Assembly (NCBI GenBank): GCA_021292105.1
Contig: CM037857.1
Location: 38,111,114 to 38,175,113 of the forward strand
DNA: 64,000 bases
Reading direction: 5' to 3'
DNA from: Anadara kagoshimensis
Taxonomy: Eukaryota > Mollusca > Bivalvia > Arcoida > Arcidae
Shown: one piece after another, positions 1 to 64,000 of the stretch
How positions within the stretch are numbered: position 1 is the first letter of the stretch
Layout: each line of letters starts with the position of its first letter
Program-made: the position numbers and the translations under genes
Notes under the pieces: generated by a model
What the model was told of the DNA's origin: nothing
What the model saw: only the letters and a program-made list of their open reading frames with translations
Databases searched by the model: none

Positions 1-81
1 AATATATGATTACAGACTAACACATCTAAAAAATGCAGTTCATATACTTCAATAACGATATTTACGAAGTATTGTAAATGC

Positions 82-84
<3 letters not shown>

Positions 85-137
<53 letters not shown>
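85..137. repeat. (GA)n microsatellite
   Basis: An uninterrupted AG dinucleotide run of about 53 bases. Confidence 0.98.
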
Positions 138-139
<2 letters not shown>

Positions 140-898
140 ATAAAAATCAGCAAATATACAAAAACCTTTGTGAGGTTGCTCCCACATATTGGACCAAATC
201 AAGTGTAGTCATCGTAAAAACGTAAATTTCAGCGAAGCAAAATGAAACGTGAACTTGATCTGTAACACATTGTGGTAGACCTACATGCCAAATCAGTTCA
301 ATATGTGCAAGCTTTTACAAAAAAAAACTACAGAAAACTATTTCAATCAAGTTAACAAAGACAATTGCAAAGTATCGGATTCGTAGCAAAACAAAACGTT
401 AGCTTGATCTGGAACTCATTGTGGTTGACTCGCATTCAAAAACTCAGCCTAGCTGCGGAAAACTTATAATTGACTGATGGACGGACGGAGGGACCGACCA
501 ACAGCATTATACTTCCTACATCTTAAGTTTTGTGGAGTATAATAATAAATACATGTACCCTACTAAAATCTGCCAAAATACAGAAAACCCAGAAACTTAA
601 ATTTAAAAACTGAATTTTACTTTACAAACCGAAGGAGGCCAATTTGCATTATCGCTCATCGCATAATACATAACATACGTACAGGGGTAGGCAAGGGTAC
701 AACCCTACAAGGATTATCAGAAAGTACATGTAGTAGTTATTTATTACATTTATATCTAAATCACTATTAGATGTTATGTTAATCATTTTGTAATGTGCCG
801 ATTTATGTGACACTAATAGTTTTCAGGTAATAGAAAAAAACCCAGCAAAATTAACAATTTATACATACATTTTTCTTTGGTAGTATGGTATTTAATAA
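138..898. other. Non-coding stretch with a degraded duplicated repeat
   Basis: No exon-like frame is visible. Two related segments about 150 bases apart, near 249 and 398, share the theme CTTGATCTGnAACnCATTGTGGT, so this looks like an old dispersed repeat with an internal duplication. A poly-GGAC stretch lies near 478-500. Confidence 0.5.
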
Positions 899-1000
899 AG
901 TCACTTATATCGGAATCAGAGCCACTTCTATCGGGATAGAATTTCCTTCTATCGGGTTAAAAGTCACTTCTATCGGAACAACAGTCGCTTTTATCGGCTA
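899..1000. repeat. Short tandem motif array (CACTTCTATCGG)
   Basis: Five loosely spaced copies of a core resembling CACTTCTATCGG, at roughly 20-25 base intervals, immediately upstream of a second and unrelated motif array. Confidence 0.75.
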
Positions 1001-1059
1001 AGAACGCACCTTAAATGCTGGTAAATGTTGGTTTCTAACGTTCAGATTTCAAAATTTTC

Positions 1060-1233
1060 GTTACTACATATAGCGGTTTTCATTTACTACATTTGTGGTA
1101 ACAAAAATTGTTACTACATTTGTGGTAACGGTCGTTCCTACATTTGTGGTTCGTTACTACATATGTGACACAATTTTATTACATTTGTGACTGTTACTAC
1201 ATTTGTGGTAGTTACTACATATAGGGGTCCCAC
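1060..1233. repeat. TTACTACATTTGTGG motif array, copy 1
   Basis: About eight copies of TTACTACATTTGTGG/GACAC separated by short variable spacers. The array ends in TTACTACATATAGGGGTCCC. A second array at 19730-20112 has the same motif and the same kind of end, so both belong to one repeat family, possibly the subterminal array of a mobile element. Confidence 0.8.
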
Positions 1234-1425
1234 ACCTCTTAATACTTTAACTTAATACCTGTTTGTTTTAATCGAGTAGGCGTTCGGGGAAAAACCTGAA
1301 AAATTATGTAACAGAAAAAAGAAATTGTAATTGAAAAGCATGAACTTATCAGCAGCCGACGTAACGAATAACATTAGTGATGGTACATCTGCATGACAAC
1401 AAAACATTTAAATAGAAACTGCCCT

Positions 1426-1460
1426 TGGCAACATGCCAGAGATACTTGCGTGTATATATA
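1426..1460 (+). promoter_or_regulatory. Putative promoter: NFI-like palindrome plus TATA box
   Basis: TGGCAACATGCCA (1426-1438) has the TGGCA-N3-TGCCA form of a full NFI/CTF site. It lies 14 bases before TATATATA (1453-1460). The same arrangement recurs at 13299-13337, and in both places a conserved CCGTCGG and a GT donor follow downstream. Function is inferred. Confidence 0.45.
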
Positions 1461-1536
1461 CACTTGTGGATGCATTCAATGTTTTAGTTTTACCTTGATT
1501 GTTACGACTACCGTCGGTTTTTTTTTTTTTTTTGGA

Positions 1537-1563
1537 ATGGAAGGTAAGACTATATTTATTTAA

Positions 1564-1606
<43 letters not shown>

Positions 1607-2037
1607 AATAGAAAGATTCTTTTTAGATGAGTTGTTTTGATTTCTGTTTCTGTCATTTTAATGTCAACTACATGTTTGAATATATTTTAGTACAAAAATT
1701 AGCTTTTTGGCATTCCTTCTCTTGTGCACTTTCAATAAATCGGACTGCACACCCGCTAAAAGTTTTTGAAATAATAATTTAAACAATGTTTGATTACTCA
1801 TGTAATTAATATTCAACCCACTTACCAAAAAACGGTCATGAAATATTTAGATAATACATGTACATATTTTGTAGCTATAGTTCAGCATAACATTGTTTAT
1901 AACTGCCATGATTCTCAATTTAATCCGTATTTTTTTCTTTCTTTTCAGTGACAATGAATTATGCGGATTATGAAAAACCCATGTCCATAAAAGGCTTCGG
2001 AGAACTAAAAGAGATGGAGATGAAGGGGAAGAGTTGA
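1537..2037 (+). CDS. Candidate two-exon micro-gene, 31 residues
   Basis: I do not recognise this product. An ATG at 1537 gives two codons plus one base before a strong donor (GGAAG|gtaagac, exon end 1543). A strong acceptor (tttctttcttttcag) opens an exon at 1949 in matching phase 1, which stays open to a TGA at 2035-2037. The joined product would be 31 residues, Lys/Glu/Met-rich, without a signal peptide. Support comes from the TATA-bearing promoter upstream, agreement of phase, and a 3' motif near 2070-2105 shared with loci at 5.9 kb and 14.8 kb. AATAAA with an A-rich tail lies near 2607. The small size makes a non-coding transcript or chance frame quite possible. Confidence 0.25.
1566..1605. 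repeat. (GT)n microsatellite
   Basis: About twenty TG units, lying inside the putative intron that begins at 1544. Confidence 0.97.
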
Positions 2038-2705
2038 AAGTGGAAAAAGTCAATTTGACGAATTTATTCCATTATGGAATATTCCCGTGTAAAGGCTATT
2101 AATATACCTTTGCATGTGTTAATTAATTTTTTATATGTTAACGTAGTTTTACTGTCTTCAAAGACGTTCTTCACATTATTACAAATTCAAGACATAAAAA
2201 CAGTATTTTCTTTCAGAACTATTGGCACACTCTAAATTCCTCATCATAAACTGTGGATTATCATATGTGATTAAACACCAACGTCCAAAAGAAACCTGCT
2301 GAATGAGGAACTTCGTTGAAGGATCTTTTCAAGATCATCATTATATGACTATTGATCTACAGACGAAGCAACTGTTAGATGTACTAAAGTTTCTTAATTA
2401 CATTATAAACTTTATTCATTTCCGGATACCTACAGAAAAAACGAACTAAAATTATTTAAAAACATGTACCACATAGAAAAATTGAAAATCGACAACTATG
2501 AACAAAATGTAATGTTTACCTTTTTTATTTCTATGTTTGTGAATTCTGGTGTATTGTTTTTCTTCTGTAATTTGTTGATTTAGACTTTAGATGTATTTCG
2601 TAATACAAATAAATTTGCAAAATTTAAAAAAAAGAATTTATGTTTTTCAACATAGTGTAGATATAGTGTATATGACTAAATCAAAAAGGATTAGCAACTC
2701 TTATG

Positions 2706-2995
2706 GATTAGTATGTTTGTTTTTGATTAGGTAGCTACACCCACCACGTGTGTAATCAAAAATTGTGTGAAAGGAACATGGAACTATAGGACCAAATGAG
2801 GCTCCTCTGAAACCCTTAATGTTTATACAGCCTATAATACCAACAGAAAATTAAAATTTTAGTTTCCACCAAGTAAATTATGCCGGTTGCCCCGGAAAAT
2901 ATGCATCTCATATTTAGCTAGCTACACCCGCCACGTATGAAATTGAAATTGCGAATGAGAGGAACCTGGAACTACGGATTGTCGAATATATTCGG
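2706..2995 (-). repeat. Dispersed repeat family A, two partial copies
   Basis: Two fragments of the window's commonest repeat. Its diagnostic core on this strand is GTAGCTAGCTAAACAGGAGG, next to a segment equivalent to TTCCATGTTCCTTTCAC. The first fragment is preceded by a family end (ATTAGTATGTTTGTTTTTGAT) in the opposite orientation, so the site is chimeric. Confidence 0.7.
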
Positions 2996-3419
2996 ATCTG
3001 ATAAACTACAATAAAACATCTACGATTTCTTCTTTTATCAAGATCAGATTGATTAAATGCGGTTTAACGTCCCTCTCAACAACAAGAGTTGATTGTAGTA
3101 ATGTTTTTACGCCATAGTCAAGATTTATTCACCCTTATTATTCAGGGTTGTCAGCTCTGGATTTGTTAAGGCATCCGGGTGGCGCTTAGAAACACTGACT
3201 GCCGATTGGTACTGTCACGCTTTTCGAGATTTAGATCATAGGGGAACTTAGGCCTAGGTTGTTAAAGATGTTTCAACGGTAAGCTGGACTTTTGATTATT
3301 GAGTGATAAATCTGACATTATGTGTTTTATTCGGGGTGACAAAAAAAGGAAACTGTTTAACTTCTAACTCTTATGGTGTTAAGGGATGCACATTTATGTT
3401 TTTAAACATAACGATCAAA

Positions 3420-3673
3420 CAAAATATACCAGTTCATATTCAAATAACAATCCAAAAGCAAAGTAAAAACTAAAAAACTGGAAAATTCAGAAGGGGAGTG
3501 AAGCCAGGTGCTCTAGACAGATAACCATCTCCTGTCTAACTGTTTACATCAACGACGTGGTACATCAATAATTGAAAGGAATGTGGATGTATGGATGCCA
3601 ATTATATCCAGGTGTAATTTTAGATAAAGAGACACTATACGTATCAACAGTATTGTGATGACGGCCACAAAAA
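3420..3673 (-). repeat. Dispersed repeat family A, near full length
   Basis: A diverged reverse-orientation copy that runs from the TTTTGGATTGT-like end through a GCACCTGGCTTCACTCCC-like centre to the TGGCCGTCATCACAATAC-like start. Confidence 0.7.
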
Positions 3674-4095
3674 AAATTAATGGTCCAGATTAGCCCAGAC
3701 TTTCATTAAACTTGAATCAATAATATATTTTAAATAACTTACGTGAACTAGCATGAGAAAATGAGAGGGAAAGAGTTATCCCCTCATTATATATTGTGAA
3801 TTAGTGTTGTTCATTGGCTTTTTGTCTATTATGTAATATGTATGAACATTTCTTATAATAAATACACGCTTTTAATCATTTAATCAATACATCGATTCAA
3901 TGTAAGAAGTAAGATGAATAGATTTTCTGACAATCAGCCGCTTTAAATTTTCATCTGGGTGGAACACTTTTCAGAAAATAAACCTTGGCCTAAATTCAAC
4001 CCTCGTTCTGTTTCATTTTGATTTACATATTAAATGAACTTTTATTTGGTAATAATTGTATAGCACCTATGCTCTTGCACGATTACACACATAGG

Positions 4096-4350
4096 TTCAT
4101 ATCCAAATCACACTCCAACAGTATAAACTTTAAACCCTGACTGATTAAGTTAATACATGGCCTTCCACCAGGGAAGTGATGCTGATGTTCGGGATGGGTA
4201 AGGTTATTCTGTCTAGCTAGCTTCACCCGCCACGTGTGAAACCGAAATATAGAATGACAGAAACATGGAACTATTGGACGTCGAATATATCAAGAACAAT
4301 TCTTAAATACCGGGACATCATACGTATCAGAATTATTGTGATGATGGGCA
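4096..4350 (-). repeat. Dispersed repeat family A
   Basis: A reverse-orientation copy with the central CTTCCACCAGGGAAGTGA and CTAGCTAGCTTCACCCGCC blocks intact. A further partial copy follows at about 4430-4530. Confidence 0.7.
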
Positions 4351-5539
4351 TTTTGATCATTTTCTCCAATTAATACAAAACAAAATCAGCGGCCCAAATT
4401 CTCATAATAAAGGCAAGGTAAAACTATGAATATGTGTACATTTAGATAAACACTTGGAGTTCCAACAAGGAAGTGAAACCGTGTGCTCTGAAAGAATAAA
4501 TACCTTTTATTTAGCTAGCTACGGCTACTAGCATAATTATGTTTACTTATAATTTATATTTAAACTGATTGCCCCTATATTTATAAATCGTTTATGACAA
4601 ACACTTTCGACTTTAAACCTTCATCTCTGTATTATCTGTTATTCAAAAATAGAACATTATGATAAATGCTTGTCAAAATGCCAAGCACAGATGCTATATA
4701 TGAGGGTGAAACTGCGTCGTCCATTAGTTTAAACAAAATTGGTTGCGTCTTACGTATCACGTTTTCCATGTATAGTTATTTAAAGGTAAGATTAGTTTTA
4801 ATGTTCCTTTAATTGTACCACAAAACCATTGTCAGTGATTATTATACAACATTTGACATTCGTCTTAGGTCTTAAGTCTTGACCATTTGGTAGCAGCCAT
4901 TGTGAATTTAAAACATTCTTAAAAATTCCTTGAACATCTTGCTTCTTATACTTTATCTTGTGTAAAAAGTATAAAAACATTTTATTTTCCTACACATTAC
5001 ACCACTTTGCCTAATTCTAAATCCAAGGAGTCTGAAATTATTCTCTTGTCATTATTTTACAAAAACGGTAAGTCAAGATACAAATATCTAATGCTGAACA
5101 AGGATTCTGTCAAATACCATACGGGGTCCAAACAAAAATATACTTAAGATATAATAATATAATGGTATAATAGATAATAATACAGTTTTTGATTGACAAC
5201 AAATTTGTTGCGTTTGGGAGTTTTTTATGTTTAGTGATTTGTTTCTTTATTCGTATAAAGTACAATGTATGCAGAACTTGTTAAATCTTGAGACAAGACT
5301 GCCGCCAAATCGTTCAACTGTAAGAATATACAGTTGACGTTCTATCTCTTTATAATCAAACGTTTGACGATAATGTGAATATGATCTATCCTAGTGATTC
5401 TTTAAAGAAAAGAAACTACTGGTTCTTCAAGGTTCTTCAAGGTCTACTCCATAGACTTATACTTCAATTATGATGCAAACAAAAGGCTATAGTTAAAGCT
5501 GTATTCCAAAACCAAAATATTCAAATTTTCTATTTTCAA

Positions 5540-5660
5540 CTTTCCTTATTTATGTAGCAGTATACTTGGGTCTCCTGCTCATGGTGTACTGGTTTCACAA
5601 GCACTACGTTATGAAAGAGCCTGTTCTAACTACGGGAACTTTAAACAACGAAACAGGACC
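5540..5660 (+). pseudogene. Degraded retroelement reverse-transcriptase fragment
   Basis: One frame reads a block like PAHGVLVSQALRYERACSNYG. It corresponds to the segment downstream of the catalytic domain that I can also read in the minus-strand fragment at 47526-47995 (AYGVFVTQLI). No longer frame is open, so this is debris, and it merges into a family A fragment at about 5640-5700. Confidence 0.55.
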
Positions 5661-5778
5661 GTGAAGCCGTGTGCTCGGGAAGAGTAACCATCTGCTGTTT
5701 AACAAAATTAGTTGAAAAGCCAAATCGTAAATGATTCATTTAATAAAATATCTGTTATCTGTTACAGGATTGCACAAT

Positions 5779-5925
5779 GATAACTTACATGATGGGTGAC
5801 AAATGGCACGGAGCCAGCCGTTGATGGAACCTCAGTTCACCCTTACCTCAGAAAAATAGCATCATCCGTTTAGATGGATTTTCCCATGTAAAAGGTTTAC
5901 ACCTTTGCATGTGTTTTTGTTTTCA
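5779..5925 (+). other. Possible terminal exon with a shared 3' motif
   Basis: An acceptor (ttatctgttacag) precedes a short segment. A motif follows, GATGGATTTTCCCATG...CCTTTGCATGTG (about 5873-5915), which is closely matched near 2070-2105 and 14800-14850, always on the plus strand. The coding frame is ambiguous. Confidence 0.3.
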
Positions 5926-6554
5926 AAATATTGACAATATTATGTATTTCTATTCTATTACAAATGATTTACTAATATGACATTAATAATGAAAGCAAAT
6001 TTACTTCTTTATCAACAAATGTTTAAATTAAGAAGACTTGAATTCTGTATGTAAATGACCAATGTAATGTTTAAAAATTTATTGTTACCTCAAAATTATC
6101 TATTGTATAAACAACTGAATTGTGAAACCTCGCAGGTGATCACTGGTATCAAATCTATAAAGAGATGTTACACTGACGGATATTGACAACATATTTTTGT
6201 TACAAGTACTAATGTCCACATGAAGCAACAGTAGCGACATTCGAGAAATAATGCAGCAAAAAATTCACAATTTTCATAAACCATTTTGAGAATAACTATG
6301 AACAATGAATACAATTCCAATCAATAAGTGATTTCTATTGCAATACATAGTATGACAACTAGGTATTTTGGATAGAATTTATACAACTAATAAAATTTTA
6401 AATAAATAGAAGAAATGCTGTTTTGATCTTTTTAATCCCTACAAACAATACTGCATGAGTTTATTATTTGTAATGTACATGCATTATATAACATAGAAAC
6501 ACACAAGTGGATAATTACATTACTAAAGATAACAATTGACTCTTAATGTCATAT

Positions 6555-6842
6555 ACAAAAAGTTTTATGACCGGCATCACAGTATTGTTGAAAAATTTTA
6601 TGTATCTGTGTCCAGGATTGCCCTGGATATATTTGACGTCCCATAGATCCATGTTCCTTTCACGCAATTTTGATTACACACGTGGCGGATGTAGCTAGCT
6701 AAACAGGAGGAGCTTACCATTCCGGAGCACCCGGCCTCACTTCCCTGGTGGAACTTCACGTGTTTAACTTACTTGTCAGTTTCAAAGTTTTTACTTTGTT
6801 TCTGGATTGTGATTCGGACATGGATTAGTATGTTTGTTTTTG
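6555..6842 (+). repeat. Dispersed repeat family A, full-length copy
   Basis: A good reference copy of the roughly 290-bp repeat. It starts AAGTTTTATGACCGGCATCA, passes GGATATATTTGACGTCCCAT and CACGTGGCGGATGTAGCTAG, and ends ATTAGTATGTTTGTTTTTGAT. No tRNA-like boxes and no terminal inverted repeats are visible. Confidence 0.85.
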
Positions 6843-8212
6843 ATACATGAATATAGTTAAACAAATTACGTAGTACAGTTGCTCGGAACCATTAACCTGT
6901 ATAATTGCGATGTGAATATGACATCAGCCAAACATAAACATGATCGAAATCAAAATCAATTAAAATAATCTACGATGGGAATTGAGACAGTCAAGTTCAG
7001 ACAGCGTGATACCTTTGTGTTATGATAAGGGGCGAGTTTGTTGGGCAAGAACTGTACGAAATCCCTGAAGTAACAGATTTACATCAATCATGATAGCGAT
7101 TTAGTATGTCGTTATTACGATCTAATTTTTACGTGTGTGTCCTTTCAGGGTCTCCATAGAATAGACTTTTTGTTGAAGTTTCCTTGTCACGGATTTGAAA
7201 TAGTGTGAGGTACATGTACGATTGTTGAGAATTTCGATTTGATTATATGCCATCCCTTTCTGAATGTTACAGGTCCAGTTAAAGACGACAAAAGCTTGCC
7301 GACGTTCAGTGGTTTTCTCTGGTTGTCATAGCTTTCTGCACCAATTTATAACTGCTGGATGAAAAAGTCTTGTCTTTGGCAAGAAACACCATTCCAAAAA
7401 CTGTTTAATATAATTAACAAATAGAGTCGTCAAGTTCAATGACTCATAATTTTAAATATAGACACAAATCAACCACAAACATACCAAGTCATGATTATAT
7501 GTATATATTTTATGTATTTATGAGTTGATAGACAAAAACTATTTAAATATTTACATACCGGCGTTATGTTTCAAACCAGTTATGCAATACCTGCCAACAA
7601 AATCATTTAAACATACCTGTGTGGTGCATTTGTTTATCGATTATTTATAACCTTTGATGTATAAACATTTGATAAACACAAGGACTTAAGGTGCACTGAA
7701 AATCGATAACTTGTGTAGATTCATTTTCAAAAAATAAATGCAAATGCATTTATAAATAGTACGCGCCACATTTTATTTGATATTTTATTTCGGGTTTTCA
7801 TTTTTATTTTTAATTTATAGGCGTTTTTAGAGTAAATTTTACTTTCAAATTTTGTCAATAAACAAATAAATGATTAAGGACAAATGAAGATTCAAAACAT
7901 GTTTATATTTTGTTCATTAATTTTTTAAATTATACTTCATATGCCAGGTTAATGCCAACAGGCTTAGGATTTAGATCTGTGGTGTGTCTATATTTAACAT
8001 ATTGACAGAGTTTCATAATTTGGATAACTATAACATCTTTTTTCAAAAATGTATCACATATATCTCGTAACACCGTGATATTAGTATCCCAACTTTAAAA
8101 GCTATTTATACTGTTCGATAATAAATATAACATTTAATTTAAGTTTTTTGTGCTATGTTTAAATGTTTATCAATCAAGAAATAAGCATTTGATTGTTTCT
8201 GAAGCCTAGTAG
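6843..8212. other. AT-rich stretch without recognisable content
   Basis: No exon-like frame with matching splice sites, no tandem repeat and no repeat family that I can identify. Confidence 0.5.
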
Positions 8213-8415
8213 ACAAAAGATTTTATGGCTGTCATTACAATATTGTTGATGAGAATGATGTATCTGTGGCCAAGATTACTCTGAATATATATCTAACGGC
8301 CCATGTTTCTAGGTTCCTTTCACTCTCAATTTTGATTAGACACGTGGCTGGTGAAACCAAGAGATACTTACCCTTCAGACATCACGCCTCCCTTTCCTAG
8401 TGGAAGTTCGTATCA
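8213..8415 (+). repeat. Dispersed repeat family A, truncated
   Basis: Covers the 5' two thirds of the family, from GATTTTATGGCTGTCATTAC to a TCACGCCTCCCTTTCCTAGT-like centre. The 3' end is missing. Confidence 0.7.
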
Positions 8416-8734
8416 ATACTATATAACCTTTTGAAATTTCATAAAAATTCTTACAAACGTTTTACAGGTTCTGCTCTTTTAGCTATTGAACAACACTTAT
8501 TGTTAAGCTTCAGACTAACAGCAGCATACAATATTCTTGTCTAAAACTAATTATTTTGAAGACTTAGGAAAACGTTGATTCTTCGATAACGTTACTAATA
8601 TTAGTCCCTGTGATTTTACCACATAAGATTCAATCAACTGGTAATCATATTTTGTTACCAATTAAAACATCACTTTAAAATGAAATGGTGTTTAATAACG
8701 GATTACGTGCAGTTTATAAGCACTTGAAGTGCAT

Positions 8735-9045
8735 TTCATCAAGGATATAAAAACCTCTTCTTATTATTCTTATTCCTATTATTATTCCGCCTTTCTCAAA
8801 ACCTACTGTCATAGTATATGCTGGATCAGATCTCGAAAACGGCTTGATGGATTTAGATGAAATTTGGTACCAATAATCTGTTATCTGTGTAGATATGCTT
8901 GACATGTTCATTTTCTCTTTATCTTGAAGGTGGGTGGATGTAAATTGCGTAATTAAATACGTCGTTGAGGCCCCGGGGAACCCAATTCTGAATGGACATA
9001 AGCTGGTAACGACACTTTAATAATACCAAGCCAATGCTTTTACCT
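8735..9045. repeat. Dispersed repeat family C, copy 1
   Basis: Shares blocks such as CTTGATGGATTTAGATGAAA, TTGGTACCAATAATCTGTT and CTTGAAGGTGGGTGGATGTA with 31010-31330, where it lies in the opposite orientation. It contains a TTATTATTCTTATTCC microsatellite-like stretch. Confidence 0.75.
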
Positions 9046-9670
9046 GTGATCAGTTAATCCTATTAGTGACCGTCAAAGAAGTCCACTCAAGCATGAAATC
9101 TTGTAAATGCACCATTTATAAATGGGACAAATTTAAGTAATAGATCTGTACAATACCAAGTCAGCCGGCAATGTCCGGTTAAAAGACCCTAGGGTATTAC
9201 ATGTATTTCTTTTGCATCAAAACGCCTCAACAATCTATAGAGCAATGAAGATCTCGATCTTTTAGATGCTGGAAATAACAATTGTAGCAATATACATGAG
9301 ATTTATTCCGTATAATATTTCCGCATTTATAAATGCACATTTCTTTGCGTTTCAAAACACCCCCAAAAATAACCATGTCCTTTTTATATTATGTCTCTCC
9401 CATAAGAAAACCCTCTGAGTGATCAAGATTAATAGCACTCTTATATTCGGGGACAGTTGCAAATCCTGAACCTAGGATCTTTAAACCGCATATATATGCC
9501 ATATATTATTTATGGATGGTGGGGAATCATACGTAACTGGTATCCCAGTTATAATCTCTAGTTATTATTATTATTATACCCCCGCAAACGAAGTTTGGGG
9601 GGTATATAGGAATCACCTTGTCCGTCTGTCTGTCTGTCTGCCTGTCCGTCTGTCCGTCTGTCCCGCTTTG

Positions 9671-10270
9671 TGTCCGGAACAGAACTTTTAAATCGTAGCA
9701 CCTAGGATTATCAAACTTGGTATGTGGATGCATCATTGGAAGGCAATGTGTCATGTACCAAATTTAGGCCACTGTTACCTTGACTTTGACCTTTGACCTC
9801 TATGAGAGTAAATCCTTGTGTATCTTCGTGTCCGGAACAGAACATTTGTACCGTAGCACCTAGGATTATCATACTTGGTATGTGGATGCATCATGGGAAG
9901 GCAATGTGTCATGTACCAAATTTAGGTCACTGTGACCTTGATTTTGACGTCTATGATAGTAAAACCTTGTGCATCTCCGTGTCCGGAACAGAACTTTTGT
10001 ACCGTAGCACCTAGGATTATCAAAATGGGTATGTGGATGCATCATGGAAAGGCGATGTGTCATGTACCAAATTTAGGTCACTGTTACCTTGACTTTGACC
10101 TTTGACCTCTATGAGAGTAAATCCTTGTGTATCTTCGTGTCCGGAACAGAACTTTTGTATCGTAGCACCTAGGATTATCAAACTTGGTATGTGGATGCAT
10201 CATGAAAATGGCGATGTGTCATGTACCAAATTTAGGTCACTGTGACCTTGACTTTGACCTTTGATATGAG
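9671..10270. repeat. Tandem array of about 155-bp units
   Basis: Four units start with GTGTCCGGAACAGAAC near 9671, 9828, 9980 and 10138. Several carry TGACCTTTGACCT (9787-9799 and 10096-10108), a direct repeat of nuclear-receptor half-sites with one-base spacing. Confidence 0.85.
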
Positions 10271-10369
10271 GGGTACCCATTTTGTGTAATCAACTTCTCT
10301 TACAGCTTTTAACCGAGAAGTCTGAAACTTTGCAACATTTAAACATATTGTTATCAATATTCAACTTCG

Positions 10370-10620
10370 GAATATTTTATGGCCATCATCACAATATTGT
10401 TGATAAGTACGATGTTTCTGTATGTATCAAAAATTATACGTTATATATTTGACGTCCTATAGTTTAGTTCCTAACATAAGCAATTTTGATTTTACCTGTG
10501 GCGGATATAGCTTTCTCACACTTGTGACATGGAAATCCCTTGTTTTTACCCATGTGGAATTTCCTTTTCTCCCATCTCTAAATATGAAAGATCGAAGTAT
10601 CCAGTGTAGGAAAGCCGTGT
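10370..10620 (+). repeat. Diverged family A copy inside the 2.2 kb element
   Basis: Weak but ordered matches to family A: TTATGGCCATCATCACAATATTG, then ATATTTGACGTCCTATAG, then GTGGCGGATATAGCT. Confidence 0.5.
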
Positions 10621-10659
10621 AGAATATTTCTTTCATCACGTGGGTGAAAACGTCATTCT

Positions 10660-11645
10660 ATAGGTACATGACGTGGTCTTGCAGGAAAATGACACCCGAG
10701 TCTCAAAACTTTAGAAATTTTCATTGCGTTTTAAATGTTTATTCTGAGAGATTATCATAAATAGCTTTGTTTTCTAGTTTATACACTGTGTATAAACCAT
10801 TTCAGGTACATTCTGTCCGATGGTCATATTTATTTTTATGTACAACTTTAAATAACAAAGTTAGATTTTCAAAAATGGCGACGATGTTACTTCTTTTTGA
10901 AGCACCAGAATGGGAGAAAAAGAATCAATTATGAGTTTATCCATGTAGGATAGGGAAATCTCAGCCTCGGGGTTCTGTACAGGAAAATATTCATCCTCGT
11001 TTGAGATATCTCTGTCTTACCCTGTTACTGGTGTAAGATTCTATTAATCTATACAGGAGGTGCTCAGATTTTCGGAGCAACCGATCAAAATTTGACCTTT
11101 CCGATATGACCTTGCCTAAAGGTAATGACACACCTTTGGGCCATGAAAATTATTCATTACGTGGTCTTGTAGGAAAATGACACCCGAGTCTCAAAACTTT
11201 AGAAATTTTCATTATTCTGAGAGATTATAATAAATAGCTTTGTTTTCTAGTTTATACACTGTGTATAAACCATTTCAGGTACATTCTGTCCGATGGTCAT
11301 ATTTATTTTTATGTACAATTTTAAATAACATAGTTAGATTTTCAAAGATGGCGTCGATGTAACTTCTTTTTGAAGCACCAGAATGGGAGACAAAGAATCA
11401 ATTATGAGTTTATCCATGTAGGATAGGGAAATCTCAGCTTCGGGGTTCTGTACAGGAAAATATTCATCCTTGTTTGAGATGTCTCTGTCTTACCCTGTTA
11501 CTGGTGTAAGTTTCTATTAATCTACACAGGAGGTGCTCAGATTTTCGGAGCAACCGATCAAACTTTGACCTTTCCGATATGACCTTGCTTAAAGGTAATG
11601 ACACACCTTTGGGCCATGAAAATTATTCATGGAAGTTTTATGACG
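10660..11645. repeat. Direct duplication of about 490 bp
   Basis: Two head-to-tail copies, about 10660-11155 and 11156-11645, share TGACACCCGAGTCTCAAAAC, TTATACACTGTGTATAAACC and GGAGGTGCTCAGATTTTCGG. Only scattered substitutions and one small internal deletion separate them, so the duplication is young relative to the element's family. Confidence 0.85.
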
Positions 11646-11783
11646 GTCGCCCACAGCAATTATTTGATATGACCCGACTACAATTTAACATGGACAGACG
11701 GACAGACAGACATTGTGATTCCTATATGGCCACCCAAACTAGTTTGCGGGGTATACGTTTGAGGGTTGTATAAATGGTTCGAT

Positions 11784-12240
11784 GTTACTAAAGTTCCCTG
11801 AACATAGTAATCTACATGTCTTAATTCACTCTGTATGTTAGTTTGTGTTCTAACGTTGGTGTTACTAAAGTTCCCTGAACATAGCAGTCTGCATGTCTTA
11901 ATTCACTCCGTATGTTAGTTTGTGTTCTAACGTTGGTGTTACTAAAGTTCCCTAACATAGTAATCTACATGTCTTAATTCACTCCGTATGTTAGTTTGTG
12001 TTCTAACGTTGGTGTTACTAAAGTTCCCTGAACATAGTAATCTACATGTCTTAATTCACTCCGTATGTTAGTTTGTGTTCTAACGTTGGTGTTACTAAAG
12101 TTCCCTAACATAGTAATCTACATGTCCTAATTTGCTCGGTTTGTTCGTTTGTGTTCTAACGTTGGTGTTACTAAAGTTCCCTGAACATAGTAATCTACAT
12201 GTCTTAATTCACTCCGTTTGTTCGTTTGTGCTCTAACATT
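11784..12240. repeat. 77-bp satellite, six copies
   Basis: Head-to-tail units starting GTTACTAAAGTTCCCTGAAC near 11784, 11861, 11938, 12014, 12091 and 12167. Two units share a GA deletion (CCCTAACAT), and the last two are the most diverged. It begins just outside the right end of the 2.2 kb element. Confidence 0.95.
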
Positions 12241-12467
12241 AACGAAATCTACTTATAAATTTTACATAGAGTTAAACTATTTAATGAGTGTGGGGTGTCA
12301 GGTTTTTTAATATCTGTATTTTATTCAAATTTCACCTAGTTATTTAAAAGTGTAAAACAAAGAATTAAGATGAGCTTTTGCTGCTGTCAAAACTGGTTAT
12401 TGAAATTTTAACCCGTATGCAAATAGGGATTGTAATGTATACAATTCTTACTTAGGCGATGGATATC

Positions 12468-12840
12468 ATTTAAGAAATGACATTCTGACAATTCAAATTC
12501 GATGAAGGGCGAAGCCCTTCATTTTGAATTTGGCACGCGCAACACTATCTTTCATTGCCATGAAATACCATGAGCAGAAATGTCATTTCTTATATTTACA
12601 ATAAATATTTTGTACCTTGGCGCTATTTTTTCCATATCTGCGCGTGTGATATAGAGTTTTTAGCCATGCGAGATCGGCGTATCTCACATGACCACGCGAC
12701 CCCCTGTGTAGGACATGACGTAACATTGCGTGAAAATTGATACATATCAAGGGTCATGACCCCCATTGTCTTTCATTGGAAATTGAAATACAATTGCTTC
12801 TGTTTGTTTTATCGAAGACAGGTACAGTCATATTGTAAAT
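12468..12840 (+). mobile_element. Palindromic MITE-like element E, copy 1
   Basis: Begins ATTTAAGAAATGACATTCTG, has an inner hairpin (GATGAAGGGCGAAGCCCTTCAT) and continues through TTTTGTACCTTGGCGCTATT to CGAAGACAGGTACAGTCATA. A second copy in inverse orientation lies at 17059-17451. Confidence 0.8.
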
Positions 12841-13298
12841 ATTATATAATGATATTATGATATTGATGTTTGATCGTCAATTCTCCTTTCGCTATCTTGA
12901 AATAATATAATTACATTTCCTTTTCAATGCAAACAGTTTTTCAAATTTTGGATTAGCTTTGTTTATACATATATATATAATTATAGTTGAAATGGTCAAT
13001 CCTTCAGGTTAGTTATGTAATGTATCATTTGTTTTATGTCTTTGGCATAATATGTATTTGGTGATACTATTAATAATCTTTTTGTACTGTTGTACGGAAT
13101 TATAAGGATAAAACTAAACTATGTTATAAATAAAACATGATATCAATCAAGTGAACTGAATTCATGTAACATAATCTTGTACTATTTGAATTAAACATTT
13201 TATTGAGACTTTAAGATACGGGTGTGCCTAAACAATTTAATCAATTTCAAAATATATGACACGCATGCGCTTAAGAACAATATGATTGGAAGTCTCCT

Positions 13299-13337
13299 TT
13301 GGCAAAATGCCAACACAAATGTGTGTATATATATATA
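13299..13337 (+). promoter_or_regulatory. Putative promoter: NFI-like palindrome plus TATA box
   Basis: TTGGCAAAATGCCAA (13299-13313) is followed 12 bases later by TATATATATATAA (13326-13337), matching the layout at 1426-1460. Downstream, a CGCCGTCGGGCGTTTTTAAG|gtaggt donor-like block parallels the first locus. Confidence 0.45.
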
Positions 13338-13612
13338 AGGTTAGTTCGGATTTTAACTCAAAAATAACGTTTCAAGATTTGACAAGAGGTAAAGTGTTGT
13401 TCTACGCCGTCGGGCGTTTTTAAGGTAGGTTTATTACGTTTTATCAAATTATAAGAACTATATGATATGTTACTATTACAGCAGATTGAGTTTAGTATAG
13501 TTCTTATTTAAGCACTGTGTTTTGATATTTTGACTATGATTTACTACTGTAAATCAAAACCTGTTTTTCGTTTTTCATGCATTCATACTTTATTTCCTTT
13601 TAAATAGAGATT

Positions 13613-14017
13613 TTACAAATGTAATTTCATATAACTACATGTGCTTAATTGAACAATACGCAGAACATGGTGAATAATTAAACAACGATTATGACCTGTA
13701 TAAGTAATGCGGTTTGACAAAGCAAACTTACTCGACAACTTGAACAAGGTGTCGGTAGTATGTCGCGGAAGCGGCACGTAAGTAGTGGATAAGTCTTTGA
13801 CAGAGTCTAAACAAAGTCTAGTAAATACATGAAGATCGTGTGGTGGCACGTGAACAATCCGGCTAGACATCCCTAGTAGGATATAATAAAGCTGTTCGTC
13901 TGATGCACTAGACAGTTCAACGTTTAGATGAACACCAAATCTATCCTTAAGAGACTCCCAAAATTGCTGTCGTAGGTAATCTGTACAGGGACAAACACAC
14001 GTTAAATGAACATACAT
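13613..14017 (-). pseudogene. Possible C-terminal fragment of a LINE-type retroelement
   Basis: A 134-codon open frame with residues such as LRQQFWESLKDRFG followed by a Leu-rich segment and two early cysteines (CVCPC). This resembles the region after the reverse transcriptase in some non-LTR elements, judged by general appearance only. It has no visible catalytic motif and ends in an unrelated tail. It could instead be a chance frame. Confidence 0.3.
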
Positions 14018-14396
14018 ATCCTTATATTTGTTTCATTGTTGTAACTCGACATTGGATAATTTCCTTGGCCAACTCGCGTATTTTTTTTCTTTTAAGCAAG
14101 ACAATTCAACAATTCAAATTATACATATTAAAATTATATACAATATTGCAAATAACTTACGCGTTAGCAGTCTCAAACATCATCCCATTATTAATTCAAT
14201 CTCTTGTTTTATTGGAGATATTCAACTTAAACAACTAGACTGTATTTATGATCGGGCATTTTAATGTACATGAACAATTCATGGACTAGTTTGTTATAGC
14301 TACTAGCAACAGGATAAAAGAAAGTGTCCCATAGAACATAAGTGAGCAAAGACTGATATTACTTAGTACACTAACAATATAAAAAATAAGTATATG

Positions 14397-14651
14397 TATA
14401 GGCAAACAACATTGACCTGTCCATTTGACCTTTCATTGGTAATATTCATATAGGAGGGTCCACCCAAGACCTAGGAAGCGTAAGGATTCGCAGTTAATAC
14501 ATATTCACATTGTCCATGATTAGAGTTTGCACCATATACATGTACACGTAGTCGAAATATACTCGCCCTATTACTATGACCTAAATTTACTCGTCCATAA
14601 TGAATATTAAAATCAAAGGTCAGGCGGACAGGTCAATGTTGTTTGCCTATA
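14397..14651. mobile_element. 255-bp MITE with 26-bp terminal inverted repeats
   Basis: Left TATAGGCAAACAACATTGAC... and right ...GTCAATGTTGTTTGCCTATA are perfect inverse matches over 26 bases. TA at the ends is consistent with a TA target duplication (Tc1/mariner-type). No frame inside. One terminus of the same family recurs near 31515-31550. Confidence 0.88.
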
Positions 14652-14693
14652 AAATGTTGTTTTAATCATCTATTTTTTTCATTATATTTGCAG

Positions 14694-14743
14694 TTTATAA
14701 AGACGCCTGTTTATATAAACCATGTAGAGAGAGAAATCTATGA
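14694..14743 (+). other. Possible terminal exon downstream of the 13.3 kb promoter
   Basis: After the acceptor cattatatttgcag, a phase-1 reading is open for fifteen codons to TGA (14741-14743) and includes KDACLYKPCRER. The 3' motif GACGGATTTTCCCGTG...CTTTGCATG follows near 14805-14850, and AATAAA lies near 15403. No matching start exon was found, so this is tentative. Confidence 0.25.
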
Positions 14744-15561
14744 CAACGGACCCGAGTCGGGTTGTCCGGCCGTGTGGCGTTATCGAATTTAAAACCATCC
14801 GATATGACGGATTTTCCCGTGCATAGGTGTAAAATCTTTGCATGAGTTATGTTTTTTATTCCACTATAGACATGTTGTTTTAGTTGTCTTTGTTTAAATC
14901 TCTTCTTATTAATAATTTACGGGGATATAGGATGTTGAAACTGAATGAACTGATTCTACTAACTTTAATTTTCTGTAAAACAATCTTGTTTGAATTTACA
15001 AATCAAAACTTTGATTTTGCATTAGGGTGCATTCAAAAAGAAAGGAAATAAAATATGGAATTTTATTGGTACAAAGGAAATATTTGTGCACAGTAAGTTT
15101 TATTATCAAAAAAATTTTTAACATGGACAAATTTCCCGACCAAAGTTTTTTAAAAACTGGCACTATACTATACCGAAGATTTTATGAAGACATGGAAATT
15201 GCTTCAGGGAATTTTGTAAAATACTGCATACAATTCGTTATACATGTATTTGGAATTCGGAGAACTTTGCCTCTACAGATTATTGGAAATTATATGGACC
15301 GTTAATTTCTTGGGAATTTTATTTGTGTGATTTTGGTAATGATTTTAGTTTCTGTATGATGTATAATTGTAGCAAATTAGTAATTTGATTAACCCTTTTT
15401 TAAAATAAATGTGTGTCATTAAATATATAACCGAATGTATTCTTTTATTATTTTTGAAATTAGATGATATTTACTTGTTCTTCCTTTATTTAGTTCTGTG
15501 GATAGAAAATCTGATCCAATTCGAAACTTCGGTAAAAAAAGTAGTTGCCATATGCATGTAA

Positions 15562-15926
15562 GGAGGCCGCGGTGGCCTAATGTATAAGACGTCAGTCTAC
15601 AAATCCAGGGTCTCTCACCGCTGTGTGTTCGAGTCCCACTCAGACAACATGTGGTAAAGTGAATTTTCCTTGCCGCTGGCCTTTACTGATTCACCTGGTA
15701 TCAGTATAATTGACTGGGTGAGTGGTACGCTTGTCTGCGGCGTACTGAATCGGTGAACTAGCACCTTAAAGTCGTCCTGACTGCGCGCATGAACAAGGCA
15801 GACCATACAACACACTCGCACTTCACATGCATACACAAAATTGTTCATAGATTTTAAAATAGTTCTCGTCGCGAATAGCTGAAAAATTGCTGACGCGACG
15901 TTAAGCAATATTCAACCAACCAACCA
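15562..15926 (+). mobile_element. tRNA-derived SINE, near complete
   Basis: The head GGCCGCGGTGGCCTAATG resembles an A box and TGTTCGAGTCC a B box. The body has GCTTGTCTGCGGCGTACTGA, and the tail reads ATTGCTGACGCGACGTTAAGC before a CCAACCAACC end. The tail is shared with copies at 16285, 23160 and 56630. Confidence 0.85.
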
Positions 15927-16284
15927 TATATATGTAAGTCTCATTCAGAGTTAAACAGACACTTCACACAACTTGAAATCGTGCGAATGATTTTCGTTTT
16001 ACAAATGACTTAAAAAGACAATAATTTTACATTTGCATTATCGTTATGGAAGTCAGGTAATATTTTGTCACATCATATTGAATGTAAAAACAGTGAATTT
16101 GATGTTACTATTCTCACTTATTTCACCCTTACAGTAAACTTTCAAATTTTGTCAAACAATTTAATTATTTATATAAGTTAAAAATTATATAAACTTATAA
16201 TTTGATGAGCAAGATAGTTTGGATTGAACAAACTGTGAATATATATATTTATTCTAGATCTGGATCTAAAATTTATTTCGTAAA

Positions 16285-16625
16285 CCGCCTTCTAGGACCA
16301 GTGGAAGTGGTCTGCCTCGAGAGTGGAAGATCGTTGATTTGAACCCAAACCCCATCCGAATCATATAATAGACTTTGAAGTTTTAGATAGTGCTTCTTGG
16401 AGACTGGTACTTGGTGTTAAGAGGAACAAGTATCGACTGGTTCACCATGTGTCTACATAACTTTACAGGAGTAGTGGTATGCTTGTCTGCGACATACTGA
16501 CTCTAATGAGCTAGTTAATTAAAGTCGCCCCACCCGAGTGCACGCTAGTACAAGACACCTCATAGAACACTCGGACACATCTCACACATACACGAACGTG
16601 TTCTTAAATTAATTCTTAGAGATGA
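16285..16625 (+). mobile_element. Degraded SINE of the same family
   Basis: Recognisable by the GGTATGCTTGTCTGCGACATACTGA body and the CTAGTACAAGACACC segment. The head is diverged and the 3' tail is lost. Confidence 0.7.
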
Positions 16626-16752
16626 ATACACTTGATATATACAGGTCCATCTAGAAAGTTTGGACCCACCCCCTTCTATAACCTTTGTCAAAGAGCAATG
16701 TTGATGGTCTTAGTACTTGGTTTATATTTGCTGAAAGACTAGTTTAATATAC

Positions 16753-16935
16753 TACAGTCAAACCTGTCTATAAAGGCCACCCAAGGGAACCAGTAAAAGT
16801 GGCCTTTATGGGCAGGTGGCCTTTATATACAGGTTCAAACAATATGAGTAAAGAACAGTCGGGGCACAATTCTACTGGCCTTTATAACCAGGTGGCCCTT
16901 ATATAGAGGTGGCCTTTGAAGCAGGTTTGACTGTA
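16753..16935. mobile_element. MITE P, copy 1
   Basis: 183 bp bounded by TACAGTCAAACCTG and its inverse, with repeated GGTGGCCTTTATA blocks inside. Other copies are at 52031-52213 and 59450-59630. Confidence 0.9.
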
Positions 16936-17058
16936 CCTAGAATGTTATTTAAATTGCATAATTGATAAAAGTTTCAATTTTAGTTTTTAGTGAACAGTAT
17001 GTGATAAATAATGAAAATATTTGGGAAAAAAATTATTTCTTCAAATATGGACTTATAT

Positions 17059-17451
17059 TTACAATATGACTGTACCTGTTTTCGATGAAACATACAGAAG
17101 CAATTGTATTTCAATTCCCAATGAAAGACAATAGGGGTCATGACCCTTGATGTGTATCAATTTTCCGACATAATTACGTCATGTCCTACACCGTGACAGG
17201 TGGTCGCGTAGTCATGTGAGATTCGCCGATCTCGCATTGCTAAAAACTGTATATCACACGCGCAGATATGGAAAAATAGCGCCAAGGTACAAAATATTTA
17301 TTGTAAATATAGGAAATGACATTTCTGCTCATGGTATTTCAAGGGATAATGAAAGATAGTGTGGCGCTTCGCCCTTCATCGAATTTGGCACGCGCCACAT
17401 TATCTTTCATTACCCCTTGAAATACCATGATCAGAATGTCATTTCTTAAAT
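17059..17451 (-). mobile_element. Palindromic MITE-like element E, copy 2
   Basis: The inverse of 12468-12840 through GACTGTACCTG, AATAGCGCCAAGGTACAAAA and the terminal CAGAATGTCATTTCTTAAAT. The two copies form a 4.2 kb-spaced inverted pair. Confidence 0.8.
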
Positions 17452-18499
17452 AGAAATTACTGGAAACGACTTTAAACACTTAGTTCAAAGTGACTCTTAA
17501 GCACTTTCCAAGTAAAATATGTCGTTTTATCTGTTTAAATTCCTTTTGTATTTAAAATACTAAAATATTTAGAAATACGGTAAAATTGTATTTTTGGTTA
17601 GTGTATTTAACGATTATTTATTTTTGGTATAACGTCCATTTCCTTCTGCAAAAAGATGTTTTATAATATTATTTGACTTAGAAAAAACATTTATACTTAT
17701 GTTGTGGAACAGATACTTTGTTCTCATTGTTTAATATCATTTTTGCCAAAGGACGACCGTTTTTGTGTCTGGAATATATAAAGGGAGATAACAGTGTCTT
17801 TTGCAATTTTATTGTGTCCAAGTTACATCGGTATGTCACTGTAACCAACTATTCAACAAATCATTGATAAAGCATGTCAAAAATTGTTATAACAAACAAA
17901 TTTGTGGCCAACTATGAATACTTTTAGGGGTGTCCAAACTTTCTTGATGGACCTGTACATAGATATATGGAAAATGCTGATTTGACGTTAACAACAATAT
18001 TAAATTAAAGTTATCAATGATAAACAACTGTATGCAGATAATCGAATTTTCGTTTCTCCGCTCAGAACAATTGTATAGATATCTCATGATTCTCTTTATT
18101 AAAATAAAAACACTGACAAGTAAAGTGATAATTCTGTAACCATATGACCAGAAATAAAGACTCAACTTAATATCACTATTAAGAAAAAAATTTGTTGCCG
18201 AGAGATCAAAATACCAAAATGCATTTTTTCTTAGGACAACCTTATATCTACTTTAGGACAACAATTCCTTGTGTACAGTTTCTACCGTCCAAGTTTAAAG
18301 GAGAGCAAACCTTTAGTCGCCCCGGCTAGGAACTGCTGGGGTAGTACTTCGCCAACCGCTGTCAAGACAAAACACAATGACAACTGTTTGTGGTTGCAAT
18401 TTATTTCTTGTGATGTGTTGCAACATTGTTTCATAGATTAAGAAGATCCTACTCTGCAATGACGAAGATGAAAAGAATACCCGGGGTTAAAACATCCAT

Positions 18500-18655
18500 G
18501 TCCAAATCCCAATCCAGAAGCATAGTAAAAACTTTGAAACTGACGAGTTAAGTTTAACACGTGGGTCTCCATTTGGGAAGCGAGGCCGGGTGCTCCAGAA
18601 GGGTAAGCACCTATTGTTTAGCTGGCTACATCCGCCACATGTGTAATCGAAATTG
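18500..18655 (-). repeat. Dispersed repeat family A, 3' half
   Basis: A clear reverse copy of the CACTTCCC to TTTTACTTTGCTTCTGGATTG half. It starts ATGTCCAAATCCCAATCCAG and ends before the TTCCATGTTCC block. Confidence 0.8.
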
Positions 18656-19729
18656 AATAAATCAAATTAATAACCTTCTATTGCTAGCAGTATACCAGTA
18701 AGGTGGTCACCTTAATATATATTACTACTGCTACATTGTAATATTTTAATTCAAATGGCCACATTAAAAAATAACAAGTTATTTTCTTATTGAAACACTA
18801 CACTAAAAATCGCAACCAATGTCGGCTACCTCGGAATGAATTTTGAATTCAATGGACGATCAAGCAAGACCAATCTTACATGAAAAAGCACTATTCAAAT
18901 TAAACAAGAGGCCCATTGGCCTTACCGCTCGCCTGAAGGTGTGTTAGATAATTAACTATTTCAGGATTCATTTGCATCTGTGACCTTGACCCGTATTGAG
19001 GTGGTACAAACTGCCCATTTTTAGTTTTACAAAGGTAACACCTTTTAAGACTTTTAAATATACAATCCCCAATGTCGATCCCACGTCATGTGTTAATTGC
19101 GAGAGTACCACTCCGGTAATTGTATAAATGCTCCGCTTATATCAAGACTTCGCCAGCATTATGCGAGGTGACAGAAAGTTTGACCCATGATGTGCACTGA
19201 AAAGAGGGTTTTTAACGTACCACACCTGCGTCGACATGGGTCATCGGTTTTTAGGTCTTATCCAAATTACCCTAGTTGCTTTCGTTTCAAAATACCATTT
19301 TAAGTCTTGGTCACCCCTAACGGAGTTTGAACTCGCAATCTTCTTAAACCGTAACAGAGTAGTAAATAAATAAAATTTAACCCATCGATGATGGTTGTGT
19401 GACCAACAACAGCAAAGAAAGATATCTTCGAAGCTGCAACTAATAAAAAGTCCCGGGGACGTGAAATTTATCTCGGGACTCTCTTGTCGTAGTTTTGTCA
19501 TGTCATTCCACATCTTTATGAGTAGATAAGAATGGAAAAAATCTACTTGCATTTTACTCTTGCACTCAGGCAGAACGTGCTTGAAATCGCCGAGTGCAAC
19601 CAGGAGTTGGGGTTTCATTCCTCAAATTAATTACCTGACATACATTTCACAAATTATTCGACGGTGAAACCACAATGCTACTACCCGAGATATTGCCCAT
19701 TGTGAAAAATATTAAATTTGATTAATTTT
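18656..19729. other. Gene-free stretch with a dispersed element start
   Basis: ACAAGAGGCCCATTGGCCTT (about 18903) starts an element also seen at 37530-38225. A long minus frame at 19241-19618 has no splice support and no recognisable domain, so I treat it as chance. Confidence 0.5.
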
Positions 19730-20112
19730 TTAATTTTACTTCATTTGTGGTAAAATTTAGTTGTTACATTTGTGATAAAATTGTGTTGCTACATATGTTG
19801 TAAAATTTTGCTACATTTTTGACCAACATTTACTACATTTGTGACCAAAAGTACCACATTTGTGGTTCGTTAATAATACTTTATTACATTTGTGACACTG
19901 AAACATTTGTTGTTCGTTACTACATATGTGACACTATTTTATAACATTTATGACACTTATTACATTTGTGGTAGTTACTACATATGTGACACTATTTTAT
20001 AACATTTATGACACTTATTACATTTGTGGTAGTTACTACATATGTGACACTATTTTATTACATTTGTGACACTTACTACATTTGTGGTAGGTTACTACAT
20101 AAAGGGGGTCAC
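19730..20112. repeat. TTACTACATTTGTGG motif array, copy 2
   Basis: About twenty motif copies. In the second half they form a higher-order unit of about 58 bases (ACTACATATGTGACACTATT...TTATGACACTTATTAC) repeated three times. It ends TTACTACATAAAGGGGGTC, like the array at 1060-1233. Confidence 0.85.
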
Positions 20113-20456
20113 ACAGAACCTGTCGATCATATTTTAGACAACATAGATGGTTTTCATTTACAGATTTCATTATATATATGACATTATAGATCTGCTGTGT
20201 GCTGATTTTTAAATGTTTTTAATTGCAATGAAGTTTTAATGTGCTGATTCTCAATGCATTATTCTAATAAAAATTGAAAATAATGTTACTACTTGGTCTT
20301 TGCCCAAGACTGCGAGATTTGTTTCCCTTTGATTGAGTTATTATGTCTAGCTTACTGGGGGTTGTGAACAGTAAGAGAACAATTATTTATGATGGAAATA
20401 ATCAAAACAAACATACCAATCAAATCCAAAACCTATTACTTTTAGGCTAACAAATC

Positions 20457-20600
20457 AGGTTAATCATGTGAACTAGTGAGGTCCGATGATTTGGAATGGT
20501 AACCATTTCCGTGTTTAGCTAGTTACACCCGCCACGTGTGAAATCAATTTGAGAATAAAAGAAACATGAATCTGTGGGACGCCAGATATACCCAAGGTTA
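20457..20600 (-). repeat. Dispersed repeat family A, partial
   Basis: A reverse copy of the centre and 5' part, with TAGCTAGTTACACCCGCCAC and CATGAATCTGTGGGACGCC. Confidence 0.75.
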
Positions 20601-20607
20601 AGTTGAG

Positions 20608-20925
20608 TTGAGTTATGGTGTTTAACGTCTCAGTCAAGACTATTTCACTTATAATTGAGACGTCGCCAGCTATAGGCGAAAGTACAGAAATTTGCATGTG
20701 CATTGCGCTGATGGCATTATACAACAGGAGTAAGTAATGGTGTTTAACGTCCCAGTCAAGAATATTTCACTTTTATCGAGACGTCGCCAGCTATAGGCGA
20801 AGGTGCAGAAACTTTGCCTGTGCGTTGCGCTGATGGCATTATACAACAGGGTGCTTTAGCGTGCCAAGCCTACCGTGACACGGGACCTCGTTTATTTTAA
20901 GTTCCCATCCGAAAGAACAGTGGTC
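20608..20925 (-). mobile_element. Two tandem copies of a second SINE-like family
   Basis: Copies at about 20608-20723 and 20728-20925 share GGTGTTTAACGTC, GAGACGTCGCCAGCTATAGG and GATGGCATTATACAACAGG. The full element at 62180-62472 has a tRNA-like head on the minus strand, which gives the orientation here. Confidence 0.8.
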
Positions 20926-21007
20926 CAGGGTTGTTTTGTATACTTATCAACAATATTGGGATGGCGGGGGAAAAATACTGATCAGACACATGATAAATGC
21001 ATGACAT

Positions 21008-21149
21008 TTAATCAGAGCCACAACAAAAGAAATGAGCATCGATCAGACCAACCCGTCCATAACCATTTCTGTAATCAACTTTTGTCTTTATACCACAAAT
21101 AGCTGAACCATTCTGACAGGAACCACTATAACCAGTCCAAACGCCCCAT
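21008..21149 (-). CDS. VMO1 exon 5 with stop
   Basis: Acceptor cttattacag, 46 residues of repeat 3 ending AHFFCCGSD, then TAA. An ATTAAA hexamer overlaps the stop codon. Confidence 0.92.
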
Positions 21150-24100
21150 CTGTAATAAGAAATTGACAGATTAAACGTCGGTGCTGTAAAATCATGTTTT
21201 TGGAAAATTTTCAGAGCCACCAAGACCATAGTATTGGAAATTTAAATAATTACAACAATTGAAACACAGGCAGTAAATTCCTACAAATAACTCATACTTA
21301 GTATATATACTGAAGGATTCTGTAATATAGAACGCCCTAAAATAAATATGACAATTTTAATATACCCTTATTGGATTTTAAATTTGATACGAATATTAAA
21401 TAATTAACATTGTTGATTAATATTTCAAGTTATTGAATGACCCAGTCTTTTCAAATTTGGAAAGTCGTGTAATTATTTTAAACTTTGTCCTATTCTGATC
21501 CTTGGTTGTATAAATAATAATTAATAATTGTGTCGTATACCATTTTTGAATGTATTTTATGATTAAATTTTAAAAATTGGTACATGACAATTGATCAAAA
21601 CTGGAAAATTAATCTAGTTAAAAAACTATTCTATAAGTATACTGGGTGCTTATCCAAGGATTATTATCTTCCATTGTCATGAAACGCAATTTTCAACTGG
21701 TGAACGTAAACTTATCAACAGTATCTTGTAATAGCCTTCTTTTCATAAATTCTTGTTATTAAAATTAGTAGTAGTATGACACTTGAAATATAAAATAGAA
21801 TTATTTTGACTTGGACTTAAACTTGTTTCGCGATCTATATCGATGTGTTTGAAATTCTTTTTATTGAAATTCGTAGTATTTGAATTTGTGTATTCAAAGC
21901 ACACTGACTGAAAAAGTAAACATCCTAAATGCTTTTTGAATCTATTGACATTATATTTTTGTATTATTATCATTGAAATGATTAGTCTATGATGGACGCC
22001 GCGATATGAGTATATAAGACTAAGAGTAAAAATAATACATACCTATCTTCATGATCAACAAATGGATGGTCCAATACGGTTTCTTTCCCTCCTCCATTCG
22101 CTCCATCATAAGTTCTACATCTGAACCTTGCGTTAATGGCGGCTTTGTGGTCTAGGTTAAGTGACTATATGCCAAAATATTATAAATTTATAAATTAAAA
22201 ATTTTAAGTATTATAAGAAATCGAATACGTCAAATACATACAGCACATCCGGACTTAGTAACTTTACAACTAAGCTTTGCCTCGAACTACTGTTGTGGAC
22301 AACATAATTATCATTACTAACATCACACATAACGATTTTGTTTTGAAAAACCTATATAAATATCAGATGTGGATAATGGGAAACATGTCTATAGGTTGCC
22401 TAGCGATCGTGTTTTGTCAGTCAAATATGAGTTGTAATGTAAACAAATACCACAGCGTCATTTCTGGCTGTAACTAGCTACAAAGAGGATGATTAATTTC
22501 TGGAGCACCTGGACTTACTTCCCTAATATAAGTTTACGTTTTTTACCTAATAAGTCATCTCTCAACGTTATTTCTTTGCTTTGGGATTGTGATTTGGATA
22601 CGGATTGGTTTGGTTTTTTTTTGATAGCAACCTATACCGACATACAAATGAATATTTAAGGAATTGATTCAGAATATAACATATTATGATATTTCCCACG
22701 TGAATTCTTCAAAATGGCAAAGTGTATTTGTGTGTATGTCAAAGATACTTCTTTTTAATTTGTTAAAACGACTACATGTAGTCGTAATAACAGATAATCC
22801 CTCATGAAAATGGATAGTGATGTTTAGCATATGCCGTTCAAGGGTTGGTCCTAATTTGTTCGTAATGTCCGATTCTGCATTACATGTGTTTGGTATATGA
22901 ACAATTACTACCTTTTTCCAAGTTTTTTGTTACCGACATTTCTCATTCAATGATTGTTTAAAGTAAGTTTAACATACATGTACATGTATTTATTATTTAA
23001 CTGTTATGCTTAGTCTGCGAAATGCCATACATCTATGACCTTGTGAAATGCCATACATCTATGACCTTGCGAAATGCCATACATCTATGACCTTTTAAAG
23101 TTTTAATAAAAAGGTTCCGAAACAATATCGTAATGGCGTTTGCTGTTGTTGATGTTTATGTTGCTTAACGTTGTATCAGAAATCCTTCCAGTATTCGCGA
23201 CATATACACGTTTATTAATCCCTTAGAGTTAATCTTAGAAAAAATGTGTATGCGTGAGATGTGCGAATGTCTTGTGGCTTGTCTTGTACTATTAAAAGGC
23301 GCACTCAGGGCGACTTTAACCTATTCAGTATGCTGCAGACAAGCGTGCGACTCCCTCAGTAACTTAATAACAAGTTAACACTCAAGGCGAGGAAGCGGTA
23401 TCTAAAATTGTAAAGATTTAAGTATGACTAAGGTTCGAACCCACGACCTGACGCTTATTGAAATAGCATTAATTATATAAGGTCATACCGGTTTCTCGAT
23501 GTTCAATTCAAATCCAACTAAGAACTCATCAGTTGCACATCTTTTCCATTCACCATAGGATCCTGATGGACCTGAATAAAATTGTATCTTAATTATGAAT
23601 ACATTTAATATAATATATAATCATACAGCCACCGAGGCAATTGTTCTGGTATATAATACCGTAATTAATTGATTAATGTATCAATTTTAACTTTCAGTAA
23701 TGAACTTCTTAATACTTTTAATTCAATCATAAAATACACTAAAAAAACTGGTACATGTATATGACAATAACATACAGTAAAACCTCGTTATAATGCCCCT
23801 CGATAACTTTGCCACCTCGCTTATCGCCACACTATTTTGAAGTACCAAAATCCATTTTGTTGATGTTTTTCTTTATAAGCCTCCCTCAATTTATCGTCAA
23901 ACCCCTTTATAACGCCAAAATATGACTGAACAAATGGTGGCGATGAATCGAGGTTTTACTGTATATCACTTTTTGAATGTATGTTTAGATCATTTTCAAA
24001 AAGTGTTATATTACAGATACACAAACAAGCAGGATCATATTGCAATGCGAGTAGTTGACGTTAAGACAAAGCCTATTGCGATCACTAATTAGAGGTAAGA

Positions 24101-24988
24101 CAATTATCGAATTACAGGATACTTGGTACATGTTTTTGATAGAATGTTACACCAAATTAGGGTCAATAAATAGTTTACAATTTAACTGATAATTCAACTG
24201 GTCAATAGAATCTCTGACCAACATTTCTTCTGTCAATTAAATTCATAAATAAGAGAATTAACTGCCTAAGGAAGAAGCAATTATGTTATCAATTTCTTTT
24301 CATTGGTATTTCAATTATATGTTTATTAAATAACAGTTGACCTAAATTTGGTGAAAACTGAAACTTTAACGTCACATTGAGTTGTGTGGGACATTTAAGG
24401 CAAATTTACGCCAGTAAGGCGACAACTATATCCATGTATCTTTTATTGGTATATTTTACCTTCCCCGGACTGTATAAAACCCCCGAAGATAGACTGATCT
24501 TCTAAATAACTACAGCTGAGAAGTATTGCATTCAAACCGGAATCGTCACCAATATGTTGATCGGCCTCAATCTAGAATTTAATCAAACAATTAAGCATAT
24601 TAAAACGTATAATATGTCGCGCATAATGGTACAAAAAAGGGGAAAAACAATATCGTCGTATCACTACATTCTAACATTGCCAAAAGATGACTGCAAAATA
24701 ATAATATCACATAGTTACGTCTTTATTTTTGACTGGCTACGTATTTATACGTAATCAATAAACATCTTTTTTCAATTATATAAATTTCACATACAACAAA
24801 CGCACCTTTAACTGGAATCCCGTTGCGTACATTCCATGTGCGCAGAATTGTGGACCATGCCAGGACCCTCCGTACACAGAGTGCACTTGGTTATTCACAG
24901 AGAGGACTTTTGTCACATTCCTTGGGTACTTTTCACAGTGACAAAATCCCAGAAAAACTGAAACTAAAAGTACTAAAGTACAAGCCAT
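21008..24988 (-). CDS. VMO1-family secreted protein, complete five-exon gene
   Basis: A homologue of vitelline membrane outer layer protein 1 (VMO-I): small, secreted, disulphide-bonded proteins with a beta-prism of three internal repeats, found in egg coats and other secretions. The five exons (24988-24806, 24571-24460, 23571-23489, 22164-22043, 21149-21008) have phases 0, 1, 0 and 2 that agree at every junction, giving 213 residues. Residues 1-18 are a signal peptide (MACTLVLLVSVFLGFCHC). The three repeats are visible: GGSW...GFQLKIE...GDDSGLNAILLSC, GSYGEW...GFELNIE...INARFRC and WGVWTG...CGIKTKVD...AHFFCC. An NVT glycosylation site lies near residue 24. The family's role outside birds is poorly known, so function here is inferred. 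The gene lies on the same strand as the microexon gene upstream. Confidence 0.93.
22043..22164 (-). CDS. VMO1 exon 4
   Basis: 122 nt, phase 0 in and 2 out. Of two possible acceptors, the upstream one (gcatatag at 22165-22166) keeps the frame; the nearer ag at 22153 would break it. It encodes the second half of repeat 2 (INARFRC) and a Gly-rich linker. Confidence 0.88.
22480..22630 (+). repeat. Dispersed repeat family A, partial, in VMO1 intron 3-4 neighbourhood
   Basis: Carries the centre and 3' end (GGAGCACCTGGACTTACTTCCC ... GATTTGGATACGGATTGG) and lies in the intron between VMO1 exons 3 and 4. Confidence 0.7.
23018..23096. repeat. Three tandem 26-bp units
   Basis: GAAATGCCATACATCTATGA plus CCTTG repeated three times inside a VMO1 intron, nearly without change. 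Confidence 0.95.
23160..23475 (-). mobile_element. SINE, reverse orientation, in a VMO1 intron
   Basis: On the minus strand a B-box-like GGTTCGAACC match is visible near 23430 (plus strand AGGTTCGAACCCACGACC). It also has the shared GCAGACAAGCGTGCG body and a TTGCTTAACG tail end. Confidence 0.75.
23489..23571 (-). CDS. VMO1 exon 3
   Basis: 83 nt, phase 1 in and 0 out, acceptor attttattcag, donor CCG|gtatga. It encodes GSYGEWKRCATDEFLVGFEL, the first half of repeat 2. Confidence 0.92.
23773..23963. mobile_element. MITE Q, copy 1
   Basis: 191 bp with ends TACAGTAAAACCTCG and its inverse. A related copy lies at 59258-59445. Confidence 0.88.
24460..24571 (-). CDS. VMO1 exon 2
   Basis: 112 nt, phase 0 in and 1 out, from acceptor aattctag to donor GAAG|gtaaaa. 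It begins IEADQHIGDDSGLNAILLSC, which completes repeat 1. Confidence 0.9.
24806..24988 (-). CDS. VMO1 exon 1
   Basis: Exactly 61 codons from ATG to the donor AAAG|gtgcg (phase 0). It encodes the signal peptide and the first half of repeat 1, ending GFQLK. A candidate acceptor lies a few bases before the ATG, so a 5' UTR exon may exist. Confidence 0.92.
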
Positions 24989-25149
24989 TCCGCTAATGTA
25001 AGATCAAGATTTACTCGTGTCTTTGGTTTCTTAGTTCACGGTCATGTTATAAGTGTCGTACGATGCGAGATAAGACCTAAACGATACGTTGTATAATATA
25101 TAGACTGCAAGATTAGAAATTTAAGATTAAGAAATCCAACTGAATTTGA

Positions 25150-25265
25150 AATGAGAACTACTGTGGCGGTAAAGCTAGTTAAATTGATGGTGCTTACCCT
25201 TCCGTGGCAGCCGGCTTCATTTCCCTGGTAGAAGTTCATGTGTTAACATAACTTGTCAGTCTATA
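25150..25265 (+). repeat. Dispersed repeat family A, central fragment
   Basis: TGCTTACCCTTCCG, GGCTTCATTTCCCTGGTAGAAG and AACTTGTCAGT are intact; both ends are missing. Confidence 0.75.
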
Positions 25266-25589
25266 TGATATAAAATCAGCATGAAACATGGACAATGATA
25301 AAATAAACACAACACATGGCATTGTACTCTGAATAAAAAGACAAATAAAATCAATCATGCCGTTCCATGTTCACAATCACAATAAAAAAGGAGCAAAGTG
25401 AAATTTTTAGCAAATTAAGTTAAACACGTAAACTTCCAAATCTGATATAACCTCGTTTATAACAAATTATAAATGTCACTTTTAAATGAACGTTAATAAA
25501 AATCTTGCTCGATTGTAAATTTTGCAATTACTCAAAAACTTATCTTTGCTTAATCGTTCAAAGAATGGTCTTATGTGAAATCGGTAAAA

Positions 25590-25735
25590 ATTAATTTTGG
25601 TCTTTATATTCTCTCATTTCAACATCTAAAACATATTTGGATTTCCACACACAATTTTGGTCCAAGAATTACTGATGAGGAGTTTTATTCCGAAACGGTC
25701 GTCTAGTGCTGCAAAATTAAAAAAGGTTAAGCAAT
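25590..25735 (+). repeat. Dispersed repeat family B
   Basis: Diagnostic text TACTGATGAGGAGTTTTATT...CCGAAACGGTCGTCTAGTGC. Other copies lie near 27690-28125, 34345-34720, 46505-46640 and 49630. Confidence 0.75.
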
Positions 25736-25835
25736 AGTTATATCAGAGGTAAGACGCATGAATTTATGAGCAACTTTTGAAGGTGTTCACAAAAAGCTTC
25801 AAGGTGTATATACATGTATATCTTAAATATATATA

Positions 25836-25949
25836 AATACATTGTAGTACTGTTAGTGGAAAATAAAGACTAATAACTAGTATATATTTACCAATAATAA
25901 ATATTAATAACTAGTTTTGCTTTTCCGCTAACAGTACTACAATGTATTA
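25836..25949. mobile_element. 114-bp hairpin MITE
   Basis: AATACATTGTAGTACTGTTA and its inverse (TAACAGTACTACAATGTATT) bound a short AT-rich loop, with flanking ACTAGT blocks also inverted. Confidence 0.8.
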
Positions 25950-26624
25950 ACGCACAGGACTTGTGCATCTATTCGCTTGCTATGATATAGAATGCATATA
26001 CAAATACGTGTATTAAAAATCCTATAGTGACCGACTAAATAATCTAAAATGATCGCTACTTCTTGAACATTGATAGATATGGGTTTTTTGGCCATCATAC
26101 GTATTTCAGAACCTTCCTGTTCGTGATTTTATTCCAAGATGCATCTATCTACATGTGATTCAGTAATCTTTCATGTACATGTATAAACCTTAAGAGAAGA
26201 CTGTTGTCAAATAATACAACTCAACATACAGACCCAACCCAAAAGTTTGAATGCCCCATAAATGAAGTTAATAGCTAGGCACGAGTTTCTAAACTAATAC
26301 AAATTTTGACAGGTTTTCTCAATGGTGTCTTTTAGTATTTACCAACCAGTGACATACCAACAGAGCGAAAGGATGCACATTGCAAAAGACACGGTTGTCT
26401 CCCTTTATAAATTTCAGACTGAGGCCCATGTTTAAAGAAAAAAATTTTTCTGATTTTTCACTTTTTACATTATACCTTGAAATCGTCATTACATAATTGA
26501 TTGTATCTTACAATATAGTATGTTATTCTTCAAAAGTGCATATTTGACATTTATTTCGGGTTTAATAGCTATTTCAATATTTTCTTATCATTTAATCTAT
26601 ATATCAAGAAAGTTTTCGTAAATG

Positions 26625-26750
26625 TTACCCTTCCGGAGCACCTGGCCTCACTAACCCTGGTGGAAGTTCACGTGTTTAACCTAATTTTTCTACGTTTTTA
26701 TTTTGTTTTTGAGTTCAGACACGGATCAAAATGTTTGTTTTTGATTATCA
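26625..26750 (+). repeat. Dispersed repeat family A, 3' half
   Basis: Starts TTACCCTTCCGGAGCACCTG and ends AAATGTTTGTTTTTGATTA. Confidence 0.75.
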
Positions 26751-27079
26751 TTTGTTTTACCACTCGCATTTTACGTAAACTGAAAACGGTAGTTTTATCG
26801 CTTATTTAAAGAACATTCTATATGGTAGATACAAACAGTCTTTAAACAAATATAAACAAAAAGCATAAAGTACTGAGATAACCAAAACCGTTGTTTTACA
26901 AAGCTTATATAAGTGGGCCCCCAAATTTTCGGAATGGACATGCATAGATGTCGCTATATCCGTTAATAAAATTAAATTTGGAAAATAGGTGAATGTTATC
27001 TATTCAATTGAGCTACAACTTGGTCTAATAGTTCTGCTTCATTTTTAAACTAATAAGAAAGGCTATATTTGAAGCTGTA

Positions 27080-27215
27080 TAACAAACGCGATAGATTCCA
27101 TTTTTTCTTGTCGACTTTCCTGTCCTATGCGCCATTATGTCCACATCATTGTGCTTATTATGCATTTGTTTCACAATTAATACGCTATTGTAGAGCTCCA
27201 GCGTTTCCCTCTACG
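27080..27215 (+). pseudogene. Retroelement reverse-transcriptase scrap
   Basis: One frame contains AFVSQLIRYCRAPAF, matching the post-catalytic segment seen in the other fragments of this family. No catalytic motif survives. Confidence 0.5.
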
Positions 27216-27304
27216 CGTACGAATGTTTTTTATAATGAAGCAAGCTGCTAACAAATAAATTGTTGACTCATTGATATTTTAAGTCTAGCGTTATAAATCC
27301 CCTC

Positions 27305-27560
27305 AAAAAGTTTCACGGCCGTTATCACAACATTGTAGTTGATATGTATTTAAATTTATCTTGGATATATTTGAAGTCTAATAACTCATGTTACTTTTAT
27401 TCTCAATTTTGATTTTAACACATGACTTATACGTATAGCTAGCAGGTGGGTACTCTTCCGTGACCCTTAATCTAGTCTAATTATAAAAATTGATGTTCAC
27501 ATGTTTAAAGCCATTTACAATTTTTTTAAATTTTATACTTTACTTTTGGGATTATGTTTG
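27305..27560 (+). repeat. Dispersed repeat family A, diverged
   Basis: Ordered weak matches (CACGGCCGTTATCACAAC, GGATATATTTGAAGTC, TACTCTTCCGTGACCC, TTTTGGGATTATG). Confidence 0.6.
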
Positions 27561-27689
27561 GAGATGAATCGGATTAAGACGTTGACACATTTTTGTGTAT
27601 TAACGAAAAAAGGTTGATAAGTTGATAAAACTGTATATACATTCATAATTGAAACTTAAACCAGGCACTTGAGTGTAATTTTATGTTTT

Positions 27690-28125
27690 CTTGAAAATAA
27701 TTTTGGTCCAACCACTAGAGATGAGGAATTGTATTTCGAAATGGCCTTGTAGTGCTGTAAATTTAAAACTGGCATAATATGTGATTTAAACCACTGAGCT
27801 GGCATCTCTTCTGGTGGATGTTGCCCCGAGGATATCGCAAACTCAGTAGGCAATAATTGAGTATTATTGTCAGAAACATATTACATGTGTATGTCTAAAT
27901 TTGCTGCTAGTTAACATTTAAAATTCTTCAAAACTAAGGTATACGCCCTCATGGAAAGTATTTCCTTAGCTAAATTTGGTAAAATATATTTTGGTCTTTT
28001 AGGTATCTTTTCAACATCTCGAAAACAATCTTGGTTTCATAATTTTGATCCAACCACTACTGATAAGGAATTGTATTCCAAAACGTCTAGTGTTGTAAAA
28101 TTGGTATAATATGTGATGTTATATT
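27690..28125 (+). repeat. Dispersed repeat family B, two copies
   Basis: Copies at about 27690-27850 and 27940-28125 share TTTTGGTCCAACCACTA, GAGGAATTGTATTTCGAAA and a GTAGTGCTGTAAA-like 3' part. Confidence 0.75.
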
Positions 28126-28157
28126 TACAAGTAAACAAAGTCTTTTATGATGTAACA

Positions 28158-28163
28158 GTTTAT
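28158..28163 (-). terminator. Poly(A) signal AATAAA
   Basis: AATAAA on the minus strand, about 45 bases beyond the stop codon of the cysteine-knot exon. Confidence 0.5.
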
Positions 28164-28208
28164 TTTTTTTAGAAATACTAGCTATTTTAAGTTATTTGGT
28201 TAACTTAA

Positions 28209-28302
28209 TTAAAATTCAGAACAAAATCCGCCAAAACACCACCCACGACAACACATATCTGCATCTGTACAAGGCACGTACTCAGGAACACATCTTTTTA
28301 AA
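28209..28302 (-). CDS. Terminal exon encoding a cysteine-knot-like peptide
   Basis: A strong acceptor (ttatttctttgtttatag) opens one base plus 30 sense codons and TAA (28211-28209). The peptide reads LKR, then six cysteines spaced C-X6-C-X5-C-C-X3-C-X4-C, ending in SEF. This C-C-CC-C-C order is that of inhibitor-cystine-knot peptides and fits the cysteine array I recall for the CRP-I family of mussel cysteine-rich peptides. The Lys-Arg just before the first cysteine is a typical propeptide cleavage site. AATAAA lies about 45 bases after the stop (28163-28158), so it looks like a last exon. It needs a preceding exon that ends in phase 2, and none was identified with confidence. The microexon gene upstream on the same strand ends in phase 1 and cannot join directly. 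Biological role unknown; nothing shown here proves toxicity. Confidence 0.55.
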
Positions 28303-28521
28303 CTATAAACAAAGAAATAAATACATTTGATTTGTTGTCTTTTCTGTTACGATTCAAAGACACAAGACAATAGGTAAGACAATTAATCTGGACACAAAAT
28401 AATTAATAACATAATTAAATACATACGAACTACGTATATGCATAGACAAACTAACCATGTGATGGTTTGTGCAATTTTCGTTGAATATACATATACATAT
28501 TATTATTATTTTTTTTTAAAG

Positions 28522-28648
28522 GCAGATTTAATTGAATTTTCTCCACTCATACAACATGTAACAAATAAGACATTTACCACAAAATTACTATCAGCATACA
28601 CCTCGACACAGCCATGTTATAATACTGTTATCAACCTCTTACAACCTG
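28522..28648 (+). CDS. Candidate orphan exon A, plus strand
   Basis: A long pyrimidine tract (tattatttttttttaaag) precedes 42 open codons and one base before an excellent donor (CCTG|gtaagt). The peptide begins ADLIEFSPLIQHVTNKTF and includes one cysteine; no family is recognised. Phase 0 in, 1 out. Its phase matches the next candidate exon at 29753. It could belong to a plus-strand gene or be the relic of one. Confidence 0.35.
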
Positions 28649-31009
28649 GTAAGTGAATTAACTCGCAGGGTGTTGTGCTTCGTTTGGTTAACAAATATTC
28701 CAACTTCAACTTTGTTTTTTGATAATATCCATAGGCAAACATCACATCAAGGGCGACTAGTCGTTTTGACAGTTTGTTTGCAATGACAACGATGCTGACA
28801 ACACAAAATGGCTACTCACACTACCTGACAAGTCACAAAATAAACTAGAGATTGTAACTGGGATACCAGTCACGTATGATTCCCCACTATCCATAAATAA
28901 TTGATGGCATACATCTGGTGAAAAGACCCTAGCAGGGTTAGCGCTGGGTTGGAAAAGTCTGTCGCCAAGCAAATCGACAGTTGTAAAATTTTGTTGCCAA
29001 TTTCATTACTGTGTCGCCAAAAAGGATACCTTTTGACACATGTATACAACATTTGACGTAATACACTAGTCGAGTCGGGTACCTGCATGTGTAGGTGGTC
29101 TTACATCAAAGTTACGGCCCTTCATATATGAATTACAAGATTTAATAAAACAATAAATGAACAAGAGATGTTGTTGTTTAGTTACTAGTGTGGCGACACC
29201 TTTAGGTGTTTCGCGGGAAAGAATGTAACAATCTAGAGGATATCTATTAGTAGAGCTCATCCACAGAACTTGCCACTCAAAAATTTAACACAGACCTAAC
29301 GGATAAGTGCCAAACCTACCAATAATTTGGTAAAAAATTGGTTACTTTATTATGGGTACGAATTCAAAACGGTACGTTAAACGTTGATGATAGGGTCGAC
29401 TTTAAACACTTATTGTGGATTTTGTGTACAAGAATATACCGTTTTTTCCGCGAGATCTGAATCTATTTTCGACGCATTAACGACTTTTTCGTACAACGAA
29501 GGTTATTGAACAGGAGTCGGTTAAACAGAAAGTTTGTATGAAAAGTCCATTTTTTGCATGTTTTATCCCAAAATTAAGTATGATCCATATTTTTCACGAA
29601 GATATAACATAGTTAGATAGCTAGATCGCATTAGACTCCATAATGTCTGAAAATGTTGGCAAAATCTATAGTCAAAAAGTTAACTTCCTCAAAGATGCCA
29701 TAATATGCTGCTAAAAAGGGGAAAGTTGTCACCTTTATCTTTTCACATCCAGAGGATGTTCCGATTGAATTCGTCACTAATCCTCTAGATTATTCCATTC
29801 TTTATTCATCAACAGGTAAATTTTGTGATTTTCGCGTCACATGCGTTTTTTATGTTGTGTATATATTGCCTTGATGAACGGTTACATTCTAAAGGCAGTT
29901 GTGTTTGAAGTACATTTGTACAGCGCCGACCTGGTAAACTAAAAAAAATCATACCTTGATTACTTTTTAAGATTTCTTTGAAAGTTAAAGTAGATTTAAA
30001 TTAAAGTTTTCGGCTGAGAAAAATCGTACATTGGAAGGCCTTCTCGGCATAGGAAGTGACGTTTTCAATGAATTTCATTGAATAAGAAAACTGAATGTAA
30101 GACCTTCTAATTATGGACAGGTAGATCCAGGTAATATATATCGACACTGCATGAGGATATGTGCCCTCCCGATGTCGTCTGACAGTATAAACACCAATGG
30201 ACTCGGAATTATTGTAAAATCCAAAATAAAATATACTAAAAGTTACCCTTTGTGATGTTTATTTAATTTTTTAAAAAGTTTAATGATTAATAATCGTGAT
30301 TCAATGCGCAATACACATCGTATTTTAATTTCGCGACTTATATCGGTTATTCCTATATGTTTGAGGTTCATGATCATAACGATATATCTACTCAGTCAAA
30401 ATATATGAATTTTTGTAACATTTGGCAATGTTTATGGAAATGTTTAAAACAAAATAATTATCCTATAGTATATACAAAATGGTAGTTATAATAACTTAAT
30501 TTTATTTACAATTTTTGCCTTAATGTTACGAGTATGATTTCGGGAAAAATAAATATTGGTGCCTCATAGATCCTGATCACGACTAAGGGAACAAAATAGT
30601 TTTTCAAAAAATGTTCTAAATTTCATTTCAAATTTTAATATAATTCTGATCTTATGCATCACCATAGCGTCAATTTTCCAATATATTTCAACACACTATA
30701 TAAAGTCTGGTTAAAGGAAAAAACGACATACCGGTCATTAGAAAAGTGTCAGTCAGTAAAAGGAGGAATTTCATTGGTGTTAACTTAAAAAGTGGGCAGT
30801 CTTCTACTTCAACAGTCATAATTAACAAAATACCCCGAATCCATTTCTACACGCTTAACCTTCTTCGATCTATCAAGACAAATTGTATACACCATTCAGC
30901 TCACTGTGTAAGGTTTTAATAACAGGCGTGTGACGTGACAAGCTGTGGTTTTAAAAATCGCCAAGTTTTTGATGGTCACTAATCGGATAAACTCATAGGT
31001 GAAAGCATT
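28649..31009. other. Mostly anonymous sequence
   Basis: Near 28840-28900 lies part of a repeat also present near 9520-9560 (GGGGAATCATACGT...CTGGTATCCCAGTT), in the opposite orientation. Apart from the candidate exon at 29753-29815, nothing else is supported. Confidence 0.4.
29753..29815 (+). CDS. Candidate orphan exon B, plus strand
   Basis: Acceptor tttatcttttcacatccag, 63 nt in phase 1-1, donor CAACAG|gtaaat. It encodes DVPIEFVTNPLDYSILYSST, the only open phase. It would splice in frame to the exon ending at 28648. Confidence 0.35.
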
Positions 31010-31330
31010 TGCTAGGTATGATTAAAGTGTCGTAACCATCTTATGTCCATTCAGAATTAGTTTCCCCGGGTATTTAACTACGTATTCATTTAAGCAATTT
31101 ACACCCACCCACCCACCTTCAAGATAACAAAAATGAACACGTCTTGATTATTTACACAGACAACAGATTATTGGTACCAAATTTCATCTAAATCCATCAA
31201 GCCGTTCCCGAGATATGCTTCAGCATATGGTCCTGACGAAATAATAATAAAAAAATAATAAGAAGAAGAAGAAACAGAACGAAAACAATATGATTCCCCA
31301 CCTTCGGTGGTGGGGAATCATAAATATACC
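31010..31330. repeat. Dispersed repeat family C, copy 2
   Basis: The inverse of 8735-9045, with an (ATA)n/(GAA)n stretch and a perfect terminal hairpin (ATGATTCCCCACC TTC GGTGGTGGGGAATCAT, 31290-31321). Confidence 0.8.
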
Positions 31331-31486
31331 TTCTAGCAGAATGATCACCATCAGAACGGATGTCGCCCTTTGGGCGATGCCGTCGAGTTACTATTGTGAA
31401 GGTTGACAATTCTGGATGCATTGATAGCACACAGTTGGGTAAATCGTTTACATCATATGGAACATGAATGTATTGTGTGGATGCTT
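31197..31486 (-). CDS. Unidentified open frame with protein-like composition
   Basis: An acceptor-like site (ggaatattcatacag) opens a phase-1 frame of 95 codons. The first two thirds read like real protein (EASTQYIHVPYD, then MHPELSTFTIVTRRHRPKGD, then DHSARRYIYD). The last third runs into repeat family C, whose hairpin and microsatellite supply a low-complexity hydrophobic tail. I do not recognise the family. It could be a gene 3' end captured by a repeat, a transposon-encoded fragment, or an alternative last exon of the microexon gene, with which its phase is compatible. Confidence 0.3.
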
Positions 31487-32504
31487 CTGTATGAATATTC
31501 CTAATTAAGACCGAGCGGACAGGTCAATGCTGTTTGCCTATACACATACATAGTGGGTTAATATAGTATAATCTTATAACCCAACAAAGCTTTTCGGAAA
31601 CATGCAAAGCTTGAATTTATTGTAATGGACAAGGAAGACAGTGTAAAATTCTTTCCTTATCAATAGTTTTAGTTAAACTCGCTGAACATGTTCTGCCTCT
31701 ACGCGTGCTGCTGCCGAATTAAAGTTGGATTGCGACAAAAATTATACTTATTTTCTGCACAAATAGATGCAAACCAAAACCCCAAAAAATATGTTCCGTT
31801 TTACACATGCACAACATGTTCAGTACTAAATGCATGCTGGATACCGAAAGAAGAAACAGACTGCTGTTCGACTGTATATTGTAGTTATTGGTTTCCAATC
31901 TCAATCCCATTCCCATCTGAATACAGATCAACGGCCACCAGTCCTATATCCGCACACGTTATAATGACTTAATGCATTTGTGTATTGAAGTGAATTCACC
32001 CGACGACAGCCGACGTAACTCGGATGTATCATATAATAAAGGCTTTTTTCAGTCAATAGGTCATCCATAAACTTCCTCTATACGAAACATGTGTCTTTCT
32101 AACACATCCGTTGCCTTTGTTTGATGAACGCAAGAAAAAAGAATTACTTCTTTGACAATTGCAGTAAAATTGTGAGCAACGTGTAATTGAAAACATGCGA
32201 TCTTAAATATTGTTAGCAAGAAATACTTAGAAAAATGAAAATGTGAAGCAATAAGCAGTGTCCATTCAACATATTTAAATATCAATTGAAACAATTAAAA
32301 CGTTTTACATTGATATATATATAAGCTGAAACAGTCATGCACACTTAAATAACCATATAAACCAACAACAACACAATACAGCACTACATACAAACAAAAA
32401 AGAGAAGGCAAAAATCTAGATAGTTCAAAATAGATGCAATACAATTTCCGCCGTGTACGGGCCCTGTATATTCTAAATTGAATATTAATACCTTTATTAT
32501 TAAT

Positions 32505-32785
32505 GGCCGCCATCACAGTATTGTTGATAAGTTTAGTATCTTTGAGTCTAGAATTGCCCTGGATATATTTGACGTCCAATAGTTCCATGTTCCTTTCACA
32601 CCTTTTTGATTACACACGTGTGCGGGTGTAGCTAGCTAGGAGCGCTTACCCTTCCGGAGCACCCGTCCTCACTTCCCTGCTGGAGGTTTTTGTGCCTGAA
32701 CTAACTTGTCAGTTTCAAAGAAAAGTTTTTACTTTGCTTCTGGATTGTAATTCGGACAAGGATTTGTATGTTTGGTTTTGACTAT
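32505..32785 (+). repeat. Dispersed repeat family A, full-length copy
   Basis: Runs from ATGGCCGCCATCACAGTATT to TGTATGTTTGGTTTTGACTA with all blocks in order. Confidence 0.85.
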
Positions 32786-32796
32786 ACATTTCTCAC

Positions 32797-32830
32797 CTTC
32801 TCTATACCATATTATCGGGTAGACTGGTAT
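32797..32830 (-). other. 34-nt exon-like segment with an in-frame stop
   Basis: Acceptor atttattattttcag is almost identical to those of the microexons, and the donor GAAG|gtgaga is good. Length 3n+1 would convert phase 1 to phase 2, just what the cysteine-knot exon needs, but the phase-1 reading contains TAG. Using the second AG (ATACCAG|) leaves 27 nt, phase 1-1 and open (VYPIIWYRE). Confidence 0.3.
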
Positions 32831-32929
32831 CTGAAAATAATAAATATTAATTTTGATTATGAGTTTAATTTTGTTCAACGTAAAATTTTATGAAGTCCAT
32901 TCAAGGCAAAAAAAGTACAATGAGGATGA

Positions 32930-32992
32930 TGACAACTGCGATGATGATAATGGTGATAAAAATGGTGGTGGTTGTTGTGGTGGTGATGATGC

Positions 32993-33051
<59 letters not shown>

Positions 33052-33115
33052 GTGGTAGTTGTGATGATGATGATAATGATGATGATGGTGGTGGTGGTGG
33101 TGGTAGTTGTGATGA
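32930..33115. repeat. (GAT)n-rich microsatellite
   Basis: An imperfect trinucleotide run whose core (about 32985-33050) is pure GAT. It creates chance poly-Asp, poly-Met and poly-Ser frames. Confidence 0.97.
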
Positions 33116-33473
33116 CGGTATTTTTTGACGAAACATCAATTAACTTAAATTATTAACTTAAGTTATTAAATTATAACTGCATATAGTAATATTTCTGTTA
33201 GCGATTGATGTTTTTTTTCACAACTTTTTCTTATCATTTGCGCCTTTTCATATATTATATTACCGAGATTAATAATACATTTCTTACAGTGTCTATATAT
33301 ATATATATACATACTTAAATTTTTAATCTTAAATAAATTTGTAGGAAGAATGTTATTTATTTACGATTTCTGTCGGCAAATTTTCTTGATCAGTGGTTTT
33401 CTAATACAATTAAATAGTTAATTTTATTTTTATGCAAATTATTAAAAATACTTTCAACCCAACATTAAATTAT

Positions 33474-33680
33474 TTCGCGACTTTGACCCTTCCTATATGA
33501 CCTAAGTTCAAGGTCATAACATCCCTTTGGCCCATTGAAGATTAATTATGTAAATTTTTATAACAGTGATTTAAATTATGGTATATGACCCTCCACAAGT
33601 CTACACAGACAGACAGACGGACGGACAGACAACATGGTGATTCCTATATACCCCACAAACTAGTTTGCGGGGCATGATAA
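33474..33680. repeat. Right end of the 9.6 kb element family
   Basis: CAGACAGACAGACGGACGGA, GATTCCTATATACCCC and AAACTAGTTTGCGGGG match the right end at 11690-11755. The left part is missing. Confidence 0.75.
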
Positions 33681-34344
33681 CAAAATATAAGATCTGTTAT
33701 TCTTAAGTTTAACCAATTTTACTGTAAGCATTGTATAAAATATCTGCATGCAGACACCGTTAACATACAATAACCTTTGTAACATAAAAATATCTAAACT
33801 GAAACTTATTATTATGAAAAGGCATAAAATAAAAAAAACTAAGATTTAATAGAAAAGGCAAATTAGGATAATTAAGGAAAACTAAACCATTAACAACAAA
33901 GATATAAGAAATTGAAAATGATGTTGGAGTTAAAAGATAAAAAAAGATACTGACGATTACTGGCATCAAAGAATGCGTACAAGACAAGTGTAATGACTGA
34001 TTTAAAACGTGTAGCTGAATAAATTTTTTGGCATATTATTTTATACTTCTTGTACAAAGCAACTTTTCCATAGAAAATATACTTCTTTTTTTGCATTTTG
34101 TTCTAACTCCTTTTGGTCTTTTAAAGTGAAAGTCAGTCTTTGTTGTAAAATATATGCTTCCCCTCTCATTGGTCCAATGTTATTTATAATAGCCCTTTTT
34201 CACATATGCTAAGTTTTTTGCATTTTCTCATTTTTGCAAATTTGTTATCAGTTTTATGAATTTGTCAGACAAATATTCATGTATCGTATCGATAGCATGT
34301 GGTGTTAATTGATAATAATAGAATAATAAAATAAATAGTTTCGC
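33681..34344. other. AT-rich stretch, nothing recognised
   Basis: Only chance hydrophobic frames on the minus strand, without usable splice context. Confidence 0.5.
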
Positions 34345-34720
34345 AATTTTAGTCCAAGCACTACTGATGAGGAATTGTATTCCGAAAGGACCGTCTTTGC
34401 TGTAGAATAAAACTGATAAAATACGCAATTTAAACCCCTGAGCCAATGCTGGTGGCTAGTGCCCCAAGGATATCACAAACTCGGTAGGTATGATTGTGTA
34501 TTATTGTCAGAAATATACTATTGTCTAAATTTTCTGCGAGTTTAAATTTGAAATTCCTCAAAAAAAAACTAAGGTATACTCCCTTATGCAAAATATATTT
34601 GGTCCTTCTGTAATCTTTATAAAAATATTTTTTGTTTCATAATTTTGGCCCAAGCACTACTGATAAGGAATTGTATTCCAAAATGGACGTCTCGTCTAGT
34701 ACTATAAATTAAAACTGGTA
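34345..34720 (+). repeat. Dispersed repeat family B, two copies
   Basis: Copies at about 34345-34450 and 34560-34720 share CAAGCACTACTGAT(G/A)AGGAATTG. Confidence 0.75.
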
Positions 34721-34818
34721 TATTATGCAACTGTCTCATTAACAAATATTGATTTTTATTTCTTATACAAAATATACACATTTTAATTCCACCATTATTT
34801 GATATGGAATATATTTAC

Positions 34819-34842
34819 CTGTTGCCATGTCACCAGTTGCTG
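34819..34842 (-). CDS. Microexon 20 (24 nt), last recognised
   Basis: Encodes AATGDMAT. Acceptor ctttttgtag, donor ACAG|gtaaat. Here the tandem acceptor of its relatives is fixed to the downstream AG, which explains its 24-nt length. Confidence 0.84.
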
Positions 34843-37800
34843 CTACAAAAAGAAAGAATAAAATGGAATTGAAGATACGCGTTATTTAAGGGCAAAACTT
34901 GATACAATTTCAGAATTTTTAGTTTTAAGTACCTTATTTAGGTCAGTCATTGTGAAAAAAACATTTGCATGACATATGGCAGCATATTTAGTACATCAGT
35001 GGTTGTTCTTAGTTGTAAAAGATTTTGAATTTCCGAGTAAACAGATAATTACCTTATCAACGCGTAGCTTCCTGTTAAGTATCATGGCATATTTTGTTTT
35101 GATCCATATAAAATATTGATAGAGTCCATGTGAGACGTTTGACATTTTTTAACAAAAATAGACTGTTTACGCGACGACCAAATGTATAATAAAAAGCTCG
35201 AAATCTTTTTATCTTATTTCTATATAGAATATATTTACCTGTTGTTGTGTCACCACTTTCTGTAGCTGAAAATAGACAATATAACAAAACTGTAGATACA
35301 AGTCATTTAAGTAACAATACTAAAAGAATCGGTAGTTGCAAGTCCTTTGGCCAGTTTTTTTATTAAGCATCCGTGTGGTATATAACATCATCAATTTTGT
35401 ATCAGTTAACAAAATTATTATCACAATTTGTTGTGAGAAATAGAATTGTTGAATAATTGTCTACAGTTACATTATCAAAACATTATCTATTAAGTACCTT
35501 GACAATCGACTCGCACAAATGAATATTTTGTTGTTATCCATGTAAAAAATTGAAAGGGCCCGTATGAGATGATGTTAAACAATGTTTAAACAAAAAATAG
35601 GATAAAAAGTTTTATGGCCGTCATCACAGTATTGTTGATAAGTTTGATGTCTCTGTGTCCAGGATTGCCATGGATATATTTGACGTCTCATAGTTCCATG
35701 TTCTTTTCACAAAATTTTGATTACACACGTGGCGGGTGTAGCTAGCTAAACAGGAGGTGCTTGCCCTTCCGGGGCACCCGGCCTCACTTCCCTGGTGGAA
35801 GTTCACGCGTCTAACCTAACTTGTCAGTTCCAAAGTTTTTACTTTGCTTCTGGATTGTGATTCGGAAATGGATAAGTATGTTTGTTTTTGATAAATGTGC
35901 GACAACAAAATGGTAGCTCGGAATTTTTCATCTGATTTCTATATCACAGTGTGGGACCGCCGAAAACAGTTTACAGGAAGTTGCGATTGTCGAAGCTAGA
36001 GATTCCGGTTGGTATAACAACACAGTGTATCCAAACTATGGTTTTGTTGCTATTGGTTAGATATTATTAACAGAATGGGGTAGATATATAAACGTTTTCA
36101 TCAAAAATATTGTATGTCACCGGTACAAACCTTCATTAAATTCGCAGTTTATTCAAATTTTGATTTTTGCAATGCAAATCACTCGCTGTTGTGCCGAAAA
36201 CGTATCAAGGAGTCTAATAAACTGCTTCATAAATCTAAATACCTTACATTTACCTAACTATTCTATACGGATATACCTTCCATAAACATTTTATGTCAAC
36301 ATTAAAGTGTATATTCTTTCTGAACTTCATCGAGATCAAAGATAATAAACTTTTTTCGGCGTTGTCCCTTTTTTCTCGGCTGTACCGGTATTTGCAAATT
36401 CAGATTTACGTCACTTGGGATGCAACACGTTCAAGTTTATACCGTTGTTTGCTGACCCATTAGTCATAAATTCATTGTCCATAAAATGATTATGCTCTTC
36501 TCATATCATCAGATTGGTAATCTCAGTCCGACTATATGAACATGGAAAATAACTACAATAACCACAATTACAAGCCCACCACAATTCCAAAGCAACGCAA
36601 AACCTTTGAAACTGACAAAGTAGGTTAAACACGCGAAATTGCATCAGGGAAATGAGACTGTGTGCTGCGGAAAGGTAACTGTGGCGCCCCTTGATTAGAT
36701 AGGTATACCCACCACGTGTGTAATCAAAATTATGAATGAAAGGAACATGGGACTATGGGACGTCAAATATAGCCAGGGTAATTTTGGATACAGAGGCATC
36801 GTACAATATTTTGATGACGACCATAAAAGTTTTCGAGTGGCTTGATAAACCATGGCTAGTAATATGCTCAAGTCAACAACTAAGTTGGTAGCAGCTTACT
36901 TCGTTCGCAGTGAGAATAATCTCCACTATATCATATTCATTGTGAAACAAATACAACATATGGAAGAAAAACAGGAATGTTGTTGCATAGAAAAGGATTT
37001 GACAATAGAAAAAATTCAAGTCATCACGTTTGCCATACAGCTTCAGATGTATCCTTTTGTATTAGTCGCACCTTGTATTTTAAGCTAACTGGGACAGATT
37101 GCATCCGTCATATATGTATCTGTATATGAAATTGAATGATTTGGTGACATCTTTCTCTTAAGCCGATGTTTAAAAAGGTTCTGTATAAATTCTGCTTCAT
37201 ACGAATAAAGAAACAAATCAGCAAGCAGTGCTGCACAGTTTGTTCTTATTGGCTTATTCATAGTTTGTTGGAAAATTATAATATCAAACACAACATTAAT
37301 TTTGTCTATCAAAAACTATTACATTGCTACTATCTTCAGAATAATTTTTTTATTGGAACCTGCATGGTGCTTGATAAAATAGCCAGTTAGATATAGTGTA
37401 TCTTGGCTTACCTTTTTGTAAAAGAATGACTTTTAAACGTTCATTTCAATTTTAATAAGGAAGAGCGGTGTAAAGTGTAAAAAAACTAAAGGGTTTTCTA
37501 CACATATTTCGAGATGTAGACTTAGATAGAAAGACCCAGGGGCATTAACGTTCACCTGAGGATATATCAAATACCAAAGTGCAATGGTCAATTTTATTAA
37601 TTACAAGGACGATGATATTTGCAAATTAAGTATAACTTGTAAAGTCCTATCGTGCATCTAAAATAACCGAGGTATGCTGAGTATTTGTACAGCTAGAAAA
37701 AAGTACAAAGGTAAACAACAAAACCATTTTAATATTCTTAAACGTTTGCGACCTTGACCTCTGAATCTATGACCTTCATCGGTATATAAAAAATTGTAAT

Positions 37801-40800
37801 ATACATGCCCATTCAAAAAGTTTATAGTTTTCGAGATAATTACCATTTCTTACTATTCGTTTACATTTCTGACCTTGACCCTCAACCTTCATCTGTATAT
37901 TAACATAACCGCTATGTCAATACCTATAATGTTCTAATAATACTCATGTCTTACAAAAAGTGATATATTTTAGATTCATAATCATTTCAGTATTCTTTTG
38001 CATCTGTAACCTTGACCTTTGATTTTCACTATTTCTCTCATACGGGGCTCCACGGGGACATAATTCCTTCATTTCTGTAAATAATAAAACTTTTTGCCCA
38101 AGTTTGATAGTCAGTAAGTTTCAAATAGCCAGGTAGTTTTGGAGGAGACTATTAAAATGCAAAATGTTAAAGCAAGACAGACGACGGACGGTGACCCATC
38201 GCAATAGCTCACCTGAACTTTCAACCTGAAATATTATAAAGTTTTTACTTGTTATTTTTATTTTAACGGGGATTTTGGAATATGAAAAGTATGTTTTTGT
38301 CTATAGAGTCCTGGTCTTGCATGCATACAAACTCAAAGTTAATTCCACACACAACCAAAAGTTTTCTCAATGTACTTTCATAAACTTTATTTAACTTAAC
38401 TCCAAATATTAGCTTTCACTCAAATATTTGCAGATCTTAAGAAAGGCAAATTTCAGAAAAGCTCGAAAGTTTGATGTCACAAGTGTTATGCAAGCGAGGC
38501 CCGTTACATAATTCGGCAGTTATTACTGGGATTGTGGTCAAAATAACAATTATTTCGTGATAATTCTTCATAAATATAAAATCATGGGTCAATACATTAC
38601 GAAATACTGACCTGAAAATGTTGGGTTAGGGCAACTAAATACAAACAAAAGTTTATCCAGTCAACATTGATATGGAAAAAAATCGCTACTAACGTAACAG
38701 TTGGTACAGCAATTTTAGCAAGCAACTGTACAGTAACGAATCCTTGACAACGGTCAGAAAATCGATTGTTGCGAGTTTGAAATATGTCAGTTCATTATCA
38801 ATACGATTGAAAATAGAAACAAAATCATTGATGGTGAAGCCTATAACTTAAACGTTAGAATAACGCAATTAGTACCGTTAACAAACAATTTAGTTGATCA
38901 AATGAGTGCACTTCGCCGTTCAGGTTGGTGATTTACCATGCTATTTTCATAATGCTTTTTCAATCATTATTATCATATTAATAATTCATAAAACTTGTTG
39001 AATATCATAAATGTATCTGTTAAAATATTTAAAAACTTTATGTATCGGATTTAACGCATATGAATGAGGGAAAGTTGGTTTATCCATCGCGTTTTACTTG
39101 ATCATCTCGCCCGGCATTTTAGATTGTCCGCTTCGACAATCGCAACTTCCTGTATATCGTTTTCGGCGGTCTCACACTGTGTATATAGAATATATATTAC
39201 CTGCTGTCGTGTCATCAGTTGCCGCTACTAAAATATAAAAGAATATAATTAAATTGTATATGTGCGTCATATAAGAACCAACATTGATACATATAAACAA
39301 AATTGAAAGTTGTATGGTTCCCTTGCCAAATTATATGAAACAAACGGATTGTATATGACATCATATTACCCAATTTTAATTTTACTCGTGGCGTCTGTAG
39401 CTAGCTAAACAGGAGTTGCTTATCCTACCGAAGCACCCAGCCTCACTTCCCTCGTGGAAGGTTACGTGTTTAATCTAATTTGTCAGTCGCAAAGTTGATA
39501 CTTTGTTTATAGATTGTGATTCGGACATCGATTAGCATGGTTGTGTTTTTATTTTAAAACAAATAACTCACTACTTCGTATTAGGACAAAAATGTAGCTT
39601 TCTGTTAAGCATCGTTAAAATGTACCACAAATTAGGGTTTTTGTTGTAATGCATATAAAATTACGTTAAAGCAAAGGAACCATCGAAGGTTTGAGCAACA
39701 ACAAATAAAACACATTACTCGTCCATATTCAACAAAATGAATAATTAAAACAGATAGGTCTGAATACTGAACATTACTAGATAGTACTGGACGATAGTTA
39801 TATATATTAAACAGAATTCTATGGTTACTTTAGTACTTTTGTTGATGAATTATATATACAAGAACATATATATTTAAATGTACAATATAAAATTGTCTTA
39901 ACGGAAACTAAAACAGATTACACTTAACTTTGAAAATGTTTAAAATACAGAAAAATATTTTTTTAAACATAGTCAATTTGAAAGGGTTAAATAGAATAGG
40001 AAACGAATACTAAATAAAAGGCAAATCAACTAAAAACACAAATAGTTGCTAGACTAAATGGAAAACTATAAAAAAAACTTTGTTTAAAAATCAATAAGTC
40101 ATCCCAACTGACTTAATTAAAAACATTTTATTAAAGTTTTTAAGTTCTGCCAGTAAAGTAAATATTTCATTATCACCATTATTTATTATGGAACGATTTG
40201 TTACCTGTTGTCGTGTCTACAGTTGCTGCTACTGAAAATAGAATGGAAATAAAATGGTAATTATACTACATTTAAGGATCATAAAAGGTACATATAAGAA
40301 AATCGAAAATTTTTGGTCTCTTGGTTTGTTCATAAGAAAGACTTGTATGTATTGATTTGTCGATGATAAATGTACAAAAAATGACTTTTTTACCTGTTGT
40401 GTCGTCGATTTCTGCTACTGAAAATATAATTAAAATGAAATTGTAATTACACGACATTTAAGGATCATAATAAACACACAAAGAGAAAAATCAGAATTTT
40501 TAATCCATGTTGGTTTGTTTTTAGACAGACTCCTACAAATTGATATACTTATAAGATTCTATGAATTGATTTGTCGATGATAAATGTTTAACGAATAATT
40601 TGTTTACCTGTTGTGTCTTCAGTTGCTGCTACTAAAAATATAATTAAAATAAAATTGTAATTATACTTCATTTAAGGATCATATAAGACACATATTTTTA
40701 GTCCCTTGTATTGTTTATAAGAAAAACATATATGAATAGATTTGTTTATGATAAGTATGAAGCATATATATCTATACATAGCTTCTCCGTAACTATATCT

Positions 40801-43800
40801 ATTGTATAAAACACGTTCATGTAGGCAACATAAAAACATACAAATTAACATAAACAACACAGAATAATTAGATCTTTGTCTAAACTAATCCATGTCACAT
40901 TACACTTAGACATCGACTAATCCGAGCAAAGTATTAGAAGGCATCAAATCCAATTGAGAGAATAAAATAGCACAAATATGAAAACTAAACCAGGGCAAAA
41001 AACTAAAAACCACAAATGGCTGCTAGAGTAACAGAAAGACTATAACAGCATTATTTTATTAAAATCATTTTTTACAATCGATATGAAGTTCTGCAAGTAT
41101 AGTATACATTTTGTTATTTAATGTGGAATGATTTGTTTACCTGTAGTCGTGTCTTCAGTTGCTGCCACTAAAAATATAATTTAAATGAAATTGTAATTAT
41201 ATGACATTTTAGGATCATATTAGACACATATAAAACAATCGAAAAGATTCGTATGAATTAATTTGTCGATAAAAAATGTATAAAAAATGATTTGTTTACC
41301 TGTTGTTGTGTCTTCAGTTGCTGCTACTGAAATTATAATTTAAAAAATAAAAAAAATTGTAATTAAACGCTATTTAACAATCATATTAGACATAGAAAGA
41401 AAAATCAAAATTGTTTGGTCCTTTGGTTTCGTAATTAGAAAAACTGGTATGAATTGATTTGTCGATTATAAGTATGAAGCATATACATATTAAACCTGTG
41501 CATGTAGACAACATAAAAAAAAACACAATAACATGAACAGCATAGAATAGTTAGATCTCTCCCTAAACTAATTCATATCACACTACACTTAGGAAATCAT
41601 TAAATCACAGAAATGTATAAAAAGGCATCAAATCTATTTGAGAGGATAAAACAACACAAAAATTAAAACTAAACAGAAAGCACATAAATTATAAATATAA
41701 ATGAATACCTGTCTAAAAGGACAAAATATTTTGAATTATTGTTATTTAAAGGTAAAGGTCTTTATGTATATGTTTCAATATGAACATTATTATTCATGCA
41801 ATATTTTTACCTGTGGTCGTGTCGGCAGTTTCTGCTGCTGAAAATATACAGAACATCATAAAATTGTAATAATACGACATTTAAGAACCATAATAATTAC
41901 ACTTAAAGTTGTTTCCCTTGGCAGTTAATATGAAACATCCGTATAATATTTGGCATTTAATATATATTGTTTCAAACAATTATGATTTGACAACGTTGTG
42001 ATATTGAAGTATTCAAAGGCCAACAACATTGAATTCATATCAGGATAAAGGCGGTAGCTCTCTGATAAACAACTTGGCACAGTCGACTGCAGATTAGATA
42101 TTTTATAGTTATCTGTGCGAAATTATTTGATAGAGTTGATTGAGGTGTTAAGAGAATTTACAAAACAAAACAAGAGGATGTTTGAAGTTCAAAGAGCGAT
42201 TAGCATATATATTTGCAAAAAGCAAAGCATGACATATACAACATCGAATTATGAGATCATTGAATTTAACTCAATTTAAATATCTTACAGTATTATATTT
42301 TCTCTAATTGGTCAATTTCAGTAGTTTATCTTACAATAAACAAGTTTTTTGCTATTCAATATAACATTTTCTGATTCCGTATCGGGGTGTCTGATATTTT
42401 TCCGTATCAGGCATTTGCCTGATACAAAGTCGCGCGCGTTAGTTCACGGACTACTTCAGATTCATAGTAATGGCGTCATCAGATTGGAATGTAACGTAAA
42501 AAAAGATCGGGGGTTTCCCCTAGATTTTGTCATGTCAAAACAAAAGAATGCAGTCACAAACTACGATTAATCGTAAAAATGTCTATCTTAATCCGAAAAT
42601 TAAGCGGTAAAATGTAATTTTCGGCAATGACGGTAAGTTGATTTGCATCGGCAGTACATAACATATTCAATGCTCTTCAATGACGATTCATCTGTCAAAG
42701 TAAATACACAGTCAATACATGTGAATGTAAACTACACAAAAGACTCAAAACACTGTCATAATCATACGTACTAATAACAAATAATTGTCACTTTCATTTT
42801 CCAAAGATTCCATTGTCTAAAAGCTTGTTGATCACACGTCCAATTAACTGGCGTCCGTTAACCGTGATCCGTGTTTTATTCTGTGACGTTACACACCCCA
42901 GATATTCATCCGAAAAATAGTATGTACTATGTTTAACTTTATTTAATAAACTAAATTTTTTGCTAAATTTGAAAAAATTGTAAGATAAAAATATCATTTA
43001 TATCTTATGTATGTACGGGATTTGTATCAGAGTCTCGTCTTGTCCCCATGACACATCACGACTTGCCGCTCAGCGGCTCGTCGTGATATCGTCATGGAAA
43101 CAAGACTCGTCATGGAAACAAGAACAAGACGCAGACCAGTATTCGGCCGTAAAATTGACTTTTCGTAATCTCCTAGTCTGATTCATCTAGCCGATCAAAA
43201 GATTACCCGTCCTAGACAAAAGTTGGAAAATATACAAATTGATATTGCGAACGATGAGCAGCAAAACGTTTTCCGTCTGTAGAAACCCCAGGGCTAAAGG
43301 CGATTTTGGTCCCCGTTAATCAGAAAAATCCACAGACAGTGAAGTGAAAATAATAAGAAGCTACATAAAAGTATCAAAAGCTTTACCAACTTGTTGAACA
43401 TCTCGAATAATGCAAAAATAAAGATCATTGTGCTGATTACACTAAAATTGGACTTTGAATGCCATTTTGGAGTATAATACTAGTAAAAAAGCAATTGCTT
43501 CTTTTGATGCATTTGGATACGGACCTGACCAAAATAATGTTTGGTCTGGATGTATATTACTTTAGAAACAGGAAACCATTACAGCACAGACCATAAAATT
43601 CAAGTTAAAAGAACAAAATAGCATAATAAAGGAAAATTCATCAAAAATCAAATTAGCTGATTTCTGCCATTAAAGCCTACATTTGATTAAACATTATCAT
43701 ATATGGAATATCTTTACCTGTTGTCGTGTCATCAGTTGCTGCTACTGAAAATAAAAGAAATCGTTTTATAATTAAACCCCTTTTAACTGTGTAATTAGCA

Positions 43801-46800
43801 CGCCTAATGGTCTCGGCCAGATCCTTATAATCATTTCAAAAGACAATAACAGTAATTCTAAACTATATACTGCTACTGGACACAGAAATCTTTAAAATCT
43901 TTAAAAGTTGAATCAAAAACAAACAAACCATGAAATAACATCGTTTAAAGGAAAACTAAACAAAAAACAAATCATTGCAAATGAATCCAGACTAAAAAGA
44001 AAAATATAAACATTTTCTCATTAAAAGCATTGTATTAAAACGTATATTAAGTTCTGTCAGTAAAATTTACATTTTATTATCACTCTCATATGAAATATGT
44101 AGATAATAAATCAAAATACCAGTAGTCGTGACATCAGTTGCTGCTTCTGAAAACAAGTATAACAAAATAATTATAGATCATTTCAGGTAATATGTAGTAC
44201 ATTTTTGGAAATAAAAGATAAACATTAAGAGAATGTAGAATTGTGTTGGTCTCTTGGCAACCTTATATGAAATATCCGTATGAAAGATCCGTATAATATA
44301 TAGCATCGAGGATATATTGATCGTAAAACAAAAATGCCAATTCTTGTCCAAATCGCAAACCTGAAGCAAAGTTAAAAGTTGGAAGTTTGATTTACAAACA
44401 TATGGTTGCACGTTATAATAAGAGATACTTAATTTTGAGTAAAATGCCATAATCAAGGAAAGTTCAACAAAAGAATAATCAACTGAAAATATATATGGGT
44501 GCAAGGCCATAGGAAAACTTAAGCATTATCTCATAATAAGCATTTGATTAAAATTTATATAAAAGCTGGTAGTAAAGTAAATTACGTTATAATCATTATC
44601 ATATATTGAATATGTTTACCTGTTGTCGTGTCATCGGTTGCTGCTACTGAAAATTTTAAAAATTAATTAAATTGTAATTAAAAGACTTTTAACGAAATAA
44701 TACAAAACATATTGCAATTAACCAAGAAAGCATAAAAGAAAAGAAAATCATAAAAAAAAAACATAAAATATATTTGAAGTGGTAACATAAAATACTCAAG
44801 GAAACTAAACAGAACACCTGCGTAAAAATCAACATTTACCTCAAATATATCGAAGTTAATTTTATATACAGAAACATCATACGTTTACAATATTGAGATA
44901 CTGGCTAAAAAGTATTTATCTTATTTCTAAGCAGATTGCTTCGTTGTAAATTTTGGGTAAGTTGACAAAATAAATTTAACAGTTCATTACCACAATATGT
45001 GTGTGTGGGGGTGGCTGGGTGTGTTTACCTGTTGTCGTATCATCGGCTGCTGCTACTGAAAATAACCGAATACAATAAAGTTGTAATATTATTGTGCATG
45101 TATAACATGTATGCATGTTAATAACATAAAAATACAATTAAACGTTTAACATAAAAATTATAACATGAATGCCACTTTATACTAAAAAATTTACGCTACA
45201 CTTAAAAAGAACAAAAGCGGTACTAGAAACACTCAAACATCAGTTATCAAAAGTAACTGTATGTACTGTATAAATGTGCGTATGGAGACAAAATGATAAT
45301 ATATAATAATAAATAAGGAAAATTTAATTTTATTAAAATTAAAAGAAAGTTAAAAATACAGAAGAGAATACAAATAAAATTATGATCAACTTCAAATATG
45401 CTGGAAATTTGAAAGGGTCAAATGCTATACTAAATGTTAAAAAGTTAAAAGCATTATTTCATAAAAAGCACTTTATCAAATGTATTGTAAAGTTCTGTAA
45501 GTAAAGTGTATATTTTCTTATGGTCATTACAATATATGGAAGATATGTACCTGTTGTTATATCATCAGTTGTCGCTACTGTAAATTAAAAATATATATAA
45601 CATTGTAATTACACGATATTTAATGGTTATAATACATACACATAAACAGAATTAGAAATAGTTTTGGTTTCTTTGCCAGTGTACTAAAAGATACGTATGA
45701 TGTAGGCCATTAAGTTTTTTTAAACAAATAATATTCAAATATCACGATTATTATATATGGAATATGTGTACCTGTTGTAGTTTCATCAGTTGGTGCTTCT
45801 GAAAATAAAAAGGAAATTGTTATTATACGCCTTTTAACTACCGAAGTAGATATGCTTAAACAGAATTTATAAATGATTGCGTCCCTAAAGAATAACTCAC
45901 TGATTTCTTACCAGAATGTGAACAGTAGGTTTCTGTTAAAAATCTTGACGAATCTGAATTTTGTAATTCGAAAATTGTTATTCGTGTAAAATCAATCTAC
46001 AGAACCGTTTTGGATGTTGATGCAATTTATGTTTGAACAAAACAATAGGAAATTTTATTTAACAAACATAACAGTGTGTATTAAATAATATATGTAGATG
46101 TATCAACAAACAAATGTATAAAATCATATTATGACAATGTACCCTTATACTCGGGAAAGCATAAGCGCGCAGAAACCATAAAAAGACATAAATTCCATCT
46201 GAAAGGTTAAACAGATAATAAAGGAAAAGTCAACAAAACAAGAAACACAATATTGATGGATACTAGTTTAAAACGAAACAACATAAGTATTATCTCATTA
46301 ATAACATTTGATTTAACATATATTAGATGTTCTGCGAGTTAAGTATATATTGCATTATCAGCATTAAATATATGAAATGTGTTTACCTGTTGACGTGTCA
46401 CCAATTCCTGCTACTGAAAATAAAGAGAATTCAATAAAATTGTTATTGTATTTTTTTATAAAAAATATATATAAAATTAAACAATGCAATTATTTCTGAG
46501 CATGTTTTAAGTTTGCAGCCACAGACGGTCGTTTCGGAATAAAATTCCTAATCAGTATTTCTCGTACCAAATTTGTGGAAACCAATTTATTTTGAATCTG
46601 TTGAAATAAAAACAACTAGAAAGCACAAAATTTATTTTTAAACATTATTTTGAAAGATTTAGCATAGCTTACCAGTAGTTATTTGATAAGTTTTGAAATT
46701 TGAAATTTACAAAGCAGATAATGTATGTGAACAATGTTTATCCGACAAAGTAAATGATTTATTGTCACCATTACTTTACTGTATATTAAAAATGTTTACC

Positions 46801-49800
46801 TGGCGACGTGTTTTCAATTTGTACTGAAAAGAAAAAAATAGCATAATTAAAATCATTCGCCATTTTAGTATCAAAATATATCTACATCAGAATTGATAGC
46901 CGTTGTTTCGTTGTGTTAACCATCTGTATGGTATAAGGTATGTTACTTTTATGATATGACTATAAATATCCTTCATTCTGATTGCTTCAGGTTGTCTTTA
47001 ATTCGATCTAATAAAATTCATATTTTATGAAGTCTCTCTTAAACATATTATTACTAGTATTACCGCGCGTTAAGTCGCGAGAGGGTAACAAAATGAACGC
47101 GGAACTGAAATTAGATATAGTCAAAACAAACATACTAATCTATGTCCGAATCACAATCCAGAAGCATAGTAAAAACTTTGGAACTGACAAGTTAGTTTAG
47201 ATGACAAGTTAGTTTAGATACGTGAACTTCCACCAGGGAAGTGAGGCCGGATGCTTCGGAAGGGTAAGCACCTCCTGTTTAGCTTGTTTAGTGTAATCAA
47301 AATTGTGTGAAAGGAACATGGAACTATAAGATTTCAAATATATCTAGGACAATCCTGGACACAAAGACATCAAACTTATCAACAATACTGTGATGACGGC
47401 CATAAAACTTTTTGAGGGCCTTCATAAGCCTGGGCTTGCAATATCTCCGAGTCAACAATTAATTTGCAAGTAGCCTATTTCGCTGTACAAAGTCCCCGTA
47501 GTGGGAACAATCTCTACCATAGCGTATTAGTTGGGTAACAAATACACCATAAGCAGGAGAAACCGGTATGTTGCTGCATAAAAAGGAAAGTTGACAATAG
47601 AAAAATTGAAGTCATCACGTTTGTCATAAAATTCCAAATGCAGCCTTTCGTGTGCGTCATAATTCAGGTAAACGTCTAAATATGAAGGAGAACTTGAGGA
47701 ATCAGTCGTGTCTTTTATTTCAAGCTCACTAGGATAGATGACATTCACAAAGTTTCCAAATTTAGAATTGTTATGAGACAGAACGTCATCTATATATCTA
47801 CATGTTGAGATGAATGAATTGGCGACAGTTTTCTCTAGATTTAACAAGGTTCTGCATAAATTCTGCTTCATAAAAATAAAGAAACAAATCAGCAAGCAAT
47901 GGTGCACAATTTGTACCCATTGGTATACTGATTGTTTGCTGAAAAACTATATTACCAAATACAACAAATATGTTATGTATATAGGAAATTTCCATTATTG
48001 GCTTGGGATTATTGCACGACCTGACGTATCAAGAAACCCAAAAGGTGCAATGTACGTCGTCCCAAAATTGTTGATAAGTATGATGTCTCTGTATCCAAAC
48101 TTATTATGGATATATTTGTCGTCGCATAGTTCCATGTTCTTTTCATTTCATTTTTCAATTTGATTACATGCGTGGCGGTTGTAGCCAGGAGGTGCTGACA
48201 CTTTTGGCGGTACCGGTCTCACTTCCCTAGTTGAAGTTCACTGGTTTAACTTGATTTGCCTGCATTTTTCAAAATTCTTATTTTGTTTTTGGTTTTGAAT
48301 TTGGACAGTTGATATGTTTGTTTTTGATTAATCAATATATCTGTGATTCACAATTTTTAACTGTGGTTTTATGAGAATATTTTTACCCTATTTTTGTTGA
48401 CAAATTTACTTACCAAATCTTTCTCATAATACAATTATCTATTTGATGTTTATAAATAATAAAAACATCTGTATATTATCTGTAGAACTTGTTTTAAAAA
48501 TATACGATTTAAAAAAATATGTACAACTGAACTTTTAAATTAAAAGTGATAATAGAATAAAAAGGATAAAAATAATACATATGTTAAATTATTACATAAA
48601 ACAAATTAAAATTAATATAACATTATGTCTATTAAATATTCTATCGTAATTACATTTACCTGTTGCAACGCCATTACAATTTTCTGAAAATAACAAAAAG
48701 TATAATAAAATGTTAATTATGCCTCAATAAAGCACAAAAATAGATATAAATATAACGAATAAGTAGCATTTTGGTTCTTTAGCCAGTTTATATACAACTT
48801 CCCTATGATATAGGATGATTATAAACGGATATCTGATAACACTTTTGTTTTAGGCAAAGTGTTTAGGGTTTCCTTCGCTTCCGAAGCTCCAGGCCTGATA
48901 TCCCCAGGCCTATTGGGGGTTCAGGTGTTTAACCTAATTTGTTAGTTTTGTTTGTGGGATTGTGATTTGAACATGAATTTACTAATCAAATACAGTTATC
49001 TTATTTAATTTAAAAACAAAAATCACTACTTTTATAGCAGTTATCTGTCACTCATCTTAACAATCGTTACAGATTGACCTTTTGTCATCCATATAACATA
49101 AATCGTTTGATGTTGAACATTAAATTTGGGCATTACATAGAAAATATGATCCACAATAAATCAACAGGAAGGTGTACATCCGTAAATAACTAGGCGGTAG
49201 GCATAACTTTTAAAAAGTAATATTTTTATTATTTGGTAAAATATGGTGGTGAAAAGCCGTAAAATCTTCTCGAAAGAGTGATATAGCATCAGAGAGGAAA
49301 ACTAAATAAAAGACAAATAAACTCGGAAACACAAAGGATGATAGACTATATACAAGGAGAATATAGTTATCAACAGTTATCCCTTTAAAAGTCAGTAATT
49401 TATTATGAAGTTATGTATGTAACGTAAATGTTTCTTTATAATCATTATTATATATGGAATATGTTTACCTGTTGTAACGCCACCAGTTGCTACTGGAAAT
49501 AAAAAGAAATAAATAAGAAAATTGTAATTAAACATCTCTTAAGGACCATTACATATGCACATAAACATATTTGCATATCGTAGCTAATATTTCTCAATAT
49601 CATTATAACTGATTCTATTAATTTTACAGCACTAGGCGGCTGTTTCGGGATAAAGATGTTGAAATGAGAAAAATAGAACCAAAATATATTTTACCAAACC
49701 CCCTAAGGAAAAATAATATAATCAATATTTGATGGATAACATAGCAGAACTTGTGCGGTCAAAAATAATCATTAAAAACCGAAAGGCCACACACCTACAA

Positions 49801-51116
49801 AGTTGATTGAAAGAGAACAGGAGTTGATACGATGTGCATAACACCTTTTATTTATCACCATCGATATCCGAGTACAGTATTAATACATGTATTGGACAAA
49901 TTGTCCGGACAAAATTGTGAAGCACGGGTGGAAGGACGGAGGGAATGCATAACTATCCCCTCGTTGAATACTCCACGGAGGAGATAAAATGAATGCTGAA
50001 CTAAATAGGAAATTTCAAAACATTATTAATCACTATTATCTCAGTAAACAAACATGTTTAAAGTTCTAAACACTAAGACTTGTGTTTGATTCCGTCTATA
50101 AAGTATTTTATTATTAATTGTCATTATTTTATTATGTAATGAATACGTTTACCTGCTACCGTTTCATCAAACTCCACTGAAAATAACAGAAATAAAATAA
50201 AATTGTTCTTATGTCTCATTTAAAGATAAAAATTAAAATTAAAAACAGTTTTTTGGTCTCCTAGTCACTTATATGAAACATATGTAACATATGAAACATA
50301 CATATGTGATGTTATAACATCGTTTATATATTCATTAAATTGGGATTGCACGTTGTTGTAAGAGAGTTATCATCGACAGTTACTTAATTATAAATAAACA
50401 ACTTGCTATATTCAAGGATTATTCGCCTGTCTTGAAACGGGGCATCGGTTTCCGAAGTTCTGTGTGAGACATTCGAGCAAAACAATAAAATGTTTGAGCG
50501 ACAACAAATTGGAGAATTCGGCGACATATTTTGTAAGGAAGATGAGAATTTGGTAGTCCAGTTCTAGATCTATTCGATTTGCCTACATATTACTTGTTTA
50601 ATTAAACTAATAACTAAGTACTTTATTGACATGTGCTACTTTTGTATTGTTATGAATATGAACATTGAGTTTAAAAATAGCAGAGAGAACAATGTAGTAG
50701 TAGAACTGTGTACATGGAATCTATAATCTTCGATATGATTGCATACAGTAAAGACCTTAAGTTTAACACTAAACTGTCGAATTCTGCAGTTCAGTCGGCC
50801 CCTCGTTAGCTATGCATCAGAAGCTTGTCGGTAACTAGCTATCTATATCTCGGCCACTTTGCAGCAATCGTGTTAGTTCAATGTTAGACTTTTAACGAGT
50901 CTGTACTACCACTTAACATATTACCACAAAGTTTCATTTCAGTAAAGTATTAAAAACATTATTTTCGTTATTTGTCATATTTTTATTTTTTGAATTTTAC
51001 ATTGGATCTGGAGAATAATAAACGCACATACCTTTTTGGTGTTCAATGGTAATTTTAAACGACACCACACTCTCTGTTACCACAATCAGTAAAACTGTTG
51101 ATAGTATAAATTTCAT
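34819..51116 (-). CDS. Secreted Thr/Asp-rich protein encoded by a 20-microexon array
   Basis: The central gene of the window. The first coding exon (51116-51032) gives a signal peptide. Twenty exons of 24 nt (seven) or 27 nt (thirteen) follow down to 34819, each bounded by a pyrimidine-rich acceptor (typically attttcag) and a GT donor (typically gtaaac). All are phase 1-1, so each adds eight or nine residues without shifting the frame. The deduced product to that point is about 201 residues: signal peptide, nine linker residues, then variants of VAATDDTTT, acidic and Thr-rich with one cysteine (microexon 3). The family is not recognised. Plausible roles are a mucin-like or mineral-binding secreted protein, or an acidic propeptide for a C-terminal mature peptide. 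Introns of 132 to 3935 nt share homologous flanks, so exon plus intron was duplicated as a unit. The 3' end is unresolved: no convincing in-phase stop exon was proven below 34819. Confidence 0.87.
35239..35265 (-). CDS. Microexon 19 (27 nt)
   Basis: Encodes ATESGDTTT. Its downstream flank is the paralogous empty site for the 3.2 kb insertion. Confidence 0.84.
35608..35893 (+). repeat. Dispersed repeat family A, full-length copy in the array
   Basis: From AAGTTTTATGGCCGTCATCA to AAGTATGTTTGTTTTTGATA. It is among the least diverged copies and lies in the intron between microexons 18 and 19. Confidence 0.88.
36530..36835 (-). repeat. Dispersed repeat family A nested in the 3.2 kb element
   Basis: A reverse copy with CCAGGGTAATTTTGGATACA and GGGACGTCAAATATA; the centre is partly diverged. 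Confidence 0.8.
36930..37312 (-). pseudogene. Reverse-transcriptase fragment nested in the 3.2 kb element
   Basis: The minus strand reads TNCAALLADLFLYSYEAEFI, the palm segment before the catalytic loop. In another frame, further downstream, PFLCNNIPVFLPYVVFVSQ is the post-catalytic segment. The catalytic Asp-Asp loop itself is lost and the frame is broken repeatedly. Confidence 0.7.
37530..38225. repeat. Dispersed element with CACCTGA ends
   Basis: Starts near GACCCAGGGGCATTAACGTT and ends CATCGCAATAGCTCACCTGA. It contains several TGACCTTGACC blocks. A related start lies at 18903. Confidence 0.6.
39201..39227 (-). CDS. Microexon 18 (27 nt)
   Basis: Encodes VAATDDTTA. Its donor lies only about 20 nt from the end of the 3.2 kb inserted element (35945-39181). 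Confidence 0.86.
39372..39552 (+). repeat. Dispersed repeat family A, 3' two thirds
   Basis: ACTCGTGGCGTCTGTAGCTA through CATGGTTGTGTTTTTAT, between microexons 17 and 18. Confidence 0.8.
40205..40231 (-). CDS. Microexon 17 (27 nt)
   Basis: Encodes VAATVDTTT. Confidence 0.88.
40394..40417 (-). CDS. Microexon 16 (24 nt)
   Basis: Encodes VAEIDDTT. Confidence 0.85.
40608..40631 (-). CDS. Microexon 15 (24 nt)
   Basis: Encodes VAATEDTT: the 27-nt form minus one ACA codon. Confidence 0.88.
41141..41167 (-). CDS. Microexon 14 (27 nt)
   Basis: Encodes VAATEDTTT with different synonymous codons. The intron before it, 132 nt, is the shortest in the gene. Confidence 0.88.
41300..41326 (-). CDS. Microexon 13 (27 nt)
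   Basis: Encodes VAATEDTTT. Confidence 0.88.
41811..41837 (-). CDS. Microexon 12 (27 nt)
   Basis: Encodes AAETADTTT. It follows a 1880-nt intron that holds the hairpin-rich segment 42404-43100. Confidence 0.86.
42404..43100. other. Hairpin-rich, GC-richer insert in an array intron
   Basis: A perfect palindrome GTATCAGGCA-TT-TGCCTGATAC (42404-42425) near one side. A nested hairpin (ATCACGAC...GCCGCTCAGCGGC...GTCGTGAT, 43055-43087) followed by a duplicated CATGGAAACAAGA lies near the other. Probably a mobile insertion, but its ends are not clear. Confidence 0.45.
43718..43744 (-). CDS. Microexon 11 (27 nt)
   Basis: Encodes the consensus VAATDDTTT. Donor ACAG|gtaaag. Confidence 0.9.
44120..44146 (-). 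CDS. Microexon 10 (27 nt)
   Basis: Encodes EAATDVTTT. The donor is the weakest of the series (ACTG|gtattt), so inclusion may vary. Confidence 0.8.
44620..44646 (-). CDS. Microexon 9 (27 nt)
   Basis: Encodes the consensus VAATDDTTT. Confidence 0.9.
45029..45055 (-). CDS. Microexon 8 (27 nt)
   Basis: Encodes VAAADDTTT. A (GT)n tract lies just beyond its donor. Confidence 0.88.
45551..45577 (-). CDS. Microexon 7 (27 nt)
   Basis: Encodes VATTDDITT. Separated from microexon 6 by only 194 nt. Confidence 0.87.
45772..45798 (-). CDS. Microexon 6 (27 nt)
   Basis: Encodes EAPTDETTT. The first base pair of the exon is AA rather than TA, so the split codon is Glu and the tandem acceptor is lost. Confidence 0.87.
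46387..46413 (-). CDS. Microexon 5 (27 nt)
   Basis: Encodes VAGIGDTST. The first 27-nt member in transcript order. Confidence 0.86.
46505..46640 (-). repeat. Dispersed repeat family B, reverse copy
   Basis: CAGACGGTCGTTTCGGAATA and CCTAATCAGTATTTC identify it. A shorter scrap is near 49630-49700. Confidence 0.65.
46800..46823 (-). CDS. Microexon 4 (24 nt)
   Basis: Encodes VQIENTSP, with an NTS glycosylation sequon. Acceptor ttttcttttcag, donor CCAG|gtaaac. Confidence 0.82.
47125..47412 (-). repeat. Dispersed repeat family A, full-length reverse copy
   Basis: All blocks are in order. A 17-base ACAAGTTAGTTTAGA(T) duplication lies inside near 47190-47220. Confidence 0.88.
47526..47995 (-). 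pseudogene. Reverse-transcriptase fragment with intact catalytic loop
   Basis: The minus strand carries IPMGTNCAPLLADLFLY, then CRYIDDVL (the (F/Y)-X-D-D catalytic motif), then DKRDDFNFSIVNFPF. These lie in two overlapping frames, and a single-base loss after NFPF shifts the rest (FLCSNIPVSPAYGVFVTQLI) out of frame. It belongs to the same retroelement family as the pieces at 5540, 27080 and 36930, possibly Penelope-like; the class is uncertain. Confidence 0.75.
48063..48330 (+). repeat. Dispersed repeat family A
   Basis: A forward copy with TTGTTGATAAGTATGATGTC, GCGTGGCGGTTGTAGCC and TATGTTTGTTTTTGATTA. Confidence 0.8.
48660..48683 (-). CDS. Microexon 3 (24 nt)
   Basis: Encodes ENCNGVAT, the only array member with a cysteine. 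Acceptor tgttattttcag, donor ACAG|gtaaat. Confidence 0.8.
48855..48985 (+). repeat. Dispersed repeat family A, diverged 3' part
   Basis: Weak match from CTTCCGAAGCTCCAGGCCTG to GGGATTGTGATTTGAACATG. Confidence 0.55.
49469..49492 (-). CDS. Microexon 2 (24 nt)
   Basis: Encodes VATGGVTT. Acceptor tttatttccag, donor ACAG|gtaaac. Confidence 0.85.
50153..50176 (-). CDS. Microexon 1 (24 nt)
   Basis: Encodes VEFDETVA in phase 1-1. Acceptor ttattttcag, donor GCAG|gtaaac. One of the diverged 5' members. Confidence 0.82.
51032..51116 (-). CDS. Microexon gene, signal-peptide exon
   Basis: 85 nt, ATG to donor AAAAAG|gtatgt, leaving one base (phase 1). It encodes MKFILSTVLLIVVTESVVS, a good signal peptide, then FKITIEHQK. 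The ATG directly follows an acceptor (ttacatttttcag|ATG), which implies an upstream non-coding exon. Confidence 0.88.
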
Positions 51117-51380
51117 CTGAAAAATGTAATTATAATTTATAGTTCAGTAATGCATACATTCTCAGAAATTTGACTAAATTATGCAATTAGCAATAAATAT
51201 ACAATAAAGCCTTATGTTAATACCAATAACACCTAAACAATATGATATTGTAAGTCAAATGATCTTTATGTCCTCTCTAAACCGCTTTTTGGATGCATTT
51301 TATGATTAAATTCAAAAAGTGGTATATGACATTTATATATTGAAAGATGTCATTTTGCGTTAAAATATTAAGAAAGATAC

Positions 51381-51420
51381 CTTGAAATAGTGATCTTATT
51401 GAACTAGTGGTATTTATATA
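51381..51420 (-). promoter_or_regulatory. Putative TATA box and non-coding first exon of the microexon gene
   Basis: TATATAAATA on the minus strand (51420-51411) lies about 30 bases before TTTCAAG|gtatct, a good donor at 51381. The intron would end at the acceptor just before the ATG at 51116. The TATA region resembles the end of MITE P. Confidence 0.5.
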
Positions 51421-52030
51421 CAGGTGGGCGTTATATCAAGTTTAACTGTACAATCTATTTATTCTTTTTAAGCTGACAATAGTGCTGTTGAGACCGATTT
51501 CATCAATATTTACCTTCAAACTTTGTATCATTCAACCTATATTGGATCCCAATATCAACACAATACTATGTACTATAGTATTCCTTTCAGATCCTCAGCA
51601 CCAGCTCTAGTTATCTTTTAATGCTCATGCATATACTTAAATATGCTTAAGTCACATCTGTTAGTGCGCTGTCGCGTCAGAAAAAACCACCTTGCATAAA
51701 GAACAATTGGTCTACATGTTGAACAGCAGTTGCATGTTTGAGAAAAACAAAAGAACATTAGTTTGCTTTACATTTATCATGGACATATGTTGTGGTCAGA
51801 GACAATGAACAATGGTCAATATTTTACTCTCATGCTCAGTTTGAACCGGTATGTATGTGATTTATTGATAAATGGCACAAATACTCCATTGACCACACGA
51901 CGATCATTATTCATCAAAGATAAGTTTAACATAGGTTAATTTAAAAACTGTGTTTTATGATTGAATAGTGATTGGATAAGTATATCAACCTTAACTTAGC
52001 CCGGATCTTTGAAAGTCAGTCATTAATACT

Positions 52031-52213
52031 CACAGTCCAACCTGCCTTAAAGGCCATATCTATATAAGGGTCACCTGCTCATAAAGGCCAGTAGATCTGT
52101 ATCCCAATTGTTCTTTATTCATATTATTTGAACCTGTATATAAAGATCACCTGCACACAAAGGCCACTTTTACTGATTCCCTTTGGTGGCCTTTATAGAC
52201 AGGTTTGACTGTA
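52031..52213. mobile_element. MITE P, copy 2 (inverse orientation)
   Basis: Ends ACAGTCCAACCTG and CAGGTTTGACTGTA, with the GGCCTTTATA blocks inside. Confidence 0.88.
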
Positions 52214-52580
52214 TATATATATATAAGTTTAATTTTACGGGTTTTCTTGTCAAAAAATAACAATCTCTCCTCCCTCGGATTGCTGTCGTACTCAATTTTA
52301 AAGCCTGGACACCTAATGACATGTCCCATATCTAATTCAGCGAAGATAAGCGATCTTGAGATGACATATTATTTGTGGTAATAACGTTGGTTGATATGGT
52401 TTTTTCAGATTTACAACTGAAGAAAATGACAGAAATAAACTTTTATATTTGTGTATATATTGTTGATATTGAATAAAACTTTTTTAAATCGCACGAAACA
52501 AATAAACATCAGGCAAGTACACAAATAACTTATCGAATTTCTGACCGTGTTGTAAACACGAGATGGTCTTAATGTTAAAC

Positions 52581-52583
52581 TCT

Positions 52584-52642
<59 letters not shown>
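52581..52642. repeat. (CT)n microsatellite
   Basis: A CT run with one CTCC interruption, followed by TCAGTAG. Confidence 0.97.
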
Positions 52643-52645
<3 letters not shown>

Positions 52646-52924
52646 AGTTGTTAACCAAACGCTAGAAAGAATTTTCTATCTTTCGTGTCACTAGAGTTTT
52701 TAATCTACAATGGTATTTAAATGGTTCAAGATCAATTTTTTTTTCATTTACCAGCACAAACAAGTATCTGAATTCCTGAAACCCCATTGTTCAACCAAGT
52801 TTAGCTTTTTAGTGAACTAATTTAGCGTATTCTTCAATCTTCATCAAATGCAAATCAAAATTTTTCTCTGATCTGCACGAGAGATAGGCATGGATGTGTT
52901 TCAATCATTACAGATAGATTATTT

Positions 52925-53145
52925 TGGCTCTGAAATATCAAACGCACATGTTCTTTTCACTTAATTTCGATTACATGTACACGCTGTGGGTGCAGCTAGC
53001 TAAACAGGAGATGCTTATCCTTCGGGATATCCGGCATCACTTCCCTGTTGGAAGTTCATGTGTTTAACCTAACTTGACAATTTCAAAGTTTTTACTTTGC
53101 TTCTGGATTGTGATTCGGACATACGTTAGTATGTTTGTTTTTGAC
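52925..53145 (+). repeat. Dispersed repeat family A
   Basis: A forward copy lacking the first 60 bases, ending TAGTATGTTTGTTTTTGACT. Confidence 0.82.
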
Positions 53146-54830
53146 TGGACTGAAGCCCGAATCATTCATCCGGCTAATTGAATCCTGTTAGCTTTAATCG
53201 CTTTCCGAAATTTTTGTACCTCTGTCCTTTAATTTATATTCTTCTACTCTGAATTTTCAGTTAAAACGTTATATATTATCATTCAAGTAACGTATAAGAC
53301 AGTATATTTTGATGCTTTTTCCATAGTCTTTGACTTGTGAAATTAAATTTTCAGCCCGTTTGGCAAGGTACTGTAATGGAGAACAAGAAACGTTTATAAT
53401 TGCATCTCTCTGGGCAATTCAAGCATGATTTCATAATTTCTCAGTCTTGTATTAGCAACTCCTTACCTGTTACCACAGAAAACATAACAGTAGCCAATTC
53501 GTCCATTCCAAACACATACGCGCTAACAAACTTTGCGGATTGGGATTTAATTTAAATTCGAAAATATTTTATTCAAGAAAAATTACTTCAAAATGATTGA
53601 ACAGCTTGCATTGCCTATTTTGGTCCTTTGCTAACAGATTGGGGTTTTCATTTTATCCGGACATATCTAAAAAACAGAAAATTCCAGAAGGCACTGTTAA
53701 CATCATTTAACATTATCTGAACATCCTAAAGAAATTACTCAAAGCAGCGACAAACAATGGATGGTCTGTTTAAGAAAAAATCAAATTGCCGGTGGTATAT
53801 CGTCGAAATAGTCGAATAATACACGGGCCGGAGTTCACATGCGGGAGAATACATCACAAGGTGCTTTGCTCAATGTTCAACAGCTTTTAATCCACGCCAG
53901 GCTGTCATACCTGCAAATTTAGCTAAATGGATAAAGACTTTATTGAGGCAACCAGGTGTTGAAATCTCCGTGTACTGTGTACTACATAGAACTAGAACAG
54001 CTTCTGCTTCGGTGACCAGCACAACTGGATTGAATATCTACTCTGTCCTTAAATGTATTATGTTGGATGGACAAATGATTGTACTTTTTGCAAGTTTCGA
54101 AAACCAGGAACTAGACAATCTTTAACAGAAACACTTAGTCAATATTTTATAATTACAGATTTGACAGCATGGTTAGTTTATTATATGACCTACGATTTTG
54201 TCGTTTCAGTGATTGACCGAGAACGCGTTTGACAAGGCTGATAAATCTATATGTCCACAGCGGAAAACTTAGTGAAACGCGACGTTGTGACGCAACATTG
54301 AGAAAAAATAGCAAAGGACACTTCTAATGAATGAACTTTATCATGTTTTGTTATTTTAATAACAGTTACAATTAACTCTATATAAAATCGATAAAAATGA
54401 CAGTTCGTTGTGTTTGAAATAAATGTTCTATTTCTCTGTTGAAGTTACTATAAATCATGGTGACATTCATCCCCGATTTACCAGTTCTACGGCGGTTATT
54501 TGTAATCTGATCAAGTTAAAAATTATTAATATGGCAGTTTTTTCAAATTGTTATACAGATTACATGTATTATTTAATTGTAATTTTTCCTGATTCGTGAT
54601 GAAAATAATGTTTCATACTGAGAAAACAAGACCCTGAACTAATATTGCCAGATCCGCGACTTATGATTTAGTAATAGATAAAAAGAAAAGATGGATATCC
54701 GATGAGTGATGTGGTCGAATAATTTGTATAGAATTGGTAACGTAGTAATCCAGATTCCATTTTAACCAGTAAACCAAATTTAATCGTTTATATAATGCGC
54801 TTTAAAAAAATCTTCCAACCCACACTCTAT
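53146..54830. other. Intergenic, nothing recognised
   Basis: No exon-like frame with splice support and no named repeat. The plus frame at 53943-54125 has no features that suggest coding. Confidence 0.5.
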
Positions 54831-54901
54831 CTATTCCGGATCGTTCCGTTTTCCAATTGAATATTATAATAATTTACTAACATCCGGTTTCTTCAAAAAG
54901 C
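54830..54901 (+). promoter_or_regulatory. Possible TATA-less MRPL43 promoter
   Basis: Two ETS-like cores (TTCCGGAT near 54835 and CATCCGGTTTC near 54880) sit just before the start codon and no TATA box is evident, as is common for nuclear genes of mitochondrial proteins. Inferred only. Confidence 0.3.
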
Positions 54902-55032
54902 ATGACCCACAGTACTATTCCAAGTGCATTTCTTAAAAATGTACTGCATAACGGTCTTGGTCGCTATGTTTGTCAACTACAGAGAGTAACTCTAAGTTTT
55001 TGCAAATCCCATGCAAGTAGTAGGGGCATGAG
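54902..55032 (+). CDS. MRPL43: MRPL43 exon 1
   Basis: Starts at ATG (54902) and runs 43 codons plus two bases to donor ATGAG|gtaagg. It holds the conserved LHNGLGRYV segment. Confidence 0.94.
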
Positions 55033-58000
55033 GTAAGGTTTGTAACTGGATTGTTCTGGTTGTGCAGGTTTGCATAATTTATCTGTCATGTAGGGGTCAT
55101 ACTAGCCCGAGATTCCTCTGGCCCGAATTTTTTTTTTTTTTTTTTTTTATCAATTTCGGGCCAGAGATCGGGCTTCATTATTTTACATAACGTGATGCCG
55201 TTGAAATCCTACGGCAGGGTAAGATTTAATTTGGCGGATATGTTCACTTTATTTTCACGGGCATTGGGTAATGAACCAGTCAGATCGCTTACTTGATTTT
55301 ATTTTATTTTACCTTTATTCACAAGAATCCATCGTAAAAACTACGTGGCAACTCCGTTTTATATCCATTCCAGCCATATAAATCCAACACTTGTGTATCA
55401 GAAAAGGGAGACTTTAACCCGCGAGATCTCGCGTTATTTGAATATCATAACATAAAAAATGGCGAGATGATGAAGGATTTTACACAAGTGTTGGATTTAT
55501 ATGGCTGGAATGGATATAAAACGGAGTTGCCACGTAGTTTTTTCGATGGATTCTTGTGAATAAAGGTTCAAGTAAGCGATCTGACTGGTTCATTACCCAA
55601 TGCCCGTGAAAATAAAGTGAACATATCCGCCAAATTAAATCTTACCCTGCCGTAGGATTTCAACGGCATCACGTTATGTAAAATAATGAAGCCCGATCTC
55701 TGGCCCGAAATTGATAAAAAAAAAAAAAAAAAAATTTCGGGCCAGAGGAATCTCGGGCTAGGGTCATACTCTTCCATTATGAAATCGAGTGTACTTTTGA
55801 ATGACAGGGATGAAGATTAGCAGGAGCCCGGTAGCCAAATAGCTACTAAAATCCAATCTGGTCCCCTTAATGTTTACACATTTAAGCTATTATAGGCTGT
55901 TACTAATTTTAATAAAGTGAGCTGGGGTCCTAACTCAAAATAGTGGGGCTTCACTGAATGAACAAGTTACAGGCAAAGTGTAGTTTCTCGCTTATTATAT
56001 TTATATGATATAATGTAGTAATCTTTATTTGATGTCGATTATAAGTAAACAAAACAAGCTCATGAACAGCTGATCTACATAAACTTGCTCTGTAGAGCCT
56101 ATATTCAACAGATATGGTTGTTTGTATTGCATAAAGTATGTAGATAACACACTGTAATAAGAAACTGTAAAAAATGTAATGGCCAACCAGGACTTGAAAT
56201 AGGGACCTTCCCAATAATAGTGGGAGATTTTAACCACTGAGCTGCCCCGCCTCCTATCAAGTCCTCACCACATTCCTCCTTCCTTTTTTTTCAATTCAAC
56301 TTCCTTGAATCGAAACCACCAGGTTTCACCCTGGTACTAACCTGTTGGTCTGCCACTTCCCTGGGTCGGACAAGCCTCCAAAAGTAACTTGGAAAAATGC
56401 AGTGGCCAAACCAGGACTCGAACCTGGGACCTTCACAATACTAGCAAGAACCTCTACCCACTAACCTACCTGGGCATCTATCGAATCCGGTCTGCCACAT
56501 TACAAAAGTGTGACTGGAATGTGGCAGGTCCTGGGTTCAAACACCATCCAGGTCATAATAAGACTTTCAAAATGGAGTTTCTGCTGAGTGACTGTTGCTA
56601 GTATTAAAAAAACAGAGTAATGGTTGGTTCACTGGTGTCAGTATAATGCAAGGGGGGAGTGGTATATGCTTGTCTGTGGCATATTGACTCTCAGCTAGCA
56701 CATAAAAGTCACCCTATGTGCACACTAGTACAAGGCAGACACATCTAACACATACATGAACTAATTCTAAGATTCATTTTTAGAGGTTAATAAACTTGCT
56801 CTGGTCACGAACAGCAGAAATATTGCTGATGTGATGTTAAAAACATTTCACCAACATTATATTGCACTACATTTATGAAAGCATAAAAAACATGGAAAAA
56901 CATAAATTCTTCTTGAAAGGTTAGAATAAGCATAATAACGGAAAACCAAAACAAAAGGCAAATAAATATAATATATTTTGCACCCACATACTTAAATAAA
57001 CCAATTATTTAATATAAATAAATAAATAGTAGAGTAATTGTATGAATGCATGAAAAATAAATAATAGTAGGTAGGATGCATAAGCTAATGGATAGAATTT
57101 AAAGTTAAATATCATAATATTTAAGATAAAGAAGCATGTTTACACAATTGTAAATACATGTAATGGTAGTCTAAAATATGTCTGCCAATATCTTAAACAC
57201 CAAAAGCATTAGGATATATTATATAGATTTCTTCAAAAAAAGTAATAATTGATTTGTCTAACTGTTCATGTTCAATTTAATGGATTTTAAACACAAAAAA
57301 ATGATAAAGTGTTGTTATTCAAAACAGTACTTGTGTCATTAACTTCCCTAAAGCATGTTTCCATGAAAAAAAAATTGGGAGTTATTTCCCTTTTGTTATA
57401 CTTTAGTATAGATATGAATGAATATTAAATGTTATCTAAAGTTAAAATCTGTTTTTAAATTTTATTGAATGGTGCTCACATCCTTTGTTTCTATTAAATT
57501 GTTCACTTTATTTATATAATAATACCTGTAATATAAAAATAATAACTTTATATTGATGATAATTGTTTCAACATGTACCAAAAACTATTTCATGCTGTAA
57601 ATGTTTTCTGATTTCCATTCCTTGAAGAAATACATTTTTTATTGAAGAAACTTCTATTTCAGCATTTTATTTTTACTCATTACTGTGCACATGACATGGT
57701 GGGGATCTCAATATATATTGTTTTCTGTTTTCAGCTCATGATCATTTCTATTCCTTTGTGGGACCCTCAGGTTAAAACCCCAGCCAGGGTCTGACCAAGA
57801 CTTGAAAATAAGAAGTAATACCATGGACATTTGGAAATGAAAGTCACAGGTCCTTTGGAAGTGACCTTAAAAACTGATGTTCATGTCACAGTAGGCATGG
57901 CGCATTAAAGAAGCCTCCCTGCACATTGTCCTGAGACCACTGCAAAGGTGAAATGTCTGTCACTTCAACTACAGTTGGTGATGTCTTGATATAAGTGAAG

Positions 58001-60123
58001 TATTCTTGACAGGGACATAAAATGCTATTCAATCAATCATGATTTATTATTTTCAGAGACTTTGTAGAAAATCATTTAATAGAGTTTACAAGAGCTAATC
58101 CAGGTGTTGTGGTGTATTTAAAACCCCGGAGACACAAATCGCCTAGAATTGTTGGTACATATTGTAAGTATATACAATACTAAAATGCAATATATATAGA
58201 TATGTAATGCATTGTACAGGGGTTAAAAATTCCCTGGCTCTAAGGTCCTGGACCTACTGCTTTTATCTTTGGACCCTTGATATATAAACTGTAAAAGTCA
58301 GATGGACCTGCCGTTTTTTTATATGGTCAATTCTACTTTTTCTATATAAAAACGTGATTACACCTAAACTTAATATCAATGTTAATATTGAATTTTCCAA
58401 ACTTAATGTGGGACCTGCCAAAAATAAAGGCAAAAGGTCCTGGACCTTCCATAACAAAACATAGTTTTGATTGGTTTGTAGACGTAATGCTGTGTTTCCA
58501 TTTCCACTAGTCAAAATTGCCATTGGCCACTCACTTGTGAGAAATTCTGTCAAAAAGTTACCCATTTCAGCAAATTTATAAAAAATACTATTAAAAAACC
58601 AATATTTTCACATATTTTGGAAATTGGGCTACAAAAATTTCAAAATTCATCTTGGAAGCCTATAGTAACCAAAACTGAAATGCAGTATATAATAATAATT
58701 TACTGCAATGTTGAAGTAATGTACTACAATACATAGTGCAACACATCATATGAAACAGTGGTGTCAGTAAAGCCAATGAGGAGACAAAAGTTGTCTGCTA
58801 CTTGTTAAGATTTGCATAAAATTTGTCACCTACTTTTACTAAATATGCTTACTTTAGGAGATTTATCTTCTACTTTAAAATTTACTGAAATAAATGAAAC
58901 TAAAAATAAATGCTGTTTCAGATATAAGTCAGACTATATTTATAAACTGTCAAAAAGCCATGTGAGCATTAGGCAAGGTGCGACATGTGTGTGTGCCATT
59001 AATGCCAAATGTTGATTTCACCTTCAAAGCAGATTTTAATGAATCATTTTCAGAAGCAGATTCAGGTAATTACAATTTGTGTTTGTTTTCAGAGTCCCAA
59101 TAGCAACTGAAAGTAGGTTACTGGATCACAGTTGTTCAAAACTCATTTTCTTAAAATACATGTCTATTTTTATTATTAAAATCAACTTCACAAAATGTAC
59201 CGTGGTACAAAAGATAATGTCATAATCTCAAGCTTGACTGGGCAAAATATTAAAACCTACAGTTAAACCTTGATAAATCACCACCATTTGTTTGGAAAAA
59301 ATTCTGTGTTATAAAGGGGTTGGGCAATAAATCAAGGGAGAAATATAAAGAAAGATCAATGGATTGTGGGACTTCAAAATAGTGTGCCGTGGCGATAAAC
59401 AAGTTCGCAAAGTTATTGGTGAACATTACTGATGGGTTTAACTGTATATATAGCCAAACCTGTCGATAAAGGCCACCCCGGGGGACCAGTAAAAGTGACC
59501 TTTATGGGCAGGTGGCCTTTATATACAGGTTCAATAATATGAATAAAGAACAACCGGGATAAAATTCTACGGGCCTTTATAAGCAGGAGGCCCTTATATA
59601 GAGGTGGCCATTAAGACAGGTTGGACTGTATACTATGATTAGAGGACAATGAGACTTTGTTTTATCTCTGTCATGGATAAGATAATGATTGGTTAAAAAA
59701 TCTAAATTACAGAGTGGTTAATTAAAACATTAATTACTGTTTTGCTTGTTGGTATTTCATATCATTAACTCCCTTTAACTTTCCTTTTCAGTAAATGGTA
59801 ACACAGAGACCATAACTGTTCACAATTCTCAGGTGGATGAAGTTTGTAAGTGGGTGGAGTTTATGAAGACCAGATCTGGTGAAAAAATAGTGAGACTTGA
59901 GAAGAAATGGCATACAGATAACCCCAGTATTCAGGGTATCTGGGACCCTACACTTAATAAACCAACATGGCTAAATGTAACAGAATTTCCTAGTGACAAA
60001 TTAGCTAAAGTGACTCCAACTGAACCATCAACGACAGAAAAATTAATGGAATTAGCCAAAGATATGAAAAATGTCAGTATATCAGACTCTGCTGCTGGTG
60101 AACCTGTAAAAGCAATCAAATGA
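54902..60123 (+). CDS. MRPL43: Mitochondrial ribosomal protein L43, three-exon gene
   Basis: A component of the large subunit of the mitochondrial ribosome, with the L51/S25/CI-B8 thioredoxin-like fold. The exons 54902-55032, 58057-58163 and 59792-60123 have phases 2 and 1 that match exactly, giving 189 residues. Family hallmarks are visible in order: [20 protein letters not shown] and SSRGMR in exon 1, [20 protein letters not shown] and [14 protein letters not shown] in exon 2, then [20 protein letters not shown] in exon 3. A Thr/Ser/Lys-rich C-terminal tail follows the domain and is longer than I would expect from the human protein. AATAAA lies 24 bases after the stop. Introns of 3.0 and 1.6 kb are loaded with mobile elements, including a foldback element in intron 1 and two abutting MITEs in intron 2. 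Confidence 0.95.
55103..55760. mobile_element. 658-bp foldback element with 9-bp target duplication
   Basis: Arms of about 290 bases are near-perfect inverse copies. They start TAGCCCGAGATTCCTCTGGC, carry a poly-T/poly-A block, and surround a loop of about 85 bases. GGGTCATAC (55094-55102 and 55761-55769) flanks both ends. Long inverted repeats plus a 9-bp duplication point to a Mutator-type (MULE) non-autonomous element. It lies in MRPL43 intron 1, and the high arm identity implies recent insertion or gene conversion. Confidence 0.92.
56160..56865. mobile_element. SINE cluster in MRPL43 intron 1
   Basis: On the minus strand two tRNA-like heads are readable near 56165-56255 and 56398-56475 (B box GGTTCGAGTCC in the second). 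A plus-strand SINE tail at 56630-56865 (GCTTGTCTGTGGCATATTGA ... ATTGCTGATGTGATGTTAAA) matches the 15.6 kb SINE. Confidence 0.7.
56866..58056. other. Remainder of MRPL43 intron 1
   Basis: AT-rich; no named repeat and no exon-like frame. Confidence 0.6.
58057..58163 (+). CDS. MRPL43: MRPL43 exon 2
   Basis: 107 nt, acceptor tttattattttcag, donor TATT|gtaagt. It encodes [20 protein letters not shown] and the basic [10 protein letters not shown] segment. Confidence 0.95.
59258..59445. mobile_element. MITE Q, copy 2, in MRPL43 intron 2
   Basis: Ends TACAGTTAAACCTTG and GGGTTTAACTGTA, with interior similarity to 23773-23963 in inverse orientation. Confidence 0.82.
59450..59630. mobile_element. 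MITE P, copy 3, abutting MITE Q
   Basis: Ends AGCCAAACCTG and CAGGTTGGACTGTA. It starts within five bases of the end of MITE Q at a shared TATATA. Confidence 0.88.
59792..60123 (+). CDS. MRPL43: MRPL43 exon 3 with stop
   Basis: 332 nt, acceptor actttccttttcag, stop TGA at 60121-60123. It contains [10 protein letters not shown] and the low-complexity tail. Confidence 0.95.
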
Positions 60124-60146
60124 TTTGAATTTTATCTTTATATAAA

Positions 60147-60152
60147 AATAAA
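60147..60152 (+). terminator. MRPL43 poly(A) signal
   Basis: AATAAA 24 bases after the stop codon. The spacing implies an unusually short 3' UTR. Confidence 0.55.
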
Positions 60153-60469
60153 CATGGAAACAGTCTTATGTCATTTATTAACTGCCACATCCTAAATACA
60201 GTAGAGCTGGCCCCAGTTTCGCAATTATTTTGTAACCAAGAATTTCCTTAACTTGAATTTGGCAAATTTCACATCTTAATATTTTTGTTAATGATTTTCC
60301 CAAGATATTTGGGTATTTAAGGTTTCATGATGGAGATAACCTCATAACATTTGTATTTCGTTTGAGTCATGATTTAATGTTAATTGAAATTTATAAAAAG
60401 ATTGTCAAAATTTGCTAACTTTAAGTTAAGGAAAATCTTAGTTAAGGAATGATTGTGAAACTGGAGCCT

Positions 60470-61990
60470 GAAGCCATATCCCCACCATGAGCATTATTTG
60501 AGCATTGGGGTTGACACCTAATGTTATCCCTGATGTGAGCTTTGATGTGCCATCCAATGTTATTCTTGAATCTTGATGTGACCGATCTGAAACCTAATGT
60601 TATTATTCCTTCTTTATTTAAAACGGATCCGAGGTGTTTCCACTAGGTTAATCCAAAGTGTGATTATGGTCTGAGAAGTTGTCAACCAATGTTATCCCTG
60701 GTGCATGCCAAATATGAGCACAAGTGTTAACCCTGGTGTGAGCATAATCTGAAAACGAGTTTTGTCACCCTATGTTATTCTTGATGTCAACATAATCTGA
60801 GTATGGGTGTTATCATCCAATGTTATCCTGATGTGAGCATGATCAGAGCATAGTTGTTGTCACCCAATGTTATCCTAACTTGAACCAAATCTGAGCACTG
60901 TTAAAATCCATTGTTATCCCTGTTGTGACCATTATCTTAGGGTTGGGTGTTGCCAACTAGTGATATTCCTGGTGCCAGCTTATGTGAGTGTTGGATTGAT
61001 CACATCATGTTATCCTAATGGGTGTCTCTGTTGTCATCATTTTTGTCCTTTTTATCAGCAGCTTATGTGAGTGTTGGATTGATCACATCATGTTATCCTA
61101 ATGGGTGTCTCTGTTGTCATCATTTTTGTCCTTTTTTCAGCAGCTTATGTGAGTGTTGGATTGATCACATCATGTTATCCTAATGGGTGTCTCTGTTGTC
61201 ATCATTTTTGTCCTTTTTATCAGCAGCTTATGTGAGTGTTGGATTGATCACATCATGTTATCCTAATGGGTGTCTCTGTTGTCATCATTTTTGTCCTTTT
61301 TATCAGCAGCTTATGTGAGTGTTGGATTGATCACATCATGTTATCCTAATGGGTGTCTCTGTTGTCATCATTTTTGTCCTTTTTATCAGCAGCTTATGTG
61401 AGTGTTGGATTGATCACATCATGTTATCCCTAATGGGTGTCTCTGTTGTCATCATTTTTGTCCTTTTTATCAGCAGCTTATGTGAGTGTTGGATTGATCA
61501 CATCATGTTATCCCTAATGGGTGTCTCTGTTGTCATCATTTTTGTCCTTTTTATCAGCCTAATCTGAACTTGGGTGTTACCAATAAATGTTATCTCTTGT
61601 GTCAAACAAACTTGGGCTTGAAGAGTTTTCACCCAATGTTATCTCTGGCATCAGCCTAATTTGAACATGCTTGTTGTCACTGAATATTATCTGTGGTCTC
61701 GGCCTTATCTAAGCCTGCTCGTTGTCACAGAGTGTTTTCCCTTGTCTCAGTTTAACGGAGTGCAGGATTTGTCACCAAATGTTATCCATAGTGTGAGCAT
61801 GGTCTGAGGGTGCGTGTTGCCACCCAATGTTATCTCTGTTGTTAGTTTTTTCCTGAGCAGGGGTGTTGTCAGCCAATGTTATAACTAGTGTTACCCCCAA
61901 TCTGACGGTGGTTGTTGTTACCCAATGTGGTCCCTTGTGTCAGGTTTATATGAGCATGGACGTTTTTACCTAATGTTAGCCCTTGTGCGA
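60470..61990. repeat. Degenerate satellite downstream of MRPL43
   Basis: About 25 loose repeats of a 55-60 base theme (CACCCAATGTTATCCCTG...GTGAGCATAATCTGAGCATG...GTGTTGT). A homogeneous 83-bp sub-array lies inside. Confidence 0.85.
60978..61558. repeat. 83-bp satellite, seven near-identical units
   Basis: Units start GCTTATGTGAGTGTTGGATT near 60978, 61061, 61143, 61226, 61309, 61392 and 61476. Only one-base length changes separate them. It produces a chance repetitive open frame. Confidence 0.96.
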
Positions 61991-62179
61991 TGATCTCAAG
62001 GCCTATGAGTTAGATAAAATAATCAATTACGAAATGAGAAATTGCATATCTAAGTTGAATCTTACTAGTAAATCAAAGGTCAAAATTAAGACGGGAGACC
62101 TTTTCTAAATACATGACCAATTTTGACAGAATTTACAGCAATCTGAAATGAATCTTATAAATTGTCAAGGAGTTTAGTT

Positions 62180-62472
62180 GTAAAATGGTGTATTACGTCC
62201 CACTCAGGAATATTTCAATTATATCGAGGCGTCGTCAGCTATAAGCGAAGGTGCAGAAATTTTCCTTATGTTGTTCTGATGGCATTATACAGCGGGGTTC
62301 TTTGTCGTGTCACGCCTACCTTACACGGGATCTCGTTTATTTTAAGTTCCCATTCTTAAAATGAAGACGAGTACTTGTCATTACCCACTTTCAAGTCATG
62401 GGTCTGGGTACGAGCCTACGACCTCCCTCTTGTGGAGCGAGTACTCTACCAACTGAGCTATCGTAGTGGTAA
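62180..62472 (-). mobile_element. Full-length SINE of the second family
   Basis: Minus strand: tRNA-like head ATAGCTCAGTTGGTAGAGTA (A box) and GGTCGTAGGCTCGTACCC (degenerate B box), then the body also seen at 20608-20925, ending near ACGTAATACACC. The head does not fold cleanly enough to call a working tRNA. Confidence 0.85.
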
Positions 62473-63034
62473 ATTATAAATGATATTGACATAAAATCTA
62501 CTATCTGACTGTGATATAAATGTACATCTGGCATTTAGCCATTGCAGCATCTGTAGGGCCAGTACAGCATATATTGTATTAGACTGGTTGTAATGACTTC
62601 CAGATACTTTAGTTATTAACTGCGTGTACAATCAACTGTAAGTCTACAGGTAACAATGTGACCAGACGATACGAAAACTTATTTCATGTCGACATACTCG
62701 GAATCATTTGTAGACCACATAATGCAAATACTAGTAACTAATAATAAAGTATTTCTATAGTCATGTCATATCGAGCAAGTATAAGAACACTGAACAAAAC
62801 AGTTGAAGGGTTATTGTAGCTCATCCGTAAAAGAAAAGTTCGTGTACTTTGATCAACATGTTCAAGACAGAAAAAAAACCAATATGCTGTCTATTCGCCA
62901 GTAGAGAAATAGCAGTCGATCCAAAACCGACAAATATACATTTGGGTGAAATTTGAAACGGTCATTACATATTTCCATCAGAGCATATCAATGTCGTATA
63001 TGTCGTTTTGTCCTTCTTTATATAGTTTGTATAC
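62473..63034. other. Intergenic, nothing recognised
   Basis: No frame or named repeat stands out between the SINE and the hAT-type element. Confidence 0.5.
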
Positions 63035-63060
63035 CACTGGCGTAGCTGCTTATTAGCACT

Positions 63061-63076
63061 GTAAGCACGTGCTTAC
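63061..63076. repeat. Perfect 16-base palindrome GTAAGCACGTGCTTAC
   Basis: Subterminal in the hAT-type element, with an E-box (CACGTG) at its centre. Possibly a transposase-binding site. Confidence 0.7.
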
Positions 63077-63773
63077 AAAATAATTTTGACATTTTTTTTT
63101 TAGTTGTTGATTATCTTTTGTAATCTGTTCTAAATATTAAAATAATTTTTCCCACAAAAGTATAAAACACGTCGGTAATAAAAATAGGCTGCTCCATTAT
63201 GGGTAATTGTAGCTCCGATCAGAGTCGAAGATATATTATTGTAGGCTAGCTATCTTTAGTGGTGTTACCCTTAAAATTGTTCCACGTTCGTTTTTCTAAA
63301 TAACCCTCCCAAAGCAACATTAATTTAAGTTTACTTTTGTTTATTTTAATGACAAGGAAACGTTTGTTTTTTATCCTGCAGTACATGATCAACAATGAAA
63401 TTCATCGCGCAATGAAAGTCGTTGAATCTTATACATTTATAAACAATGTTCTTCACTGTAAGTCTTCGGTATGTTTATGTAAAAGTATGAAATCTTGTAA
63501 TTAACTATTGTTTATAATAGAATCAAGATCTTGCACGATCTTGAATTTCCTGACCGGATAAGAACGCTAGTTTTATTCTGCGTTCGTTGTTGATCTTGAA
63601 TTTCATATACTAAGTATAAAATCTAAACGACGCTGTGACACAGATAAGTTGGTTTGAGCGTCATTTTAGCGTTCAATCGAAGACCGTTGAAATCACGTTC
63701 GTGCGACCTATTCGTACCATTTGAAAAAAGATTTTCCCAGATAACATAATCAGTTGAAAGCAGACCAAACAAA

Positions 63774-64000
63774 ATGAAGAGAAGTAAATCTTCCGATTTA
63801 GAAAAGGGACAAAGTAAAGTGACAAAGTATTTCTCTAAACCGGAAAATGTTTCATCCGCTAGTCCCGTCACAAGTATTGATGAGCACCTCGTAGAAAAGA
63901 GTCCGTCAGTCTTGAACAAGATGCTGCTCAAAGCATCGATGTCGCAGATAGCGATATTGCATCTGTTAGCCCCCCTACATTGGAATCCGAGTCCGTCAGT
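63774..64000 (+). pseudogene. 5' end of a probable hAT/ZMYM-like transposase, frameshifted
   Basis: ATG at 63774 opens MKRSKSSDLEKGQSKVTKYF, the basic start and K-I/V-x-x-(F/Y)-F style motif common at the N-terminus of ZMYM1-like hAT proteins. Near 63895-63905 the protein-like reading moves to another frame, which then reads QDAAQSIDVADSDIASVSPP, a typical acidic Ser-rich linker. A one-base indel is the simplest reading. The frame runs off the window. Confidence 0.5.

What the first reader, a model, noticed from the sequence alone, without database searches (positions are those of the whole stretch)
34819..51116. A secreted protein built from at least twenty 24/27-nt microexons
Seen in sequence: a signal-peptide exon followed by 20 exons of 24 or 27 nt, each with its own acceptor and donor, all phase 1-1, encoding variants of VAATDDTTT. 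An array this large of tandem microexons, each coding one peptide repeat, is rare. Known parallels are the symmetric micro-exon genes of schistosomes, which make variable secreted proteins. I know of no such description for molluscs, so this may be a new gene architecture.
Basis: partly seen in the sequence, partly recalled or inferred. Interest (0 to 1): 0.95.

Follow-up and report, generated by a model that had tools for sequence, protein, structure and literature searches.

The report
Clam gene built from twenty microexons
In an ark clam genome, a predicted secreted protein is pieced together from twenty tiny 24- or 27-letter exons, each adding one eight- or nine-residue repeat, ahead of an exon for a small cysteine-knot peptide that is cut off by a different defect in each of the gene's two copies.

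Summary
On the minus strand there are 20 exons (13 of 27 nt, 7 of 24 nt), all AG...GT, all phase 1-1, behind an 85-nt signal-peptide exon. A model built from the other 19 recovers each exon (20 of 20). The organism is an ark clam or close relative: a COI copy is 87% identical to Tegillarca granosa. New here: (a) a second copy lies 417 kb away with 21 such exons, again all in frame; all 22 genome matches to one exon unit fall in these two loci. (b) Copy B's extra exon is one exon-plus-intron unit. (c) The gene probably runs on to 28.2 kb: a 34-nt exon, then a terminal exon with KR and a C-C-CC-C-C knottin array, the layout of mussel CRP-I precursors. (d) In both copies the knottin is cut off, by different lesions, so today's predicted product is mainly the acidic Thr-rich repeat. 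The architecture resembles schistosome micro-exon genes without their sequence features. No transcript was available; amino-acid conservation between copies is weak.

The parts
51032..51116 (-). signal-peptide exon, 85 nt, ends in phase 1; starts at an acceptor, so a 5' UTR exon upstream is implied
   Evidence: second copy at G000:C1:38579560-38579644
50153..50176 (-). microexon 1, 24 nt, VEFDETVA
49469..49492 (-). microexon 2, 24 nt, VATGGVTT
48660..48683 (-). microexon 3, 24 nt, ENCNGVAT
46800..46823 (-). microexon 4, 24 nt, VQIENTSP
46387..46413 (-). microexon 5, 27 nt, VAGIGDTST
45772..45798 (-). microexon 6, 27 nt, EAPTDETTT
45551..45577 (-). microexon 7, 27 nt, VATTDDITT
45029..45055 (-). 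microexon 8, 27 nt, VAAADDTTT
44620..44646 (-). microexon 9, 27 nt, VAATDDTTT
44120..44146 (-). microexon 10, 27 nt, EAATDVTTT
43718..43744 (-). microexon 11, 27 nt, VAATDDTTT
41811..41837 (-). microexon 12, 27 nt, AAETADTTT
41300..41326 (-). microexon 13, 27 nt, VAATEDTTT
41141..41167 (-). microexon 14, 27 nt, VAATEDTTT
40608..40631 (-). microexon 15, 24 nt, VAATEDTT
40394..40417 (-). microexon 16, 24 nt, VAEIDDTT
40205..40231 (-). microexon 17, 27 nt, VAATVDTTT
39201..39227 (-). microexon 18, 27 nt, VAATDDTTA
35239..35265 (-). microexon 19, 27 nt, ATESGDTTT
34819..34842 (-). microexon 20, 24 nt, AATGDMAT
32797..32830 (-). probable 34-nt exon, phase 1 in and 2 out; in this copy it carries an in-frame TAG after DTSLPDNMV; open in the same phase in copy B
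   Evidence: highest splice score of the candidate exons of 9-199 nt above set thresholds between 34818 and 28302; copy B counterpart at C1:38565133
28209..28302 (-). probable terminal exon, phase 2 in: SLKR then CVPEYVPCTDADMCCRGWCFGGFCSEF and stop; knottin-type array C-X6-C-X5-CC-X3-C-X4-C
   Evidence: copy B counterpart at C1:38563257-38563343, frame broken
28159..28164 (-). AATAAA polyadenylation-type signal 44 nt after the stop
   Evidence: sequence read

Best explanation
One gene of about 23 kb (51.1 to 28.2 kb, minus strand) of an ark clam: signal-peptide exon, 20 symmetric microexons, a 34-nt exon, and a terminal exon for a KR-preceded knottin peptide. The microexons arose by repeated tandem duplication of one exon with its flanking intron. 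Each adds 8 or 9 residues of a strongly acidic, Thr-rich, lysine- and arginine-free chain; because all are phase 1-1, any exon can be gained, lost or skipped without breaking the frame. I infer that the repeat was first the propeptide or spacer of a secreted, convertase-processed knottin, as in mussel CRP-I precursors, and that it is disordered and O-glycosylated. Both present copies have a different lesion between repeat and knottin, so the predicted product today is a secreted acidic repeat protein (about 19 kDa, charge about -37, with an assumed leader cleavage before FKITIEHQK) without the knottin. Shown: exon-like sequences, phases, splice sites, duplication unit, two copies, the two lesions. 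Inferred: transcription, splicing, linkage of the knottin exon, glycosylation, function.
For: 20 of 20 exons with AG/GT, phase 1-1; leave-one-out recovery 20 of 20. Copy B: 21 of 21 microexons with AG/GT, multiples of 3, phase 1, stop-free; 0 frameshifting indels in 519 exon nt where ten clean introns predict 3.5, P 0.03; 0 differences at the 40 GT donor positions of the 20 paired exons where intron positions +7 to +16 differ at 17 of 200 (the exon caller asked for AG and GT, but no nhmmer hit was lost by that). Exon-unit homology includes intron, e.g. exons 13 and 15 over 359 nt at 69%; neighbours resemble each other more than distant exons (Spearman -0.36, 1 of 5000 permutations as low); copy B has one additional unit of 27 + 127 nt. 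The 34-nt exon is the top-scoring candidate exon between array and knottin exon and converts phase 1 to 2, the phase of the knottin exon. The knottin array is unique in the window; 2 of 120 shuffles contain any such array and 0 of 120 one with KR and a stop. Weak matches to solved knottin venom peptides (U3-SYTX-Sth1a, E 0.0084; 4 of the 5 sequences listed at E up to 10 are venom peptides, one is ADAMTS-5) and sub-threshold Pfam knottin families. CRP-I layout from PMC10138031.
Against: No transcript or peptide. Neither copy gives one uninterrupted frame from signal peptide to knottin. The two copies are a colinear duplication that also carries neighbouring sequences, so finding signal-peptide and knottin exons together twice is not independent proof that they form one gene. 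Other first exons for the knottin are not excluded: one search lists four ATG-plus-hydrophobic stretches between 34.8 and 28.3 kb (33966, 32272, 31351, 31321) that I did not follow up. One search found one open phase 1-to-2 candidate exon in that interval (33775-33838) with weak splice sites. Amino-acid constraint is weak: between copies pN/pS 0.66, across the array 0.91, core exons 5-18 0.54; exon divergence (29 of 516 sites) is about that of clean introns (4.9%). The 34-nt exon differs at 4 of 34 sites between copies (counted by eye), like neutral sequence. In the knottin exon 92 of 92 aligned sites are identical, but 100-nt windows around it are 87-100% identical too.
Confidence: 0.52

Rival explanations
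1. A free-standing secreted repeat protein, working like a micro-exon gene: the reading frame ends by design in the 34-nt exon (copy A) or just after it (copy B). The knottin exon is a relic or the exon of another transcript and serves at most as 3' UTR.
For: In copy A the frame ends at TAG in the 34-nt exon after DTSLPDNMV, whose D/T/S/P composition continues the repeat style (sequence); the stop lies 5 nt before the end of that exon, so no decay of the mRNA is expected (inference). All 41 repeat exons of both copies keep frame and splice sites while the knottin linkage is lost twice.
Against: The 34-nt exon has a strong donor and exactly the phase of the knottin exon; copy B's 34-nt exon is open in that phase; a KR site sits directly before the first cysteine.
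Confidence: 0.25
2. A decaying pair of pseudogenes: formerly a knottin precursor with a microexon propeptide, now disabled in both copies and drifting.
For: Different lesions in the two copies; substitution rate in exons close to that of clean introns; pseudogenes and presence/absence variation are described for the mussel CRP-I family (PMC10138031, passages).
Against: No frameshift, stop or lost donor in any of 41 microexons of two copies; frameshift indels expected 3.5, seen 0, P 0.03; one lost acceptor in copy B exon 5 is replaced in frame by the next AG.
Confidence: 0.18
3. A non-coding tandem repeat or mobile element whose copies happen to carry splice-like ends.
For: Copies share intron flanks; the introns hold interspersed repeats.
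Against: Genome-wide matches to the exon 9 unit lie only in these two loci, 22 of 22 (only the best candidates are scored); flanks are far more variable than the AG/GT ends, which are invariant in 20 of 20; codon-sized length changes only; signal-peptide exon in matching phase upstream.
Confidence: 0.04

Closest known systems
Schistosoma micro-exon genes (MEGs)
   Same: Signal peptide followed by 10-20 very short exons, mostly multiples of three, separated by introns of 100 to almost 5000 nt; secreted products (PMC10526429, passages).
   Different: Here all microexons are recognisable duplicates of one unit, 24 or 27 nt (MEG exons mostly 15 nt); the repeat is Thr/Asp/Ala without Lys or Arg, not rich in Pro, Phe, Leu and Lys; no MEG hydrophobic motif after the signal peptide; a knottin exon probably follows; different phylum.
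Mussel CRP-I knottin precursors (Mytilus)
   Same: 5' UTR exon, signal-peptide exon, propeptide, dibasic KR or RR, terminal exon with C(X3-6)C(X1-7)CC(X3-4)C(X3-5)C (PMC10138031).
   Different: CRP-I has four exons in all; here the propeptide position holds 20-21 microexons plus a 34-nt exon; both copies have a lesion before the knottin; propeptide and signal sequence homology could not be tested.
Aphid bicycle and megacycle genes
   Same: Many small internal exons of one phase in rapidly evolving genes implicated as secreted effectors; the megacycle gene has more than 100 microexons (PMC9168663, abstract start and passages).
   Different: Almost all bicycle internal exons are phase 2; here all are phase 1, with closely similar tandem repeat peptides.
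Tandemly repeated 81-nt exons of Schistosoma (Davis et al.)
   Same: Tandem exons coding repeats (seen only as a reference title in PMC10526429).
   Different: 81 nt against 24 or 27 nt; nothing else compared.

Membership tests
Schistosome micro-exon genes | Signal peptide at the N-terminus | tested here: met
   85-nt exon with hydrophobic leader; no signal-peptide program was run
Schistosome micro-exon genes | 10-20 very short exons, mostly multiples of 3, long introns of 100 to almost 5000 nt | tested here: met
   20 exons of 24/27 nt; introns between microexons 132-3935 nt; definition
Schistosome micro-exon genes | Family motifs: hydrophobic and aromatic stretch after the signal peptide; Pro/Phe/Leu and Lys/Glu rich | tested here: not met
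   by eye: FKITIEHQK follows the leader; repeat has 0 K/R, 61 T, 36 D/E, 2 P in 173 residues
Schistosome micro-exon genes | Alternative splicing yields isoforms | not testable with these tools
   no transcripts held
Mussel CRP-I | C(X3-6)C(X1-7)CC(X3-4)C(X3-5)C array in the final exon | tested here: met
   spacing 6, 5, 0, 3, 4; only match in the window
Mussel CRP-I | Dibasic KR/RR before the array | tested here: met
   SLKR-C in copy A
Mussel CRP-I | Four-exon gene, with coding parts in exons 2, 3 and 4 | tested here: not met
   20 and 21 microexons plus a 34-nt exon between leader and Cys exon; gene structure
Mussel CRP-I | Uninterrupted precursor frame | tested here: not met
   in-frame TAG in copy A, frame break in copy B
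Mussel CRP-I | Conserved signal and propeptide sequence of the family | not tested
   no CRP-I sequences at hand; protein searches gave no homologue
Conotoxin (PF02950) | Score above Pfam's gathering cut-off | tested here: not met
   15.3 and 16.1 bits against 25.1
Aphid bicycle genes | Internal exons start in phase 2 | tested here: not met
   all 20 and 21 microexons in phase 1; definition

The most novel reading that the evidence does not exclude
In ark clams the propeptide of a cysteine-knot peptide precursor was expanded, by duplication of one exon-intron unit, into 20 or more in-frame microexons. The number of repeats is set by exon gain, loss and perhaps splicing, and the repeat has outlived the peptide it once accompanied: the knottin was lost independently in both gene copies while the spacer stays in frame as a secreted product of its own.
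Probability: 0.33. Interest if true: 0.78.

Novelty: new variant of a known kind. Interest (0 to 1): 0.68.

Why it matters
Genes made mostly of microexons are best known (to my knowledge) from parasitic flatworms and aphids. Here the building unit, its flanking introns and a gain or loss of one unit are still visible in two gene copies, so the birth of a micro-exon gene could be followed step by step in a free-living animal. It also suggests a route by which a propeptide can become a product.

Tried and rejected
Rejected: the first adjacency test of exon units, because neighbouring units overlapped and matched themselves at 100%; repeated with non-overlapping units. Rejected as evidence: absence of stop codons. 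Rejected: overall intron divergence of 10.8% over 15 introns (four introns longer than 1000 nt skipped) as a neutral yardstick, because some introns were poorly aligned; the ten introns at least 90% identical were used instead, which removes the apparent excess of exon conservation. Considered: an alternative acceptor giving a 27-nt phase 1-1 exon at 32797-32823; it leads to an immediate stop in the knottin exon, and that AG is absent in copy B. No Rfam match in the window at gathering threshold. Protein searches with residues 1-60 of the predicted repeat protein and with the knottin frame gave no homologue; these find only relatives of similar length that share several 5-residue words. One exon pattern in viral contigs: none.

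The ORF at 59779 was guessed from recall to be a mitochondrial ribosomal protein; dropped, as Pfam shows nothing. Whether the two copies are a segmental duplication or unresolved haplotypes was not settled; identities of about 80-97% over the colinear pieces and different exon number speak for a duplication.
Full report
Observation. The minus strand of the window was read and scanned. The 20 microexons claimed are all there, at exact coordinates listed in the parts. 13 are 27 nt and 7 are 24 nt. 20 of 20 have AG before and GT after, and 20 of 20 join in phase 1-1. With the preceding G they read V-A-A-T-D-D-T-T-T and variants. Splice-site scores from a rough consensus are positive for all (donors 4.3-8.9, acceptors 6.0-12.4; the consensus matrices are recalled approximations). 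The 85-nt exon at 51032-51116 encodes a hydrophobic leader and starts at an acceptor, so a 5' UTR exon is implied.

Is it more than chance? A profile of exon plus 60 and 40 nt of flanks, rebuilt without each exon in turn, recovers 20 of 20 exons at E 2.1e-4 to 2.4e-24, and nothing else in the window is better than E 0.22. The flanks vary strongly (pairwise difference near 0.5 at many positions) while AG and GT do not vary in 20 exons. Absence of stops is not informative, and pN/pS within the array is near 1 (0.91 overall, 0.54 for exons 5-18), so the amino-acid sequence as such is only loosely held.

How the array grew. With non-overlapping units, exon units match each other into the introns, for example exons 13 and 15 over 359 nt at 69%, and similarity falls with distance along the array (Spearman -0.36; 1 of 5000 permutations as low). 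So the duplicated unit is exon plus intron, not an exon split later by new introns. 15 of 20 exons start with an NAGNAG-type tandem acceptor, which would allow in-frame slips of one residue. Copy B exon 5 shows such a slip: its upstream AG is gone and the next AG, 3 nt on, keeps the frame.

Second copy. The window lies in a genome of 1.115 Gb and 36 contigs. Of the ten contigs besides C1 whose length I looked at, six are 38-73 Mb (C2, C10, C14, C17, C18, C19) and four (C20, C21, C25, C36) are under 0.5 Mb; C1 is 52 Mb. The signal exon has two matches in the genome, by DNA and by protein; the knottin exon has two; the exon 9 unit has 22 matches, all in the two loci (only best candidates are scored, so counts are lower bounds). 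Copy B has 21 microexons, 20 with counterparts plus one extra. The introns on both sides of that extra exon are 97% alike, 133 and 127 nt, so one unit was gained in B or lost in A. Comparing the 20 exon pairs: 10.5 synonymous and 18.5 non-synonymous changes, pN/pS 0.66, and two pairs that differ by one codon in length; 0 frameshift indels where 3.5 are expected from ten clean introns, P 0.03; 0 differences at the 40 GT donor positions against 17 of 200 at nearby intron positions. This is moderate evidence that frame and splicing were kept after the copies separated. The similarity is colinear, runs with gaps at least from 5951 to 52225 of the window within the stretch of copy B that I fetched, and includes a VMO-I-like gene and an ORF at 59.7 kb.

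Downstream end of the gene. Among the candidate exons of 9-199 nt above set thresholds between the last microexon and 28302, the best-scoring is 34 nt at 32797-32830. Entered in phase 1, it reads DTSLPDNMV and then TAG; its length turns phase 1 into phase 2. Phase 2 is what the exon at 28302-28209 needs: SLKR, then CVPEYVPCTDADMCCRGWCFGGFCSEF and a stop, with AATAAA 44 nt further on. An earlier scan found one other open phase 1-to-2 candidate in this interval, 33775-33838, with weak sites. The six-cysteine array is the only one of its kind in the window; 2 of 120 dinucleotide shuffles hold any, 0 of 120 one with a dibasic site and a stop. By sequence it weakly resembles solved knottin venom peptides (best E 0.0084; four of five listed are venom peptides, one is ADAMTS-5) and sub-threshold Pfam families Toxin_21, Conotoxin_I2 and Conotoxin; such matches are largely driven by cysteines. 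Copy B has the same two exons in the same order. There the 34-nt exon is open in the same phase, but a two-base deletion breaks the frame of the terminal exon before its first cysteine. Thus neither copy encodes leader, repeat and knottin in one frame, and the causes differ. Because the whole block is duplicated, the repeated co-occurrence of these exons is not independent proof that they are one gene; four hydrophobic ATG stretches between the array and the knottin exon were not followed up as alternative first exons.

What it most likely does. The repeat region has 173 residues in copy A with 61 T, 36 D or E and 0 K or R; copy B has 182 with 66, 39 and 0. The predicted mature product of copy A, with an assumed leader cleavage, has pI about 4 and charge about -37. 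I infer a disordered, heavily O-glycosylated acidic chain. Its position between signal peptide and KR-knottin is that of a propeptide, as in the CRP-I precursors of Mytilus: 5' UTR exon, signal-peptide exon, propeptide, terminal Cys exon with KR or RR (PMC10138031, passages and section 3.1.1). The quoted CRP-I array C(X3-6)C(X1-7)CC(X3-4)C(X3-5)C fits. Today, with the knottin cut off in both copies, the repeat itself would be the product, or both copies are dying.

Organism. COI matches lie on contig C4; one, read with the invertebrate mitochondrial code, is 87% identical to Tegillarca granosa and 81% to Barbatia decussata; the other named matches among the 120 listed are 64% or less, and a 90% match has no name.

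Comparison with the known. Schistosome MEGs share the plan (PMC10526429, passages) but not the sequence features; aphid bicycle genes share many small exons but in phase 2 (PMC9168663, passages). Literature, judged from listings and abstract starts only: 'micro-exon gene' with 'mollusc' gave 20 papers, none by title about a mollusc gene of this kind; 'microexon' with 'bivalve' 0; 'micro-exon' with 'anadara' 0; 'tandem exon duplication' with 'mollus' 6, none by title about such a gene (one is an oyster alternative oxidase with a duplicated exon); 'tegillarca' with 'knottin' 1 review, not opened. Searches were too loose to count: none of the 20 and 5 papers they list contains the microexon term. 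Only this open-access library was searched.

Verdict. It is a new variant of a known kind: a micro-exon gene in a bivalve, probably grafted onto a knottin precursor, with its mode of growth visible. Transcription, splicing and function are not shown.

Noticed in passing
window 24806-24988 minus (first exon); G000:C1:38559192; G000:C1:37669499: VMO-I-like secreted gene downstream of the microexon gene (Pfam VOMI E 0.0076 on the first exon, below cut-off), duplicated with it at 96%; a third, 70% match lies 466 kb lower.
   Followed up: partly
G000:C1 about 37.67-38.60 Mb: Signs of further segmental duplication: part of a stretch at 38.301 Mb matches 37.898 Mb at 91%, besides the copy A/copy B block.
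   Followed up: no
window 55102-55761: A self-complementary stretch: it matches its own reverse complement over 692 aligned bases at 87%, perhaps a fold-back element.
   Followed up: no
window 60976-61558; 11783-12237; 9666-10264; 10739-11630: Tandem arrays with units of 83, 77, 158 and 473 bases, the first with 99% matches.
   Followed up: no
window 47123-47946, 36580-37295, 35604-35897, 6557-6849, 32500-32786: Interspersed repeats in introns and beyond, partly coding a reverse-transcriptase-like frame (recalled resemblance; Pfam scan of 47530-47946 found none). A copy begins some 10-15 nt beyond the 34-nt exon.
   Followed up: no
G000:C4:4487676-4537603: Four matches to mitochondrial COI within 50 kb of contig C4, nuclear insertions or mis-assembly.
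   Followed up: no
window 59779-60120 plus: Unidentified 114-aa open frame, with a second copy at 94%; no Pfam match.
   Followed up: partly
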